Shown here: one piece after another, positions 1 to 64,000 of the stretch
Position numbering within the stretch: position 1 is the first letter of the stretch
How the letters are laid out: each line of letters starts with the position of its first letter
From: Saccharothrix ecbatanensis
GTDB lineage: Bacteria > Actinomycetota > Actinomycetes > Mycobacteriales > Pseudonocardiaceae
Length of the DNA: 64,000 bases
Reading direction: 5' to 3'
Assembly (NCBI RefSeq): GCF_014205015.1
Contig: NZ_JACHMO010000001.1
Location: 558,001 to 622,000, forward strand
The notes under the pieces: model-generated
What the model was told of the DNA's origin: nothing
Seen by the model: the letters and a program-made list of their open reading frames with translations, nothing else
The model's database searches: none
Translations under genes and position numbers: made by a program

Positions 1-3000
1 CGTACACCGCCAAACCGGCCGCGCGCCAGGTCGTCAACGACGTCAGGTTCTCGTACACGTTGTTCTTCTCGTCCGCGCCGCCGGCGTCGATCGCCGAGAA
101 CAACGCGAAGCTGTCGTCACCGGTCGACCGCGCCTCGATGTTGGCCACCCGGTTGTCCGTGCTGCCGTTGGTCATGTTGATGCCGTCGGCGAACATGTTC
201 CGGATCCGCGAGTCCTTGATCGTCATGAAGTCGGTGTTCGCGCCCCAGTACAGGCACACCATGTGCTCGGCCCAGATGTTCTCGATGGTGATGTTCGAGA
301 CGCCTCCGAAGTCGAACACCTTGCCCGGCCCGTCGATCCGCGACACGTAGTTGCCGAAGAACGCGAACCCGCTGAACGTCGACCCGTTCACCGACTGCTC
401 GGCCCGGAAGCCCGCGTCGGTGTTCTCCTGCGTGGCGGGCACGACGAACTTCGTGAACCACGGACCGGCGCCGATCACCCGCACCGGCTTGCCGTACACC
501 TGGAACTTCTGCGCGGTGGTGTAGGTGCCCGCGGGCAGGTACACGCCGAGCAGGTTGCCGCTGGTGTCCATGCGGAACCGGTCCAAGGCGCTCTGCACGT
601 CCTGGTGGCCGAACCCGCTAGGGGTGATGTACCGGGCCGGGTCGGGGTTCGGCGCGGCCACGGCGTTCTCGAAGTTCACGAAGTCGACGGCGTAGGTGGT
701 CGTGTTCGCCGAGTCCTTCTGGAGCTTGATCTTCGTGCCCGCCGGGAACGTGCCGTTCAGCATCACGTTCGCTTCGTCGTAGATGTGCCGCGGCCCACCG
801 GCGCCGGGGGAGTTGCCCGGGTTGGCTTCGTTGCCGTAGAGCCAGATGTGCCGCGAGTTCAGGTCGATCGCCTTGTGGAACGTCCCGTTGACGTACACGT
901 TCAGCGTCGAGCTGATACCGCCGCCACCCGCCGAGTCGGGGATGGAGAAGCGGGTGACCAGCGTGTTGGTCGGACCGCTCGTGGTGAACTCGACCGACGC
1001 GCCGGTGCTGTTCAACGTCACCGCCCGACGTCCCGACGCCTCACCGGCAAGATCACCGATGGTGCGGTTGGGCCCGATCTTCACCGCACCGCCCGCGGTC
1101 GCGGCGTCCTCTGCCTCGATGTGCTCCCACGGCACGTTCGCACCACGCCCGACGAACAAGGACTGCGTCGTCACGTTGTTCGCCTGCCGCGCCGCGATCT
1201 CGTTGGCGTCGACCGCGACGTCTGTGCGCAGCGTGTACTTCCCGTTGGCGGCAGGCCACGTGCCCAACGCGATCGGCGACGCGGACTGACCGGCCTGAAT
1301 GGTCCCGGTGTAGCTGCCGCTGAACGTCCGCACAGTCGCACCGGTCGTAGCGTTCACCAGCGTCAACGTGACGCCGTGCGCACCGCCGGCAGAGGCGATA
1401 GAACCCTCGTTCCGCAGGACGACGGAGAACGTCACGTTCTGCCCGTTGGCCGGGTTGTTCGGCGACCAGCTCAGCGTGCCGACCAGGTCAGAGCTGGGCA
1501 CAGGCGTGACAACCAGAGCAGTCGGGTGCAGCCGAGCGTTGTTGGCCTCGTTCTGCTCGACCACCTTCTTCGTCTCGTCGACCTTCGCCGTGTACTGGTA
1601 CGACCCGGACCCACGCGGCCCGATGTCCGCCGTCACGGTCGCCGACGCACCGGCGGCCAACGCCCCGACCACCGCCGTGCCGACCGAGTCATCGCCCAGG
1701 AAGAACGTCACATCAGTCGCGCCGGACGCCGCCGTACCCGCGTTCCGCACGGTCGCGGACAACGTCACCGCGTTCGTCTCCACCGGGCTCACCGGCGTGA
1801 ACGACGTAGCGCTCACGACCAGGTCCGGATTGGGCGCCGCCACCCCGAACACCTGGAACTCGGCAACCTGCCCACCGGGCGCACCAGTGTTGGACGTGAT
1901 CCGCAACTGCACGTCCGCCACCCGGCCGGAAAGCGGGATGGTCACCGTGTTGCCGGATGCCGGGTTGAACACGTAGTCCCACGCCGCCACCAGGTTCGTG
2001 AAGCCCGAAGCGCCCTGCTCACGACCCAGCACCTGGATGTTCTGCGTCCGAGTGCCCCACGCCGACGCCGGGTTGAGCTTCAACACCACCGAGCTGATGT
2101 CCGCGTTCGCACCGAGCTGCGTGGTCAACGTGTTCGGGTAGGTAGCGCCCTCCCAGTACGTCGTCACGTCATCGTCGTTGGCATTCGTTGCGACGAACGT
2201 GAACACGTGGGAAGAAGACGTGATCGGCCGTCCCTTGGCCAGGTTCGTCCCCGCAGACCCAGGCCGCGTCACCGAGTTGCTGGCCGCGGACTGGTTGCCG
2301 GCAGCATCCTTGGCGATCACGTGGTACGTAACCGCAACCCCGTCCGGCTGCGAGTCCGTGTACGTCGTGCCCGCCACACTGGTCCGCAGCACACCGTTGG
2401 CATAGACGTCATACCCCACGACACCGGTGTTGTCGCTCGACGCCGACCAGGCGAGCCGGATCTGCCCGGCCTGCGGCGACGTGTAGGCGAGGTTGCCCGG
2501 TGCCGTAGGCGGCTGCGTGTCCCCACCCGACGGCCCGTGCACCTCGAACTCGGAAATCTGCCCCGCGGGCCACCCGCTGTTGCCGGTGATCAGCAGCCGC
2601 AGGTACCGCGTAGTGGTCGCGGTGAACTGGATCGTCACCGTGCTATTCGCGGTCGGGTTGAACGCGTACTGCGCAGACGGCACGAGGTCACTGAAGTTCT
2701 GCCTGTCCGTGCTGTGCTGCACCGCCAACGTTTGCGTCCGCGCGCCCCAGCCCGCCGTCGGCAGCTTGAGCACGATCCGGTCCGCCTTCACGGACGCCCC
2801 GAGGTCCGCCCGCAGCCACTGCGGGAACGCGTTGTTGGCGCTCTCCCAGTAGGTGGCCTGGTTGCCGTCACCGACGTTGGCGGCCTGGTAGACGTCGTTG
2901 TGGCTGCTCGAGGTGTAGGTGGCGGCAACGGCGGCGCCCACCGCCTCGCGGACCCCGATGTCGGCAACTTGCGTACCTTCGACCCGCACGTAGCGCACCA

Positions 3001-3313
3001 GCGTCGGGTCGACGTCGAACGTCAGCTCGTTGCCCTCGGCCGGATCGAACGTCCGCTGGCCGGAGGGCACCAAAGTGGCGAACCCCTTGCCGTCAAGGCT
3101 GGTCTGAACCGCGAACGTCCGGTCCTGCCTGGCGTACTCGTCGGGCATCGACAGCCGGACCTGGTCGATGCGGGTCGGCGCGCCGAGGTCGAGCCCGGCG
3201 GTCGAGGGTGAGGGCGCGCCCTGGGCGGTAGGGGAGACCAGGGCCGGCGCGATGAGTGACAGCGCTAGCAGGGATGCGGCTATGCGTGAACGAGCACGTG
3301 TCGTCGTTGACAT
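1..3313 (-). CDS. Secreted modular GH87-type alpha-1,3-glucanase (mycodextranase), C-terminus outside window
   Basis: The frame is open from an ATG at 3313 to the left edge (over 1,100 residues), with a GAAGGGG ribosome site upstream. It starts with a signal peptide (about residues 1-33), then two discoidin-like domains (about 37-260), an FN3 domain (265-350), a third discoidin domain (350-485), two CARDB-like domains (485-720), a CBM35-like sandwich with an IEAEDA start, and a beta-helix catalytic region. The visible acids D1043 (ADGINMTNG) and D1066-D1067 (STGDDS) have the spacing I recall for the catalytic triad of GH87 enzymes (D, +23, +24). Family knowledge says it hydrolyses alpha-1,3-glucan outside the cell, for example in fungal walls. 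The exact substrate is inferred. The end of the catalytic domain is not seen. Confidence 0.8.
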   Translation of the reverse strand, partial: MSTTTRARSRIAASLLALSLIAPALVSPTAQGAPSPSTAGLDLGAPTRIDQVRLSMPDEYARQDRTFAVQTSLDGKGFATLVPSGQRTFDPAEGNELTFDVDPTLVRYVRVEGTQVADIGVREAVGAAVAATYTSSSHNDVYQAANVGDGNQATYWESANNAFPQWLRADLGASVKADRIVLKLPTAGWGARTQTLAVQHSTDRQNFSDLVPSAQYAFNPTANSTVTIQFTATTTRYLRLLITGNSGWPAGQISEFEVHGPSGGDTQPPTAPGNLAYTSPQAGQIRLAWSASSDNTGVVGYDVYANGVLRTSVAGTTYTDSQPDGVAVTYHVIAKDAAGNQSAASNSVTRPGSAGTNLAKGRPITSSSHVFTFVATNANDDDVTTYWEGATYPNTLTTQLGANADISSVVLKLNPASAWGTRTQNIQVLGREQGASGFTNLVAAWDYVFNPASGNTVTIPLSGRVADVQLRITSNTGAPGGQVAEFQVFGVAAPNPDLVVSATSFTPVSPVETNAVTLSATVRNAGTAASGATDVTFFLGDDSVGTAVVGALAAGASATVTADIGPRGSGSYQYTAKVDETKKVVEQNEANNARLHPTALVVTPVPSSDLVGTLSWSPNNPANGQNVTFSVVLRNEGSIASAGGAHGVTLTLVNATTGATVRTFSGSYTGTIQAGQSASPIALGTWPAANGKYTLRTDVAVDANEIAARQANNVTTQSLFVGRGANVPWEHIEAEDAATAGGAVKIGPNRTIGDLAGEASGRRAVTLNSTGASVEFTTSGPTNTLVTRFSIPDSAGGGGISSTLNVYVNGTFHKAIDLNSRHIWLYGNEANPGNSPGAGGPRHIYDEANVMLNGTFPAGTKIKLQKDSANTTTYAVDFVNFENAVAAPNPDPARYITPSGFGHQDVQSALDRFRMDTSGNLLGVYLPAGTYTTAQKFQVYGKPVRVIGAGPWFTKFVVPATQENTDAGFRAEQSVNGSTFSGFAFFGNYVSRIDGPGKVFDFGGVSNITIENIWAEHMVCLYWGANTDFMTIKDSRIRNMFADGINMTNGSTDNRVANIEARSTGDDSFALFSAIDAGGADEKNNVYENLTSLTTWRAAGLAVY

Positions 3314-3357
3314 CGGCGTGCTGGCCCCTTCTCGTGAGGGCGTTCCAGGTGTTTGTT

Positions 3358-3386
3358 AAGAAGTTCCGTAGAGTTGTCGACTTCTT
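3358..3386. promoter_or_regulatory. Inverted repeat upstream of the GH87 gene
   Basis: AAGAAGT (3358-3364) and ACTTCTT (3380-3386) form 7-bp arms 15 bases apart, 45-73 bp upstream of the glucanase start. The placement suits an operator, but no regulator is known. Confidence 0.35.
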
Positions 3387-3484
3387 GCGTAACCAGCTCG
3401 AAGGGTTGCAGAGCCGCATCCGGAAAGTCAACGGTCAGAACCGCCCGACCCACCCCGTTGCGCCATCCGGCGCAGCAACACGAA

Positions 3485-3516
3485 GAAGGCCGCTCCCGGC
3501 GTGGGGAGCGGCCTTC
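3485..3516 (-). terminator. Rho-independent terminator of the small membrane-protein gene
   Basis: A perfect 13-bp stem (3485-3497 with 3504-3516) and a 6-base loop lie 20 bp past the stop of the minus-strand gene at 3536. On the minus strand the stem is followed by T-rich TTCTTCGTGTTG. Confidence 0.8.
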
Positions 3517-3535
3517 TCCGACACAGCTTCGAGTT

Positions 3536-3712
3536 CTAGGACTTCGCCTTGCGCTTGGCGGCGAGCACGCCGATCAGGCCGACGACCCCGAGGGGGAAGC
3601 CGATCAGGGGAAGCAGCGGAATCCCGCCGATCAATCCAATGCCGTTCAGCAGCACCCCCAGGAGCAGCAGGACCGTCCAGCCCCCTGCACCGTTCCCGCT
3701 TTGTCCGGCCAC
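3536..3712 (-). CDS. Small two-helix membrane protein, unknown function
   Basis: This encodes a 58-residue protein. I chose the GTG at 3712 because GGAGGG lies 7 bases upstream; a longer reading to 3823 has no ribosome site. After a short Gly/Ser-rich start come two hydrophobic stretches (about residues 12-29 and 31-51) separated by a Gly-Gly-Ile-Pro turn, then a basic tail AAKRKAKS. The tail suggests a hairpin in the membrane with both ends cytoplasmic. It is followed by a strong terminator, so it is monocistronic. No family is recognised. Confidence 0.6.
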   Translation of the reverse strand: MAGQSGNGAGGWTVLLLLGVLLNGIGLIGGIPLLPLIGFPLGVVGLIGVLAAKRKAKS

Positions 3713-3722
3713 GTCGACTCCC

Positions 3723-3754
3723 TCCACTCGTGTGGCGCTCCACTCGTGTGGCGC
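3723..3754. repeat. Perfect 16-bp tandem repeat in a divergent promoter region
   Basis: TCCACTCGTGTGGCGC occurs twice in a row (3723-3738, 3739-3754). Each unit contains the inverted pair CCAC-TCGT-GTGG. It sits just upstream of the small membrane-protein gene, in the spacer shared with the NB-ARC gene, and may be a pair of operator sites. Confidence 0.6.
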
Positions 3755-3884
3755 GAAAGCTAGCCCCGCCAACGGCACGCCCAGCACCGCATTGCCTTGT
3801 TTCACCAGGTGGCACGGCATCACGAAGGCCCCGCTCCGGCCCGTTCCGGGGATCTACACTCGTGATCATCTTGGGGAGGTGGCG

Positions 3885-6305
3885 GTGAGCGACCCGAAAA
3901 CGGCGTTCGCACAGGCGCTGGCACGGTTGCGCGAACGACTGCCGGACGTGTCCGACGAGGCGTTGGCCCGCCGCGCGAGCGCGATCGTCCTGCCGTCAGG
4001 AAGGCGCGTGGCGGTCAACGCGCGCAGGCTGGGGGAGTGGCTGGGCGGCCAGTCCGTCCCACGGGACTTCGACGCGGTGCTGGCCGTCGTCATGGCGACC
4101 GGCGGCGTCCCCAAGCTCAACGAGCTGCGCGACCTGTGGCGCACCGCCCACCAGGACCGCCGCCAGACCCCGAAATCGGGACGAGTGGTGGTCGGCCGCC
4201 CGCCCACCGACGCCGCGGCACTGCGCGACCGGCCCGGACTGGCCGACGCGATAGACGCCGCACTGCGCACCGCCGACGTCCGCCAAGTGCTGCTCACCGG
4301 TCCGGGCGGCGCGGGCAAGTCCCAACTGGCGACCGCCGCGTTCCACCGAGCACGTGCCGACGTGGTGGTCTGGGCAGGAGCACGGACCAGGCAATCAGTC
4401 CTCACCGCTTACGCACGAGCCTGGCGTGCGCTCGTGAAGGCCGACGCGGGCGACGACGACGAGGCCCAAGCCGACCTGTTCCTGGCCTGGCTCCGCTCCA
4501 CCACCACCTCCTGGCTGGTGGTCCTGGACGACGTGGACGACCCGGCGGAACTGTCCGGCCTCTGGCCCGCGGGCGAAGCGGGACGCAGCCTGATCACCAC
4601 CCAACGACGCGACGCCGCCCTTCGCAGACCGGACGCCCAGGTCGTCAGCGTGGGCATGTTCGACCCGGACGAGGCAACCGCCTACCTGTCCGCACGCCTG
4701 GCCGTGGACCCCCGCCACGACCCGGACCGGCTGGCGACCCTCGCCGAAGCCCTCGGCCACTACCCCCTGGCACTGTCCCAAGCCGCGGCGTTCCTGATCG
4801 ACACAGGCATGGACGTGTCGACTTACCTCGACCTCCTGTCCGACCGACGCCAACGCGTAGCCGACCTGTTCCCCCCGACCTCACCCGCGGACGAGCACCA
4901 GGACACAGTCGCGAACACGGTGCGCCTGGCAGTCGAACGAGCGAAAGCCATAGCCGCCAACGCGACGGACGTCCTCGGCCTGGTCTCAGTGCTGGCCCCC
5001 GACGGCATCCCCGAATCCGTCCTCCTCGACGACGGCCGAAACCTGCTCGCCCTCCGCGCGCTGCACCGGCTCAACCTGGTCACCCATGACAGCCGGGTAG
5101 AGGCGCACGCGCTGGTCCAACGCGCCGCACGAGATCTCGTCGGCGACCTCACCCAGGTCGCCGTCGCGGCAGCCGACGCGATCGAACGCGAGTGGTCGAC
5201 AGCGGACCCCGACACCGCCGCGGCCCTCTACCGCAACACCGAAGTCCTCCGATCGGTCGCCGGCGAACACCTGTGGGCCGGCGGAATGCACCCCGTGCTG
5301 CGCAGGTTGGGCCAGCACCTGGCGGACATCGGCCGACCGGCCGCGGCCCGCGACGTGGCACGGCACCTCCTGACCCGCGCCGTCAGCCCTCGCGACGTGG
5401 TAGTCCTGCGAACGCAGGTCGCGAAGGCGATCGGCGACCTGGGAGACCCGGCAACCGCACTGGACCACTTCGGCGAGATCCGCGACCTCGCCGAGAGAAA
5501 ACTCGGCCAGACCGACCTGGACACCCTCTGGGTCCGCTTCCACCAGGCCACGTACCGCCTGGAGACCGGCCTGATCGAGACGGCGCTCGGCGAGTTGACG
5601 TCTCTAGCCGACGCCTGCGACCTACCCGCCGCCCACCCGCTCAAGATCGCCGCCGAAGACAACCGCGCACTGTGCATGGGCCTGTCCGGCGACATCACCG
5701 GCGCACGCGACGCGGCATCGGCCCTACACGCCGTACTCCGCCGGGAACTAGGACCGCGACACAGGCAGACGCTGCGCGTCCTACTGGGCCTGGGCCGCTG
5801 GATCGGGGAGATCGGCGACGCGCGATCCGCCGTAGCCGCCTACCAGGAGGCGGCAGACGGCCTGGAAGAAGTGGCCCCCGGTCACCACGACACGTTGATC
5901 GCCCGGCACAACCTGGCCTACTGGCGTGCCGTGGCAGGCGACCTGACCGAGGCGATCGCCGAATTCGAGACCGCCGCCGCGGATGCGGAACGAACGCTGG
6001 GCGAAGACCACCCGACCACCCTCACTTACAAGTCGAACCTCGTGTTCTGGCGAGGCGTGGCAGGCGACCGGACCGCAGTCGCCGACCTGGCCACCCTGCG
6101 CGAATCGGTGGAGGCAGTGTTAGGCGCCAACCACCCCCGCGTGCTGCGGATCAGGCAGCAACGCGCCGAACTCCTCCACCGAACCGGGCAACGAGAAGAA
6201 GCGGTGGACGAACTGCAAGTCGTGCTGGCCGAGATGTCCCAGGTGCAGGGAGCGAACCACCCACGAACCCGAGAAGCCGCCGACCTACTGTCCGGCTGGC
6301 AGTAA
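3885..6305 (+). CDS. NB-ARC/TPR signalling ATPase
   Basis: This is an 806-residue protein. The GTG at 3885 is preceded by GGGGAGG; in-frame sequence upstream has no ribosome site. Residues 1-95 resemble the small helical N-terminal domain seen on actinobacterial NB-ARC proteins. A P-loop (GPGGAGKS, about 139-146) and a Walker B motif (LVVLDDVDD, about 211-219) mark an NB-ARC/STAND ATPase. A winged-helix-like region follows, and from about residue 430 there are TPR-like helix pairs with the recurring TLG.DHP.TL pattern. STAND proteins act as ATP-driven switches. There is no SARP DNA-binding domain, so it is not a full AfsR. The ligand and target are unknown. Confidence 0.75.
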   Translation: MSDPKTAFAQALARLRERLPDVSDEALARRASAIVLPSGRRVAVNARRLGEWLGGQSVPRDFDAVLAVVMATGGVPKLNELRDLWRTAHQDRRQTPKSGRVVVGRPPTDAAALRDRPGLADAIDAALRTADVRQVLLTGPGGAGKSQLATAAFHRARADVVVWAGARTRQSVLTAYARAWRALVKADAGDDDEAQADLFLAWLRSTTTSWLVVLDDVDDPAELSGLWPAGEAGRSLITTQRRDAALRRPDAQVVSVGMFDPDEATAYLSARLAVDPRHDPDRLATLAEALGHYPLALSQAAAFLIDTGMDVSTYLDLLSDRRQRVADLFPPTSPADEHQDTVANTVRLAVERAKAIAANATDVLGLVSVLAPDGIPESVLLDDGRNLLALRALHRLNLVTHDSRVEAHALVQRAARDLVGDLTQVAVAAADAIEREWSTADPDTAAALYRNTEVLRSVAGEHLWAGGMHPVLRRLGQHLADIGRPAAARDVARHLLTRAVSPRDVVVLRTQVAKAIGDLGDPATALDHFGEIRDLAERKLGQTDLDTLWVRFHQATYRLETGLIETALGELTSLADACDLPAAHPLKIAAEDNRALCMGLSGDITGARDAASALHAVLRRELGPRHRQTLRVLLGLGRWIGEIGDARSAVAAYQEAADGLEEVAPGHHDTLIARHNLAYWRAVAGDLTEAIAEFETAAADAERTLGEDHPTTLTYKSNLVFWRGVAGDRTAVADLATLRESVEAVLGANHPRVLRIRQQRAELLHRTGQREEAVDELQVVLAEMSQVQGANHPRTREAADLLSGWQ

Positions 6306-6433
6306 CCCAGCACGCGCGGGACGACGTCGAACGCGGCGCGGGCCACCGGTTGGTGCCGGGCCGCGTAGGCACCGAGGCTGGGCGGGATCAGATAGCCCAA
6401 CCTCGCCCGCACCCAACCGCCACCGCCCCACAA
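6306..6433 (-). pseudogene. Possible remnant of a minus-strand coding sequence
   Basis: On the minus strand this spacer reads through without stops and encodes a protein-like segment around GYLIPPSLGAYAARHQPVA before entering the NB-ARC gene antisense. There is no start or ribosome site, and its upstream side is cut off by the 134-bp palindromic element. It may be a gene tail truncated by that element, or chance open frame in GC-rich DNA. Confidence 0.2.
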
Positions 6434-6567
6434 GGCCCGATTTGACATGGGTTCGGGTGCCATAGGCTGGACGAAGCCGGGCAGGCTTGGCGGACGCTCT
6501 TCCCGCCATGCCTGCCCGGCTTTGGCCTGCCTGGGGTGCCCGTACGGGCCCCATGTCAAATCGGGCC
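6434..6567 (+). repeat. 134-bp palindromic element, copy 1
   Basis: The ends are an 18-bp perfect terminal inverted repeat, GGCCCGATTTGACATGGG. Inside is a second stem, GCCGGGCAGGC paired with GCCTGCCCGGC, around a loop with its own short arms. The inverted copy at 25714-25847 differs at only 2 of 134 positions. No protein is encoded and no target duplication is obvious. It lies between the convergent NB-ARC and yjfF-like genes. It resembles a MITE or a large REP/BIME-like element. Confidence 0.85.
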
Positions 6568-6626
6568 GGACCCGCCCACACACCACAATCGACCCGACCT
6601 CAGAACCACCACGGTCGGACCAACCA

Positions 6627-7637
6627 CTAACTACGACGCACAATCACCCGCTGCAAGGCGATGAACGCCAGCAACAACCCACCGATCACGATCTTCGTCC
6701 ACCAGGACGACAACGTGCCCTCGAACGAGATCAGCGTCTGGATCGTGCCCAACACCAGCACACCCACCACAGAGCCGATCACGAACCCGACCCCACCGGA
6801 CAGCAGGCTGCCACCGACCACCACAGCGGCGATGGCGTCCAGTTCCATGCCCACCGCGTGCAGGCTGTACCCGGACAGCATGTACAGGCTGAACAGCAGC
6901 CCGCCCAACGCCGAGCAGAACCCGCTGATCACGTACACGCCGATCTTCACCCGCGTGGTCGCCAGACCCATCAGCCGAGCTGACGACTCGCTGCCGCCCA
7001 CCGCGTACACCGTGCGCCCGAACCGCGTCAGGTGCAGCACGTAGACCGCCGCGATCACCGCCACCAGCGCGATCACCACGCCGTACGTGATCGTCACGCC
7101 ACCCGGCAGCTCGACCGACCCGGTGGCCATGTCGCGGAACGTCGGGTCCTTGATCGACACCGACTCCACGCTGATCACGAAGCACAGCCCACGGGCCAGG
7201 AACATGCCCGCCAACGTCACGATGAACGGCTGCACGCCGAACCGGTGGATGATCCACCCCATCGCCAACCCGAGCCCCGACCCGACCGCGAGCACCACGA
7301 TCACCGTCAGCCAGGCGGGCCACCCGGCCCGCAGCATCGCCGCCGCGATCATCGTGGACAACGCCACCACCGACCCCACCGACAGGTCGATGCCACCGGT
7401 CAGGATCACGAACGTCATCCCCACCGCGAGCACGATCAGGAACGCGTTGTCGATGAACAGGTTCGCCATCACCTGACCGGACGCGAACCCCTCGTACCGC
7501 ACCGAGCCAACGCCGAACGTCGCCACGAACACGACAAAAGTAGCGATCACCGGCAGGAAACGCGTGGGTACCCTCACCGCCATCCCGGAGGACTTCCGCG
7601 GCGGTGTCACCTCAGGCTGCAAAGTCACAGTCTTCAT
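6627..7637 (-). CDS. yjfF: Sugar ABC transporter permease, YjfF type
   Basis: The 336-residue inner-membrane permease starts at ATG 7637, which overlaps the stop of the preceding permease (ATGA). The BPD_transp_2 signature [21 protein letters not shown] is present, with about eight to ten hydrophobic segments. Length and context match YjfF, the second permease of the YtfQRT-YjfF furanose importer. It is the last gene of the ytfQ-ytfR-ytfT-yjfF operon. With arabinose genes around it, the likely substrate is arabinofuranose or galactofuranose released by the secreted arabinanases. That substrate is inferred. Confidence 0.85.
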   Translation of the reverse strand: MKTVTLQPEVTPPRKSSGMAVRVPTRFLPVIATFVVFVATFGVGSVRYEGFASGQVMANLFIDNAFLIVLAVGMTFVILTGGIDLSVGSVVALSTMIAAAMLRAGWPAWLTVIVVLAVGSGLGLAMGWIIHRFGVQPFIVTLAGMFLARGLCFVISVESVSIKDPTFRDMATGSVELPGGVTITYGVVIALVAVIAAVYVLHLTRFGRTVYAVGGSESSARLMGLATTRVKIGVYVISGFCSALGGLLFSLYMLSGYSLHAVGMELDAIAAVVVGGSLLSGGVGFVIGSVVGVLVLGTIQTLISFEGTLSSWWTKIVIGGLLLAFIALQRVIVRRS

Positions 7638-8656
7638 GCGGGCACCCCTTGCTTCCCACGAACCCCACGAACTCCACCAACCCCAGGACCCCCGGAACCC
7701 CCACGACCCCCACGACCCCGGATCCCGACCGGCGCCTGCATCAGGCACACCGCGATCACCACGACCGCCTTGAACACCAACGTGATCTCGGGCGGGATGC
7801 CGATGGAGTAGACCGTCGTGGTCAACGTCTGGATGATCAACGCGCCGAGCAGCGTCCCGGTCAACGAGTACCGACCACCCGCCAACGACGTGCCACCGAT
7901 GACAACCGCCAGGATCGCGTCCATCTCGATCCACAACCCGGCGTTGTTGGCATCGGCCGCGCTCACGTTCGAGCTGATCATCAGCCCCGCCACCGCCGCG
8001 CACACAGCCGCGAACACGTACACGGTCCAGATGATCGTGCGCGCCTTGACACCGGCCAGCCGCGACGCCGACGGATTGACCCCGACCGACTCGATCAGCA
8101 GCCCCAACGCCGTCTTCCGCGTCACCAACGCCACCAGCCCCAACACCGCCAGGCTGATGAGAATCGCGATCGGCAGCACCAAGAACCCGGCGCCCACCTC
8201 GCGATAGGTCGGCGAGTCGACCGTGACGATCTGCCCCTCGGTGATCAGCATCGCGATACCGCGCCCGGCCGTCATCAGCACCAGCGTGGCGATGATCGGC
8301 TGGATGCCCAGCACCGACACCAGGAACCCGTTCCACAGCCCCAGCGCCGCGCACAACAGCAACGCCAGACCCATGCCGATCCACGCGTCACCGCCAGAAG
8401 CGATGTACGTGCACGTCACGGCACCCGCGATAGCCGCCACCGCACCGACCGACAGGTCGATCCCGCGCGTGGCGATCACCAGCGTCATGCCCAACGCGAT
8501 CAACAGCGTCGGAGCGCCGTTGCGCAGGATGTCGATCAAGCTGCCGAACAGGTGCCCGTCCTGCAACCGCAACGAGAAGAACGACGGCTCGACCACCACG
8601 TTCAACACCAGCAACGCGACCAGCGCCAACGCCGGCCACAGCAACCTCTTGTTCAT
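7634..8656 (-). CDS. ytfT: Sugar ABC transporter permease, YtfT type
   Basis: The 340-residue permease starts at ATG 8656, overlapping the ATPase stop by ATGA. It carries the family motif GMTLVIATRGIDLSVGAVAA and multiple membrane helices, and its length matches YtfT. It should pair with YjfF to form the membrane channel. The last 33 residues are an unusual Gly/Arg-rich low-complexity tail (GIRGRGGRGGSGG and onward), encoded by C-rich repetitive DNA at about 7640-7735. Confidence 0.85.
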   Translation of the reverse strand: MNKRLLWPALALVALLVLNVVVEPSFFSLRLQDGHLFGSLIDILRNGAPTLLIALGMTLVIATRGIDLSVGAVAAIAGAVTCTYIASGGDAWIGMGLALLLCAALGLWNGFLVSVLGIQPIIATLVLMTAGRGIAMLITEGQIVTVDSPTYREVGAGFLVLPIAILISLAVLGLVALVTRKTALGLLIESVGVNPSASRLAGVKARTIIWTVYVFAAVCAAVAGLMISSNVSAADANNAGLWIEMDAILAVVIGGTSLAGGRYSLTGTLLGALIIQTLTTTVYSIGIPPEITLVFKAVVVIAVCLMQAPVGIRGRGGRGGSGGPGVGGVRGVRGKQGVPA

Positions 8657-10170
8657 ACCGCCACCTCCTCGCGGTCGGTCTCCGCGCCGCCGGCGATGAG
8701 CGCCATGATCTCGTCGACCGTGGTGTCACCGGCCAGTTCGGCGACCTTCTGCCGGTCGCGCATCACCACCACGCGGTCGGACACGCGCACCACCTCCTCC
8801 AGTTCGGCGGAGATGAACAGCACGGCCATGCCCTCCGCCGCCAGATCCGCGACGACCTTCTGGATCTGCGCCTTCGCGCCCACGTCGATACCGCGCGTCG
8901 GCTCGTCCAGGATCAACAGCTTCGGCTCGGTCACCAACCACCGCGCCAACAGCACCTTCTGCTGGTTGCCGCCCGACAGGTTCCCGACCGCCCGGTCCGG
9001 ATCGGCAGGCCGGATGTCCAACAACTCGATGTACTTCGCCACCAACTCGTCGGCAAGCTTCCGCGGCACCGGCCGCGCCCACCCGCGCGCCGCCTGCAAC
9101 GCCAGGATCAGGTTGTCCCGCACACTCAGGTCGGCCACGATGCCCTCGCCCTTGCGGTCCTCCGAGGAGAACGCGAGACCGACCTCGATCGCCGCCCTCG
9201 GCCCGGTCAACCGCACCGGCTTGCCATCCACCAGCACCCGACCGGAATCGGCCTTGTCCGCACCGAACAGCAGCCGCGCCACCTCCGTGCGGCCCGAACC
9301 CAGCAACCCGGCCATCCCGACCACCTCGCCGGACCGGATCTCCAGGTCGAACGGCGCGACCGAACCCTTGCGGCCCAACCCCTCCGCGACCAGGAAAGCC
9401 TGACCAGGCGTGCCCGAACGGCGCTCGATCTCCTCCAACACGCCCATCTCACGGCCCAGCATCGCCGACACGAGCTCGATCCGGCTCAGCTTCGCCGTGG
9501 CGTACTCGCCGACCAACCGGCCGTTGCGCAGCACCGTCATCCGGTCCGAGATCTCGTACACCTGCTCCAGGAAGTGCGAGACGAACAGCACCGCGACACC
9601 CTCGTCCCGCAGCACCCGGATGATCCGGAACAGCTCCGCGACCTCGTCCACGTCCAGGCTCGACGTCGGCTCGTCCAGCACCAGCACCCGCGCGTCCACC
9701 GCGACCGCCCGCGCGATCGCGACCAGCTGCTGCACCGCGATCGGGTGGCTCTCCAGCACGGAGCCCGGATCGATGTGCAGGCCGATGCGCTCCAACAGCT
9801 CGGCGGAACGCGCGCGCATCGCCTTGCCGTCGATACGGCCGAACTTGCGCGGCTCACGCCCGAGCAGGATGTTCTCCGCCACGGTCAGGTTCGCGCACAG
9901 GTTGACCTCTTGGTACACCGTGCTGATCCCGGCGGCCTGCGCCTGCGCCGGCCCACCGAACGACACGGACTCGCCCGCGTAGTGGATCGCACCCGCCGCC
10001 AGGGGGTGCACCCCCGTCAGCGCCTTGATGAGCGTGGACTTCCCAGCCCCGTTCTCGCCCATCAACGCGTGGACCTCGCCGGGGAACAGCCGGAAATCCA
10101 CCTCTTGCAAGGCTTTCACTCCGGGGAACTCCACCGAGATACCCCGCATGTCGACGACCGGCTCGGTCAC
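8653..10170 (-). CDS. ytfR: Sugar ABC transporter ATPase, YtfR type
   Basis: The 505-residue protein has two ABC domains. The GTG at 10170 is chosen because of the GAGGGGAG site upstream and because the ABC fold begins right after it. The first domain has GENGAGKST, the Q-loop YQEVNL and VLDEPTSSLD. The second has the LSGGNQQKV signature and [15 protein letters not shown]; its Walker A region is degenerate (GSGRTEVA), as is usual in this family. It energises the YtfT/YjfF channel. Confidence 0.88.
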   Translation of the reverse strand: MTEPVVDMRGISVEFPGVKALQEVDFRLFPGEVHALMGENGAGKSTLIKALTGVHPLAAGAIHYAGESVSFGGPAQAQAAGISTVYQEVNLCANLTVAENILLGREPRKFGRIDGKAMRARSAELLERIGLHIDPGSVLESHPIAVQQLVAIARAVAVDARVLVLDEPTSSLDVDEVAELFRIIRVLRDEGVAVLFVSHFLEQVYEISDRMTVLRNGRLVGEYATAKLSRIELVSAMLGREMGVLEEIERRSGTPGQAFLVAEGLGRKGSVAPFDLEIRSGEVVGMAGLLGSGRTEVARLLFGADKADSGRVLVDGKPVRLTGPRAAIEVGLAFSSEDRKGEGIVADLSVRDNLILALQAARGWARPVPRKLADELVAKYIELLDIRPADPDRAVGNLSGGNQQKVLLARWLVTEPKLLILDEPTRGIDVGAKAQIQKVVADLAAEGMAVLFISAELEEVVRVSDRVVVMRDRQKVAELAGDTTVDEIMALIAGGAETDREEVAV

Positions 10171-10197
10171 CGGACAACTCCCCTCACACGAGTGGGT

Positions 10198-10237
10198 GCG
10201 GCCCCCGCCACCACACCCGGAGGGTGGCGGAGGCCGC
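10198..10237 (-). promoter_or_regulatory. Intercistronic stem-loop between ytfQ and ytfR
   Basis: GCGGCC-C-CCGCCACC (10198-10212) pairs with GGTGGCGG-A-GGCCGC (10223-10237): 14 base pairs with one mismatch and a 10-base loop. It lies 12 bp after the ytfQ stop. Such hairpins usually protect or partly terminate the message so that binding protein is made in excess over the ATPase. Confidence 0.65.
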
Positions 10238-10249
10238 TGCTTGTGGTGA

Positions 10250-11224
10250 TCAGTACTTGCGGTTGGGGAGCTCGGTCTTCGCCTGCTCCGAGGTGAACGT
10301 GGTCTCCTCGGTGACAACGCGCGGCGGGACTTCCTCGCCCGCCAGGACCTTCTTGGACAGGTCCATCAGCTGCTTGCCCAGCAGCGGGTTGCACTCGACG
10401 ATGAAGTTGATCTCACCGGCGGCCAGCGCGGTCATGCCGTCCTTCACCGCGTCCACGGTGATGATCTTGATGTCCTTGCCGGGCACCTTGCCCGCGGCCT
10501 TGATCGCCTCGATCGCGCCCAGACCCATGTCGTCGTTGTGCGCGTAGACCACGTCGATCTGCGGCACCGACTTCAGGAACGCCTCCATGACCTGCTTGCC
10601 ACCCGACCGAGTGAAGTCACCGGTCTGCGTCGCCACGATCTTCAGGTCCGTGCCCGCGATGGCCTCTTCGAAGCCCTTCTTGCGGTCGATCGCAGGAGCC
10701 GCGCCCGTCGTGCCCTGAAGCTCGACGACGTTCTTCGCGCCGGCCGCGTTCTCCTTCAGCCATTCACCGGCCTTCTTGCCTTCCAGTACGAAGTCCGAGC
10801 CGAGGAACGTCTTGTAGAGCGTGGTGTCGTCCGAGTCGATCGCGCGGTCGGTGAGGATGACCGGGATGTTCGCGCGCTTGGCCTCGAGCAGCACGGTGTC
10901 CCAACCGGTCTCGACAACCGGGCTGAAGGCGATGATGTCCACCTTCTGCTGGATGTAGGACCGGATCGCCTTGATCTGGTTCTCCTGCTTCTGCTGCGCG
11001 TCGGAGAACTTCAGGTCGACCCCGGCCGCGGCGGCCTCTTCCTGGATCGACTTGGTGTTCGCGGTGCGCCAGCCGCTCTCGGCGCCCACCTGAGCGAAGC
11101 CCATCGTGATCTTGCCGTCATCCTTGGCGCCGGTCGACCCCGCGTCCCCGGACCCACCGGAACCACACGCGGTCAACGCGGCCAACATGACCGCGACAGC
11201 GGCGGTCGTGATCTTCTTCAACAC
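10250..11224 (-). CDS. ytfQ: Furanose-binding lipoprotein, YtfQ type
   Basis: The 324-residue protein starts at GTG 11224, 6 bases after GGAGGA. A lipoprotein signal with a TACGSG lipobox comes first. The mature part closely follows E. coli YtfQ in recognisable blocks: GFAQVGAESGWR, QQKQENQIKAIRSY, DIIAFSPVVETGW, TDRAID, NVVELQGTTGAAPAIDRKKGF and VYAHNDDMGLGAIEAIK. YtfQ binds galactofuranose. Neighbouring arabinosidases make arabinofuranose an alternative. It is the first gene of the importer operon. Confidence 0.88.
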   Translation of the reverse strand: MLKKITTAAVAVMLAALTACGSGGSGDAGSTGAKDDGKITMGFAQVGAESGWRTANTKSIQEEAAAAGVDLKFSDAQQKQENQIKAIRSYIQQKVDIIAFSPVVETGWDTVLLEAKRANIPVILTDRAIDSDDTTLYKTFLGSDFVLEGKKAGEWLKENAAGAKNVVELQGTTGAAPAIDRKKGFEEAIAGTDLKIVATQTGDFTRSGGKQVMEAFLKSVPQIDVVYAHNDDMGLGAIEAIKAAGKVPGKDIKIITVDAVKDGMTALAAGEINFIVECNPLLGKQLMDLSKKVLAGEEVPPRVVTEETTFTSEQAKTELPNRKY

Positions 11225-11299
11225 TGGTCTTCCTCCGTGGGAACCCGAGACACTGACGGGAACGGCGAACCGCGTGACGGTGGTCACCTGGGCCACCAG

Positions 11300-11313
11300 A
11301 GTGAACGCTCACA
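11300..11313. promoter_or_regulatory. LacI-type operator in front of ytfQ
   Basis: AGTGAACGCTCACA (TGTGAGCGTTCACT on the other strand) is a near-palindrome. On the minus strand it overlaps the spacer of a plausible TTGACG / CACTCT promoter for ytfQ. It resembles the site at 11379-11392. Confidence 0.55.
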
Positions 11314-11353
11314 ATCGGCTCGTCAACCCCTTCGAAACGTCAACTTCGCATCC

Positions 11354-11392
11354 TTGACACGTTTGTTAGCCGATCGTATGTTAGCGCTCACT
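11354..11392 (+). promoter_or_regulatory. Promoter and operator of the GH43 gene
   Basis: TTGACA (11354-11359) and TATGTT (11377-11382) are separated by exactly 17 bp. The -10 box overlaps the operator-like TGTTAGCGCTCACT (11379-11392), whose TGTTAGCG half matches the operators at 16474 and 17768. Binding there would block transcription. Confidence 0.65.
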
Positions 11393-11476
11393 ATTGTGAC
11401 CCACCGCACCTGCACGGTCGCATGCCCTGTTCATCCGCGGTCTCGGGGCCGCGCGCAAGACGAGAGCGACTCCCAC

Positions 11477-13693
11477 ATGGTCACCCTTCGTCATCGCCCA
11501 CGCACCTTCGTCGCGACCTTGGTCGCAGCCCTTGTCGCATCGCTGGGCACGGCGGCGCTGGCCGCGCCGTCCGCGTCCGCCGCAGATGGACTCGTTCTGC
11601 ACTACCCCCTCACCGAATCCTCGGGAGCGGTCGTAGCGGACCTCTCGGGCGGAGGTCGTAACGCAACCGTTATCGGTGACGCCACTCCCGGTGGATCTGA
11701 AGGGCTTCAACTCGGTGGCGTCAACGGCCACGTGAAGCTGCCCGACAACGTGCTGCGCGGCTTGACCGACGTCACTGTCTCGGTTCAGGTGCGCATTTCG
11801 CCGGACCAGGCCACGCCCTACTTCATCTACGGTATCGGTAATTCCGCGGGCACTGCCGGTAACGGCTACCTGTTCACCACGGGCAACGCCTACCGCTCCG
11901 CGATCGCCACCGGCAACTGGTCGACGGAGCAGACCGTGTCGGCCGGTCGGAATCTCGCCAGGGGAGTTTGGAAAACGCTTACCTACACGCTCGGCGGTGG
12001 CACCGCCGTGCTGTACGAGGACGGCGTCGAAGTCGCCCGCCGGACCGGCGTCACCACCACCCCGGCGATGATCGGCGGCGGCACGACGACCGCCAACCAC
12101 ATCGGCCGTTCGGTCTACAGCGGCGACCGCCACCTCAAGGGCGCGGTCCGCGACTTCCGCCTCTACGACCGGGCCGTCACCGCCGCCGAGGCGCACGACC
12201 TCGGCTTCGTGCCCGTCGAGGAGAAGGCCCGCCGCGACCTGGCCGCCGTCGACCTCGGCGACCTCTCCGCCGTCACCGCGAACCTCACCCTGCCCGTCAC
12301 CGGCCCGTACGGCTCGGCGATCACCTGGCAGTCGAGCGACGAGGCGCACGTGACCGCTCAGGGCGTCGTCACCCGTCCCGCCGCGGGCTCCGACCCGGCC
12401 ACCGTGACCCTGACCGCCACCGCCGCCGACCAGACGAGGACGTTCGAGGTCACCGTGCGCCCCGAGCTGACCGACAGCGAGAAGGTCGCCGAAGCCGCCG
12501 CCGCCCTGACCGTGTGGGACGCCGACGACATCCGCGGCAACGTCACCCTGCCGACCGAGGGCCTGCACGGCACGGACGTCTCGTGGAAGTCCACCAAGAA
12601 GAAGATCATCACCGAGACCGGCGAGGTGACCCGGCCCGCGCACGGCGCCGAGCCCGAGCGGCTGACGCTCACCGCGACCGTCCGCAGCGGCGAGGAGCAG
12701 ACCAAGCGCCGCTTCGACGTGACGGTGACGCCGAAGCCCGAGGAGCAGGCCTACGAGGGTTACCTGTTCGGCTACTTCACGGGCGAGGGCACGGCCACCG
12801 GCGAGCAGGTGTACTTCGCCGCGAGCCAGGGCAACGACGCGCTCAAGTGGGACGAGCTCAACAAGGGCAACCCGGTGCTGACGTCGTCGCTCGGCGACAA
12901 GGGCGTGCGCGACCCGTTCATCATCCGGTCCCCGGAGGGCGACAAGTTCTACCTCATCGCCACCGACCTGAAGATGCACGGCAACGGCAACTGGGACCTG
13001 GTGCAGCGCAAGGGCAGCCGGTACGTCGAGGTGTGGGAGTCCACCGACCTCGTCAACTGGGGGCAGCAGCGCCACGTGCGGGTGTCGCCCGAGACGGCCG
13101 GCAACACGTGGGCGCCCGAGGCGTACTACGACGAGTCGATCGGCGCCTACGTCGTCTTCTGGGCCTCGAAGGTCTACGCCGCGGACGACCCCGAGCACAC
13201 CGGCAGCACCTACAACAAGATGCTCTACGCGACCACGCGCGACTTCCGCACGTTCAGCGAGCCGCAGGTCTGGGTCGACCCGGGCTACTCGGTCATCGAC
13301 TCGACCGTGATCAAGCACGGTGACGAGTACTACCGGTTCACCAAGGACGAGCGGAACAACACGTCCACCACGCCGTGCAGCAAGTTCATCCTGGCCGAGA
13401 AGTCCACGGAGCTGCGCGACACCTCGTACGACTTCGTGGCCGACTGCATCGGCAAGGGCTCGATCCGCCAGGGCGAGGGTCCGACCGTGTTCAAGTCCAA
13501 CACCGAGGACCGCTGGTACCTGTTCATCGACGAGTTCGGCGGACGCGGCTACGTCCCGTTCGAGACCACCGACCTCGCCTCGGGCCAGTGGACCCTCTCC
13601 ACGGACTACTCCCTGCCCAGCCGGCCCCGGCACGGCACCGTCCTGCCCGTCACCAAGGCCGAACTCGACCGCGTCCGCGCGGCCTTCCCCTGA
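11477..13693 (+). CDS. Secreted GH43 arabinan-degrading enzyme with LamG and Ig-like domains
   Basis: The 738-residue protein begins at ATG 11477 with a signal peptide ending near PSASAAD. A LamG-type concanavalin fold (about 37-240) is followed by two atrophied bacterial Ig-like domains (about 250-425). A five-bladed GH43 domain (about 430-738) completes it. The GH43 base is the Asp in RDPFII (D479), and the acid is probably the Glu in GEGPTV (E667). GH43 enzymes are inverting arabinanases, arabinofuranosidases or xylosidases. Context favours arabinan side-chain or backbone attack. It heads the plus-strand pair with GH51. Confidence 0.82.
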   Translation: MVTLRHRPRTFVATLVAALVASLGTAALAAPSASAADGLVLHYPLTESSGAVVADLSGGGRNATVIGDATPGGSEGLQLGGVNGHVKLPDNVLRGLTDVTVSVQVRISPDQATPYFIYGIGNSAGTAGNGYLFTTGNAYRSAIATGNWSTEQTVSAGRNLARGVWKTLTYTLGGGTAVLYEDGVEVARRTGVTTTPAMIGGGTTTANHIGRSVYSGDRHLKGAVRDFRLYDRAVTAAEAHDLGFVPVEEKARRDLAAVDLGDLSAVTANLTLPVTGPYGSAITWQSSDEAHVTAQGVVTRPAAGSDPATVTLTATAADQTRTFEVTVRPELTDSEKVAEAAAALTVWDADDIRGNVTLPTEGLHGTDVSWKSTKKKIITETGEVTRPAHGAEPERLTLTATVRSGEEQTKRRFDVTVTPKPEEQAYEGYLFGYFTGEGTATGEQVYFAASQGNDALKWDELNKGNPVLTSSLGDKGVRDPFIIRSPEGDKFYLIATDLKMHGNGNWDLVQRKGSRYVEVWESTDLVNWGQQRHVRVSPETAGNTWAPEAYYDESIGAYVVFWASKVYAADDPEHTGSTYNKMLYATTRDFRTFSEPQVWVDPGYSVIDSTVIKHGDEYYRFTKDERNNTSTTPCSKFILAEKSTELRDTSYDFVADCIGKGSIRQGEGPTVFKSNTEDRWYLFIDEFGGRGYVPFETTDLASGQWTLSTDYSLPSRPRHGTVLPVTKAELDRVRAAFP

Positions 13694-13774
13694 CCCCTGA
13701 CCCCAGACCCCCTGACCTTTAGACCTCCGCACCCGACATCCCTGATCTCCAGCCCCCTGACCTCTGGAGCAAGC

Positions 13775-16252
13775 ATGTCCCGCGTTGTGATGGCCGCGGC
13801 ACTCGCCGCGAGCCTGCTGGTCGCCGTGCCCGCGTCGGGCACGGCGGCCGACACCGACTACACCCTCAGCGTCGACCCGTCCGCCAAGGGCGCGACGATC
13901 GACGACAGCATGTACGGCGTCTTCTTCGAGGACATCAACCGCGCCGCGGACGGCGGCCTCTACGCCGAGCTGGTGCAGAACCGGTCGTTCGAGTACGACC
14001 CCGCCGACAACGCCTCCTACACCCCGCTCACCGCGTGGGCGCCGGCCGGCGGCACGCTCGACGTGGTCGACGACGACGGCCGGCTCAACGAGCGCAACCG
14101 CCGCTACCTCCGCGTCGGCCTGCCCGGCGGCGTGATCAACTCCGGGTACAACACCGGCGTCAACGTCGAGCGCGGCGAGCGCTACGACTTCTCCGTCTGG
14201 GCCCGCACGGACCAGGCCGCCGGCACCCCGCTGCACGTCGGCCTGACCGACGAGGCGGGCGCCGACCTGGCCGCGCCGTTGAAGCTCCAGGTCACCGGTG
14301 ACGGCTGGAAGAAGTACACCGGCACGTTCGACGCCCGGCAGTCGTCCACGAACGGCCGGCTCCTGGTGAACGGCGGCGGCACGGGCACGCTGCGGCTGGA
14401 CATGGTCTCGCTCTTCCCGCGGGACACCTTCAAGGGCCACGGCCTGCGCAGCGACCTGGCCCGGAAGATCGCGGCCCTCGAACCCGGCTTCGTCCGCTTC
14501 CCCGGCGGCTGCCTGGTCAACACCGGCAGCCACGAGGCCTACGAGGCGCCGAACTGGGAGCGCCGCCGCTCGTTCCAGTGGAAGGACACCATCGGCCCGG
14601 TCGAGGAGCGCGCCACCAACTGGAACTTCTGGGGCTACAACCAGTCCTACGGCCTCGGCTACTACGAGTACTTCCAGTTCTCCGAGGACGTCGGCGCGAT
14701 GCCGCTGCCCGTGGTGCCCGCGCTGGTCACCGGCTGCGGCCAGAACCGCGCCACCGACGACCCGGCGCTGCTCCAGCGGCACATCCAGGACACGCTCGAC
14801 CTGATCGAGTTCGCCAACGGCCCGGCCGACTCCACGTGGGGCCGCAAGCGGGCCGAGATGGGCCACCCGAAGCCGTTCAAGCTGACCCACGTCGCGGTCG
14901 GCAACGAGGAGAACCTGGCCGACGAGTTCTTCGCCCGGTTCACCCAGTTCCGCGCCGCCATCGAGGCGAAGTACCCGGACATCACCATCGTCAGCAACTC
15001 CGGACCGGACGACACCGGCGCCAACTTCGACCGGCTGTGGCAGCTCAACCGCGACGCGGGCGTCGACATGGTGGACGAGCACTACTACAACAGCCCGAGC
15101 TGGTTCCTGGAGAACAACGACCGGTACGACAGCTACGACCGCAACGGGCCCAAGGTGTTCCTGGGCGAGTACGCCTCGCAGGACAACCGGTTCTTCAACG
15201 CCTTGTCCGAGGCCGCGTTCATGACCGGTCTGGAGCGCAACGCGGACGTCGTGAAGCTCGCCTCCTACGCGCCGCTGCTGTCCAATGAGGACTACGTGCA
15301 GTGGCGGCCGGACATGATCTGGTTCAACAACCACGCGTCGTGGGGCTCGACCTCCTACGAGGTGCAGAAGCTGTTCATGACCAACGTGGGCGACCACGTG
15401 GTGAAGAGCACGGCCTCCGGCACGGCGTGGAGCCCGACCCCGATCACCGGCGCCATCGGCCTCTCCTCCTGGGCCACCTCCGTGGCGTACGACGACGTGA
15501 AGGTCACCGCCGCGGACGGCCGCGAGCTGTTCTCCGACGACTTCTCCGGTGACGCGGGCAACTGGACCGGGAACGGCGCGGGCAACTGGGGCGTCGTGGA
15601 CGGCGCTTACGTGCAGTCCGACGTGGCCGCGACCAACCCGCTGGTCACCGCCGGCGACCCGACCTGGAACAACTTCACGTTCAGCGTCAAGGCCACCAAG
15701 AAGTCCGGCAGTGAGGGCTTCCTGATCCCGTTCGCGGTCAACGGCACGGGCAACCCCTTCTGGTGGAACCTCGGCGGCTGGAACAACACCCGGTCCGCCG
15801 TGGACGGCGGCAACTCGTCCCGGGTGTTCCACGCCGACAACACCACGATCGAGACCGGCCGCACGTACGACCTCCGCGTCGAGGTGCGCGACCGGCACGT
15901 GAAGCTCTTCATCGACGGCACGCTGTGGGCCGAGTTCACCGACGAGTCGGGCAAGAACCCGGAGCCCTTCCGCCAGGTCGTCACCCGCGACCAGGCGACC
16001 GGCGAGCTGATCGTCAAGGTGGTCAACGCCCAGGCGGACGCCGCCCGCACGAAGATCGACCTCGGTCGGACCACGCGGGTCAAGTCCACTGCCCGTGCCA
16101 CCGTGCTCCAGGGCCGGCCGGACGACGTCAACAGCGAGTTCACCCAGCCGGTGCGGGCCACGGAGACGCAGGTGAAGGTCTCCAACTCCTTCACGCACAC
16201 GTTCCCGCCGCACTCGGTGACGTTCCTGCGGATCAAGGAACGGCAGCGATGA
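13775..16252 (+). CDS. Secreted GH51 alpha-L-arabinofuranosidase
   Basis: The 825-residue protein starts at ATG 13775 after GGAGC, 81 bp after GH43, so the two are probably co-transcribed. It has a signal peptide (about 1-25), the GH51 start GVFFEDINRAADGG, an inserted carbohydrate-binding domain (about 85-215), the catalytic barrel with acid/base E378 (VGNEEN) and nucleophile E465 (LGEYAS), and a C-terminal sandwich region (about 570-690). It should release arabinofuranose from arabinan or arabinogalactan outside the cell. Confidence 0.87.
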   Translation: MSRVVMAAALAASLLVAVPASGTAADTDYTLSVDPSAKGATIDDSMYGVFFEDINRAADGGLYAELVQNRSFEYDPADNASYTPLTAWAPAGGTLDVVDDDGRLNERNRRYLRVGLPGGVINSGYNTGVNVERGERYDFSVWARTDQAAGTPLHVGLTDEAGADLAAPLKLQVTGDGWKKYTGTFDARQSSTNGRLLVNGGGTGTLRLDMVSLFPRDTFKGHGLRSDLARKIAALEPGFVRFPGGCLVNTGSHEAYEAPNWERRRSFQWKDTIGPVEERATNWNFWGYNQSYGLGYYEYFQFSEDVGAMPLPVVPALVTGCGQNRATDDPALLQRHIQDTLDLIEFANGPADSTWGRKRAEMGHPKPFKLTHVAVGNEENLADEFFARFTQFRAAIEAKYPDITIVSNSGPDDTGANFDRLWQLNRDAGVDMVDEHYYNSPSWFLENNDRYDSYDRNGPKVFLGEYASQDNRFFNALSEAAFMTGLERNADVVKLASYAPLLSNEDYVQWRPDMIWFNNHASWGSTSYEVQKLFMTNVGDHVVKSTASGTAWSPTPITGAIGLSSWATSVAYDDVKVTAADGRELFSDDFSGDAGNWTGNGAGNWGVVDGAYVQSDVAATNPLVTAGDPTWNNFTFSVKATKKSGSEGFLIPFAVNGTGNPFWWNLGGWNNTRSAVDGGNSSRVFHADNTTIETGRTYDLRVEVRDRHVKLFIDGTLWAEFTDESGKNPEPFRQVVTRDQATGELIVKVVNAQADAARTKIDLGRTTRVKSTARATVLQGRPDDVNSEFTQPVRATETQVKVSNSFTHTFPPHSVTFLRIKERQR

Positions 16253-16401
16253 CCCCGGGCTCGGCCGATCGCGACGCGGTGTCGTTGCGGCTGGTCAGCG
16301 ATTCGGAGGCGTACCCGGCGCACGACACCGGGCGGCTCGTGGTGGCCGAGCCGGGCGACGACCGGAGGACCGGGGACCGTGCGACTTTCCGACTCGGTTG
16401 A
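16249..16401 (+). pseudogene. 50-codon remnant resembling an AbfB (CBM42) repeat
   Basis: The ATG at 16249 overlaps the GH51 stop by ATGA. The 50-residue product contains VSLRLVSDSEAYPAHDTGRL followed by VVAEPGDD and ATFRL. This fits the AbfB pattern (SLR..N.PGYYLRH...V..DG...ATFRL), as seen intact in the GH2 protein of this window. Most of a beta-trefoil is missing. It may be the decayed tail of a former GH51-AbfB protein, or a coupled small gene. Confidence 0.45.
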
Positions 16402-16473
16402 CGCGTCTTGGCCGGTCCGGGCCGGTCCTTGGTGGACAATGGCGGTGACGGCGCGTTCACGGTGAACAGGCGC

Positions 16474-16487
16474 TGTTATCGCTAACA
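16474..16487. promoter_or_regulatory. Operator in front of the araR-like gene
   Basis: TGTTATCGCTAACA is the exact reverse complement of the site TGTTAGCGATAACA at 17768-17781 next to araB. Its place upstream of the regulator start suggests autoregulation. Confidence 0.7.
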
Positions 16488-16529
16488 TCGATAGCGAAGG
16501 CAATGTTCGACCATGGAGATGGGGCGGTA

Positions 16530-17546
16530 GTGGAGCACAAGACCTCGCGCGACCCCGCGATGACGGATGTCGCCCGGCTCGCGGGGGTCTCGCACCAGAC
16601 GGTGTCACGGGTGCTGAACGGGCACCCCAACGTCCGGGAGCAGACCCGACTGCGGGTGCGGGCGGCGATCGCCGAATTGGGCTACCGGCCCAACAAGGCG
16701 GCCCGCGCGCTGGTCACCGGCCGATCCCAGTTGATCGGGGTGGTGGCGCAGAACTCGACGCTCTACGGTCCCGCGTCGCTGCTCGCCGCGTTCGAGACGG
16801 CGGCGGCCGAGGCGGGGTTCGCGGTGAGCGTCGGCCGGGTCAACGTGCTGGACCGCAACTCCATCTCCGACGCCGTCGAGCGGCACCGCGACCAGCGGGT
16901 CGCCGGAATAGTGGTTATCGCGCCGACCGCGTCGGCCAATGACGCCGTCGGCGCCGTGTCGGCGGGCATCCCGCTGGTCACGGTGGACGGCGACCCGGAA
17001 CGCTCCACCCCGCTGGTGACGGTCGACCAGGCGGCGGGCGCCTTCGCGGCGACCCGCCACCTGCTCGACGCCGGCCACAGCACGGTGTGGCACGTCTCGG
17101 GTCCGTCGGACTGGTTCGACAGCCTCGGCCGCATACGGGGTTGGCGGTCGGCGCTGGAGACGGCGGGCCTGGAGGTGCCGCCGGTCGTGCCGGCGGACTG
17201 GAGCGCGTCCTCCGGCTACCGCGCGGGCCAGATGCTGGCCCGGATGCCGGAGGTCACCGCGATCTTCGCGGCGAACGACCACCTGGCGCTCGGCATCCTG
17301 CGCGCGATGAGCGAGCGTGGCCGCCGGGTGCCGCACGACGTGAGCATCGTCGGGTTCGACGACGTGCCGGAGGCGGCGTACTTCATCCCGCCGCTGACGA
17401 CGATCAGGCCGGACTTCCACGCCGTCGCCAAGGAGACCTTGGAGCTGCTGCTGGCGCAGGTCGCCGACGGCGACGTCGGCGCGCCGCAGCGGACGGTCGC
17501 GCCGGCGCTCGTGCAGCGGAACAGCGTCGCCCCGCCCACGGAGTGA
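16530..17546 (+). CDS. LacI-family regulator of arabinose genes
   Basis: I start this 338-residue protein at GTG 16530 (GGGG upstream); ATG 16503 is an in-frame alternative. The N-terminal HTH reads MTDVARLAGVSHQTVSRVLN with the hinge YRPNKAARALVTGRS. A periplasmic-binding-type effector domain follows, with the family end VGFDDVPEAAYFIPPLTTIRP. It sits between the arabinosidase genes and araB, with identical operators in front of itself and araB. It is therefore probably the arabinose repressor, a LacI-type functional counterpart of AraR. The inducer is inferred. Confidence 0.82.
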   Translation: MEHKTSRDPAMTDVARLAGVSHQTVSRVLNGHPNVREQTRLRVRAAIAELGYRPNKAARALVTGRSQLIGVVAQNSTLYGPASLLAAFETAAAEAGFAVSVGRVNVLDRNSISDAVERHRDQRVAGIVVIAPTASANDAVGAVSAGIPLVTVDGDPERSTPLVTVDQAAGAFAATRHLLDAGHSTVWHVSGPSDWFDSLGRIRGWRSALETAGLEVPPVVPADWSASSGYRAGQMLARMPEVTAIFAANDHLALGILRAMSERGRRVPHDVSIVGFDDVPEAAYFIPPLTTIRPDFHAVAKETLELLLAQVADGDVGAPQRTVAPALVQRNSVAPPTE

Positions 17547-17564
17547 AATCGTCCGGCTCGTAGT

Positions 17565-17595
17565 GTTGCGCCGTCCACGTTGGGCGGCGCAACAA
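17565..17595 (+). terminator. Terminator after the arabinose regulator gene
   Basis: TGTTGCGCCG (17565-17574) pairs perfectly with CGGCGCAACA (17586-17595) around an 11-base loop, 19 bp past the stop, followed by ATTTCGT. It separates the regulator from the araBDA promoter. Confidence 0.65.
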
Positions 17596-17754
17596 TTTCG
17601 TAACCGGTCCGCGGCCGACGCGGCCCCGCATCGGTCGCGATCGCGCCTACCCTTGACCTGTGCGCCACGGTCGCCGTCGCGGCCGGCGCCGGTCAAGGTG
17701 ATCATCGCGTTGTGCACGCTCACCAGGCTCTTTGCAGCACGTTGCGGGCAGGGC

Positions 17755-17791
17755 TTGACGCCGTGAATGTTAGCGATAACACTCCTTCTCA
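17755..17791 (+). promoter_or_regulatory. araBDA promoter with overlapping operator, apparently leaderless
   Basis: TTGACG (17755-17760) and AACACT (17778-17783) are 17 bp apart. The operator TGTTAGCGATAACA (17768-17781) lies between and over them. The expected transcription start, 7 bp after the -10 box, coincides with the A of the araB ATG at 17791. No ribosome site precedes that ATG. Confidence 0.6.
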
Positions 17792-19446
17792 TGGCGAGCG
17801 ATCCATTGGTGGTTGGTGTCGACTTCGGCACGTTGTCCGGTCGCGCGGTGGTCGTGCGGGTGCGCGACGGCCTCGAACTGGGCACGGCGGTGCACGATTA
17901 CCGGCACGGCGTGCTGGACCGGGCACTGCCCGACGGCCGTCCGTTGCCGCCCGACTGGGCGTTGCAGGTGCCCCAGGACTACGTGGACGTGCTGCGTCAC
18001 GCGGTGCCGGCGGCCCTCGCCGACGCGGGCGTGGACCCGGCCGACGTGATCGGCATCGGCACGGACTTCACCGCGTGCACGATGGTCCCGGTCAAGGCGG
18101 ACGGCACGCCGCTCAACGAGCTGCCGGAGTTCGCGGACAACCCGCACGCGTACGTGAAGCTGTGGAAGCACCACGCGGCCCAGCCGCAGGCGGACCGGAT
18201 CAACCACCTCGCGTCCCTGCGCGGTGAGAGCTGGCTGCCCCGCTACGGCGGCCTGATCTCCTCCGAGTGGGAGTTCGCCAAAGGGCTCCAGCTGCTCGAA
18301 GAGGCCCCCGAGGTCTACGCGGCGATGGACCACTGGGTCGAGGCCGCGGACTGGATCGTCTGGCAGCTCGCCGGCACCTACGTGCGCAACGCCTGCACGG
18401 CCGGCTACAAGGGCATCTACCAGGACGGCTACCCGTCCACCGACTTCCTCCAGGCGCTCAACCCCGACTTCGGCGGCTTCGTCGCCGACAAGCTGGACCA
18501 CCCGCTGGGCCAGCTGGGCGACCGGGCGGGCGGCCTCACCGAGCAGGCCGCCGAGTGGACCGGCCTGACGCCGGGCATCGCGGTGGCCGTCGGCAACGTC
18601 GACGCGCACGTGACCGCGCCCGCCGCGCGCGCCGTGGAACCGGGCCAGATGGTCGCGATCATGGGCACCTCGACGTGCCACGTGATGAACGCCGACATCC
18701 TGGCCGACGTGCCCGGCATGTGCGGCGTGGTGGACGGCGGCATCGTCCCCGGCCTGTGGGGCTACGAGTCCGGCCAGAGCGGCGTCGGCGACATCTTCGC
18801 CTGGTTCGTCGAGCACAACGTGCCGGCCGAGTACCACGAGCAGGCCAAGGCGCGCGGCCTGTCCGTGCACGAGCTGCTGACCGAGCTGTCCTCCCACCAG
18901 CGCATCGGCGAGCACGGCCTGATCGCGCTGGACTGGCACAGCGGCAACCGCTCGGTCCTGGTGGACCACGAGCTGTCCGGCGTGGTGGTGGGCCAGACGC
19001 TGGCCACCCGCGCCGAGGACACCTACCGGGCGTTGCTGGAGGCCACGGCCTACGGCACGCGGGTGATCGTGGACTCCTACACCGACGCGGGCATCCCGGT
19101 GACCGAACTGGTGATCGCGGGCGGCCTGCTGCGCAACCCGCTGCTGATGCAGATCTACGCCGACGTGACGAACCTGCCGCTGTCGGTGATCGGCTCCGAG
19201 CAGGGTCCGGCGCTCGGTTCGGCGATGCACGCCGCCGTGGCCGCGAAGGCCTACGACGACATCCACGCCGCAGCCAAGGCGATGGGCTCGGTCAAGCGCG
19301 GCGTCTACCTGCCGATCCCGGACAACGTCGAGGCGTACGAGCGGATGTTCGTGGAGTACCAGGAGCTGCACGACTACTTCGGCCGCGGCGCCAACGAGGT
19401 CATGCACCGGCTCAAGGCGCGGCGTCGTGCCGCGAAGGGGGAGTAG
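17791..19446 (+). CDS. araB: Ribulokinase AraB
   Basis: The 551-residue FGGY-family kinase phosphorylates L-ribulose to L-ribulose-5-phosphate. ATG 17791 is chosen because VVGVDFGTLSGRAVVV, the conserved first strand and phosphate loop, starts right after it. An ATG 24 bp upstream would place the operator inside the coding sequence. Other family marks are GTDFTACTMVPV, ISSEWEFAKGLQLLEE, the AraB-type MGTSTCHVM and the C-terminal ADP motif VIAGGLLRNPLLMQIYADV. It is the first gene of araB-araD-araA. Confidence 0.93.
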   Translation: MASDPLVVGVDFGTLSGRAVVVRVRDGLELGTAVHDYRHGVLDRALPDGRPLPPDWALQVPQDYVDVLRHAVPAALADAGVDPADVIGIGTDFTACTMVPVKADGTPLNELPEFADNPHAYVKLWKHHAAQPQADRINHLASLRGESWLPRYGGLISSEWEFAKGLQLLEEAPEVYAAMDHWVEAADWIVWQLAGTYVRNACTAGYKGIYQDGYPSTDFLQALNPDFGGFVADKLDHPLGQLGDRAGGLTEQAAEWTGLTPGIAVAVGNVDAHVTAPAARAVEPGQMVAIMGTSTCHVMNADILADVPGMCGVVDGGIVPGLWGYESGQSGVGDIFAWFVEHNVPAEYHEQAKARGLSVHELLTELSSHQRIGEHGLIALDWHSGNRSVLVDHELSGVVVGQTLATRAEDTYRALLEATAYGTRVIVDSYTDAGIPVTELVIAGGLLRNPLLMQIYADVTNLPLSVIGSEQGPALGSAMHAAVAAKAYDDIHAAAKAMGSVKRGVYLPIPDNVEAYERMFVEYQELHDYFGRGANEVMHRLKARRRAAKGE

Positions 19447-19448
19447 GG

Positions 19449-20102
19449 ATGTCCGCCGTCTCCGACCTTCGTCGCACGGTCGCCGACCTGCACCGCGAGC
19501 TGACCCGCTACGAGCTGGTGATCTGGACCGCGGGCAACGTCTCGGCCCGCGTGCCCGGCCAGGACCTGATGGTGATCAAGCCGTCCGGCGTGTCCTACGA
19601 CCAGTTGACCCCCGAGGCCATGGTCGTCACCGACCTGCACGGCAACCTGGTGGAGGGCGACTACTCGCCGTCCTCCGACACCGCCGCGCACGCCTACGTG
19701 TACCGGCACATGCCCGAGGTGAACGGCGTCGTGCACACGCACTCGCCTTACGCCACGGCGTGGGCCGCGCGCGGCGAGCCGATCCCGTGCGTCCTGACCA
19801 TGATCGCCGACGAGTTCGGTGGTGACATCCCGGTGGGGCCGTTCGCGCTCATCGGCGACGACTCGATCGGCCAGGGCATCGTGGAGACGCTGCGGGGCAG
19901 CCGTTCACCGGCCGTGCTGATGCGCAACCACGGCCCGTTCACGATCGGCAAGGACGCCCGTGCGGCGGTGAAGGCCGCGGTGATGGTGGAGGACGTGGCG
20001 CGCACCGTCCACTTCGCGCACCAGCTCGGCAAGCCGGACCCGATCGAACAGCACCACATCGACAGCCTTTACGCGCGTTACCAGAACGTCTACGGGCAAT
20101 GA
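19449..20102 (+). CDS. araD: L-ribulose-5-phosphate 4-epimerase AraD
   Basis: The 217-residue class II aldolase-fold enzyme starts at ATG 19449, 2 bp after the araB stop, with GGGGAG upstream. It converts L-ribulose-5-P to D-xylulose-5-P. The motifs are [28 protein letters not shown] and the zinc-binding [14 protein letters not shown]. The late His pair near EQHHIDSLY fits the family's third zinc ligand region. It ends with an ATGA overlap to an unused in-frame ATG upstream of araA. Confidence 0.92.
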
Positions 20103-20122
20103 GCCCACGAGGGGAGCCCCGC

Positions 20123-21631
20123 ATGTCCTCTGCTGGGAAGCCGCAAGTCTGGTTCCTCACCGGGAGCCAGCACCTCTACGGCCCGGACACGCTAGAGCAG
20201 GTCGCCCGGCAATCGCAGCAGATCCAGCGGATGCTCACCGAGTCGGGGAGGATCACCGCGGAAATCGTGTGGCAGCCGGTGCTGACCGACACCGCGGCCA
20301 TCCGCAACGTGATGCTGGCGGCGAACGCCGACCCGTCGTGCGTCGGCGTGATCGCGTGGATGCACACGTTCTCGCCCGCCAAGATGTGGATCACCGGGCT
20401 GGACGCGCTGCGCAAGCCGCTGCTGCACCTGCACACGCAGCTGAACGAGGCGCTGCCGTGGTCGACCATCGACATGGACTTCATGAACCTCAACCAGGCC
20501 GCCCACGGCGACCGCGAGTTCGGGTTCATCCAGACCAGGATCGGTGTGCACCGCAAGACGGTGGCGGGTCACGCGAGCGACCCGGTGCTGGCCGAGCGGA
20601 TCGACGGCTGGGTGCGGGCCGCCACCGGCTACAGCCACCTGAACGGGATGAAGCTGGCCCGGTTCGGCGACAACATGCGCGGCGTCGCGGTGACCGAGGG
20701 CGACAAGGTGGAGGCCGAGCTGCGCTTCGGCGTCTCGGTGAACACCTACGGCGTGAACGACCTGGTCGAGCTGGTGGACGCGGTTCCGGACGACGAGATC
20801 GACCTGCTCGTCGCCGACTACGCCGACGCCTACCGGCTCGCGCCCGAGCTGCACCGCGGCGGGGAGCGGCACGAGTCGCTGCGTTACGCGGCGCGCATCG
20901 AGGCCGGTCTGCGGCGGTTCCTCACCGACGGCGGCTTCGGCGCGTTCACCACGAACTTCGAGGACCTGGGCGGGTTGCGCCAGCTGCCGGGCCTCGCCGT
21001 GCAGCGGCTGATGGGCGACGGCTACGGCTTCGGCGGTGAGGGCGACTGGAAGACGTCGGCCCTGCTGGCCGCGGTGAAGGCGATGGGCACCGGCACGGGC
21101 CGTGGCACGTCGTTCATGGAGGACTACACCTACCACTTCGGCCCCGGTGAGCCGAAGATCCTCGGCGCGCACATGCTGGAGGTCTGCCCGTCCATCGCGG
21201 CCGACCGCCCGTCGTGCGAGATCCACGCGCTGGGCATCGGCGGCCGGGAGGACCCGGTCCGGCTGGTGTTCGACGCGGCGGCGGGCCCCGCCGTGGTCAT
21301 CGGCCTGGCCGACCTGGGTGAGCGGTTCCGGTTGGTGGCCAACGAGGTCGAGGTCGTGCCGCCGGACGAGCCGCTGCCGAACCTGCCGGTGGCCCGTGCC
21401 GTGTGGAAGCCCGCGCCGTCGCTGTCCACGTCGGCCGAGTCGTGGCTGACCGCGGGCGGGCCGCACCACACCGTGATGACGCAGGCCGTCGGCGCGGAGG
21501 TGCTGCGCGACTTCGCGAACATGGTGAACACCGAACTGGTGCTCATCGACAAGGACACGACTACCGGGTCGTTCAGCGACCGACTGCGTTGGAACCAGGC
21601 GTACTTCCGCCTCGCGCAGGGGCTCCGCTAG
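20123..21631 (+). CDS. araA: L-arabinose isomerase AraA
   Basis: The 502-residue enzyme isomerises L-arabinose to L-ribulose using Mn2+. ATG 20123 follows GAGGGGAGC, and the conserved start [12 protein letters not shown] comes at once; ATG 20099 would add eight unconserved residues. Family motifs are [27 protein letters not shown], [12 protein letters not shown] and [24 protein letters not shown]. Its length equals typical AraA (about 500). The stop lies within a 26-bp tandem duplication. Confidence 0.94.
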
Positions 21632-21664
21632 CCATCCCCGCGCAGGGGCTCCGCTATCCATCCC
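21613..21664. repeat. 26-bp tandem duplication across the araA stop codon
   Basis: Two adjacent 26-bp units (21613-21638, 21639-21664) differ at one position (CGCTAG versus CGCTAT), with the start of a third unit after them. The first unit contains the last araA codons and stop, so the duplication looks like recent replication slippage. Confidence 0.8.
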
Positions 21665-21714
21665 CGCGCTGTTCCGCGTGACTGCAACACCGCCATCCCG
21701 AGGAGAAAGAAACA

Positions 21715-22827
21715 ATGAAGTTTCCACGGTTCGCCGCCGTCACCGTGGCGGCAGCCCTCACGCTGTCGGCCTGCGGTTCGGCGGAGAAGAGCGTCGACCA
21801 GCAGACCGGGTCGACCGAGGGCGCGCTGGTCGGCGTGACCATGCCGACGCGGTCGTCCGAGCGCTGGATCCACGACGGCGACAACATCAAGAAGGCGTTG
21901 GAGGAGAAGGGCTACAAGGTCGACCTCCAGTACGCCGAGAACGACATCCCGACGCAGGCGAACCAGATCGAGAACCAGATCACCAAGGGCGCGAAGCTCC
22001 TGATCGTGGCCTCGATCGACGGCACCGCGATCACGTCGCAGCTCCAGCAGGCCGAGGACGCGAAGATCCCGGTCATCGCGTACGACCGGCTGCTGCGCAA
22101 CACCGACAGCGTCGACTACTACGCCACGTTCGACAACTTCAAGGTCGGCGTGCAGCAGGCGACGTCGCTGCTGACGGGCCTCGGCGTGCTCAAGGCCGAC
22201 GGCGCCGCCGGTGACGCGAAGGGCCCGCTGAACATCGAGCTGTTCGCCGGTTCGCCGGACGACAACAACGCCACGTTCTTCTTCAACGGCGCGATGTCGG
22301 TGCTCCAGCCGCACATCGACAAGGGCACGCTGGTGGTCAAGAGCGGCCAGGTCGACTTCAAGACGGTCGCCATCCTGCGTTGGGACCCGGCGACGGCCCA
22401 GCAGCGCATGGAGAACCTGCTCACGTCCACCTACGGCGGCGCCCAGGTGAACGGCGTCCTGTCGCCGTACGACGGCCTGTCCATCGGCATCCTGTCCGCG
22501 CTCAAGAGCAGCGGCTACGGCACCGCGGGCAACCCGTACCCGACCGTCACCGGCCAGGACGCCGAGGTCGCCTCGGTGAAGTCGATCATCGCCGGCGAGC
22601 AGTTCTCCACCATCCACAAGGACACCCGCGAGCTGGCGGCGGTCACCGTGAAGATGGCGGACTCGGTGCTGAAGGGCGAGAAGCCCGAGGTCAACAACGA
22701 GAAGGACTACGACAACGGCAAGAAGGTCGTGCCGTCGTTCCTGCTGGAGCCGGTCATCGTGGACAAGACCAACTACCAGAAGGTGCTCGTCGACAGCGGC
22801 TACTACACCGCGGACCAGTTGAGGTAA
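21715..22827 (+). CDS. chvE: Sugar-binding lipoprotein, ChvE type
   Basis: The 370-residue protein starts at ATG 21715 after GAGGAGAAAG. It has a lipoprotein signal with an LSACG lipobox. Family marks are [60 protein letters not shown] and [11 protein letters not shown]. ChvE/XylF-type proteins bind aldoses such as arabinose, xylose, galactose and glucose. It follows araA by 83 bp and precedes its ATPase by 7 bp, so L-arabinose is the likely main ligand. Confidence 0.87.
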
Positions 22828-22834
22828 TCGGATC

Positions 22835-24361
22835 ATGTCCGACGACATCCTGGTGATGCGCGGCATCACCAAGCGGTTCGCCGGGGTCACCGCGCTGCAC
22901 GACGTATCGCTCGCCGTGCGGCGCGGTGAGATCCACGCGATCTGCGGTGAGAACGGCGCGGGCAAGTCCACGCTGATGAAGGTGCTCTCCGGCGTGCACC
23001 CGCACGGGTCGTACGAGGGCGAGATCGTCTTCGAGGGCGAGTCCTGCTCGTTCGGCGGCGTCCGCGACAGCGAGCGGCGCGGCATCGTGATCATCCACCA
23101 GGAACTGGCGCTGTGCGGCCAGCTGTCCATCGCGGAGAACCTGTACCTCGGCAACGAGCGGGCCAAGCGCGGGTTCATCGACTGGAACCGCACGAACCAC
23201 GCGGCGGCGGCACTGCTCGCCCGCGTGGGCCTGCGCGAGAACCCCACCGAGCCCGTGCACGACCTGGGCGTGGGCAAGCAGCAGTTGGTCGAGATCGCCA
23301 AGGCCCTGGCCAAGGAGGTCAAGCTGCTGATCCTGGACGAGCCGACCGCGGCGTTGAACGACGACGACTCCGCGCACCTGCTCGACCTGCTGGACGGCCT
23401 GCGCGAGGAGGGCATCACCTCGGTGATCATCTCGCACAAGCTCAACGAGGTGACCAGGATCGCGGACAGCATCACGATCCTGCGCGACGGCCGCACCATC
23501 GAGACGCTGCCCGCGGCCGACGTGACCGAGGAGCGGATCATCTCCGGCATGGTCGGCCGCGACCTGGAGCACCGCTTCCCGCCCCGCACGCCGGACGTGG
23601 GCGAGGAGGTGCTGCGGATCGAGGACTGGACCGTGCACAGCCCGTCCCAACCGGACCGGGTGGTGGTCGACAACGCCACCCTGTCGTTGCGTCGCGGTGA
23701 GATCGTCGGTCTCGCAGGCCTCATGGGCGCCGGGCGCACGGAGCTCGCGATGAGCGTGTTCGGCCGTTCGTACGGTGTCGGCGTGTCCGGCCGCGTGATC
23801 AAGAACGGCCGCGAGATCGACACGCGCACCGTCCGCAAGGCCATCGAGCACGGCTTGGCGTACGTCAGCGAGGACCGCAAGCGGTACGGGCTGAACCTGA
23901 TCCAGGACGTGAAGCTCAACGTGTCCGCGGCCGGTCTCCACAAGCTCGCGCCGCGCGGCTGGGTGAACGAGAACGAGGAGCACTCGGTCGCCGAGAAGTA
24001 CCGGCGCTCGATGAACATCAAGGCGCCCAGCGTCGCCACACCCACCTCGTCGCTCTCGGGCGGCAACCAGCAGAAGGTCGTGCTGGCCAAGTGGATGTTC
24101 ACCGATCCGGACGTGCTCATCCTCGACGAGCCGACCCGCGGCATCGACGTCGGCGCGAAGTACGAGATCTACTCGATCATCAACGAGCTGGCCGCCCAAG
24201 GCCGCGCGGTGCTGGTCATCTCCTCCGAGCTGCCGGAGCTGCTCGGCCTTTGCGACCGGGTGTACGCACTGTCCGAGGGCCGGATCACCGGTGAGCTGGA
24301 CCGCGCCGACGCCACCCAGGAACGTTTGATGCACCACATGACCCAGGGACAGACCTCATGA
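22835..24361 (+). CDS. gguA: Multiple-sugar ABC transporter ATPase, GguA type
   Basis: The 508-residue protein has two ABC domains: [23 protein letters not shown] and [12 protein letters not shown] in the first; [14 protein letters not shown] and [20 protein letters not shown] in the second. The second Walker A is degenerate (GAGRTELA), as in its family. ATG 22835 is 7 bp after chvE, and the stop overlaps the permease start by ATGA. It energises ChvE-dependent sugar uptake. Confidence 0.88.
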
Positions 24362-25581
24362 CCACCAAGACCGCGGCCACGCCGGAGGCGCAACAGGCCG
24401 GGCAGCCGCAGCGCAGGTTCACCATCAACCTGCGGCAGTCCGGCATCTACATCGCGTTCGCGCTGATCGTGGTGCTCTTCACGGTGCTGACGGACGGCGC
24501 TCTGCTGACACCGCAGAACATCTCCAACATCATCGTGCAGAACTCGTACGTGCTGATCCTGGCGATCGGCATGATCCTGGTGATCATCGGCGGGCACATC
24601 GACCTGTCGGTCGGCTCGGTGGTCGCGCTGACCGGCGCGATCTGCGCCGTGCTGACCGTCCAGATCGGACTGCCGTGGCCGCTGGCGGTGGTGATCACGT
24701 TGCTCGCGGGCGGGGTGATCGGCGCGGCGCAGGGCTACTGGGTGGCGTTCTTCGGCATCCCGGCGTTCATCGTGACGCTGGCGGGCATGCTGGTGTTCCG
24801 GGCGCTGACCCTGACCGTGCTGGGCAACCAGGGCATCGGCCCGTTCCCGGACCAGATCCGCACCCTGGCCAACGGCTTCACCGAGGGCTACCTGGGCAAC
24901 GTCGGCCTCGGCCCGCTGGGCGGCGCGGACCTGCTCAGCCTGCTGGTCGGCGTCGCGGTGGTGGCGGGGTTCGGGTTCAACCAGTGGCGCAACCGCAAGG
25001 CGCGGCTGAGCTACGGGCAGGTCGTCGAGCCGTTCCCGATCTTCGTGGCGAAGATCGCGCTGGCGGCGGCCGTGGTGCTGGCCGTGGTCGTGCAGTTGGC
25101 CCGGTTCCGCAACCTGCCGTGGGTGCTGGTGCTGCTCGCGGTGCTGGCGTTGGGCTACTCGGTGATGGCGAACAAGTCGGTGTTCGGTCGGCACATCTAT
25201 GCGATTGGCGGCAACCTCCAGGCCGCCACGCTGTCGGGCGTGAAGGTCAAGCAGGTCACGTTCTGGGTGTTCGTGAACATGGGCGTGCTCGCGGCGTTGG
25301 CGGGCGTGATCTTCGCGGGTCGGCTGAACCAGGCCGGTCCGACCGCGGGCAACGCGTTCGAGCTGGACGCGATCGCGGCTGCGTTCATCGGTGGCGCGGC
25401 GGTGCAGGGCGGTGTGGGTCGGGTGGTCGGCGCGATCACCGGCGGGCTCATCATGGGTGTGATCAACAACGGGATGTCGTTGATCGGCGCGCCCAGTGAA
25501 CGGGTGATGCTGGTCAAGGGCCTGGTCTTGCTGGCCGCCGTCGCTTACGACGTGTGGACCAAGCGCCGGGGCCGTGCCTGA
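24358..25581 (+). CDS. gguB: Multiple-sugar ABC transporter permease, GguB type
   Basis: The 407-residue membrane protein starts at ATG 24358 within the ATGA overlap. A hydrophilic leader (about 1-28) is followed by about ten to twelve membrane segments and the signature [23 protein letters not shown]. The length and an extra central helical insert match GguB/XylH-type permeases, where a single permease homodimerises; hence there is no second permease gene here, unlike the ytf system. Confidence 0.87.
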
Positions 25582-25588
25582 CCCACCC

Positions 25589-25698
25589 GCGTGAGTCCTA
25601 CGTTCAGAACGCGTGAGTCCTACGTTCAGAACAACCGTGTCCTACGTTCAGGACCCCTGAATTCAACGTTCAGAACCGGTAGCTCAATGTTCGGGGGC
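25589..25698. repeat. Five degenerate 22-bp tandem repeats
   Basis: Units start at 25589, 25611, 25633, 25655 and 25677, each 22 bp. The first two are identical and the others drift around the core TACGTTCAGAAC. A period of 22 bp is two helical turns, so the cores face the same side of the DNA. The array starts 8 bp after the gguB stop and ends 16 bp before the 134-bp palindromic element. Confidence 0.8.
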
Positions 25699-25713
25699 TT
25701 GGTGGTTCTGTCC

Positions 25714-25847
25714 GGCCCGATTTGACATGGGGCCCGTACGGGCACCCCAGGCAGGCCGAAGCCGGGCAGGCATGGCGGGAAGAGCGTCCGCCAAGCCTGC
25801 CCGGCTTCGACCAGCCTATGGCACCCGAACCCATGTCAAATCGGGCC
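25714..25847 (-). repeat. 134-bp palindromic element, copy 2 (inverted)
   Basis: The reverse complement of this stretch matches 6434-6567 except at two positions, with the same 18-bp terminal inverted repeats. The two copies face each other across the 19-kb arabinose cluster. Like copy 1, it begins about 130 bp after the stop of a plus-strand gene. Confidence 0.85.
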
Positions 25848-25959
25848 TCTGCGTCTTGTGGGACGGGCGTCGGCGTCGGGTCGTTCGTCGCTGAGCAGCT
25901 GCTGCGCGTGTCCAGCTCCGGCCATCGCGTAGATCGTCACCCGGTAGGCGGGTACGGTG

Positions 25960-25988
25960 TTGACTTTGTTTCATCGTGGACTTAACGA
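25960..25988 (+). promoter_or_regulatory. Promoter of the mannanase gene
   Basis: TTGACT (25960-25965) and TAACGA (25983-25988) are separated by 17 bp, about 60 bp before the mannanase start. The rest of 25848-26049 shows no gene. Confidence 0.6.
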
Positions 25989-26049
25989 TGTGGTGGCGGC
26001 TCGGGCACGAGCCCTTCCGCCGCCGTCCGCGATGATCAAAGGAGATCGG

Positions 26050-27450
26050 ATGCGCGCTCTTCGTCGCCTGGGCAGAGCCATGCTCGCCCTCGCGTTGGCC
26101 GTTCCCGCGTTGACCCTGGTCGGCACGCCCGCCAACGCCGCACCCGCCCCGCTCGTCGGGGTGGCCTCGAACCGCTGCCTCGACGTCGTCGGCGGGTCGA
26201 ACGCCAACGGCGCGTTGGTGGACATCTGGGACTGCAACGGCCAGTCCAACCAAGGCTGGGATTTCACCGCCGCCGGTGAGCTGCGGGTCTTCAACGGCGG
26301 CCGGTGCCTTGACGTGCCGAACGCCTCCACGACGCCCGGTGTCCGGCTGGCGATCTGGGACTGCAACGGCGGCGCGAACCAGAAGTTCCGGCTGAACTCG
26401 AACGGCAGCATCACCGCGACCCAGTCGGGGCTGTGCCTGGACGTGAACGGCCAGGCCACCGCCAACGGCACGGCGGTCAACCTGTGGAACTGCAACGGGC
26501 AGACCAACCAGCAGTGGCGCGCCGGCTCGAACCCGGGCCCGACGTGCACGGTGAACCCGATCAACCCGAACGCCACCGCCCAGGCCCGCAAGCTGCTCTG
26601 CTACGTCTACTCGCAGTACGGCAACCACATCCTGTCCGGCCAGCAGGAGTCGACCTGGATCGGCGGCCCGGACTACGAGATGAACCACATCCGGAACAAC
26701 ACCGGCAAGTTGCCGGCGATCCGGGCGATGGACTACGGCGATTCCAAGGACTACGCCTCGCGCGCGATCGCGTGGTGGAACGCCGGCGGCATCCCGATGG
26801 TCGGCTACCACATGGGCGCGCCGACCAAGCCGGACACGTACGAGGGCACGCAGATGACGGTGTCCATCAACGCGGTCCTGACCCCCGGCACGGCCGAGTA
26901 CAACTCGTTCATGCAGCGGCTCGACGGGGCGGCGGCCTCGTTGCAGCAGTTGGAGAACGCGGGCGCGGCGGTCATCTGGCGGCCGTTCCACGAGGCCGGC
27001 GGCACGTGGTTCTGGTGGAGCAAGGAAGGCGGCTCGCAGTACAACCGGCTGTGGCGCTTCATGTACGACTACTTCACCAACACCAAGGGCCTGAACAACC
27101 TCGTCTGGCTGCACGGCTACAACGGCCAGCCGCAGGCGTCGTTCTACCCGGGCAAGCAGTACGTCGACATCGGCGGCGCGGACACCTACGCGGGTGACGG
27201 CAACTACGACCCGCTGAACGCGATGTACAACTCCGTGCGCAACATCGTCGGCACCACCGTGCCGATCGCGCTGCACGAGAACGGCCCCATCCCGGACCCG
27301 GACCGGCTGGTCTCCACCGGCACGCGCTGGGTGCTGTTCGGCACCTGGCACGGCAACCACCTGACCGTCAGCAACTCGGTCAGCCACCTCCAGAAGGTCT
27401 ACAACCACAGCTACGTCGTCACGCGCGACGAGTTGCCCAATCTGAAGTAG
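26050..27450 (+). CDS. Secreted GH26 beta-mannanase with ricin-type lectin domain
   Basis: The 466-residue protein starts at ATG 26050, 4 bases after GGAGAT. A signal peptide ends near TPANAA. A ricin B-type beta-trefoil (about 35-160) with QSNQGW, ANQKF and QTNQQW motifs comes next. A GH26 barrel (about 185-466) follows, with acid/base E315 (WRPFHEAGGTWFWW) and nucleophile E410 (ALHENGPIPD). It should cleave beta-1,4-mannans outside the cell, with the lectin holding polysaccharide. It has its own promoter and terminator. Confidence 0.88.
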   Translation: MRALRRLGRAMLALALAVPALTLVGTPANAAPAPLVGVASNRCLDVVGGSNANGALVDIWDCNGQSNQGWDFTAAGELRVFNGGRCLDVPNASTTPGVRLAIWDCNGGANQKFRLNSNGSITATQSGLCLDVNGQATANGTAVNLWNCNGQTNQQWRAGSNPGPTCTVNPINPNATAQARKLLCYVYSQYGNHILSGQQESTWIGGPDYEMNHIRNNTGKLPAIRAMDYGDSKDYASRAIAWWNAGGIPMVGYHMGAPTKPDTYEGTQMTVSINAVLTPGTAEYNSFMQRLDGAAASLQQLENAGAAVIWRPFHEAGGTWFWWSKEGGSQYNRLWRFMYDYFTNTKGLNNLVWLHGYNGQPQASFYPGKQYVDIGGADTYAGDGNYDPLNAMYNSVRNIVGTTVPIALHENGPIPDPDRLVSTGTRWVLFGTWHGNHLTVSNSVSHLQKVYNHSYVVTRDELPNLK

Positions 27451-27463
27451 CGGGTCTGTACCG

Positions 27464-27502
27464 GTCAAGGGTCTGCCCATCCTGGTGAGACAGGCCCTTG
27501 AC
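27464..27502 (+). terminator. Terminator of the mannanase gene
   Basis: GTCAAGGG (27464-27471) pairs with CCCTTGAC (27495-27502), with an inner CTG/CAG extension, 14 bp after the stop. There is no clear T run. Confidence 0.6.
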
Positions 27503-27535
27503 GGGGGTGCCGGGTGTCAGCTTCACTACAAGCCG

Positions 27536-27555
27536 TTCTGGGAACGCTCCCAGAA
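27536..27555. promoter_or_regulatory. CebR-like operator
   Basis: TTCTGGGAACGCTCCCAGAA is palindromic except at its centre. The core TGGGAACGCTCCCA differs by one base from the TGGGAGCGCTCCCA site known for the cellobiose repressor CebR. It lies 129 bp upstream of the beta-helix gene. Confidence 0.5.
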
Positions 27556-27566
27556 CTGACTCGGCC

Positions 27567-27597
27567 GGCGGCCCACCACGTCCCCCGGTGGGCCGCC
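27567..27597 (+). terminator. Strong stem-loop between the mannanase and beta-helix genes
   Basis: GGCGGCCCACC (27567-27577) pairs perfectly with GGTGGGCCGCC (27587-27597) around a 9-base loop. It has no T run. It could be a second terminator or an mRNA-stabilising hairpin. Confidence 0.5.
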
Positions 27598-27650
27598 GCC
27601 GCTCTTCCCATGTGCCGCAAGTAACCCTAAGCTCGCCTACGCCGCCGCAT

Positions 27651-27664
27651 GGAAAGCGCTTACC
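27651..27664. promoter_or_regulatory. LacI-type operator next to the beta-helix gene start
   Basis: GGAAAGCGCTTACC is one base from the perfect palindrome GGAAAGCGCTTTCC, a common LacI-family operator form. It ends 19 bp before the ATG at 27684, so binding would block transcription. Confidence 0.5.
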
Positions 27665-27683
27665 AACATTGGGAGATCAGCCC

Positions 27684-28805
27684 ATGAAAGCACTCCTCGC
27701 CGTGTCAGCGTTGACAGCGGCGCTCCTCCAGGTCACCGCGCCGGAGGCTCAAGCCGCCTGCGGCGACGGCACGTACCAGGCCGAGGTGACCGGGTCCGGC
27801 AGCAGCTTCACCGCCCGCCGGGGCGGCAGCACCGTCTACAGCGGCAGCAGCCTGCGCGCCGCGATGCAGGCCGCCAACGACAGCCTCACCGCGAACCGCA
27901 CGTACAAGGAGCGGATCGTCGTCCGGGCGTCCGGCTCCATCCCCGCGGGCGAGCGGTACTCGATGCGCAGCTACACGACGATCGACCTGTGCGGCACCAT
28001 CAACGTCACCGGCACCGGCTCGGGCGACTACGCCCCGGTCTACGCGCGCGGCGTCCGCGACATCGAGGTCCAGAACCTCACCCTCACCGGCACCCCGTTG
28101 TACGGCATCTTCATGCGCAACGTCACCAACGTGGTGATCGGCAACGTGAACATGCGCCTGTCCAGGGGTCTGGGCGTGCGCATCGACAACCGCGGCGACA
28201 CCAGCCAGTGGACCCGCAACGTCCGGATCGACTACGCCTACGTGTCGGGCGCCAGCTCGCACGCCGTGGAGACCTACGGCGTGGACGGCCTGACCATCGG
28301 CACGGTGGTGGCGCGCGGCGTCGGCGAATCCGGCCTGCTGCTCAACCAGACGATCAACGCCACCGTGGGCACCGTCGACGCCGAGAACGCGGGCACCGGC
28401 ACCGGCTACGCCGCGTTCCGCACCGCCAACCGGAACGGCCGGGTCGGCAGCAGCTACCCGATCAACGTCCGGGTCGGCACGGTCAAGGCGCGCGGCGGCG
28501 GTCGCGGCATCTTCTGCGTCTCGGAGAGCGGCGGCCTCCAGATCGACCGGATCGACATCGCGCAGACCGGCAGCAACTCGATCCTGATCGAGAACTGCTA
28601 CAACGTGAACCTCGCCGCGCAGAGCGGCAGCGTCACCGGTCCGGGTGATATCCGGCTGGCGGCGCGGACGGAGTTCCCGGTCACCCGGGACATCCTCGTC
28701 CAGAACCTGACCGTCACGAACTCGGCCATCACCGAGAGCCCGTGCGGCACCAACACCACCTTCCGCAACAACACGCTCGTCAACAGCAGGCAGAGCATCT
28801 GCTAG
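27684..28805 (+). CDS. Secreted right-handed beta-helix protein
   Basis: The 373-residue protein starts at ATG 27684 after GGGAGA. The signal peptide ends at APEAQA-A. From about residue 85 there are repeated short beta-helix rungs (IDLCGTINVTG, IEVQNLTLTG, VVIGNVNM, LTIGTVVARG, LQIDRIDIAQT), typical of polysaccharide lyases and polygalacturonases. I see no specific catalytic motif for a named family. The operator-like sites in front and the mannanase next door suggest a role in plant polysaccharide breakdown. Confidence 0.7.
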   Translation: MKALLAVSALTAALLQVTAPEAQAACGDGTYQAEVTGSGSSFTARRGGSTVYSGSSLRAAMQAANDSLTANRTYKERIVVRASGSIPAGERYSMRSYTTIDLCGTINVTGTGSGDYAPVYARGVRDIEVQNLTLTGTPLYGIFMRNVTNVVIGNVNMRLSRGLGVRIDNRGDTSQWTRNVRIDYAYVSGASSHAVETYGVDGLTIGTVVARGVGESGLLLNQTINATVGTVDAENAGTGTGYAAFRTANRNGRVGSSYPINVRVGTVKARGGGRGIFCVSESGGLQIDRIDIAQTGSNSILIENCYNVNLAAQSGSVTGPGDIRLAARTEFPVTRDILVQNLTVTNSAITESPCGTNTTFRNNTLVNSRQSIC

Positions 28806-28855
28806 CCGTCCGCTCTCGGTGATCCGGCCGGGACGGGGCGAGGTATGTTCGGGCG

Positions 28856-29986
28856 GTGCCCTCGGGAACCAACGCTCGCACCACCCCGTCCTGGCCGGAC
28901 CTGCCCGAGGTCGCGCGGGACGTGCTGCTGGAGGTCCTGATCCACGGGGCCATGCCCAGGGCGGAGATCGCCGAGCGGCTGAACCTGTCCCGCCCCACCC
29001 TCACCAGGCTGACCCGCACGCTGGTGGTGCACGGGCTGCTGGTCGAGGGCGGCACGGAACTCCGGTCGTCCACCGGAAGGCCGTCGGAGATGCTGCACGT
29101 GCGCGGCGAGGCGCACCACTTCCTGGGCGTGAAGCTGACCGCGGACCGGCTGTTCGCCGCCGTCACCGACCTCACCGCGACGGTGGTCGAGACCACCGAG
29201 GAACCGCTGCGCTCGACCGACCCGGCCGACGTGGTCGCCCAGATCGCCGACGTAGCGGCGGCGTTCCGGGACGTGACGGCGATCGGCGTGACGCTCGGCG
29301 GCATCGTGCGCGACGGCGTGGTGGTGGAGGCGGGATTCCTGCGCTGGACGGACGTGCCGCTGCGGGACCTGGTGGCCGCGGCGACCGGTGTGCCGACCGC
29401 CGTCGACAACGACGTGCAGGCGCTGACGTCGGCCGAGCACTGGTTCGGCGCGGGCGCGGGGCTGACGTCGATGGTGCTGATCACCGTCGGCGCGGGCGTC
29501 GGCTGCGGGCTGATCATCGGTGGCAGGCTGGTGGAGGGCTCGCACGGGTTGCCGCCCCGGATCGCGCACATCCTGGTCGACCCGAGCGGACCGGTGTGCG
29601 GCTACGGCCACCGCGGCTGCGCGTCGAGCTACCTGATGACGCACGTGATGCTGCGCGAGCTGGGCGAGCCGACATACGAGGAAGCGGTGGACCGGGCGCT
29701 CGCCGGCGACCCGGACGCCAAGCGGGTGTTCGACGACGCGGGCTACGCGCTCGGCATGCTCATCGGGACGGTGGCCAACCTCGTCGACCCGCAGAAGGTG
29801 CTGCTCACCGGTGAGGGCCTGCCGCTGTACGAGGTGTCGGCCGACCGGGTGGCCGACGGCATCGCGGCGAGCTACGAGGCGGACACCGCGTTGATCGACC
29901 TCGACGCGCAGCCGTGGAACTTCAGCGAATGGGCGCGTTCCGGCGCGGCGCTGGCCATCCGGACCACGTTGACGGACGTCAACTGA
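28856..29986 (+). CDS. ROK-family transcriptional regulator
   Basis: The 376-residue protein starts at GTG 28856. An N-terminal winged helix (MPRAEIAERLNLSRPTLTRLTRTL, about 33-60) is followed by an actin-like ROK domain with IGVTLGGIV, VDNDVQALTSAEHWFGAG and GAGVGCGLIIGGRL. The zinc motif is altered: CGYGHRGCAS instead of the usual CxCGxxGCLE, so one Cys is Tyr and the Glu is missing. ROK repressors respond to sugars or sugar phosphates. It probably controls nearby sugar genes, by inference from position. Confidence 0.82.
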   Translation: MPSGTNARTTPSWPDLPEVARDVLLEVLIHGAMPRAEIAERLNLSRPTLTRLTRTLVVHGLLVEGGTELRSSTGRPSEMLHVRGEAHHFLGVKLTADRLFAAVTDLTATVVETTEEPLRSTDPADVVAQIADVAAAFRDVTAIGVTLGGIVRDGVVVEAGFLRWTDVPLRDLVAAATGVPTAVDNDVQALTSAEHWFGAGAGLTSMVLITVGAGVGCGLIIGGRLVEGSHGLPPRIAHILVDPSGPVCGYGHRGCASSYLMTHVMLRELGEPTYEEAVDRALAGDPDAKRVFDDAGYALGMLIGTVANLVDPQKVLLTGEGLPLYEVSADRVADGIAASYEADTALIDLDAQPWNFSEWARSGAALAIRTTLTDVN

Positions 29987-30046
29987 AGCGGTTCCGTTCG
30001 CAACGGGGCATCTGTAGTGTGCGTTCACTTCGGGGGAGGTGGCGCG

Positions 30047-30832
30047 GTGAACCGGTACGAGCGGCTGAACCTGCTGTTGGAACTGCTGGCCGATCGGGGC
30101 CGGGTCGAGGTGGACGACATCGCGGCCGAGTTGGACGTCTCCGGCGCGACCGTCCGCCGGGACCTGGACCACCTGGCCCGTCAGCAACTGCTCACCCGGA
30201 CCCGCGGCGGCGCGGTGGCGCACTCGGTCGCCTACGGCCTTCCGTTGCGCTACAAGACTGTTCTACGTGCGGGGGAGAAGCAGCGCATCGGACGTGCGGC
30301 GGCCGGGCAGGTGAGCCGCGGCGCGGTGGTCGGCATCAACGGCGGCACCACCACGACCGAGGTCGCGCGGGCGTTGATGACGAGCCCCGACGTCGGCGGC
30401 GCGACCGGTGACGGGCTGATCACCGTCGTCACCAACGCGTTGAACATCGCCAACGAACTCGCCGTGCGGCCACAGGTGAAGCTCGTCGTCACCGGTGGCG
30501 TGGCCCGACCGCAGTCCTACGAGCTGACGAGCCCGCTCGCCGCGAAGATCCTCAGCGGGCTGAGCCTCGACGTGACGTTCCTCGGCGTCGACGGCATCGA
30601 CCCGGACACGGGCGCCTACGCGCACCACGAGGGCGCGGCGGACGTCGACCGGATGCTCGCGGAACGCGCCCAGCGCGTGGTCGTGGTCGCGGACTCGTCG
30701 AAGATCGGCACCAGGGCGTTCGCCGAGGTCTGCCCGATCACCCGCGTGCACACCCTCGTGACCGACACCGACGCGGCCGAGGAGGACGTGCGCCGGTTCC
30801 GTGAACGAGGCGTCGAGGTGATCCGGGTGTGA
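30047..30832 (+). CDS. DeoR-family transcriptional regulator
   Basis: The 261-residue protein starts at GTG 30047 behind GGGGGAGG. The N-terminal DeoR HTH is RVEVDDIAAELDVSGATVRRDLDHL. The C-terminal sensor has GINGGTTTTEVA, VVTNALNIANEL, TGGVARPQSYELTSPLA and VVVADSSKIGTRAFAEV. DeoR proteins usually bind phosphorylated sugars. It is 60 bp after the ROK gene and upstream of a LacI-led importer operon. Confidence 0.85.
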   Translation: MNRYERLNLLLELLADRGRVEVDDIAAELDVSGATVRRDLDHLARQQLLTRTRGGAVAHSVAYGLPLRYKTVLRAGEKQRIGRAAAGQVSRGAVVGINGGTTTTEVARALMTSPDVGGATGDGLITVVTNALNIANELAVRPQVKLVVTGGVARPQSYELTSPLAAKILSGLSLDVTFLGVDGIDPDTGAYAHHEGAADVDRMLAERAQRVVVVADSSKIGTRAFAEVCPITRVHTLVTDTDAAEEDVRRFRERGVEVIRV

Positions 30833-30929
30833 ACGCGCCGGCCAGGACACACCTCCGTTGCGGTCCGGTCACGTAGACCGTCCCACTCCTTGACACCGCT
30901 GTGTGGCGCGGGACACAGTGGCCGCCGCC

Positions 30930-30943
30930 TTTGAGCGGTCAAA
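30930..30943. promoter_or_regulatory. Operator in front of the LacI-importer operon
   Basis: TTTGAGCGGTCAAA has perfect 5-bp arms (TTTGA/TCAAA) around GCGG, flanked by a CCGCCG/CGGCGG pair. It lies 64 bp before the LacI gene start, which suggests autoregulation. Confidence 0.5.
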
Positions 30944-31007
30944 CGGCGGTCGGGTGAGCCATCGTGCGCTCTCCGTCACCGGTGTCGGCGGGAGGGGGAG
31001 CAGGCAC

Positions 31008-32024
31008 ATGGCACGTCCCGGCGGTCCGGTGACGATCCGCCAGGTCGCGCTGAACGCCGGCGTCTCCCGCCAGACCGTGTCCAACGTGCTCAACGCGCCG
31101 CACCGGGTCGACCCGGTCACCCGGCAGCGCGTCCGCTCGGCGATCGAGGACCTCGGCTACCGGCCCAACCGCAACGCCCGCAACCTCGCCACCCGCCGCG
31201 CAGGCCTGATCGGCTACTGCCTGCCGGCCCGCGACACGCCCAACCCGTTCATGGACCGCTTCCTGCACCTGCTCACCGCCGAGATCGAGCGCTCCGGCCG
31301 GCACGTGCTGCTGTTCACCGGCACCGGCATCGAGGTCTACGCCGACCTCGTCGCCCAGCGCGCGGTGGACGCGTTCGTGCTCGTCGACACCGTCGACCAC
31401 GACTGCCGGCACCGGTGGCTGGCCGATCGGGACGTGCCGTTCGTGTCCTTCGGCCGGACCTGGGACGGCCGCCAACCCGGCCCCTGGGTGGACCTCGACG
31501 GCGCCGGCGTTTGTTACCGGCTGGTTACCCTTCTGTGCGATCTGGGCCGCAGTCGAATCGCGTTCGTCGGAAGGGCCGGTGTGACCGGTCAGAACCTCGA
31601 CCGGATGCGGGGCTGGAAGGCCGGCTGCACCGCCCTGGACCTGCCCTCGGACCGTCTCGCGCTCGCCGTCGCCGACACCGTAGAAGCGGGCGGCGCGGCG
31701 ATGCGGGTGCTTCTGGACACCGAAGTCCCTCCGGACGCGGTGATCGCGGTGACCGACCCCCTTGCTGTAGGTGTGCTCCGTGAAGCGCGCCGCCAAGGGC
31801 TCCGGCCCGGCACGGACGTCGCGGTGACGGGTTTCGACGACTCGCCGCTGGCTTCCGTTGTGGACGGTGGCCTCACCTCGGTGCGGCAACCCGTCGAGAG
31901 GTTCGCCAGAACCGTGGTGGACCTGCTGGACAGCGCGAACGGCGATCGGGGTGTGGTGCTGCCGGGTGAGATCATCAGCCGCGGCAGCGCCCCGATCCGC
32001 TTGACAGAGCAAGATGTGAATTGA
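31008..32024 (+). CDS. LacI-family repressor of an adjacent sugar importer
   Basis: The 338-residue protein starts at ATG 31008 after GGAGGGGGAG. The HTH VTIRQVALNAGVSRQTVSNVLN and hinge YRPNRNARNLATRRAG are clear; the effector domain ends VTGFDDSPLASVVDGGLTSVRQP. It precedes the substrate-binding gene by only 13 bp, so regulator and importer form one operon. Confidence 0.84.
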   Translation: MARPGGPVTIRQVALNAGVSRQTVSNVLNAPHRVDPVTRQRVRSAIEDLGYRPNRNARNLATRRAGLIGYCLPARDTPNPFMDRFLHLLTAEIERSGRHVLLFTGTGIEVYADLVAQRAVDAFVLVDTVDHDCRHRWLADRDVPFVSFGRTWDGRQPGPWVDLDGAGVCYRLVTLLCDLGRSRIAFVGRAGVTGQNLDRMRGWKAGCTALDLPSDRLALAVADTVEAGGAAMRVLLDTEVPPDAVIAVTDPLAVGVLREARRQGLRPGTDVAVTGFDDSPLASVVDGGLTSVRQPVERFARTVVDLLDSANGDRGVVLPGEIISRGSAPIRLTEQDVN

Positions 32025-32037
32025 TGGGAGTTCGGTG

Positions 32038-33324
32038 ATGGGCGTACGGACAACAGCGTTGCGGGCGACTGCGGCGCTGGGGGTGGCAGTTCTCCTCGCC
32101 TCGTGTGGCAGTGGTGGGAATGAAGGCGGCGAGCAGCCCAGTGGTGCGCTCGAAGGTCGGGGCGAGGTCACGTTCGCCACCGGCAAGGACACGTCCGGCA
32201 ACATGCAGAAGCTCGTGGACGAGTGGAACGCCAAGCACGCGGACGAGCAGGTCCGGATCATCGAGCTGCCCGAGTCGGCCGACGCCCAGCGTCAGCAGAT
32301 GGTGCAGAACGCGCAGGTCAAGTCCGACGCGTACACGATCCTCAACCTCGACGTGGTGTGGACGGCCGAGTTCGCCGCCAACCGCTGGGTGGTCGAGCTG
32401 CCCAAGGACCAGTTCGAATTGGACAAGTTCCTGGAGCCCGCGGTGAAGACCGCGCAGTACCGGGACAAGCTCTACGCGGCGCCGGTGTTCTCCGACGGCG
32501 GCCTGCTCTACTACCGCAAGGACCTGCTCGACGCGGCGGGCGTGCAGCCGCCCAAGACGTGGGCCGACCTCATCGCCGCGTGCCAGACCGTGAAGGCGGC
32601 ACAGCCCGCGATCGGTTGCTACGCCGGTCAGTTCGAGAAGTACGAGGGCCTGACGGTCAACTTCGACGAGGCCGTGCACTCCGCCGGCGGTGACGTGGTC
32701 GACGCGACCGGCAAGCCCGTGGTGAACACGCCCGAGGCGAAGGCCGGGCTCGACGCCCTGGTCGCCGGCTTCAAGGACGGCGTGATCCCGCAGAAGGCCA
32801 TCACGTACAAGGAGGAGGAGGGCCGCCGCGCGTTCCAGGCGGGCGAGCTGGTGTTCCACCGCCAGTGGCCCTACCAGTGGAACCTGGCCGGCAAGACCGA
32901 CGGCTCGTCGCAGGTCGCGGGCAAGTTCGACGTCGCGCCGCTGCCCGGCATCAAGGGCGCCGGCAGCTCCACCCTCGGCGGCCACAACTTCGCCATCTCC
33001 GCTTTCGGCAAGAACAAGGCCACCGCGCTGGACTTCATCAAGTTCTACATCGGTGAGGCCGCGCAGCGCTCAAACCTGCTGGCCACCTCGCAGGCGCCGA
33101 CCCTGGCGAGCCTGTACGACGACGCCGAGCTGATCAAGCAGTTCCCGTACCTGCCGACGCTGAAGGAGTCGATCCTCTCGGCCAAGCCGCGCCCGCAGGC
33201 GGTCCGCTACGGCGATGTCACGCAGGCCATCCAGGAAGCCGCCTACGCCGCGTTGACCGGCGAGAAGACCAGCGATGTGGCGCTGAAGGAGTTGCAGGCC
33301 AAGCTCGAAGAACTGATCAATTGA
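32038..33324 (+). CDS. Sugar ABC transporter substrate-binding lipoprotein (family 1)
   Basis: The 428-residue protein starts at ATG 32038, with a GTG just before it as alternative; GGGAG is upstream. The lipobox is LLASCG. The family 1 extracellular solute-binding pattern includes DVVWTAEFAANRW, APVFSDGGLLYYRKDLLD and GGHNFAISAFGKNKATALDFIKF, as in trehalose/maltose-type proteins. The permease genes of this importer lie beyond an inserted IS. The stop codon TGA (33322-33324) seems to be supplied by the IS right end. Confidence 0.82.
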   Translation: MGVRTTALRATAALGVAVLLASCGSGGNEGGEQPSGALEGRGEVTFATGKDTSGNMQKLVDEWNAKHADEQVRIIELPESADAQRQQMVQNAQVKSDAYTILNLDVVWTAEFAANRWVVELPKDQFELDKFLEPAVKTAQYRDKLYAAPVFSDGGLLYYRKDLLDAAGVQPPKTWADLIAACQTVKAAQPAIGCYAGQFEKYEGLTVNFDEAVHSAGGDVVDATGKPVVNTPEAKAGLDALVAGFKDGVIPQKAITYKEEEGRRAFQAGELVFHRQWPYQWNLAGKTDGSSQVAGKFDVAPLPGIKGAGSSTLGGHNFAISAFGKNKATALDFIKFYIGEAAQRSNLLATSQAPTLASLYDDAELIKQFPYLPTLKESILSAKPRPQAVRYGDVTQAIQEAAYAALTGEKTSDVALKELQAKLEELIN

Positions 33325-33480
33325 CTTTCCCCTGCCCATAAGTGAAGGGCTGGAGTTCCCACGCGCTGTGCGGCGCGTAGCGCTTACGCGCCGCACCTCG
33401 CGATGGGGGTTTCCTGTTTCATCGCCGATAGCGGAAGGGAGGGCCCTTGCCGTCTGACATCAGCTCCGCAGGCATCGCCC
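33321..33480 (-). ncRNA. Predicted omega RNA (reRNA) of TnpB
   Basis: By analogy with known TnpB systems, the guide RNA scaffold overlaps the tnpB 3' end and reaches the right end. Here that covers the hairpin GTGCGGCGCGTA / TACGCGCCGCAC (33368-33379, 33385-33396, 5-base loop). The guide would then read into the end of the sugar-binding gene (minus strand from about 33320 down). The 5' limit is a guess. Confidence 0.4.
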
Positions 33481-34592
33481 GAGTCGCCTCGGGCTACGGC
33501 TCGACCAGCCGCAAGGATGTTCCGGGCCGCGTTGAGGTCCCGATCGTGTCGGGTGCGGCAGTCCGGACACGTCCAGTGCCGGACGGAAAGTTTCAGTTGC
33601 GCCAACACGTGTCCGCAGACAGAGCACTTCTTGCTGGACGGGTACCAGCGGTCGACCACCACGAGGGTGCGTCCGGCGCGTGCGGCCTTGTAGTCGAGCT
33701 GGCGCCGGAACTCGCCCCATCCTGTGTCAGAGATGGCACGGGCAAGGCGACGATTCCGGACCATGTTCTTGACAGCCAGGTCCTCTATGGCGATCACATC
33801 CGCCGAGCGCACCAGGTTCGTCGTGGTGCGGTGCAGGAAGTCCCGTCGCGCGTCGCGGACCTTCCGATGAGCGCGGGCAAGTCGGGTCTTGGCTTTGCGC
33901 CGGTTGTTCGACCCGCGTTGGCAGCGGGCCAACCTACGTTGGTGGCGTGCCAAATTCCGAGCCCTGGCTTCCAGATGGCGGGGGTTGGCGACCTGGTCAC
34001 CGTCGCTGGTCACGAGGAACTGCTTCACCCCGAGATCGACCCCGACCGCGTGGCCCGTCGCAGGCTGCGGTTCCGGGTCGTCGGTGTCCACTGCGAACGT
34101 CACGAACCAGCGGCCGTCGGGATCGCGGGACACGACGACCATCGTGGGATCGAGCGTGGCGAGATCCACGTGGTCGAACGACCACACGAACGCCAGCGGT
34201 GCCGCGGTCTTGGCCAGCACGAGGTTGCCGTCGCGCATCCGGAATGCGGAACGCGTGTAGTGCGCGGTCTGCCTTCCGTTGCGGGACTTGAAGCGCGGGT
34301 AGCGGGCACGGGCGGCGAAGAAGTTCTGGAACGCCGCGTGCTGGTGGCGCAAGGTCTGCTGCAACGGCACCGAGGACACTTCGGACAGGAAAGACAGGTC
34401 CTCGGTGCGTTTCCACTGGGTCAGCGCGGCGTCCGTCTCCTTGTACGACGTCCGCTCACTTCCGGCGTGGTGGCGCCGCCGCCGTTCGGCGAGAGCTTTG
34501 TTCCACACCAGACGCACACAACCGAACGTACGGCTGAGCATCGCGATCTGCTCTTGGTCCGGATGGGCCCGGCACCGATACGCCGTTCGCAT
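33384..34592 (-). CDS. tnpB: RNA-guided nuclease TnpB (IS605 OrfB)
   Basis: The 402-residue protein starts at ATG 34592. Family order is intact: HTH (about 10-45), a beta/helical wedge part, then RuvC with D186 (GVDLGVKQF), E270 (IAIEDLAVKN) and D352 (RHDRDLNAARNI). A zinc ribbon C323-C326/C342-C345 (CSVCGH, CPDC) is complete. TnpB uses an omega RNA from the element's right end to cut matching DNA. All catalytic residues are present, so it is probably active. Its 3' end overlaps a perfect hairpin. Confidence 0.9.
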   Translation of the reverse strand: MRTAYRCRAHPDQEQIAMLSRTFGCVRLVWNKALAERRRRHHAGSERTSYKETDAALTQWKRTEDLSFLSEVSSVPLQQTLRHQHAAFQNFFAARARYPRFKSRNGRQTAHYTRSAFRMRDGNLVLAKTAAPLAFVWSFDHVDLATLDPTMVVVSRDPDGRWFVTFAVDTDDPEPQPATGHAVGVDLGVKQFLVTSDGDQVANPRHLEARARNLARHQRRLARCQRGSNNRRKAKTRLARAHRKVRDARRDFLHRTTTNLVRSADVIAIEDLAVKNMVRNRRLARAISDTGWGEFRRQLDYKAARAGRTLVVVDRWYPSSKKCSVCGHVLAQLKLSVRHWTCPDCRTRHDRDLNAARNILAAGRAVARGDSGDACGADVRRQGPSLPLSAMKQETPIARCGA

Positions 34593-34747
34593 GAAGGTCA
34601 GTTTAACAATGGAGGCTCGATGGGTATGGGCGCGGTCGGTTCCCCTGCGCGCCGCGTGCCTGGTCCACCCCGGTTTCGCCGAGGTGCTCCCGGCAAGGTT
34701 CGAATCGCTTCGCGGCCAGCGGTCCGCAGCCGACCCGAGGGGGTCGA

Positions 34748-35680
34748 GTGACGACGGTCGTCCGCCGCGCCCGGGGTGCCACCTCGGGCGCGGGGCGACT
34801 CGCCCTGGCACTGCTGTCACCGACGTTCGTGGTGCTCGCCCTGGTGGTCGGGTACCCGCTGGTGGCGGCCCTGCGCGAGTCGGTGTTCCGCGAAGGCACG
34901 GACCTCGACGAGAGCGGATTCATCGTCGAGGGCTCGAAGTTCGTCGGCGTCGACAACTACGCCTCGATCTTCGCGGGTGAGGCGGCGAGCCGGTTCTGGA
35001 ACGCCTTCGGCAACACCACGGTGTTCACCGTCATCACGGTCGCGCTGGAGGTGTTGATCGGTGTCGGCATGGCGCTGGTCATGCACCACGCGATCCGTTG
35101 GCGCGGTGTGGTCCGGGCCAGCATCCTGGTGCCGTGGGCGGTGCCGACGGCGGTGTCCGCGTTGCTGTGGCGCTGGATCTTCCAGGCCGACGGCGTGGCC
35201 AACTCGATCATCGGCCAGGAAATCCTGTGGACCACCGAGGGCTGGCACGCGAAGCTCGCGGTGATCCTGGCGGACGTGTGGAAGACCGCGCCGTTCGTCG
35301 GCCTGCTGGTGCTGGCCGGGCTCCAGATCATCCCGACCGACGTCTACGAGGCGGCCAAGGTGGACGGCGCGTCACCGTGGAAGCAGTTCTGGCGGATCAC
35401 GCTGCCGCTGGTGAAGCCCGCGCTGCTGGTCGCGGTGCTGTTCCGGGTGCTCGACGCGCTGCGGATGTTCGACCTGCCGTTCGTGCTCATCGGCAACCGC
35501 AAGGAATCGGTGGAGACGCTGTCCATGGTGGCCTTCGACGAGGCGTCGAGTCTCCGGTTCGGACCGGCCGCGGCGTACGCGACGGTGCTGTTCGTCTACG
35601 TCGTGGTCGTCGCGTTCGTGTTCGTGCGGCTGTTGGGCGCGGACGTGATCGGCGAGGCACGGGAAAGGTCGCGGAAATGA
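34748..35680 (+). CDS. Sugar ABC transporter permease (MalF/ThuF type)
   Basis: The 310-residue protein starts at GTG 34748 behind GAGGGGG. It has about six membrane helices and the MalF-type EAA loop DVYEAAKVDGASPWKQFWRITLPLVKPAL. It pairs with the next permease, with which it overlaps by ATGA. The binding-protein gene is 1.4 kb upstream beyond the TnpB element. No ATPase gene is nearby; such actinobacterial importers usually share the general ATPase MsiK. Confidence 0.85.
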   Translation: MTTVVRRARGATSGAGRLALALLSPTFVVLALVVGYPLVAALRESVFREGTDLDESGFIVEGSKFVGVDNYASIFAGEAASRFWNAFGNTTVFTVITVALEVLIGVGMALVMHHAIRWRGVVRASILVPWAVPTAVSALLWRWIFQADGVANSIIGQEILWTTEGWHAKLAVILADVWKTAPFVGLLVLAGLQIIPTDVYEAAKVDGASPWKQFWRITLPLVKPALLVAVLFRVLDALRMFDLPFVLIGNRKESVETLSMVAFDEASSLRFGPAAAYATVLFVYVVVVAFVFVRLLGADVIGEARERSRK

Positions 35681-36492
35681 AGGGCGTGCTGAGGTTCGCC
35701 GGGCTGGGGCTGATCCTGGTCTACTGCCTGGCGCCGTTCTACTGGATGGCGGTGTCGGCGTTCCGCCGTCCCTCCGACCAGTTCGAGCTCACGCCGCTGC
35801 CGTCGCCGTTCTCCCTGGACAACATGGCGGCGGTGTTCACGCCCGAGGTCGGGTTCGGGCGGTCGCTGTTCAACAGCCTGGTCGTCGCGGGCGTCACCAC
35901 GGTGCTGACGCTGATCATCGGCGTCTCGGCGGCGTACGCGTTGGCGCGCTTGCAGTTCCGGTTCAAGAACATCGTCGCGGCGCTGATCATCGCCACGTCG
36001 ATGTTCCCCGGCATCTCCCTGCTGGTGCCGCTGCTGGCGCTGTTCACCGACATCGGGTGGATCAACACCTACCAGTCGATGATCGTGCCCAGCCTGTCGT
36101 TCGCGCTGCCGCTGGCGGTGTGGAACCTGACCGCGTTCTTCCGGCAGATGCCGGCGGAGCTGGAGCAGGCGGCGATGGTCGACGGCTGCACCCGCGGCCA
36201 GGCGTTCCGCAAGATCATCCTGCCGTTGGCCGCACCGGGCGTCTTCACCACCGCGATCATCACGTTCATCGCGGCGTGGAACGAGTTCATCATCGCCCTG
36301 TCGATGGTCAACGACAGCAAGATGCAGACCGCCACCGTCGCGATCTCCCGGTTCACCGGGGCGTATGGTTTCGATCAGCCGTTCGGCACGCAGATGGCCG
36401 CGGGCGTGATCGTGACCGTGCCCCTGGTCGTGGTGGTGCTGCTGTTCCAGCGGAGGATTATCGCGGGCTTGACCGCGGGCGGCGTGAAGTAA
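35677..36492 (+). CDS. Sugar ABC transporter permease (MalG/ThuG type)
   Basis: The 271-residue protein starts at ATG 35677, overlapping the first permease stop. It has about six helices and the EAA loop ELEQAAMVDGCTRGQAFRKIILPLAAPGVFT. It is the last gene of the operon and is followed by a strong terminator. Confidence 0.85.
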   Translation: MKGVLRFAGLGLILVYCLAPFYWMAVSAFRRPSDQFELTPLPSPFSLDNMAAVFTPEVGFGRSLFNSLVVAGVTTVLTLIIGVSAAYALARLQFRFKNIVAALIIATSMFPGISLLVPLLALFTDIGWINTYQSMIVPSLSFALPLAVWNLTAFFRQMPAELEQAAMVDGCTRGQAFRKIILPLAAPGVFTTAIITFIAAWNEFIIALSMVNDSKMQTATVAISRFTGAYGFDQPFGTQMAAGVIVTVPLVVVVLLFQRRIIAGLTAGGVK

Positions 36493-36510
36493 GCGCCCAG
36501 CGGTGTCAAC

Positions 36511-36550
36511 GGCCGGTCGTCACGTGATGGGAGAGCCGTGACGACCGGCC
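36511..36550. terminator. Bidirectional terminator between the importer and MFS genes
   Basis: GGCCGGTCGTCACG (36511-36524) pairs perfectly over 14 bp with CGTGACGACCGGCC (36537-36550), followed by AATTTAATGT. It stands between convergent genes, 18 bp after one stop and 3 bp after the other. Confidence 0.85.
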
Positions 36551-36553
36551 AAT

Positions 36554-37972
36554 TTAATGTCCTACCGGTGCTGGGACGCCGACCTGCGGCACCGGTCGCC
36601 TGACCGGCATGCCGAGAGCGACGAGCATGCCGACGAACGCGAACGCGGAGACCGCGCCCATCCCGGCCGAGAACCCCTCGCTGAACTCCTCGGGCGACGA
36701 GTAGCCGCCGACACTGGCGAACACGGCGACGGTGACCGCGATGCCGAACACCCCGCCGAAGATCCGCAGCATCATGAACGCGCCGGACGCCTGGCCGATC
36801 TCCTGCGGTGTCACCGAGCCGACCACCGCCTTCTGCGCCGCGGGCATGGCCATGGTCACCCCGACGCTGCCGAGGACGAGCGCGGGCAGCAGTTCGAGGT
36901 AGCCCGTGTCGGTGTCGGCCACCAGGGCGATCCAGCCCATGCCGACGGCCTGGAGCAGCAGCCCGCCGACCACGAACGTCCGCTCGCCGTGCTTGTCGGC
37001 CAACCGGCCCGCGATCGGCGCGCACACCATCAGCGTCGCGGTCCACGGCATCAGCATCAGCCCGGCGACGAGCGGCCCTTCACCGAGGACGGTCTGGAAG
37101 TACTGCGCGAGGAAGAACATCGTGCCGTACAGGGAGGCGAAGACGAGGAAGTTCGCCGGGTTGGCGGTGGCGAACGCCCGCTGCCGGAAGAACCGCATCG
37201 GCAGCATCGGCGCCTTCGTGCGTTGTTCCCAGAGCACGAAGGCGACCACCAGCGCGAGCCCGAGGACCAGCGCCCCGACCACTTCCGCGCTCGCCCAGCG
37301 CGCCGCGTTGCCGCGCACCAGACCCCAGACGATGCCGAACGCGCCTGAGGTCACCAGCACGACGCCGACCAGGTCGAGCCGGTTGTTCGGACCGAAGCTC
37401 TCGGCGACGCGCCGGCTGGTGAGCGCGATCGTGACCAGACCGACGGGCAGGTTCAGCCAGAAGATCCACTGCCAGGCCAGCCCTTCGGCGATGGCGCCGC
37501 CGATGAACGGGCCGCTGAACGTGGCCAGACCGGTCAGGCCCAGGTAGAGGCCCATCGCCTTGCCCCGTTGTTGCGGCGGGAACTTCGCGCTGATCAGGGT
37601 GAGCGACAGCGGCAGCACCATCGCGGCGCCCGCGCCTTGCAACGCCCGTGCCGCGATCAGGGCGCCGATGTCCGGGGACAGCGCGCAGGCCACCGAGGCG
37701 AGCGTGAACACCGCCAGCCCGGCGACGAACATCCGTCGGCGCCCGAACCGATCACCCACTGCCGCGCCGGTCAGCAGCAGCACCGCGAACGTGAGGTTGT
37801 AGGCGTTGACGGTCCATTCGAGGTCTTCGAGCGATGCGGTCAGGTCCTGGCGGATCGTGGTCAACGCGGTCGACACGACGAGGCTGTCCAGCGCCATCAT
37901 GAACGACGCCAGTGAAGCGAGGCCCAGCACCCATGCCTGTTCGGACGTCATCCGTCCGCGGTCGGTTTTCAC
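36554..37972 (-). CDS. MFS drug exporter, DHA2 (14-helix) family
   Basis: The 472-residue protein starts at GTG 37972, 5 bases after AAGGAG. The first helix has SLASFMMALDSLVVSTALTTI; loop 2-3 has GDRFGRRRMF; motif C is present as GPFIGGAI. About 14 membrane helices fit drug:H+ antiporter family 2. It is 40 bp downstream of the sigma factor gene and probably co-transcribed, so export may be part of that sigma factor's regulon. The substrate is unknown. Confidence 0.82.
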   Translation of the reverse strand: MKTDRGRMTSEQAWVLGLASLASFMMALDSLVVSTALTTIRQDLTASLEDLEWTVNAYNLTFAVLLLTGAAVGDRFGRRRMFVAGLAVFTLASVACALSPDIGALIAARALQGAGAAMVLPLSLTLISAKFPPQQRGKAMGLYLGLTGLATFSGPFIGGAIAEGLAWQWIFWLNLPVGLVTIALTSRRVAESFGPNNRLDLVGVVLVTSGAFGIVWGLVRGNAARWASAEVVGALVLGLALVVAFVLWEQRTKAPMLPMRFFRQRAFATANPANFLVFASLYGTMFFLAQYFQTVLGEGPLVAGLMLMPWTATLMVCAPIAGRLADKHGERTFVVGGLLLQAVGMGWIALVADTDTGYLELLPALVLGSVGVTMAMPAAQKAVVGSVTPQEIGQASGAFMMLRIFGGVFGIAVTVAVFASVGGYSSPEEFSEGFSAGMGAVSAFAFVGMLVALGMPVRRPVPQVGVPAPVGH

Positions 37973-38012
37973 CGTTTCTCCTTGTGGTTCAAGTTTCTGG
38001 GACGCGGAGCTT

Positions 38013-39065
38013 TCAGACGCGGAGCGACCGCGGGAGCCCGAACGCGGTCAGCAGGGAGTTGTCCACGAAGCGGGTGAGCGCGGTGATCCGGTCGCCGGTC
38101 AGGCTCAGCACGAGCACGCCGTGCGCGTGCAGGATCGGGTTGCGCGGGTCGCGGAGGTAGCAGCCGAAGGCCGGTTGGCGGTTGGCCCGGGTCGGGATCA
38201 GCACGTGCCGGCCGCCGTTGCGCAGTGCGACCGTGGCCAGGAAGTGCCGGACGTCGTCCAGGCCCTGGTACACCAGGGGCATGGGCGGCATGGTCAGCCG
38301 GGCGTCGTCCGTCAGCATCGAGACGATCGCGTCGACGTCGCCGGATTCGAACGCGCGGACGAAGTCGTCCACGATCCGGCGTTCCTGTGGCGAGTTCGGC
38401 AGCGGAGCGCTTTCCCGGACCGGCAGCTCGTGGGCGAGTGCGCTTCGTGCCCGGTTCAACGCGCTGGTCACGGCGTTCTCGGTCGTGTCGAGGATGCCGG
38501 CGACCTCGGCGGCCCGGAATCCCAGCACGTCCCGCAGCACCAGCACGGCCCGTTGCCTCGGTGGCAGTTGTTGCAGGGCGGCGAGGAACGCCAGTGAGAC
38601 CGATTCCCGGACCTCGTAGCGGGCTTCCGGGCCGGGCACGTGGTCGGTGATTTGGTCGAGCAGCACGTCGGGGTACGGCTCCAACCAGCTCGGTTCCGCT
38701 TGGCGGTGCGACGGCTCGGGCAACGGGACCTCCGACCGGTAGGCCGCGTACTCGTGCGGCCGACGTGAGCCGGCGCGCAGTGCGTTCAGGCAGCGGTTGG
38801 TCGCGATCCGGTAGAGCCAGGTGCGGACCGACGAGCGTTCCTCGAACCCGCCGATGCCGCTCCAAGCGGCCAGGAGCGTCTCTTGGACCAGGTCTTCGGC
38901 GTCTTGGACGGAGCCGAGGATGCGGTAGCAGTGGACCTGGAGCTCACGGCGGTACGGCTCGATCAACTCGCGGAATGATTCGCCGTCGCCTGCCCGTGCC
39001 GTCGCCAGCAGGTCCTCGGGCGTGCGCCGGGTGCCGGTTTCCCCTGTCGGCGGCGTGCGTCGCAT
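38013..39065 (-). CDS. ECF sigma factor with C-terminal SnoaL-like domain
   Basis: The 350-residue protein starts at ATG 39065, after GGAAGGAG. Sigma region 2 (FRELIEPYRRELQVHCYRILGSVQDAEDLVQETLL) and region 4 (LPPRQRAVLVLRDVLGFRAAEVAGILDTTENAVTSALNRARS) are clear. The last about 130 residues (VDDFVRAFESGDVDAIVSMLTDDARLTMPP) form a SnoaL/NTF2-like domain that in such sigma factors modulates activity in place of a separate anti-sigma factor. No anti-sigma gene is adjacent. Confidence 0.83.
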   Translation of the reverse strand: MRRTPPTGETGTRRTPEDLLATARAGDGESFRELIEPYRRELQVHCYRILGSVQDAEDLVQETLLAAWSGIGGFEERSSVRTWLYRIATNRCLNALRAGSRRPHEYAAYRSEVPLPEPSHRQAEPSWLEPYPDVLLDQITDHVPGPEARYEVRESVSLAFLAALQQLPPRQRAVLVLRDVLGFRAAEVAGILDTTENAVTSALNRARSALAHELPVRESAPLPNSPQERRIVDDFVRAFESGDVDAIVSMLTDDARLTMPPMPLVYQGLDDVRHFLATVALRNGGRHVLIPTRANRQPAFGCYLRDPRNPILHAHGVLVLSLTGDRITALTRFVDNSLLTAFGLPRSLRV

Positions 39066-39220
39066 GGCGGCTCCTTCCGTTCCTGGTGGTCCTTGCACAA
39101 GGCCTCATGCAAGGCCTCACAGGGATGGACACCGCCAGAACCGAAAACTGATCGCCCGACCGTCGGTGAGGGATGAGGTGTGGCGTGGGTCACCCGGTCG
39201 AGGTTGGAAGTGAGGAGTGC

Positions 39221-40081
39221 TCAGTGCAGCTCTGCCGCGGCCGCGCGGAACACGGCGTCCGCGACGCGGGCCAGCGGCGGCGAGTCGAGCTTCCACTGCT
39301 GCCAGTGCAGCAGCACGTCCACCGGCTTCTCGGGGGCGAGGTGGACGAGCCTGCGGTGCGCGGCGATCTGGTGCTCGGTGAGCAGCGCCCACCCCGCGCC
39401 CGCGACCACGGCGTCCTCGAACACGTGCCCGTCCGGCAGGTGGTGGCGATGGGCCGACGCGTTGTGGCCGGAGAGCTCGCGGCAGAACCGGTCCTGGAGG
39501 TCGTCCTTCTCGTCGAACACGATCACCGGCGCGTCGTGCAGCGGACGGCCGTCGGACAGCCAGCGTCGCGCGAACTGTTTGGTGGCAACGGCGTGGTAGC
39601 GGATGCTCCCGAGTGGACGGACGACACAGCCTTGCACCGGCTGCGGCGACGACGTCACCGCGCCGACGACCAGACCCTGGCGCAGCAGTTCGGCGGTGTG
39701 GTCCTGATCGTCCCGCCGCACGGTCAGCACCAGGCCTTCGTCGGTGGCCAGCTCCTTGACCACGCGGCGGAACCAGGTGCCCAACGAGTCGGCGTTGACC
39801 GCGACCGGGATCGGCGTCGGGTTCTCGATCAGCCCCAACGCCTCCCGCGCGTCCCGGTCCAGCAACGCCTGCTGCCGCCCGTACCGCGCGATCACCGCGC
39901 CCGAGTCGGTCAGCTTCGCGGGCTTGGAGCGCACCAGCAGGACGCGGCCGGTCCGTTGTTCCAGCAGCTTGATGCGCTGGCTCACGGCCGACGGGGTGAC
40001 GTGCAGCGCTTTGGCGGCGGCGTCGAACGTGCCCTCGTCCACGACGGCCAGCAAGGTGCGCACGCACTCCGGATCCATCAT
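39221..40081 (-). CDS. argP: LysR-family regulator ArgP/LysG of lysine/arginine export
   Basis: The 286-residue protein starts at the ATG-ATG pair near 40081. The HTH reads DPECVRTLLAVVDEGTFDAAAKALHVTPSAVSQRIKLLE, typical of ArgP/LysG, followed by the LysR effector domain. It is divergent from lysE, the classic pair in which ArgP/LysG activates the exporter when lysine or arginine builds up. The 69-bp spacer (40082-40150) must hold both promoters. Confidence 0.88.
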   Translation of the reverse strand: MMDPECVRTLLAVVDEGTFDAAAKALHVTPSAVSQRIKLLEQRTGRVLLVRSKPAKLTDSGAVIARYGRQQALLDRDAREALGLIENPTPIPVAVNADSLGTWFRRVVKELATDEGLVLTVRRDDQDHTAELLRQGLVVGAVTSSPQPVQGCVVRPLGSIRYHAVATKQFARRWLSDGRPLHDAPVIVFDEKDDLQDRFCRELSGHNASAHRHHLPDGHVFEDAVVAGAGWALLTEHQIAAHRRLVHLAPEKPVDVLLHWQQWKLDSPPLARVADAVFRAAAAELH

Positions 40082-40150
40082 CACAGTTGCTAATGATACG
40101 TAAGAAACCGTAGCTGGCCTTATCGATGCGAGGTTCATACCGTCGGTGGC

Positions 40151-40735
40151 GTGACGTACGCGCTGCTCGCCGGGCTTGGCACCGGACTGTCCCTCATCGT
40201 CGTGATCGGCGCCCAGAACGCCCTGGTGTTGCGCCAAGGGGTGCTGCGGCAGCAGGTGCCGGCGATCGTGGCGATCTGCGCGGGATCGGACGCGCTGCTC
40301 ATCGCGCTGGGCGTCGGCGGTGTCGGTGCGGCGCTGACCGCGTGGCCGACCGCGTTGACGGTGGTGCGGTGGGTCGGTGCCGCGTTCCTGGTCGGTTATG
40401 GAGTGCTTGCCGCACGGCGCGTGCTCCGGCCGGCCGCGTTGGAACTGGGCGGCGCGGCGTCCGCGGCGATCGTCACGTGCCTGGCGCTGACCTGGCTCAA
40501 CCCGCACGTGTACCTGGACACCGTGCTGCTGCTCGGCACCGCGTCCACCGGCTTCGGCGGCGACCGCTGGTGGTTCGGGGCCGGCGCGATGGCGGGCAGC
40601 GTGCTCTGGTTCACCGCGCTCGGCTTCGGCGCTCGATGGCTGTCCGGCACGTTCACCCGGCCATCGGCGTGGCGGGTGCTGGACGCGGCGGTCGCCGTGG
40701 TCGTCACGGCGACCGGCATCTCGCTGGTGTTGTAG
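40151..40735 (+). CDS. lysE: LysE-family amino acid exporter
   Basis: The 194-residue membrane protein starts at GTG 40151. The family start is present: GLGTGLSLIVVIGAQNALVLRQGVLRQQ, then LTWLNPHVYLDTVLLLG. About six hydrophobic segments fit LysE/ArgO. It exports basic amino acids when internal levels are high, under control of the divergent argP. Confidence 0.88.
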   Translation: MTYALLAGLGTGLSLIVVIGAQNALVLRQGVLRQQVPAIVAICAGSDALLIALGVGGVGAALTAWPTALTVVRWVGAAFLVGYGVLAARRVLRPAALELGGAASAAIVTCLALTWLNPHVYLDTVLLLGTASTGFGGDRWWFGAGAMAGSVLWFTALGFGARWLSGTFTRPSAWRVLDAAVAVVVTATGISLVL

Positions 40736-40745
40736 CGGTTCACGG

Positions 40746-41819
40746 TTACGAGCGGCCCGTGAAGAAGCGGCGGATGTCGTCGGCGAGCAGGTCCGGCGCT
40801 TCCATCGCGGCGAAGTGGCCGCCCCGGTCGAACTCGCTCCAGTGCTCGACCCGGTAGGTCAGCTCGGCCAACGGCCGCACGGACAGCACGATGTCGTGCG
40901 CGAACACGGCGACGCCGAGCGGCGCGGGGCAGGCGTTCGAGACCACGCCCGTCTCACGGTTCAGCCGGGCCGACGAGCCCGCCGTGCCGGTGAGCCAATA
41001 CAGCATCACGGTGGTCAGGATCCGGTCGACGTCGATCTTCGAGTCGGGGTCGGTCCACTCGGTGAACTTCTCCGCGATCCACGCGAGCTGGCCAACGGGG
41101 GAGTCGGTCAACGCGTAGGAGATGGTCTGCGGACGGGTTCCGTGCAGCACCTGGTAGCCCGGCCGGTTCCGCATCATGGCCTTGATCCGGTCCAGCCGCC
41201 GGTTGTCCTCTTCGGACAGTCCCACGCCGTCGACGGGCGGCGTGGGCAGGTAGTTCACGTGCACCGCCACCACGTTCCGGGGCGCGGCGACGGCCATGGC
41301 CCTGGCGATGTTCGAGCCCCAGTCGCCGCCCTGCGTCCCGTAACGCGGGTAGCCGAGGCGGTCCATCAGCTCGGCGAACGCCCGCGCCACCCGGTGCATG
41401 TCCCAGCCGCGCTCCTTCGTGGGGCCGGACAGGCCGAAGCCGGGGATCGAGGGGATGACCAGGTGGAAGTCGCGGGACAGCGGCTCGATGACGTCCAGGA
41501 ACTCCAGCACGCTGCCGGGCCAGCCGTGGATCAGCACGAGCGGCAGCGCGTCGGGGTTCGCCGACCGGACGTGGAGGAAGTGCACGCGCTGGCCATCGAT
41601 CTCGGTGGTGAACTGCGGCAACGCGTTCAGCTCGGCCTCGTGCCGCCGCCAGTCGTAGGTGTGCAGCCAGTGGTCGGCCAGGGCGCGGACGTGGGCGAGG
41701 GGGAAGCCGTAGTCGAACCCGGCGTCGGGCAGTTCCTCGGGCCACCGGGTGCGGGTCAGCCGGTCGGTCAGGTCGTCCAGGTCGGCTTGGGGGACGTCGA
41801 GCGTGAAGGGCGTGATCAT
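40746..41819 (-). CDS. Epoxide hydrolase (alpha/beta hydrolase with EHN domain)
   Basis: The 357-residue protein starts at ATG 41819. The N-terminal EHN domain (FTLDVPQADLDDLTDRLTRTRWPEELPDAG) is followed by LVLIHGWPGSVLEFLDVIEPL and the nucleophile elbow TQGGDWGSNIARAMA, where the Asp of GGDWG is the nucleophile. The end has EHWSEFDRGGHFAAMEAPDLLADDIR with the catalytic His. It opens epoxides to diols; the substrate is unknown. Three palindromic operators lie in its promoter. Confidence 0.87.
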   Translation of the reverse strand: MITPFTLDVPQADLDDLTDRLTRTRWPEELPDAGFDYGFPLAHVRALADHWLHTYDWRRHEAELNALPQFTTEIDGQRVHFLHVRSANPDALPLVLIHGWPGSVLEFLDVIEPLSRDFHLVIPSIPGFGLSGPTKERGWDMHRVARAFAELMDRLGYPRYGTQGGDWGSNIARAMAVAAPRNVVAVHVNYLPTPPVDGVGLSEEDNRRLDRIKAMMRNRPGYQVLHGTRPQTISYALTDSPVGQLAWIAEKFTEWTDPDSKIDVDRILTTVMLYWLTGTAGSSARLNRETGVVSNACPAPLGVAVFAHDIVLSVRPLAELTYRVEHWSEFDRGGHFAAMEAPDLLADDIRRFFTGRS

Positions 41820-41833
41820 CTTGGTCGGCTCCG

Positions 41834-41892
41834 TTGGTCTCACCAATGTTGGTGACGCCAACGGTATATCGAACACGTTGGTCTTGCCAACG
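41834..41892 (-). promoter_or_regulatory. Promoter with three palindromic operators upstream of the epoxide hydrolase
   Basis: Three related sites are seen: TTGGT-CTC-ACCAA (41834-41846), GTTGG-TGACG-CCAAC (41848-41862) and CGTTGG-TCTTG-CCAACG (41876-41892). On the minus strand a TTGGCA -35 and a TATACC -10, 16 bp apart, overlap them. This pattern suits a TetR-like repressor. No such regulator gene is adjacent. Confidence 0.65.
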
Positions 41893-41963
41893 TTTATGCC
41901 GGCTGTCCTCCGGGCTGGGTTGTCAACCTGAAAGTGTCGGACCCCGCGTCTATCGTCCCCGGC

Positions 41964-42395
41964 ATGGCTACTTGGGACGACGTTCACCGCCTCACGTCGG
42001 CGCTGCCCGAGGTCACGGAGCGCCCCTCCTACGACGGACGGCCCGCTTGGCGGGTGAAGGACAAGGCGTTCACGTGGGAAAGACCTCTGCGCAAGGCGGA
42101 CCTGGCCGCCCTCGGCCCGGACGCGCCGGAGGGTCCGGTGCTGGCGGCGAGCGTGCCCGACCTGGGCGCGAAAGAGGCGTTGCTGGCCGACGACCCGGCG
42201 GTCTACTTCACCACGCCGCACTTCGACGGCTACGCCGCGATCCTGGTGCGGCTGGACGAGATCACCGTGCCGGAACTGGAGGAGCTGGTGACCGAGGCCT
42301 GGCTGTGCCGCGCGCCGAAACGCCTCGCCAAGCAGTACGAGGCCGGTCGCGGCGCGCCCCCGGTGGAAGGAGGCGGAGGCACGCCGCGAGCGTGA
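41964..42395 (+). CDS. MmcQ/YjbR-family protein
   Basis: The 143-residue protein starts at ATG 41964. The family pattern is DDVHRLTSALPEVTERPSYDGRPAWRVKDKAFTW and later VYFTTPHFDGYAAILVRLDEI and EAWLCRAPKRLAKQYEA. The fold is CyaY/YjbR-like and the biochemical role is not known; many are thought to bind DNA. It shares the spacer with the divergent epoxide hydrolase and ends 2 bp from a convergent gene. Confidence 0.78.
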   Translation: MATWDDVHRLTSALPEVTERPSYDGRPAWRVKDKAFTWERPLRKADLAALGPDAPEGPVLAASVPDLGAKEALLADDPAVYFTTPHFDGYAAILVRLDEITVPELEELVTEAWLCRAPKRLAKQYEAGRGAPPVEGGGGTPRA

Positions 42396-42396
42396 G

Positions 42397-43593
42397 TCAC
42401 CAGGTGCTGTTGACCAGCCCGGTGCCCAGGTAGACCTGGTCGAACCCGTTGCCGTCGTTGTCGTCGGTGTAGGCGATGGTGATCCGGCCCCACCCGTCCA
42501 CGCCGAGCGCGGGCTCGTCCTGTCGCCCGGTCGCCGTCGAGACCGTCGGCTGGCGCGGCAGCCTGCCCGCGACCGTGCCGTCCGGGTTCAGGCCCTGCGT
42601 CACCACGTCCTGCGCCTCGACGGACGAGACCACCACGTTCAGCTGGTCGTCGATGCCGATCTGCGGGTCGACGCCCGCGAGGAGGGTGTCGGTTGCCATC
42701 CGGGCGGTGCCGGCGGCGTTGAACGACCGCACGGCCACCTGCGCCGTGCCGGTGTGGTCGGTTTCCCAGGCCACCGCGTGGTCGCCGTTGAAGTTCGCCG
42801 CCACGACGGGCCGCCGCTGCTGCCCGCCACCGTTCGCGTTGACCGCGCCCTGCGCCACCTTCACGCCACCGGCCGGGGTGAGGACCTTGCGGCCGATGTT
42901 GAAGAACGCGTTGCCGTCGCCGTCCTCGTCCCACACCACGATCGCGTTGCCCGCCGCGCCCATGGCCACGTCCGGCCGCTGGTGCGTGCCGCCGGTCGTG
43001 TTGACCTGCGCCTCGTACGTCTTCGACGTGATGGAGGCGAACCCGGCGATCCGCACGGTCGGGTTGGTGGTGGACTGCTTGTCCTCCCACACCACCGCGA
43101 AACCGCTCGTGTCGGGGTCGGCGGCGACGGCCGGGTCGAGCTGCTGGCCGTCCGTGTTCGCGTTGGCCCGCGCGGAACCGGTGACCGTGCCGGTCGTGCC
43201 CAGCTCGCGCACCTGGATGTTGTAGTAGCCGTTGCCGTCCCCGTCGTCGGCCCACACCACGACCGCGGTGCCGTTGTCGTGCACGGCCACGTCCGGCTGC
43301 ACGTGCCGCCAGTTCCCGGTGCCGCCCGTGGACAGCTTCTTCTCGTAGCGGGACACGCCGTCCTTGAACAGGCGCACCCACACGTCGCTGTGCACGGGGT
43401 CGGTCGGCGTCGTGCTGTCGCGGTCGTCCTCCCAGACCACGGCGGTCCAGCCGTTGCGCACGGCCGACACGGCGGCGTTGTCCTGGTCGCCGGTGGCCGT
43501 GCTGTTCGCGGCGATCCACGTGGCCGCCGCCGACGCGGTGCCGGCGCCCAGCAGCATGAGCGCGACCGCGGTGATGATCGTCAGCTTCTTCAT
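42397..43593 (-). CDS. Secreted repeat protein coupled to phoD, unknown function
   Basis: The 398-residue protein starts at ATG 43593, overlapping the phoD stop by ATGA. The signal peptide ends at GTASAAA. The rest is built from about five repeats of 60-70 residues with a shared core such as RPDVAM...GNAIVVWDEDGDGNAFFNI, which suggests a beta-propeller with Asp-rich, possibly Ca-binding, loops. The coupling implies a role beside the PhoD phosphatase. Since phoD is now split by an 8.5-kb element, expression of this gene may be reduced. Confidence 0.7.
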   Translation of the reverse strand: MKKLTIITAVALMLLGAGTASAAATWIAANSTATGDQDNAAVSAVRNGWTAVVWEDDRDSTTPTDPVHSDVWVRLFKDGVSRYEKKLSTGGTGNWRHVQPDVAVHDNGTAVVVWADDGDGNGYYNIQVRELGTTGTVTGSARANANTDGQQLDPAVAADPDTSGFAVVWEDKQSTTNPTVRIAGFASITSKTYEAQVNTTGGTHQRPDVAMGAAGNAIVVWDEDGDGNAFFNIGRKVLTPAGGVKVAQGAVNANGGGQQRRPVVAANFNGDHAVAWETDHTGTAQVAVRSFNAAGTARMATDTLLAGVDPQIGIDDQLNVVVSSVEAQDVVTQGLNPDGTVAGRLPRQPTVSTATGRQDEPALGVDGWGRITIAYTDDNDGNGFDQVYLGTGLVNSTW

Positions 43594-44403
43594 GGCGCCT
43601 GCAATCCGGGGTTGCCTGCCTGGATGACGTAGCTCTTCAGGGTCCTGATCGGGTAGTCGCGCGTGGTGACCCGGTCCAGGAAGCGGAAGTCGACGTTCAC
43701 CTGGGTGGGTGAGGTGACGGTCCGGACGTAGCCGCGCAGGTTCTTGTAGAACTTCACGTGCGGGTTGAGGCTGGACAGGCCGTTGTCCGTGGCGCTGCCG
43801 TCGCCGCCGGACGTCACCGACGTGGTGACCAGTTCCGTGCCGACGATCCGGTCCTGCGTGGTGTAGTTCGCCATCAGGTTGCTCGCCCACGACCGGTGCA
43901 CGTCACCGGTCAGCACCACGGTGTTGCGCAGACCCGCCGCGTCCCAGCCGCGCTGCAAGCGGTCGCGGTTGGCGGTGTAGCCGTCCCACGAGTCCATCGA
44001 CTTCGCGCCGTCCGCCGAGGCGAGCTTCTGCGCGAAGAAGACCTGCTGGCCGAGGAAGTCCCAGGTGCCGAGCTTCTGGCGCATGCCGTCGAGGAGCCAC
44101 GCTTCCTGCGTCGCGCCGGTGAGCGTGCGGGCCGGGTCGGAGGCGTCCGCGCACACCTTGGTGCCGTCACCGCAGGCCTGGTCGTCGCGGTACTGGCGGG
44201 TGTCGAGCATGTGGAACGTGGCCAGGCTGCCCCAGCGGACGCGGCGGTACAGCTGCATGTTCTCCGCGACCGGCGCTTGTGCGGCACGCAGTGGCATGTG
44301 CTCGTAGTACGCCTTGTACGCGGCCGCACGGCGGAGTTTGAAGTCGCCGGCCGGGGAAGTGTTGGCGCGCACCAGGTTCGCGTAGTTGTTCTCCACCTCG
44401 TGG
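43590..44403 (-). pseudogene. phoD: phoD alkaline phosphatase, C-terminal part (split by an integrative element)
   Basis: This is the second half of phoD: it begins inside the metal-site motif as CHEVENNYANLVRAN-type sequence (H-E-V-E-N-N-Y) and includes DTRQYRD, GQQVFFAQKL and the metal-binding VVLTGDVHRSW. The first half is at 52935-53632. Joined at the GA dinucleotide, the halves give one continuous 504-codon frame. Without the first half it lacks signal peptide and start, so it is not expected to work while the element is integrated. Confidence 0.9.
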
Positions 44404-44428
44404 TCCCACCACGTTGGTCAGCCAACTA
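44391..44428. other. attL of the phoD-integrated element
   Basis: Host sequence CTCCACCTCGTGG is followed by the crossover TC (44404-44405, GA on the coding strand of phoD), then element sequence CCACCACGTTGGTCAGCC. The integrase gene starts 61 bp away. Confidence 0.82.
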
Positions 44429-44465
44429 CAGTCGATAGCGGCGTCTACCAGCGAGGATACCGACC

Positions 44466-46100
44466 ATGAGCGCACCGACACCCCGGAAGCGGCGGCCCCG
44501 GTTCAAGAGGCAGACCAGCGACCGGAGTCCAGTCGTCCCGTTCACCCCGGACGACGATGCGGCGCTGTGCTATGTCCGACAGTCGCACTTCACGGACGAG
44601 AGCACGTCAAGCGAGGTCCAGACGCGGGACACACACCGGTGGGCGAACGCCTACGGCGTCCCGATCGTGGAAACCGTGGAAGACCTGCACGTTTCCGGCG
44701 ATCTGGAACCGTACAAGCGGGACGGGCTCAAACTCTGGTTGTCGGACGTGGCCCCGATGCCGTGGAAAACGCTGGTCGTGTCCAAACTGGACAGGCTGGT
44801 TCGCAATGTCATGGATGCGCTTACCCTGCTGGAGTGGCTGAGGGCGCGGGGAAAGCGGCTGGTATGCATTGCGGAAGGCATCGACTCCAGTAACTCGATG
44901 TCGGAATTCCTGATTACGTTGATCGCCGCGTTCGCTCGCATGGAACGCGAGCGGATGAAAGAGCGTTTCCGTGATGCGAAGGCGAGGCTCAAGGAAGCGG
45001 GGCGCTGGTCGGGTGAGGGGCACATCTATGGCACCATGCCGGTGGAGTTGCCCGGTGGGGGCTGGATTCTCGGGCTCGATCCGTATGCGGTCAAGATTCT
45101 TCACGCGTTGTCCAAGATGGCAAGGGCGGGCAAGAGTCTCACGGAGATGTGCGATTGGTTGACCGAAAACAAGATTGTGTCCCCAAGGGACCGGCAATTG
45201 CAGCTATCGGCGGAACGGCGCGGAGAAAACTTTTCAACGGTGGAACTCAAGGGGTACGAGTGGACGGGAACCCCGCTCCGTCGCTTGCTCGAACATCCGG
45301 ACCTTGTCGAGTTGGGCATCTTCGAGCCCGCCGAACAAGCGGAGATAACTGCCCGGCTGGAAGAAAAGGCGCGACGGAAGACGCGAGGCAGCAATCAGCC
45401 GTACCAGTTTTCCGGTGTCCTGGTGTGTCCGGAATGCCTCGAACCCCTATGGCACCGTATCGCCCATCAGAAGCGGAAGCGTAACGATGGCACGACAATC
45501 GAATACGAATACCAGTACTGGCGTTGTCCTACGCGCAAGCATGGTCCATCCATGCGGGCCGAGGAGATCGAACCGTTGGCCGAACAGGCTTTCTACAAAA
45601 TCTTCGCTATGGTTCCGGTCCGGGAACGCATCGTTTTGCCGCCGACCAGCCACGCGAACGAAATAGCCAAGCTGGAACGGGAATATGGCAAGTTGATGTC
45701 CGGGGTGGCGCGGGCCAAGTCGTCGGAAGACCGCACTCGGATCATGAATGATGGTAATCGGATTCTGGCCGATATCGACACGCTCAGGGCGCTTCCGGCC
45801 GATCCAGGCGGCGTGCAGTGGGTTCCAACCGATCGAACCTGGCAACAGGAGCTAGCGGGTATGTCCCCGGAAGACCGACGCCTTAGGTGGCTCGAATTGG
45901 GGTTCACCTTCGCGGTCGGAAAACGGGCCGACGGCAAATGGTCGGCTGCCTGGCGTTTGCCGGACGGCTGGCAGGATGCAATGCCGGAACTGGCTGAATG
46001 GCACGACCGGATCGGCAGTACCGGGCAGACGGTCGAAATCGCCGACCTGCTCGACTGGACAACGGCCGGACCTGCAAAGCCGGAACACGGTACAGCCTGA
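44466..46100 (+). CDS. int: Large serine recombinase (integrase)
   Basis: The 544-residue protein starts at ATG 44466 after GAGGA. The resolvase-like domain has the catalytic S40 in CYVRQS, then LVVSKLDRLVRNVMDAL and ITLIAAFARMERERMKERFRDAK. A recombinase domain (about 175-300) follows, then a zinc ribbon (CPECLEPLW ... RCPTRKHG) and a coiled-coil-prone region (about 395-440). Large serine integrases join attP and attB with a 2-bp staggered cut, matching the GA crossover found. It is next to attL. Confidence 0.93.
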   Translation: MSAPTPRKRRPRFKRQTSDRSPVVPFTPDDDAALCYVRQSHFTDESTSSEVQTRDTHRWANAYGVPIVETVEDLHVSGDLEPYKRDGLKLWLSDVAPMPWKTLVVSKLDRLVRNVMDALTLLEWLRARGKRLVCIAEGIDSSNSMSEFLITLIAAFARMERERMKERFRDAKARLKEAGRWSGEGHIYGTMPVELPGGGWILGLDPYAVKILHALSKMARAGKSLTEMCDWLTENKIVSPRDRQLQLSAERRGENFSTVELKGYEWTGTPLRRLLEHPDLVELGIFEPAEQAEITARLEEKARRKTRGSNQPYQFSGVLVCPECLEPLWHRIAHQKRKRNDGTTIEYEYQYWRCPTRKHGPSMRAEEIEPLAEQAFYKIFAMVPVRERIVLPPTSHANEIAKLEREYGKLMSGVARAKSSEDRTRIMNDGNRILADIDTLRALPADPGGVQWVPTDRTWQQELAGMSPEDRRLRWLELGFTFAVGKRADGKWSAAWRLPDGWQDAMPELAEWHDRIGSTGQTVEIADLLDWTTAGPAKPEHGTA

Positions 46101-46114
46101 AAACCAATAGACAG

Positions 46115-46159
46115 ACGACAGAGCGCCCCTCCGCACGCTGCGGAGGGGCGCTCTGTCGT
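46115..46159. terminator. Terminator between int and the minus-strand tra operon
   Basis: A perfect 21-bp stem (46115-46135 with 46139-46159) has a 3-base loop, 15 bp after the int stop and 15 bp after the stop of the convergent small ORF. It should stop transcripts from both sides. Confidence 0.85.
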
Positions 46160-46173
46160 TAAGGCAGACGGGG

Positions 46174-46356
46174 TCACCGTCCGTGTGGCTGTTCCGGAAT
46201 CAGTACCTCGCATACCTCATTGATCCTGTCCGCCAACTGCCGTACATCTACGCCGTCCACGGTGACCCACAGTGCACCGTCCGATCCTGTCGTGAGCGTC
46301 GCCGGAATCCGCCGCCCATCATCCTCTGTGGACGCTGGAACGGTGGCGTCAGTCAT
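46174..46356 (-). CDS. Small ORF at the end of the tra operon
   Basis: A 60-residue reading starts at ATG 46356, overlapping the traB-like stop by 8 bp. The product contains GALWVTVDGVDVRQLADRIN and is acidic. No family is recognised. Close coupling to the translocase gene supports it being real. Confidence 0.55.
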   Translation of the reverse strand: MTDATVPASTEDDGRRIPATLTTGSDGALWVTVDGVDVRQLADRINEVCEVLIPEQPHGR

Positions 46357-48679
46357 CGTGCGGCCCTGCCTCGCCCTCTGTAGGGAGGGAGCCACCGACA
46401 AGCCCACCAGACCCCGGAACCCGGCCCGTCGCCGGACCGCTCACAAGCGGACCGGTTTGCCTCCCTGACAGGCGTTTCCGCTGCTCAGCAGAGGGAAGCG
46501 GGTCCAGGGAGGGGGCAGGGAAAGATCCCTGACTCCCTGTCTCCCCCCTACCGTCCACAGAGGTTCCGCAACCAGCGTCGTCGTGGCTGCGGCGGGCGAT
46601 CGCGTCGGCAACGTCCTCGAACCGAACGACCATCGCGCCATCGGATTTACGGGGCCGGATACCCAACCCGACAAGCGCGGCCCGCAGATCACGCGCGGTC
46701 CACGGCTCGTATTCATCTGGATTGAGCGCGACGAGTCGCGCGAGAACAGTTTGAGTGCGGACACGACTTTCCCCTTCGATCACCGATCGGATGTCATGCA
46801 GATGGTCAACTGGTGTGGCTTCGACTTCTTTCGGGGCGGGACCCGCCGTGAGGCGCGGAGACGCGACATCGGACATCGCGCGTGCGATGACGGGTGTCAC
46901 CTCGTCAATACCGTCCTCGAACGGCAGATAGAACGTGCGTACAAGCTCAAACGAATTGTGTGTGACCCCGACTGCAACGCAGGTTCCCCGATCGGTATGC
47001 ATCCTCAATTCAGTAGCCCGCACGCCGGACCGGTACTTACCTGATCCCAACAGTCCGTCATTGGCAATATGGTCCGCGACGGCGAACGCCACGCCACAGG
47101 CCACGTTACGCGTGATCTCCTTAGGAATGCTGTCCTTTGTCGGCGACTGGGTCGCCAACAGGACAACGATCCCGTACTTTCGGCCACGCTTGATCAGTTT
47201 GACCGCTAATTCCTCCGCACGCTTTCCGTGCTTCGGGTGCTGGAAAAGTTCATGACACTCATCGATCGACAGAACGATCGGATGCAACCCCAAACGCGGA
47301 TTATCGGCAAGTCGCCGCGACACCTTCGGCGGCCGACCCGACTGCTCCCCGAGGGCACGACCACGACGCTCCATCTCACTTAGAAGGTCCTCAAGCGCTC
47401 CGACGGCATCGGCCGCGACCGAATCATCCATTCCCATGCGATAGCGACTCAAGCGCGGTGCCAGCGGATCGAAGTCCGGACTTTCGCCCATCACAAACAC
47501 CCACAGTTCGGCGGTGGGATCGAGCGCCGCTCCGACCATGAGCACCCGGAGAAGGTTCGTCTTCCCCTGCCCCGGCCGACCACCGATCAACCAATTGCTA
47601 CCGATCAGCGGTGCATTGACCACCAACCCGCGTTGCGTCAAACCGAACGGGACACCCTCGAACACATCAACGGTTCCATCACGCAACAGCGGCCAATCGC
47701 CAGCACCACCGGAAAGAGTTCCCTTGTCAGCAATCCACAGATCCAGAAGCCCGTCTTCCTCACCCGTGGTGGGCCACGTCTCCAATGACGCGCGACCAAG
47801 GTTGGCCGCCAACACCTTCCGCCGGTCGGATACCATCTCCGCCGTAACTCCGAGCGGCAGGCGGATTTGCGCTTGGGTGCCGTCTCCGTCCTTTCGCGCG
47901 GCAACGGTGTAGACGAGTTCGCCGCCACCCTTGAGGAAGGAATTCAGGGGCGCGATTCCCAGATGCGCAAGCGCCCTGGTGATCATCCTTTCGTCCACCC
48001 AGGAATCGGAATCGTGCCGGTCCGGTCGCGTCAGCCATCCCGCACCCGGTGTGCGGTCACGGCCTTCCCACACGGCCGCCACGACCACCCCGGCCACAGC
48101 CAGCGAGGGAAACCACGGCAATACCGCCGAAACCGCAGCCGTCAGAGCGTCCCTGATGGAGTAGACGGCCCTGAGCCACCCCGGCATAGCCGACCGGTCC
48201 AGAACGGCGTCCATGAGCGCTAGGAGGACCAGCAGCGTCGTCACGGCCGCCGCGCCGACAAGCACCCTCCGCAGGAAGATCCCCAACTTGGCCCACCGCG
48301 CCTTCGCGTCGGACCTGATCAACTCCTGAGCCGTGCGCCGCGCCTGGACGTCCCCGGACAGCCGGGCCGCTCGGGCGTCGGCACGAAGGTCCGAGTACGA
48401 CGCCCACCGCCACCCCTTGGCGATCCACCGCCCGCTTCCCCGGGTGAGGAACCACAACAGGCGGACTACATCGCGAGGCACATTGCGCGCCCGGTACGTG
48501 ATCACCGACCGCACCCGGATCATCACGTCAAGATCCACGACGGACCGCACGGCTGCCTTAATCTTGAGCGGCGATTTCCCTTGTGTTGTAACGGTTTTGC
48601 TCTCGGAGACGAACTCTCCATCTAGGACTTGACGGACGAGCTCCCCGCCACCGTCAGCAAGATCACCTTGAGAGGTCAT
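46349..48679 (-). CDS. FtsK/SpoIIIE-like DNA translocase (TraB/TraSA type)
   Basis: The 776-residue protein starts at ATG 48679 (ATGA overlap). Two membrane segments (about 133-160 and 184-204) lie in the N-terminal third. The motor has Walker A GGRPGQGKTN (366-375) and Walker B IVLSIDECHELF (468-479). A region around 640-720 may be a winged helix for DNA recognition, and the tail is low-complexity. In AICEs and Streptomyces plasmids this single protein moves double-stranded DNA between mycelia. It is the main transfer candidate here. Confidence 0.87.
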   Translation of the reverse strand: MTSQGDLADGGGELVRQVLDGEFVSESKTVTTQGKSPLKIKAAVRSVVDLDVMIRVRSVITYRARNVPRDVVRLLWFLTRGSGRWIAKGWRWASYSDLRADARAARLSGDVQARRTAQELIRSDAKARWAKLGIFLRRVLVGAAAVTTLLVLLALMDAVLDRSAMPGWLRAVYSIRDALTAAVSAVLPWFPSLAVAGVVVAAVWEGRDRTPGAGWLTRPDRHDSDSWVDERMITRALAHLGIAPLNSFLKGGGELVYTVAARKDGDGTQAQIRLPLGVTAEMVSDRRKVLAANLGRASLETWPTTGEEDGLLDLWIADKGTLSGGAGDWPLLRDGTVDVFEGVPFGLTQRGLVVNAPLIGSNWLIGGRPGQGKTNLLRVLMVGAALDPTAELWVFVMGESPDFDPLAPRLSRYRMGMDDSVAADAVGALEDLLSEMERRGRALGEQSGRPPKVSRRLADNPRLGLHPIVLSIDECHELFQHPKHGKRAEELAVKLIKRGRKYGIVVLLATQSPTKDSIPKEITRNVACGVAFAVADHIANDGLLGSGKYRSGVRATELRMHTDRGTCVAVGVTHNSFELVRTFYLPFEDGIDEVTPVIARAMSDVASPRLTAGPAPKEVEATPVDHLHDIRSVIEGESRVRTQTVLARLVALNPDEYEPWTARDLRAALVGLGIRPRKSDGAMVVRFEDVADAIARRSHDDAGCGTSVDGRGETGSQGSFPAPSLDPLPSAEQRKRLSGRQTGPLVSGPATGRVPGSGGLVGGSLPTEGEAGPHDD

Positions 48680-49011
48680 CGCCGGCGCTGCCCCCGAACC
48701 CGGTCATCGACGGCCGCCACGGTCAGCGCCCGGACCAGGACCCATGACGCGAACATCGCCGGCACCGCCAACGCCGCCAGCTTCACCCACCCCGACGTGT
48801 CAGGGTGCGTCAGCGCCAGCCACTGCACCCCTGAGATGAGCAGAGCGCCCACGACCACCCGACCTGTCAGCGACAGCAGCCGCACACCACCACGGGCAGC
48901 CTTAGCCGCCTTACGCGCCCTCCTGATCGACAGTCGCCACGCCACCCAGAGCACCAGGACGGCGACTAGCCCGGACAACATGAGCGCCGGGGACAACTCG
49001 ATCCCCGTCAT
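48676..49011 (-). CDS. Small membrane protein of the tra operon
   Basis: A 111-residue protein starts at ATG 49011, overlapping the WhiB-like stop by ATGA. Hydrophobic segments lie at about 8-26, 48-66 and 76-95, with a basic stretch RRARKAAKAAR between the first two and a basic C-terminus RVRGQRRR. Its place before traB suggests a spread (Spd)-like accessory role. That is an inference from position. Confidence 0.65.
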   Translation of the reverse strand: MTGIELSPALMLSGLVAVLVLWVAWRLSIRRARKAAKAARGGVRLLSLTGRVVVGALLISGVQWLALTHPDTSGWVKLAALAVPAMFASWVLVRALTVAAVDDRVRGQRRR

Positions 49012-49352
49012 GGCTGCTCACCCGCTACGGTGCCGCCGTCACGGCGTTCCTCCCAGCACTCGTAGACCGCGCGCCGCTCGTCCTCGGGCAACGGACCCCA
49101 CACGCCGGCCGTCGCGTGACCACGAGTGCGGAACTCCCACTCCAGACACTCACGCTGGACCGGACACGCCGCACACACACGCGCGGCCAACTCCCGATCC
49201 GACCGGAAGTCACCCGTCCACTCCGGGTACTCGCCACTAGTCGACAGCCACCCGCACAGGCCCCGATTCCGGACCGCGTGCGCAAGCTGGTCATCCGCCA
49301 GCTCCGCGCACCCGTCAAGATCGGCGGCAACCCTCTCGTAGAAGTCGTTCAT
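49008..49352 (-). CDS. WhiB-like (Wbl) iron-sulfur regulator
   Basis: The 114-residue protein starts at ATG 49352. Four Cys fit the Wbl cluster: C33, then C60-x2-C63-x5-C69 (VCAACPVQREC). GVWG (83-86) is the Wbl turn, here followed by PLPEDER. Wbl proteins sense redox state through a 4Fe-4S cluster and often bind the principal sigma factor. In this operon it probably controls transfer genes of the element. Confidence 0.85.
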   Translation of the reverse strand: MNDFYERVAADLDGCAELADDQLAHAVRNRGLCGWLSTSGEYPEWTGDFRSDRELAARVCAACPVQRECLEWEFRTRGHATAGVWGPLPEDERRAVYECWEERRDGGTVAGEQP

Positions 49353-49528
49353 CGGTGGGCACCGCCAACCAGGTGCGCAACGGCGGTGCACGGAACTCGC
49401 ATCTCGCCACGCCGCCACACCACGGGCAGCGTGCCGACACGAACCGCACGGCACACATTGGCCACACTGCCGCCAGTCAGCCACGCCACTTGCCTTAGAG
49501 ACAGCAACTCAGTACGCGACATACGCAT
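49349..49528 (-). CDS. AlpA/excisionase-like HTH protein
   Basis: The 59-residue protein starts at ATG 49528, 9 bases after GAAGGA. The MerR-type HTH core is LSLRQVAWLTGGSVANVCRAVRVGTLPVVWRRGEMRVP. It overlaps the WhiB-like gene by ATGA and leads the tra operon. It may be a transcription activator or the recombination directionality factor needed for excision by the serine integrase. The choice cannot be made from sequence. Confidence 0.65.
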   Translation of the reverse strand: MRMSRTELLSLRQVAWLTGGSVANVCRAVRVGTLPVVWRRGEMRVPCTAVAHLVGGAHR

Positions 49529-49746
49529 GATTGGTGTTCCTTCACTTGAGGCGTCGGCTCGTGAATTCACGGGCCGTGCCATCAAGTAGGCGGGAACGCT
49601 GCGACCACGACTATGTCACACGGTAGATATACGTATGCCGGCGATGACATACCGCAGGTCAGGAACGGTGCATCCCAACGCGATATGCTCAGGAAGAATA
49701 TCCGGGTACAGCGATATTCAGTGCGAGGATGTTGATCAGCGGTCCA
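49529..49746 (-). promoter_or_regulatory. Control region of the tra operon (gene-free)
   Basis: This 218-bp spacer is AT-rich for this genome, with several GATAT/ATATC words (near 49627, 49682, 49698, 49712). It must hold the promoter of the minus-strand operon. No clean -35/-10 pair can be fixed. Confidence 0.45.
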
Positions 49747-51237
49747 TCACACGCCGTCTGCGCGGGGGTGATCGACGCCAGCCTTAACCTGCTTGAACAG
49801 GTCGCGGAAGTCGGAGCCGGCACGGACGCCATATGTGCTTAGCTCATCGTCCAGCTCAGATGCGACCATGAGGAGAGACGGCCGACTCTGTCGCCCGTGT
49901 TGCAACGCCTCCATGCCAGCAGCCGCAGCGCCTTCCACATCACCCGACCGGGCCGCGACGACGGCTAGCGTCAGCTTTGCCTCTGTGCTGCGCATGGGAG
50001 AGATGACGAAACCGTCCGTAGTCACGCTGCGCCGGATCACTTCTTCGGCGTTCCGCTTAGCCAAATCGTCGCGGCCAACGATCCGGTACGTGTCCATCGC
50101 GTAGAAGTCCCACTTCTCTGGGTCGACTACGAAGTGGTTTTCGGGACGCTCCGGATACGGCAATTCGCCCAGTAGCTCACTGCCACGCTCTAGAGCTGCG
50201 TATACATCCTCGGCCATTCCCATTCGCGCATACGCCTTAGCCTGCTGCCCATAGAGCTGAACCGCAACCGACTGGGACGGGGCCGAAATAATACCCGCTT
50301 GCGCGGCCTGAATCACCGCGCGATAGTTTCCCGCCGTGAGGTGGAACCAGGCCAACATCTCGTGAGCCCAGCCAACGATTGAAGCATCACCGGACTCGTT
50401 CCCTAGTTCCAGTGCCATTCTGCGAGTCGCCTTGGCGGCATTCATGTCGCCCAAGTCGTTTTCAAGACAGCCGACCAACAACGCCAGCAATCCCGCATTG
50501 TGCAGGAGGTCGCGATGCTGAGGAAGGGTCAACTGCTTTCCTAGCTGCATACTGACATGGTTAAGCCAGTACCTGCCCTTACGCATGAGTTCCCGCGCGT
50601 CAGCGTGCGCATAGTCGCAGCACAGTTGTTCCACGGTCAGACTCAGCGCGTCAATAGTTGGCTGATCCATTGCCGAGGCACGGACGCGTCGCACTAGCTC
50701 AGCCGTGTCCATTCCAGTGTTGGCGACCAGGATTCGGTTCTGCACCTCGGAATCCACCGGCCCGCCATCCGCTCGGATGGACCTTGACTCAGGAAGCCGC
50801 AAGCGCGTTTGACCCGGAAGGTCGAACCAAAGCATATGCGGGGGGAGATGCAGGATCTTGGACCAGTTTTGCAGGGTCTCAAGGTACTGCTCGGGCTTAC
50901 CGTTTTCAATCCTGCTTACCTGAGCTTGAGTCAGGCCCAACCATCGTCCTAGCAGCTCTTGCGTAAGAGCCTTGCCGAACAAGGTCAGGTGGCGCGGATG
51001 GTTCCTATATGCCTTGAACACTCGCCCGATGTGCTGGCTCGCAAAGGCCGCCCGAAAGTCGTCCGTCTCAAAGAACTCATGCCGCAATTGTGCGGGAGGT
51101 GTCCGAAGTTGATCGCGTTGCTCCCTGTGGCAACGTCCACACAGCCGGGCCGAGTTGTCGGCAGCAAGCACTGCGTTGCAGCCCTGACAGCGACGGCCGC
51201 CACTAGGGGCCGCGCCCTGTGAACCAGGTGCACCCAT
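49747..51237 (-). CDS. XRE-family regulator with N-terminal zinc ribbon and TPR-like C-terminus
   Basis: The 496-residue protein starts at ATG 51237. A zinc ribbon (C17, C20, C33, C36) precedes an HTH (about 88-140: LTQELLGRWLGLTQAQVSRIENGKPEQYLETLQ). The remainder is helical repeats such as LHNAGLLALLVGCLENDLGDMNAAKATRRMA and AQAYGQQAKAYARMG-like units. Long XRE-TPR regulators are common in actinobacteria and often answer peptide or small-molecule signals. It is the best candidate for the element's master repressor/activator. Confidence 0.78.
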   Translation of the reverse strand: MGAPGSQGAAPSGGRRCQGCNAVLAADNSARLCGRCHREQRDQLRTPPAQLRHEFFETDDFRAAFASQHIGRVFKAYRNHPRHLTLFGKALTQELLGRWLGLTQAQVSRIENGKPEQYLETLQNWSKILHLPPHMLWFDLPGQTRLRLPESRSIRADGGPVDSEVQNRILVANTGMDTAELVRRVRASAMDQPTIDALSLTVEQLCCDYAHADARELMRKGRYWLNHVSMQLGKQLTLPQHRDLLHNAGLLALLVGCLENDLGDMNAAKATRRMALELGNESGDASIVGWAHEMLAWFHLTAGNYRAVIQAAQAGIISAPSQSVAVQLYGQQAKAYARMGMAEDVYAALERGSELLGELPYPERPENHFVVDPEKWDFYAMDTYRIVGRDDLAKRNAEEVIRRSVTTDGFVISPMRSTEAKLTLAVVAARSGDVEGAAAAGMEALQHGRQSRPSLLMVASELDDELSTYGVRAGSDFRDLFKQVKAGVDHPRADGV

Positions 51238-51357
51238 CTCTTGACTTCCCCCGTCACGGTCGCGGCGGACGCCTACCTGGGACCCAGAGTACCTACGAGC
51301 TCATGTGCACACCATCGGGTTACACCGATCGCTGTTAGTCCGACCCCTGACAGGCGT

Positions 51358-51396
51358 TATGCCGAGTTGAACATGAGGCATGTCGAACTCGGCATA
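51358..51396. promoter_or_regulatory. 39-bp palindrome between the XRE and Imm1 genes
   Basis: Two 18-base arms (51358-51375, 51379-51396) pair at 16 of 18 positions around AGG. The outer TATGCCGAGTT/AACTCGGCATA is perfect over 11 bp. It lies in the 256-bp divergent spacer, which holds no other gene. It could be a regulator site, a transfer origin or an RNA hairpin. Confidence 0.75.
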
Positions 51397-51493
51397 GACA
51401 TCCGTCCTCGCCCGGCGCGACCGTTGACGAGAAACAGGGCTCATCGGGCGCACTCCCTTCGTGGAGAGTCGCGCAAAATTTGAGTGGAAGCGC

Positions 51494-51934
51494 ATGTTTG
51501 TGACAGCAGTGCTGACGACTGGAGTTGCTCGCGTCACTGAGGGAATGCGTAACTCCACGCGACTCATGGACGAGGTACTGCGCATGGACCACACCGAATG
51601 GGAAACAATGATGTACGTCGGTGACAGTGAGTTTCGAGTCACCCAGGAAGGCCCGCACCCAAACCACCAACTACGAGTAAGCGTCCGACCGGCATACGGG
51701 TTCGCTGCGCTGAACTACATGGATCAGGAAGACCCACACCTGACCATCGCGAACTCATACAACCCAATACGCCCGGTGCCGGATGTGGATCTAATTTTCA
51801 GCGGATCGACGGGCACTGTTTTTCCTCGCACTGCCGCCATTTCGATTGTCGACGCGCGCTCCGCGCTAGTCGAATGGCTGATGACGCGCAAGCGACCGAG
51901 TTGCATTCAGTGGCGTCCATACGACGCCTACTGA
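51494..51934 (+). CDS. Imm1-like immunity protein
   Basis: A 146-residue product is predicted from ATG 51494 (GGAAG upstream); a start at 51461 is possible. The middle GFAALNYMDQEDPHLTIANS and the end ARSALVEWLMTRKRPSCIQW fit the actinobacterial Imm1 pattern, which commonly ends near RPTCVEW. Imm1 proteins neutralise nuclease-type polymorphic toxins. No toxin gene is next to it, so it looks like an orphan cargo gene of the element. Confidence 0.62.
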   Translation: MFVTAVLTTGVARVTEGMRNSTRLMDEVLRMDHTEWETMMYVGDSEFRVTQEGPHPNHQLRVSVRPAYGFAALNYMDQEDPHLTIANSYNPIRPVPDVDLIFSGSTGTVFPRTAAISIVDARSALVEWLMTRKRPSCIQWRPYDAY

Positions 51935-51961
51935 CCGAAATACTTCCTTAGGAGGTATGCG

Positions 51962-52129
51962 GTGACTAGCCTGAAGCCTTGGATGCGCCAGCGCCGCAGT
52001 GAAACACGTAAGCAACTACTAGACCGACTAAGTCAATCCTGCTACCGCTGCGGTATGCAGATTGCCGATCAGGCCAAGCTTGCCTACCACGAAGACACGT
52101 GTACCGGCGCTCAGGCGATTACGGCTTGA
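51962..52129 (+). CDS. 55-residue zinc-finger-like protein
   Basis: GTG 51962 follows a near-perfect AGGAGG site, 27 bp after the Imm1 stop. The basic N-terminus (MRQRRSETRKQLLDRL) is followed by a single CxxC...HxxxxC knuckle (CYRCG ... HEDTC). The strong ribosome site and spacing say it is expressed with the Imm1 gene. A DNA- or RNA-binding role is plausible but not shown. Confidence 0.6.
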   Translation: MTSLKPWMRQRRSETRKQLLDRLSQSCYRCGMQIADQAKLAYHEDTCTGAQAITA

Positions 52130-52163
52130 CTTATTGAACCGAACCGGCGCATTGCCATCCCGC

Positions 52164-52445
52164 GTGCGTGGCGGGTTTGCCAATGCGTCACAACTGGAAA
52201 GAGTGACTGAAGAAATGCAAGCCGAGCTTGGTGCGCGAGTCCGTACCAGTGCAGACATCGACGCGAACTGCTTGATCGAGTATGAGGTTACGGGCAAGGC
52301 GGCGTTCTTCTCATTTGCGGACGGCGCGGTTAGCCTGCACTTTACCGATGAGCGCGCGTTCAGGAAGTTCATGGGGGAGGCAATCAAGGTGTTGAGCGTC
52401 CTCGGTCTTGACGACTTTGACCATGTTACAAATGGCAATGACTAG
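52164..52445 (+). CDS. Hypothetical protein of the element
   Basis: About 93 residues from GTG 52164; TTG starts at 52134 or 52062 are in frame, and none has a good ribosome site. The product reads like a folded protein (LIEYEVTGKAAFFSFADGAVSLHFTDERAFRKFM). No family is recognised. It overlaps the next gene by 8 bp. Confidence 0.5.
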   Translation: MRGGFANASQLERVTEEMQAELGARVRTSADIDANCLIEYEVTGKAAFFSFADGAVSLHFTDERAFRKFMGEAIKVLSVLGLDDFDHVTNGND

Positions 52446-52716
52446 GCCGAGCGTTGTCGCATTAGAGGACCATGACGCGGCACCCACGTCCCATCGGTAC
52501 TCAGTCAGACTTCGCGCGGATTATTTTTCCAAAGCCGTGACACTCGCTGGCTTCCGGAGTGGCTACGCCTTGGCTAAAGAGATGCGCCTTGCACGGTCCA
52601 CAGTCATGCGTATATGCGCCGGGGAAATGCAGCCCGGTCCAGCCTTCATCGGAGGGGCGCTGACGGTACTTGCGCCTATGAAGTTTGAGGACCTATTTGA
52701 AGTCGTGGCCATCTGA
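52438..52716 (+). CDS. Small HTH (XRE-like) protein
   Basis: A 92-residue product from ATG 52438 (ATG 52432 is an alternative). An HTH-like core, VTLAGFRSGYALAKEMRLARSTVMRICAGEMQPGPAFIGG, resembles phage-type XRE regulators. It is the last gene before attR. The 219 bp between it and attR hold no gene, only a small hairpin (AGGCTC-GTA-GAGCCT, 52888-52902). Confidence 0.58.
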   Translation: MTRPSVVALEDHDAAPTSHRYSVRLRADYFSKAVTLAGFRSGYALAKEMRLARSTVMRICAGEMQPGPAFIGGALTVLAPMKFEDLFEVVAI

Positions 52717-52909
52717 CCTTGGGGGCCGGTTAGGCCCTTCGCCTTGACGGTTTCCTGCTGAGGTTCACCTTGGCAGAGCGCACTGTTTCCAGGCAGTCAA
52801 ACTCTGGGTGCCCTTTCCAGATATGAGCGCTGGCCCAACGGCTTGAATTGGGTATCAAGATCATGCACCGCACCTTGCCCCAGCTAGAGGCTCGTAGAGC
52901 CTGCTAAGC

Positions 52910-52952
52910 TGTTGTTAGTTGACACACATGGTGGTCGTCCCAGACGACGAGC
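52910..52952. other. attR of the phoD-integrated element
   Basis: Element sequence GTTGACACACATGGTGG is followed by the crossover TC (52935-52936) and host sequence GTCCCAGACGACGAGCC. With attL it predicts attP TGGTGG-TC-CCACCA and attB CCTCGTGG-TC-GTCCCAG (plus-strand sense). Confidence 0.82.
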
Positions 52953-53632
52953 CACGGCGCGGCGGCGTGCGCGGCCTGGAGGTCCACGTCCGTCTTGTAC
53001 TGCGCGTGACGCACCCGGTAGTTGGCGAGGTTCGCGATCTCCACCGTCGGCGCGTGCTTGCGGACCGCGGTCGTCGACGCGGCGCCTTCGTAGAGGTAGT
53101 CGCCCAGGTGCAGGATCAGGTGCGGGTTCTCTTCGGCCATGCGGCGGTAGGCGGTGAAGTAGCCGGCCTCGAAGTGCGAGCACGAGGTGAAGAGCATGGT
53201 CAACGACGGACTGGTGCCGACCGCGGGCGCCGTCACGCCACGGCCGACGGGGGAGATGTGGCCAGCGGCGCGGAAGCGGTAGAAGTACTCGCGGCCGGGG
53301 AGGAGGCCGGTCACCTCGACGTGGACGCTGTGCGCCCGCGTCTGCGATGCGGTCGCCGTGCCGCTGCGGACGATCTGGGTGAACCGCTGGTCGGTCGAGA
53401 CTTGCCACTCGACCGTGACGGAGGCGCTGGTCATGCCGCCCAGGCCGTCGGCGTTGAGCGGGCTCGGCGCCAGACGGGTCCAGATCACGAACCCGTCAGC
53501 CGCCGGCTCACCCGAAGCCACACCGAGCGTGAAGGGGTAGGAGATGGCGTTCGCGGTGGTGGGTGCGAGAACCGTAACGCCGGCGCTCGCGATGCCGCCG
53601 GCGATGAGCGTTCGTCGAGTCAGTGGGGACAT
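52935..53632 (-). pseudogene. phoD: phoD alkaline phosphatase, N-terminal part (split by an integrative element)
   Basis: ATG 53632 follows GGAGA. The Tat signal SPLTRRTLIAGG leads into a PhoD N-terminal domain (SYPFTLGVASGEP ... FVIWTRLAP) and the metal sites SCSHFE, LHLGDYLYEG and VVWDD. At D233 the frame leaves phoD and reads ten element codons (ending QLTTA) to a stop at 52904. The missing half is at 43590-44403. PhoD is an exported Ca/Fe phosphodiesterase/phosphatase that frees phosphate from organic esters. Confidence 0.9.
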
Positions 53633-53849
53633 CGGCTCTCCTTCGGTGCAGGGCCGGGGAAGAACGCGTTTCCGGTACTGCGTACACGGCGAAGGTGATC
53701 AGCGGCCATCCCCGACGTGTACGCCGGGTGGAGCCCCAAGAGGCCGCCGGTGCGCCACATCGGACCTCCGCACGTGACGTCGCAGGTGAATGCCTGTCCA
53801 ACTGTCCGATGTATTGGTTACCGAAGAACATGGCGAATGGCGTTGGCCC
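53633..53849. other. Upstream region of phoD, no gene seen
   Basis: This holds the phoD ribosome site and presumably its promoter. An ATTCACC word near 53792 on the minus strand recalls half a PHO box, but the tandem 11-bp pattern of a true box is missing. Confidence 0.3.
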
Positions 53850-54110
53850 TCACCGATCGCAGATTTCCATACCTCCCGCCACTGACGGAGCAGCCGTCTC
53901 ACCCAGCCACACCACATGCGCCCGCCGCGTCCCGGCCGAGCGGGAGCTGATCTCGAACACCATCCGGGCGCTCTCCGCGCTCTCGGAGCTGAGTCGGAAG
54001 CCGCCTTCCACGGAGCCGACTTCGGCACGGTCGGGGTAAGCCAGTCCGTACCCCGCGACGCGTGCGTCCTCCGCTTCGCCGTACTCCTCTACGATGGCGA
54101 ACAGTCGCGG
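53850..54110 (-). pseudogene. C-terminal remnant of an unknown gene
   Basis: The minus frame encodes a protein-like end (RLFAIVEEYGEAEDARVAGYG, then EGGFRLSSESAESARMVFEI and AHVVWLGE) and a proper stop at 53850. Upstream the same frame immediately becomes antisense to the XRE pseudogene, with no start of its own. The two genes seem to have been joined by a deletion near 54110. Confidence 0.5.
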
Positions 54111-54111
54111 A

Positions 54112-55222
54112 GCGTCGGCGAAGGTCGAATCAGGCGAACGCGAGCTGGTACGCCTGCCCATGATCGAAGCCGTGGCCGACGCACTGGGGATCGACCCTGC
54201 CGTGCTCACCGACCCGGTCCGCGCCGAACGCACCCGACGTTGCGTGGACACATTCGAAGTCCAAGCCATCCGCACCGCTCTTGCGACATATCCAGGCGTG
54301 GCCGTCCGTGTCCCCGAGAAGATCGGCTTGGCCGACATCAAACGTCAGGCTTCGTACCTCGACCACGCCTGGATGACGTCACGGTTCACGGTCGTCGCCC
54401 GCCATCTGCCGAAGCTCATGGCTGACGCCCAAGCCGCCGCGCGGCCCGATGTCGGGGCCGATCACGTCGAAGTATCCCGGAGCGTGGTGACGGCCTATCG
54501 CCTGGCGTCATCCATGTTGTTGAAGTTCGAATCACATGACGTCGCGTGGCTCGCAGCTGATCGTGCCATGCACACCGCACTCAGCGTTGACGACACCTGG
54601 TCCATGGCCAGGGCGACCCGCAGCGTGGCCCGGGCGATGACCGGAATCCACGAACAGCCGCAGGCCATAGCGGTGCTGTTGGCCATGGCCGACCGGATGC
54701 GCGACGAGGTCAACGCCGACGTCGGGCAACTCCTGGCACTACAGGGGATGCTGTACCTCGCGGCCTCGATCACGGCGGCCGGGCAGGAGGACGCCTCGCT
54801 CGCCAGGCAGATGCACGAAGAGGCGATGGCTGCCGCACGCAGGTTCCAGCCTCACCACGACGACCACCACACGTTCTTCGGGCTCGCCAACACCATGATC
54901 CACCGCGTGTCGGCACTGGTTGCGACTGCACGAAGCCGGGCGCGCCATGGAATTCGCCAAGACGATCGACCTCCGTGCGGTCATGGCGCTGTCGGCCGAG
55001 CGACAGTCGAACTACCTGCTCGACCTCACCGAGGCACACGCCGGCGTCGGCAACTACCGGGAGGCAGTCCGCTTTCTCGGGCAAGCTGAACGAGTCGCGC
55101 CGGAAGAGGTGCGCTGCCGACCGTTGGCACACGGGTTGCTCCGGTCGCTGCTGCACAACACGACGGGTGAGTCGGCACGGGTGGTTCGGCAGATGGCCGG
55201 ACGGGCGGGGGTTGAGGCGTGA
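54112..55222 (+). pseudogene. Broken XRE-family regulator (N-terminus lost, frameshift)
   Basis: The frame opens at the end of an HTH (AKVESGERELVRLPMIEAVADALGI) without the first helices. It continues as TPR-like helices to about 54920, where it must shift to continue as LHEAGRAMEFAKTIDLRAVMALSAERQSNYLLDLTEAHAGVGNY to the stop at 55222. One extra base near 54922 (GGTTGCGACTGCACG) would explain the shift. It overlaps the flavoprotein gene by GTGA, a common actinobacterial pair. Confidence 0.75.
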
Positions 55223-55803
55223 GCGCACCGGTTCTCTACCTGATGATCTGTGGCGCGGGGCCGGCCGATCACGTCGAGCGGGTGGTGAAGCTCGCCCAAG
55301 AGGACGGTTGGGACGTCTGGTGCATCGCCACGCCGTCCGCGGTCGAGTACTTCCTTGGTCTGGACGCGTTGGCGGAACTCACCGGACACCCGGTGCGCAC
55401 CGGTCAGCAACGTGCGGGGCAGCCCGCCTTGCCCAAGGCCGTTGCCGTGGTCGTTGCGCCGGCGACCTACAACACCATCAACAAGTGGGCGGCGGGGATC
55501 GCGGACACCTACGTGCTCACTCAGCTGGCCGAACTGACCGGGCTCGGCCTGCCGATCGCGGTGCTGCCGTTCGTGAACACGGCGCTGGCGAACAACCGGG
55601 TGTTCCACCGGAGCGTTGCGGAACTGCGTGAATCCGGCGTCACGGTGCTCTTCGGCGAGGACGGCTTCGTGCCGCATCCGCCTCGGACCGGTGGCCAAGT
55701 GATGGACTCCTACCCCTGGCACCTGGCGTTGGAGGCGATCACAGCGGGTCGCGGTACCGTCGAGCATGATCGTGTGGCTGAACGGGACTTTCGGCGCGGG
55801 TAA
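55219..55803 (+). CDS. HFCD-family flavoprotein (CoaC-like)
   Basis: The 194-residue protein starts at GTG 55219, overlapping the broken regulator stop. Family marks are YLMICGAGPADHVERVVKLAQEDGWDVWCIATPSA, VAPATYNTINKWAAGIADTYVLTQLAE and LPIAVLPFVNTALANNRVF. These match flavin-binding HFCD proteins such as phosphopantothenoylcysteine decarboxylase, though this short stand-alone type has no assigned reaction. Its partner regulator is decayed. Confidence 0.8.
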   Translation: MSAPVLYLMICGAGPADHVERVVKLAQEDGWDVWCIATPSAVEYFLGLDALAELTGHPVRTGQQRAGQPALPKAVAVVVAPATYNTINKWAAGIADTYVLTQLAELTGLGLPIAVLPFVNTALANNRVFHRSVAELRESGVTVLFGEDGFVPHPPRTGGQVMDSYPWHLALEAITAGRGTVEHDRVAERDFRRG

Positions 55804-56284
55804 GACCACGACCGCGGGCGAGTTGGCGGGCATCCTGCCGGACACGCGGATCTTCGACTCCGAGCACGTCGGCTACATGCTGCGGCATGTGATGACGGAG
55901 CCGGTCGAGAACTTCCAGGACTGGGCGCCGTGGCGTCCGCTGGTGGCGCGCACGGCGGTCGAGATCGTCCGTTCAGCCGGCGGCAACCTCGTCATCCCGC
56001 AGACCGTCCTGAACGAGGACTACCTCCAAGAGATCTTCACCGGCTTGCGCGACGAAGGCCTGGAGGTCCGGCACTTCCTCCTCCACGTCGAGAAGAACGC
56101 GCTCGTCGACCGCATCAAGGGCGACCTCGACGATCCCGGCGCGCAGGAATGGCGCCTGAACCACGTCGACCGCTACCAGGCCGCCCTCCCGTGGCTGCGC
56201 GACGCCGCCGAGGTCATCGACACCACCGACGTGCCCGCACCCGAAGTCGCCCGGAAGATCGCCGCACGACTAGGGCTGAACTAG
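55766..56284 (+). CDS. P-loop ATPase, TmrB-like
   Basis: The 172-residue protein starts at ATG 55766, 38 bp inside the flavoprotein gene. The start MIVWLNGTFGAGKTTTAGELAG holds Walker A, with IFDSEHVGYMLRHVM next and a lid-like DRIKGDLDDPGAQEWRLNHVDRYQ. This matches small kinases around TmrB, which gives tunicamycin resistance in Bacillus. Resistance here is only a possibility. Confidence 0.75.
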   Translation: MIVWLNGTFGAGKTTTAGELAGILPDTRIFDSEHVGYMLRHVMTEPVENFQDWAPWRPLVARTAVEIVRSAGGNLVIPQTVLNEDYLQEIFTGLRDEGLEVRHFLLHVEKNALVDRIKGDLDDPGAQEWRLNHVDRYQAALPWLRDAAEVIDTTDVPAPEVARKIAARLGLN

Positions 56285-56905
56285 ACGTCACCGGAGGGCA
56301 GGCCGCGGTACTCGATGTGGAGTTCTCGGGCGTTGCCGAGGATGCCGTCATTGGAGTGGATCCGCGCGCAGTAGTGCTGGTCGTCGCCCGTCGGCCCGTG
56401 CTGGGCGACGTCCAGGAAGTGTCCGGCGGTCTCCGTGAACAGCCGCGCGCTGCCGGTCATGAACAGCGTCTCCGCGTGGACGTGCTGGTGGAACAGGTCG
56501 CGGTTCTCCCGGTAGTGGCGGGCCGCGAGGTCGACCTCGGGACGCGCCCGCGGCAGTTCGGCGACGTGCGGCCGGCCCGGACCCAGTCGCGTCCGCAGCT
56601 CCTTCCACCGGGCGGGCGCGAACTGGAGCGAGTGGTGCAGCAGCACCAGGTCCAGCCGGCTGCCGTCACCGGGAGCGCCGGCAGCCCGCAGCGGCAGGTG
56701 GATCAGCGAACGCTGGGAGCGCGCGGCGAGCAGCCACAAACCGGCCACCGTCCGCGCGCTGCCCGCGTCGAGGGAGAAGGTCAGCCACCGGTCGTCGTCC
56801 ACGAGCAGCGCCTGGCCGAGCGACCGCGCGGGCCGGACGACCCGGTACCGGTCGGCTCCCAGCCGGGCCTCGTGGACCAGCACCGGCACCCGTTCGCCCA
56901 CACCG

Positions 56906-56916
<11 letters not shown>
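56281..56916 (-). CDS. Hypothetical protein downstream of galK
   Basis: A 211-residue protein starts at GTG 56916, overlapping the galK stop by 11 bp. It has predicted beta segments in the first half and a helical, His-rich second half (RHYRENRDLFHQHVHAETLF). No family is recognised. It is the third gene of the LacI-galK operon and ends 4 bp into the convergent TmrB-like gene. Confidence 0.6.
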
Positions 56917-58008
<1,092 letters not shown>

Positions 58009-58012
<4 letters not shown>

Positions 58013-59010
58013 GCGCCACCCCTCGTGCTTTCCCTGATCTCCAACGAGAACGGCGTCCGCACGTGCTCGGGCGGACGTTCCGGCTCTTCCACGCGTCGAC
58101 GCAGCAAGTCCACCGCGGCCCGTGCGATGGCGGCCTTGTCCGGTGCGACCGTGGTCAACGACGGCACGCTGTACGTGCCTTCCTCGATGTTGTCGAACCC
58201 GACCACCGCCATGTCGGCAGGCACGCGCACGCCCCGCTCCACCGCCGCACGCACCGCGCCGACGGCCAGCAGGTCGTTGAAGCAGAACACCGCGTCCGGC
58301 GGCGAGTCGGCGGCCAGCAGCCGCGTCATCGCCTCCGCGCCGTCACGCCGGTGGTAGTTCAACGCCGTCGCCACCAGCTCGTCGCGGACCGGCAACCCCG
58401 CTTCGGCCAACGCGATCCGGTAGCCGGCAAGGCGTTGCGCGGCGGTGCCGCGGTGCGGGTGCGCGCCGATCGCCGCGATCCGGGTGCGCCCGAGGGCGAC
58501 CAAGTGCGCCACGGCGACCCTGGCCGCCTCCACGTTGTCGATGCCGACGTGGTCGATCGGCAGGTCCACCGAGTGCTCGCCCAGCATGACCACCGGGATG
58601 CCGGGCGCCAGCTCGCCGAAATCCCGCGCCTCCAACGCCTCCGGGCTCACGATCGCGCCGTCGATCATGTGCGGACCGAGCGACGCGAGCGTGTCCCGTT
58701 CACCCTCGCGGGTGCCGAGGGTCTGCTCGATCAGCACGTTCCACTCGTGTTCCTGGGCGGCGCCGAGCACCAGCCCGGCCAGCTCGGCGAAGTACGGCAC
58801 GACCAGTTCCGGCAGCACCAGGGCGACGAACCCGGTCCGCCCCCGGCGCAGGTTGCGGGCGCCAAGGTTCGGCCGGTAGCCGGTGGTGATCAGCGCTTCC
58901 TCGACCCGGGCGCGGTTCTCGGGTTTCACGAACGCGTAGCCGTTGACCACGTTGGACACCGTCTTCACCGACACGCCGGCAAGTGCGGCGACGTCCTTCA
59001 GCGTGGCCAA
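58009..59010 (-). CDS. LacI-family repressor of the galK/GH2 genes
   Basis: The 333-residue protein starts at TTG 59010, behind GGAGG. HTH: LKDVAALAGVSVKTVSNVVN, hinge YRPNLGARNLRRGRTG, effector end VVGFDNIEEGTYSVPSLTTVAPDK. It is divergent from the GH2 gene, with a palindromic operator between them, and overlaps galK. It probably represses both directions until galactose or a galactoside is present. Confidence 0.85.
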
Positions 59011-59104
59011 GCGGCGCCTCCGGTGCTTTCGGTGTCGGGCTGGTGGGGCAGTGCACGGTCATTCTCGGTAACGACCGGGATCGTAGCCGGCCGGTCGGAC
59101 GCTT

Positions 59105-59116
59105 TACAACGTTGTA
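59105..59116. promoter_or_regulatory. LacI/GalR-type operator before the GH2 gene
   Basis: TACAACGTTGTA is a perfect 12-bp palindrome in the spacer between the LacI and GH2 genes, 64 bp before the GH2 start. Its TTTACA edge could be a -35 box with TAGGAA 17 bp further. Confidence 0.65.
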
Positions 59117-59179
59117 TCAACAAGGTAGGAAATGCAAGTGACCCACGTCACCCTGCACCCTGCCGATCGTGGAGCCACC

Positions 59180-61903
59180 ATGCGCAAGCTGTTGTCCGGG
59201 CTCACCGGACTCCTTGTCCTGAGCACCCTCGTGATCGCGCTGCCCGGCACCGCCTCGGCGGCCGTCTGGCAACCCAAACCCGCGCCCCTGACCACACCGT
59301 GGACAGCCCAGGTGTCACCGACCAACGCCCTGCCCGAGTACCCGCGTCCGCAGTTGGTCCGCTCGGACTGGCTCAACCTCAACGGTGTCTGGGAGTTCGC
59401 CGGCGTGCCGAACCTCTCCTCGCCGCCGTTCGGTCGCACGCTCGCCGAGGGCGTCCTCGTGCCCTACCCGATCGAGTCCGCGTTGTCGGGCATCAAGCGG
59501 CACGAGGACCACATGTTCTACCGCCGCACGTTCACCACCCCGTCCCAGTGGAACGGCCGCCGGGTGAAGCTGAACTTCGGCGCGGTCACCTGGGAGACCC
59601 GCGTCTGGGTCAACGGGGTCAGCGTCGGCGCCCACACCGGCGGGTTCGACGCGTTCTCGTTCGACATCACCAACGCCCTCCGCGCCGGCGCGAACGAGGT
59701 CATCGTCGGTGTACGGTCGACCGTAGACGGTAGTTTGTATCCAATCGGCAAACAGCGCCGCAACCCGAGCGGCATCTTCTACACCGCTACATCCGGTATT
59801 TGGCAGACAGTATGGCTGGAACCGGTAGCGGCCAACCACATCACGCGGCTCGACACGACCCCGGACGTGCCCGCCGGCGTCCTCGACCTGGTCGTCCAGG
59901 GCACGGCCGGCCAGCCGGTCCGCGCCGAAGTGCTGTCCGGCGGCCAGGTCGTCGGCACCGCCACCGGCACGGTAGGCGGCCACCTGCGGGTCCCCGTGCC
60001 GAACGCCAGGCTGTGGTCACCGGACGACCCGTTCCTCTACGACCTGCGCGTCACCATGGGCAGCGACGTGGTCACCGGCTACTTCGGCATGAGGTCGCTC
60101 GGCAAGGCGATGGTCGGCGGCGTGATGCGCCCACTCCTCAACGGCAAGTTCGTGTTCCAACTCGGCACGCTCGACCAGGGCTACTGGCCGGACGGCATCT
60201 ACACCGCCCCCACCGACGCCGCCCTGCGCTTCGACCTCGAACGCCAAAAAGCGCTCGGCTTCAACATGGTCCGCAAGCACATCAAGGTCGAACCCGCCCG
60301 CTGGTACTACCACGCCGACCGGCTCGGCCTGATGGTCTGGCAGGACATGCCGTCACTGGACGCGGTGGACGACGCGCCGAACGGGCACGCCAACTTCGAG
60401 TCCGAGCTGCGGCGGATGATCGACCAGCTCAAGGGCATCACGTCGATCGTCCAGTGGGTGCCGTTCAACGAGGGCTGGGGCGAGTACGACGCCGGCCGCA
60501 TCGTGAACCTGGTCCGGTCGATCGACAACACCCGCCTGATCAACCACAACTCCGGCTCGAACTGCTGCGTGTCCGACCCGGACCCGGGCAACGGCGACAT
60601 CATCGACGACCACGCCTACCAGATGTCCAGCGGCACCAGGCTGCCCGACGCCAACCGGGTCGCCATGCTCGGCGAGTTCGGCGGCTTGGGGCGGCGGATC
60701 GTCGGCCACGAGTGGCAGCCGGGCGCGGGTTTCGCGTACGGCGAGCTGTTCCCCGACGAGACGTCGTTGACCGGCCGGTACGTGGAGATCACCAAGGAGG
60801 TCGGCCGGTTCGTGCACGCGCGCGGGCTCTCGGCGTCCGTCTACACCGAGCCCTACGACGTGGAGAACGAGGTCAACGGCTTCTACACGTACGACCGGCA
60901 GGTGCTGAAGGTGACCGAGGCACGGGTGCGCGAGGTGAACCGGCGGGTGCTGGCGATCGCCAACGGCACGGAGGTCGGGCGTGGCGAGACGATTTCGCTG
61001 AAGGTCACCACTTCCGGCTACACCGACCGCCACCTCCGGCACCGCGACTCGGTGGCGCGCACCGACGTGATCGGTGACGACGCGGGCCGGCTGGACGCCA
61101 CGTTCTGGGCCCGGCCCGGTCTGGCGGACGCCGCGTGCCTGTCGTTCGAATCGCGGAACTTCCCGGGCCGGTTCCTGCGGCACTCGGCGTTCCGGGTGCG
61201 GTCGGACGCCAACGACGGGTCGGCCGGGTTCGCCGGTGACGCCACGTTCTGCGCGCGTTCCGGCAACGGCGGCACGGTGTTGGAGTCGCGCAACCTGCCC
61301 GGCCACTTCATCCGGCACTACGCCGAGAACGTGTACGTGGCACGGTCCGGTGGTCCGAACCCGTGGGACAGCGCGACGAGCTTCGCGGCGGACACGACGT
61401 GGGCGGCGGTCGTCCCGCTCTGGCGCAGCGGCGCGGACCTGCCGCTGGACCAGGCCCGGTCGTTCCGCGTGACCACGCCGGGCTTCACCGACCGGTACCT
61501 GCGGCACCAGGCGGGCCTGGCCCGGACGGACGTGGTGAACGCGGCCAGTCCGGAGCTGCTGAAGGCCGACGCGACGTTCATCGTGCGGCGTGGCCTGGCG
61601 GAGCCGTCGTGCTACTCGTTCGAGGCGCGGAACTTCCCGGGGCAGTACCTGCGGCACGCGGCGTTCCGGGTGCGGCTGGCCGCCTCGGACGGCACCGACC
61701 TGTTCCGGAGGGACGCGACGTTCTGCGCCCAGCCCGGGGTCGGTGGCGTCCGGCTGACATCGGTCAACGAGCTGGGCGCGAGCATGCGGCACTACGCGGA
61801 GGAGGTGTGGGTGGCGGTGAACGGCGGCGCCCACGCGTACGACAGCCCGACGTCGTATGACGCCGACGTGAGCTGGGCCGTCACCGCGCCCTGGACTGCT
61901 TAG
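59180..61903 (+). CDS. Secreted GH2 glycosidase with two AbfB (CBM42) domains
   Basis: The 907-residue protein starts at ATG 59180 after GGAGCC. A signal peptide ends at GTASAA. GH2 sandwich domains (about 50-330) hold YRRTFTTP and NGVSVGAHTGGFDAFSFDIT. The barrel has acid/base E431 (FNEGWGEYD) and nucleophile E499 (LGEFGG). Two beta-trefoil AbfB domains (about 605-750 and 760-907) carry repeated NFPGRFLRH/NFPGQYLRH and DATF motifs that bind arabinofuranose side chains. With galK nearby, a beta-galactosidase acting on arabinogalactan is the best guess. Confidence 0.83.
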   Translation: MRKLLSGLTGLLVLSTLVIALPGTASAAVWQPKPAPLTTPWTAQVSPTNALPEYPRPQLVRSDWLNLNGVWEFAGVPNLSSPPFGRTLAEGVLVPYPIESALSGIKRHEDHMFYRRTFTTPSQWNGRRVKLNFGAVTWETRVWVNGVSVGAHTGGFDAFSFDITNALRAGANEVIVGVRSTVDGSLYPIGKQRRNPSGIFYTATSGIWQTVWLEPVAANHITRLDTTPDVPAGVLDLVVQGTAGQPVRAEVLSGGQVVGTATGTVGGHLRVPVPNARLWSPDDPFLYDLRVTMGSDVVTGYFGMRSLGKAMVGGVMRPLLNGKFVFQLGTLDQGYWPDGIYTAPTDAALRFDLERQKALGFNMVRKHIKVEPARWYYHADRLGLMVWQDMPSLDAVDDAPNGHANFESELRRMIDQLKGITSIVQWVPFNEGWGEYDAGRIVNLVRSIDNTRLINHNSGSNCCVSDPDPGNGDIIDDHAYQMSSGTRLPDANRVAMLGEFGGLGRRIVGHEWQPGAGFAYGELFPDETSLTGRYVEITKEVGRFVHARGLSASVYTEPYDVENEVNGFYTYDRQVLKVTEARVREVNRRVLAIANGTEVGRGETISLKVTTSGYTDRHLRHRDSVARTDVIGDDAGRLDATFWARPGLADAACLSFESRNFPGRFLRHSAFRVRSDANDGSAGFAGDATFCARSGNGGTVLESRNLPGHFIRHYAENVYVARSGGPNPWDSATSFAADTTWAAVVPLWRSGADLPLDQARSFRVTTPGFTDRYLRHQAGLARTDVVNAASPELLKADATFIVRRGLAEPSCYSFEARNFPGQYLRHAAFRVRLAASDGTDLFRRDATFCAQPGVGGVRLTSVNELGASMRHYAEEVWVAVNGGAHAYDSPTSYDADVSWAVTAPWTA

Positions 61904-62487
61904 GTCCTCAGTGGACTCGCACGGTGGTCGATCTGCCGTGCGGGTCCATCGGGGGTCCGCTCGGGGCGGAGCGAGAGCGCCAGCCACACCAGCGTGCCGC
62001 CGACGACGACGTGCAGCGCGCTGGTCAGTGGCGTGTCCGGGAGGCGCGCGGCGAAGGTGAAGACCGGCAGGGCGATGGCGTAGGCCCACGCCGGGATCTT
62101 CGGGTGGACGCCGGATCTGATCATGCTGATCGCGAACAGGACCGTGCCGACGGCGAAGATCAGCGCGCTGGCCGAGAGCATGATCACGGTGGGTGCGGCG
62201 AGCACCGGCTTGTCGAGGTGGAAGAGCACGATGTTCAACGCGTAAGCCGCCGCGCCGAACAGTCCGAGGCCGACGAAGTTCACCACGTACCCGACGGCGC
62301 CGAGCGTGGTGCGCGGCTGCTTCAGGTAGAGGGCGGTCAGGAGCGGCGCGGCCAGCGCGGGCGACACGCCGATCACGAGACTGGTCGCGGTCGTCTCCCC
62401 GACAAACCCCTCGACCGCTCCCGGCAAGGCGATGAAGAGGCCCGACAACGCGCCGGATATGGCGCCGAAACGCAGCAGCAGGTTCAT
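61900..62487 (-). CDS. Integral membrane protein, unknown function
   Basis: The 195-residue protein starts at ATG 62487. About six hydrophobic segments (such as GALSGLFIALPGAVEGFV, LGAVGYVVNFVGLGLFGAAAYALNIVLF, LHVVVGGTLVWLALSL) fill it, with a short charged tail. It is convergent with the GH2 gene, overlapping by 4 bp. No family is recognised. Confidence 0.68.
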   Translation of the reverse strand: MNLLLRFGAISGALSGLFIALPGAVEGFVGETTATSLVIGVSPALAAPLLTALYLKQPRTTLGAVGYVVNFVGLGLFGAAAYALNIVLFHLDKPVLAAPTVIMLSASALIFAVGTVLFAISMIRSGVHPKIPAWAYAIALPVFTFAARLPDTPLTSALHVVVGGTLVWLALSLRPERTPDGPARQIDHRASPLRT

Positions 62488-62599
62488 GGTCGGGACGCTA
62501 TTCGCGCAGGTAGCGGCATCGGGAGTGCCGGGCGGCCAGACTTGGGGTGCCGATCGGCACGTGCCGGGTGGCGGTCTCCCGCGCATAGACTCACCGACC

Positions 62600-63133
62600 A
62601 TGACCGACGACCACGGGCGTCCGGAACCGCCGTTCGCGGCCGGTGAGACGGCGACGCTCCTCGGGTTCCTCGACTACCAGCGCGCGACCCTGGCGTGGAA
62701 GTGCGGGGGAGTGGACGCGGCCGGCTTGAAGGCCACCGTGGGCGTCTCGTCGGTGACGTTGGGCGGGTTGCTCAAGCACTTGGCCTACGTCGAGGACGAC
62801 TGGTTCTCGCGGTGGCTGCACGGGCGCGACCGGCAGCCGCCGTGGGACGCGGTCGACTGGAAGGCCGACCCCGACTGGGAGTGGAACTCGGCCGCCGACG
62901 ACTCACCGGAGCAGTTGCGCGCGCTCTGGCAGGACGCCGTGGCCCGCTCCCGTGCCTCGGTCGATGAGGCGTTGGCCGCCGGAGGCCTGGAACAGCGGTC
63001 CAAGCGCACCTGGCCGGACGGCAACGCGCCCACCCTCCGCTGGATCCTCGTCCACATGATCGAGGAATACGCCCGGCACAACGGCCACGCCGACCTGATC
63101 CGCGAGTCGGTGGACGGCGCCACCGGTGAATAG
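62600..63133 (+). CDS. DinB-like (DUF664) protein
   Basis: The 177-residue protein starts at ATG 62600. It has the DinB/DUF664 pattern: LLGFLDYQRATLAWKCGGVD, LGGLLKHLAYVEDDWFSRWLHG and the metal-ligand end LRWILVHMIEEYARHNGHADLIRE. The His of KHL, HMI and ARHNGH form the usual metal triad. Related four-helix proteins act as thiol-dependent (mycothiol in actinobacteria) transferases. Confidence 0.83.
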   Translation: MTDDHGRPEPPFAAGETATLLGFLDYQRATLAWKCGGVDAAGLKATVGVSSVTLGGLLKHLAYVEDDWFSRWLHGRDRQPPWDAVDWKADPDWEWNSAADDSPEQLRALWQDAVARSRASVDEALAAGGLEQRSKRTWPDGNAPTLRWILVHMIEEYARHNGHADLIRESVDGATGE

Positions 63134-63174
63134 CCGTTGGTCGCGCTCCAGGTTGTGGTGACAGGATTCCGGGC

Positions 63175-64000
63175 ATGTTCTCCGGTGATTTCGAGGTGCA
63201 CCTGACCGGCTCCGCCGAGGAGGCTGACGCGCTGGCCGCATTCGCCTCCCGGCGGGGTGCGAAGTTCACCCACATCCTGCTCAGCCGCGGCGAGACCCCT
63301 TCCCAGCCGATGCTGACGGTGCAGGGCAGCGGCACGCTGGAGGACCTGCACCGGTTGGCCGAGGGCTGGCGGGCCGACCTGGCCGCGGAGGGGCTGGGGC
63401 TGCTGCGGGTCAAGATCGAGGCCGCGCCGTGGAACGAGGGCGTGCCCGCGTCGGACCTGGAGGCTTCCGACGAGCTGTACTTCGAGCACCACGTGAAGGT
63501 GCTGCTGCCCTCGGACGACCGCGACAAGGTCGACCGGTTGAGGTGGACGATCGCGGAGAACGGCGCGAACGTGTCGCGCAACGCCCGGCGGCGACGCGGC
63601 CGGCACGAGGAGCGGTTCGTCACGCAGCGGTGCCGCGGGGTGGGCCGCGCCACCGCCCGGATCCGCCTGGACGCGCTGCTGGCCGTGTTGCGCGATAGCG
63701 GGTACGAGGTGCTTGAGGTCGAGGAGGAGTACGTCGTGCACGACGACGCGCTGCACGTCGACCGCGGGTGGCTCGACCCGACCCGGTGGGGCGATCGGCA
63801 CAACGTGCGGGACGACCTGCTCGGCAGCGAGGCGTCCCGGGGTGACGCGCCGTCGACCTTCCGCCCTCTGGCGGTCGAAGGGCGGGACGTCCTGCAGAAC
63901 CGGGTGTTCGACCCGGCGATGAAGCACTTCACCCACGCGTACCGGGCGGGCGAGCCGTTGTTCGGCGACGAAGACGAGGGCGCTCGCTGGTCGGCCGCCC
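63175..64000 (+). CDS. Hypothetical protein, C-terminus outside window
   Basis: The frame is open from ATG 63175 to the right edge (275 residues seen). The first half has two similar alpha/beta stretches (FEVHLTGSAEEADALAAFAS and ELYFEHHVKVLLPSDDRDK), which look like tandem copies of one fold, followed by a region ending VFDPAMKHFTHAYRAGEP. No family is recognised. Confidence 0.65.
   Translation, partial: MFSGDFEVHLTGSAEEADALAAFASRRGAKFTHILLSRGETPSQPMLTVQGSGTLEDLHRLAEGWRADLAAEGLGLLRVKIEAAPWNEGVPASDLEASDELYFEHHVKVLLPSDDRDKVDRLRWTIAENGANVSRNARRRRGRHEERFVTQRCRGVGRATARIRLDALLAVLRDSGYEVLEVEEEYVVHDDALHVDRGWLDPTRWGDRHNVRDDLLGSEASRGDAPSTFRPLAVEGRDVLQNRVFDPAMKHFTHAYRAGEPLFGDEDEGARWSAA

Follow-up and report, generated by a model that had tools for sequence, protein, structure and literature searches.

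We found that phoD in the window, the 64,000-nucleotide stretch analysed here (bases 558001-622000 of a 9,689,237-base single-contig genome), is interrupted by an AICE-like element of 8,531 bp that appears to have entered the gene at the codons of the metal-site motif WDDHE(V/T)xNN and whose excision would restore it. We place the probability of this reading at about 0.88. The element was most likely inserted by its own serine integrase, with the DNA coding for the conserved motif as predicted attB and crossover probably at the GA of the second Asp codon of WDDHE. Excision by the integrase together with a putative directionality factor would rebuild phoD exactly. What made this a target is likely the constraint on its coding sequence, which occurs in several redundant copies, and not control of phosphate scavenging; of the readings considered below, this redundant, codon-constrained landing site is the one we judge most likely.

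Joining the two minus-strand pieces of phoD (53632-52935 and 44403-43590) gave 1,512 nt in a single open frame of 503 amino acids and a stop, with the metal-site motif WDDHEVENNY restored, which bears out the original prediction that the two fragments are halves of one PhoD. Residues 28-501 of the joined protein align with Bacillus subtilis PhoD (PDB 2yeq), and three features of the PhoD family are present: end-to-end similarity to 2yeq, the motif and the cysteine of the iron site. Our genus sample comprised 25 genomes including the window's own, and 21 of the 24 others carry an uninterrupted orthologue that aligns with residues 1-503 (82-95% identity); of the remaining three, two gave no match and one a distant match only. 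For this orthologue, the same search found only the two phoD pieces in the window's genome. The rebuilt attB is matched base for base by the 51 bases shown across the junction in the closest orthologue (95% identity). We compared the syntenic locus in two relatives, and the sequences flanking the insert are contiguous in both (42393-44405 with 52925-53859 in one, 42396-44405 with 52931-53838 in the other). The predicted insertion of 8.5 kb is thus confirmed by empty sites, and relatives that lack the element do not share a two-part phoD. We also considered whether the pieces could come from a gene split long ago, or be fragments of different paralogues paired by chance, in place of one gene cut by an element. 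Nothing was found in favour of either; the end-to-end alignment, the synteny and the identical empty site, on which grounds we rejected chance pairing, contradict them, as does the same two-ended arrangement in four other genomes, and we give this explanation next to no weight.

The ends of the element share an identical 6-bp block, GTGGTC on the plus strand and GACCAC on the minus strand. The central dinucleotide of a serine integrase site is expected to be non-palindromic, and TC/GA fits. We scored inverted symmetry over 20 arm positions with every dinucleotide up to 8 positions from TC as centre (17 offsets). The window attP was most symmetric about TC (15 of 20; 9 at the next best offset), as were the attP sites of three other elements, L071, L037 and L046 (17, 16 and 13 of 20), giving TC as best centre in four of the five elements with both ends found. 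In the fifth, L073, the best centre was not TC, apparently because its arms differ in length by one base. TC lies inside the identical end block of all five; this block is shortest in L073 (4 bp, GGTC) and longest in L037 (8 bp), with 6 bp in each of the other three. The attB was not clearly symmetric about TC in any of the five elements, scoring 9 of 20 in the window, where TC was not the best offset. The GA that the junctions had been said to share therefore stands as the best centre of attP symmetry, whereas the identical block is 6 bp and not GA alone; similarly, a serine integrase does adjoin the left junction, at 60 bp rather than 61 bp when counted from the core to its ATG at 44466. Together, these results provide a short core identical in attL and attR, inverted symmetry in attP and an empty attB in relatives.

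Conservation at the level of bases does not single out the core within phoD: its 40-bp window is 91.0% identical against a mean of 86.6% and ranks 340th of 1,467, so that a description of it as the most conserved stretch was not upheld. A search of the window's genome for attB-like sites with a 17-base pattern and 2 mismatches allowed returned 39 sites, which did not improve on the 34 of a reversed control. The exact match to this pattern was found only in an intact phoD paralogue, which differs from a 24-base version at 2 positions.

Table 1. Positions in the window of the two parts of phoD, the proposed attachment sites and the genes of the element
Feature	Position	Strand	Evidence or remark
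phoD C-terminal part	43590..44405	-	crossover to stop codon; orthologues
attL	44400..44405		GTGGTC block; proposed crossover dinucleotide TC at 44404-44405
attP arm, integrase side	44406..44433		inverted symmetry about TC
Large serine integrase, 544 aa	44466..46100	+	Resolvase 8.7e-32, above cut-off; phrog_95 integrase 8.3e-72
Small conserved ORF, 77 aa	46174..46407	-	partial matches in 18/18 other loci
FtsK/SpoIIIE-type translocase, 776 aa, TraB-like by inference	46349..48679	-	PF01580 6.5e-08, above cut-off; PHROGs
111-aa protein	48676..49011	-	no family above cut-off
WhiB-like protein, 158 aa	49008..49484	-	3.7e-10
Small winged-helix ORF, 78 aa, overlaps WhiB frame	49349..49585	-	weak assignment: 0.0047, below cut-off
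HTH and NsdA-family TPR-like regulator, 496 aa	49747..51237	-	NF053720, 97.8 bits (cut-off 75)
Imm1-like immunity protein, 157 aa	51461..51934	+	3.6e-16
127-aa ORF	52062..52445	+	matched only in L071 among 18 other loci
HTH DNA-binding protein, 102 aa	52408..52716	+	phrog_3642 6.9e-14; only L071 among 18 other loci
attP arm, far end	52907..52934		includes shared GTGG; inverted symmetry about TC
attR	52931..52936		GTGGTC block; proposed crossover dinucleotide TC at 52935-52936
phoD N-terminal part	52935..53632	-	start codon to crossover GA; orthologues

We scanned the 10 ORFs of the element against Pfam, NCBIfam and PHROGs. From the left junction they run in the order integrase, small ORF, FtsK/SpoIIIE translocase, 111-aa protein, WhiB, small winged HTH, NsdA-like regulator, Imm1, 127-aa ORF and HTH protein. 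The integrase has a Resolvase N-terminal domain and a large C-terminal part, with Recombinase and zinc-ribbon matches below cut-off. In PHROGs the translocase had a weak match to a terminase as well. Because no replication initiator was found (none of the Rep families RepSA, RepAM and prim-pol among the 10 ORFs in these three collections, outside which the RepSA profile of Ghinet et al. lies), we name the element AICE-like only. No phosphate-related gene was seen among the 10 ORFs scanned, and a search for direct repeats as possible transfer loci gave nothing convincing. In 1-kb windows, G+C is 57-68% within the element and 66-73% in the profiled flanks. We also looked for a plasmid-borne relative of the integrase and rejected the 24 records matched, all under 60% identity; the translocase has relatives on 54 plasmid records (44 from Streptomyces), likewise below 60%, none of which covered 80% of it at one place.

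To place the window among related elements, we searched 390 genomes of the family with the integrase (E of 1e-100 or better), which gave 19 matches in 17 genomes. A further search across the order, in 397 evenly drawn genomes that overlap the earlier ones, gave seven genomes, all already found. The integrase flanks were tested with PhoD, and the matches used are those to the PhoD of the window and to L003, a PhoD of the same genome. Nine of the 19 integrases, the window's included, adjoin the C-terminal half of a PhoD gene that is cut at the WDDHE codons, and these nine are exactly the integrases that are at least 77.7% identical to that of the window. None of the ten at 76% or less has a PhoD flank; in this count, one integrase at 43% was tested with the window PhoD only, and L044/L067, from one genome, has an integrase-side flank of only 81 bases, about which the protein test says little. 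The bases of this flank resemble the CGTGAGTG sites. Because PhoD genes make up, by our estimate, much less than 1% of such a genome, we do not attribute nine of nine at PhoD to chance.

The nine cases comprise the window, L037 (Amycolatopsis anabasis), L039 (Amycolatopsis sp. CA-126428), L040 (Actinokineospora sp. NBRC 105648), L046 (Actinokineospora diospyrosa), L071 (genome G013, of the window's genus), L038, L072 and L073. The N-terminal half of PhoD is also present at the far end in five of them, with element lengths of 8.5 kb (window and L071), 9.7 kb (L037), 10.7 kb (L046) and 15.3 kb (L073). The other four are assigned to PhoD from the integrase side only: L039 and L040 reach a contig end, L038 extends close to one, and the far end of L072 is absent from the 19.9 kb fetched. 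Sorted by their C-terminal halves, the interrupted genes fall into four divergent PhoD groups: the window with L046 (79% identity); L037 with L038 (76%); L039 alone (46-49% to the two preceding groups); and L040, L071, L072 and L073 (73-89% among themselves, 26-37% to the rest). A target set by the motif would thus make landing sites of paralogues whose C-terminal halves share as little as 26% identity. The intact L003 gene is 92-94% identical over most of its length to the paralogue split by the L071 element. With the recurrence in eight other genomes, the empty sites and the symmetric attP, these comparisons support the predicted integration into phoD by a serine integrase, from which excision would restore the gene exactly.

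The backbone of the element is shared more widely than its target. Of the 18 other loci, some shortened by contig ends, 16 have a match to the translocase, at 59-83% identity along the best-matching stretch, and 12 have one to the NsdA-like regulator, at 34-90%; these include loci that target PhoD as well as loci that do not. All 10 ORFs were matched in the same order in the sister element L071, yet this element sits in another phoD paralogue. The NsdA-like gene was found in 29 of the 390 family genomes (E of 1e-120 or better), and 12 of the 29 fall among the 17 genomes with this type of integrase.

A first integrase tree, built with a very distant outgroup, was uninformative. In our integrase tree the nine PhoD-targeting integrases do not form a supported clade: constraining them to do so costs 29 log units (p-AU 0.030), and with L045 added to the nine the cost is 3.4 log units (p 0.108). 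A single origin of phoD targeting is consequently doubtful. L045 adjoins what we take, by eye, to be a HerA-like gene. Two Crossiella relatives occupy other sites, and for one of these the site is a gene that by eye is presumably endonuclease/exonuclease/phosphatase-like. Targets seem to change within this group of integrases.

What does the insertion do to the enzyme? In the structure of B. subtilis PhoD (PMC4223295), the metal ligands include Cys-180 for iron and Asn-272 for calcium B. Counting by hand from Cys-180 along the 2yeq alignment places Asn-272 at the second Asn of WDDHEVENNY. As it stands, the N-terminal frame runs on into the element to a stop at 52904. With crossover in the second Asp codon, the N-terminal fragment ends in WDDHHVCQLTTA*, without the calcium-ligand Asn or anything beyond it. 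Because that ligand and the whole C-terminal half are missing from the fragment, we infer from sequence that this PhoD has no activity as long as the element is inserted. The window's genome has three other PhoD-family genes whose match to the profile is almost full-length, and a fourth place with a match in part only; given these three, losing one gene may cost little.

The joined genes of the five two-ended cases read in one frame in four instances, and that of G013 has a frameshift in its N-terminal half near residue 85, which reflects either real decay or a sequencing error. Against six of the 21 intact orthologues, dN/dS of the window phoD was 0.11-0.18, compared with 0.16-0.29 among those six. 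The open joined frame and low dN/dS mean either that the insertion is recent or that the gene is maintained. If the element were instead stuck, the split phoD would be on its way to loss. The frameshift in G013, subject to the same doubt about sequencing, and the paralogues that remain in the window's genome are consistent with such a dead end. However, neither the window integrase nor the attP arms look damaged, and the joined gene is open with low dN/dS, as it would also look after a recent insertion; we consider a dead end possible, at the strength of a minority view.

A benefit to the host would require that excision respond to conditions such as phosphate starvation or differentiation, switching the phosphatase off and on. 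The frame that excision would restore exactly, the four of five joined genes that keep it and a dN/dS no higher than among intact orthologues agree with such regulated gene integrity, as do the WhiB and NsdA-like regulators on the element and the existence of such switches for other genes (PMC10111431, in the part used here). However, the three near-full-length paralogues, the G013 frameshift, the absence of phosphate-related genes from the scanned ORFs and the presence of the same backbone on related elements outside phoD all argue against it, and we regard it as unlikely. The original prediction had concluded that integration therefore works as a switch; in view of the other PhoD-family genes and the frameshift, this does not follow. 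Slightly less likely again is the fuller version, a Pseudonocardiaceae AICE-like lineage specialised on PhoD catalytic-motif codons, with regulated excision reactivating the enzyme as a phosphate-linked integrity switch in any of several paralogues.

The original prediction knew of no description of an element inserted in phoD, and our literature search likewise found no report, in main texts (supplements apart), of phoD as a serine-integrase attachment site. The word phosphatase is absent from the main text of the AICE survey (PMC3218068), and neither phoD nor phosphatase occurs in the main texts of the Integrase-On-Demand paper (PMC12884075) and the Amycolatopsis marina vector paper. Among the papers listed, a broad review (PMC12857756) has a single mention of phoD. 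The TIGER/Islander announcement gives, in its accessible part, about 1.75 million islands, a set that may contain these phoD insertions unnamed.

With these insertions, phoD joins the genes split by integrative elements, and the group of integrases involved is one whose target would be the codons of an enzyme's active-site motif. This would provide a predictable landing site across these actinomycetes. The five two-ended elements offer new serine integrases with paired att sites for strain engineering, and whether an interrupted phosphatase is ever reactivated becomes directly testable.

The serine integrases of actinobacterial phages also have a short common core and a non-palindromic central dinucleotide, as here. 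Unlike them, the window integrase is carried by an element with no phage structural gene among its 10 ORFs in the PHROGs scan, and it is below 60% identical to all 677 phage records matched (28-30% in the 20 listed); we rejected a phage origin on these two grounds. A viral_contigs scan with the integrase gave three loci, each an 81-residue match at 32%.

AICEs were surveyed by searching for Int, Rep and FtsK-type Tra (Ghinet et al. 2011, PMC3218068). As described in the part of that survey used here, AICEs pair an integrase with an FtsK/SpoIIIE-type transfer protein; some use serine recombinases, some of these in protein-coding genes; and some carry NsdA-like or WhiB regulators, both of which are on the window element. 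By contrast, a Rep is expected of AICEs and none was found here, and the same source sets elements lacking tra or rep aside as remnants or mobilizable elements. The cases of regulated gene integrity covered in the part of PMC10111431 consulted, in sporulation and other genes, likewise have an element inside a coding gene, an attP without replacement sequence and a predicted exact restoration, as for the window phoD; they differ in that the window's genome holds redundant paralogues and excision is here predicted from sequence alone. A parallel in target choice from the same source is a clade of integrases for prophage late genes, in which related integrases also repeatedly choose one functional kind of gene; there satellites enter prophage genes, whereas here the predicted targets are the catalytic-motif codons of a host enzyme across its paralogues.

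Two further features were noted on the window's element. The inverted repeat that follows the integrase stop codon is probably a terminator. The element also encodes an Imm1-type immunity protein, with counterparts at 12 of the 18 related integrase-bearing loci; no obvious toxin partner was found for it among the element ORFs scanned.

Features in the window
Feature	Position	Remarks
Inverted repeat	46115-46159	perfect, 21 bp, 3-nt loop; shortly 3' of integrase stop codon
Imm1-type immunity gene	51461-51934	on element
Unmatched stretch (~3 kb)	53860-56926	adjoins phoD
ORF	54094-55089	inside unmatched stretch
ORF	55219-55803	inside unmatched stretch

Beside phoD, about 3 kb of the window has no match in L081, the syntenic locus of a relative with an uninterrupted phoD, while the sequence on both sides is matched, a pattern that indicates a second insertion or deletion adjoining the gene. 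In G013, the genome of the sister element, the N-terminal half of the interrupted phoD paralogue contains a frame change (L071, ~10478-10481) near residue 85, reflecting either decay or sequencing error.

Another integrase-bearing locus, L038, is labeled Rhodococcus rhodnii NRRL B-16535. This label looks doubtful, because G217, the genome that shares its contig, is catalogued in the family to which the window belongs, and the L038 integrase is identical, over the part compared, to one named from Kibdelosporangium aridum.

Some integrase relatives appear to occupy other targets. In L041, from Crossiella, one appears to split an endonuclease/exonuclease/phosphatase-like gene, recognized by eye near 10001 and 19700. 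At L043, L044, L074, L076 and L077, the integrase-side and far-end junctions place the relatives within inverted-repeat sequences that carry CGTGAGTG and CACTCACG on opposite sides. These sequences are apparently hairpins, and their central dinucleotide, judged by eye, differs, being CT or AG.
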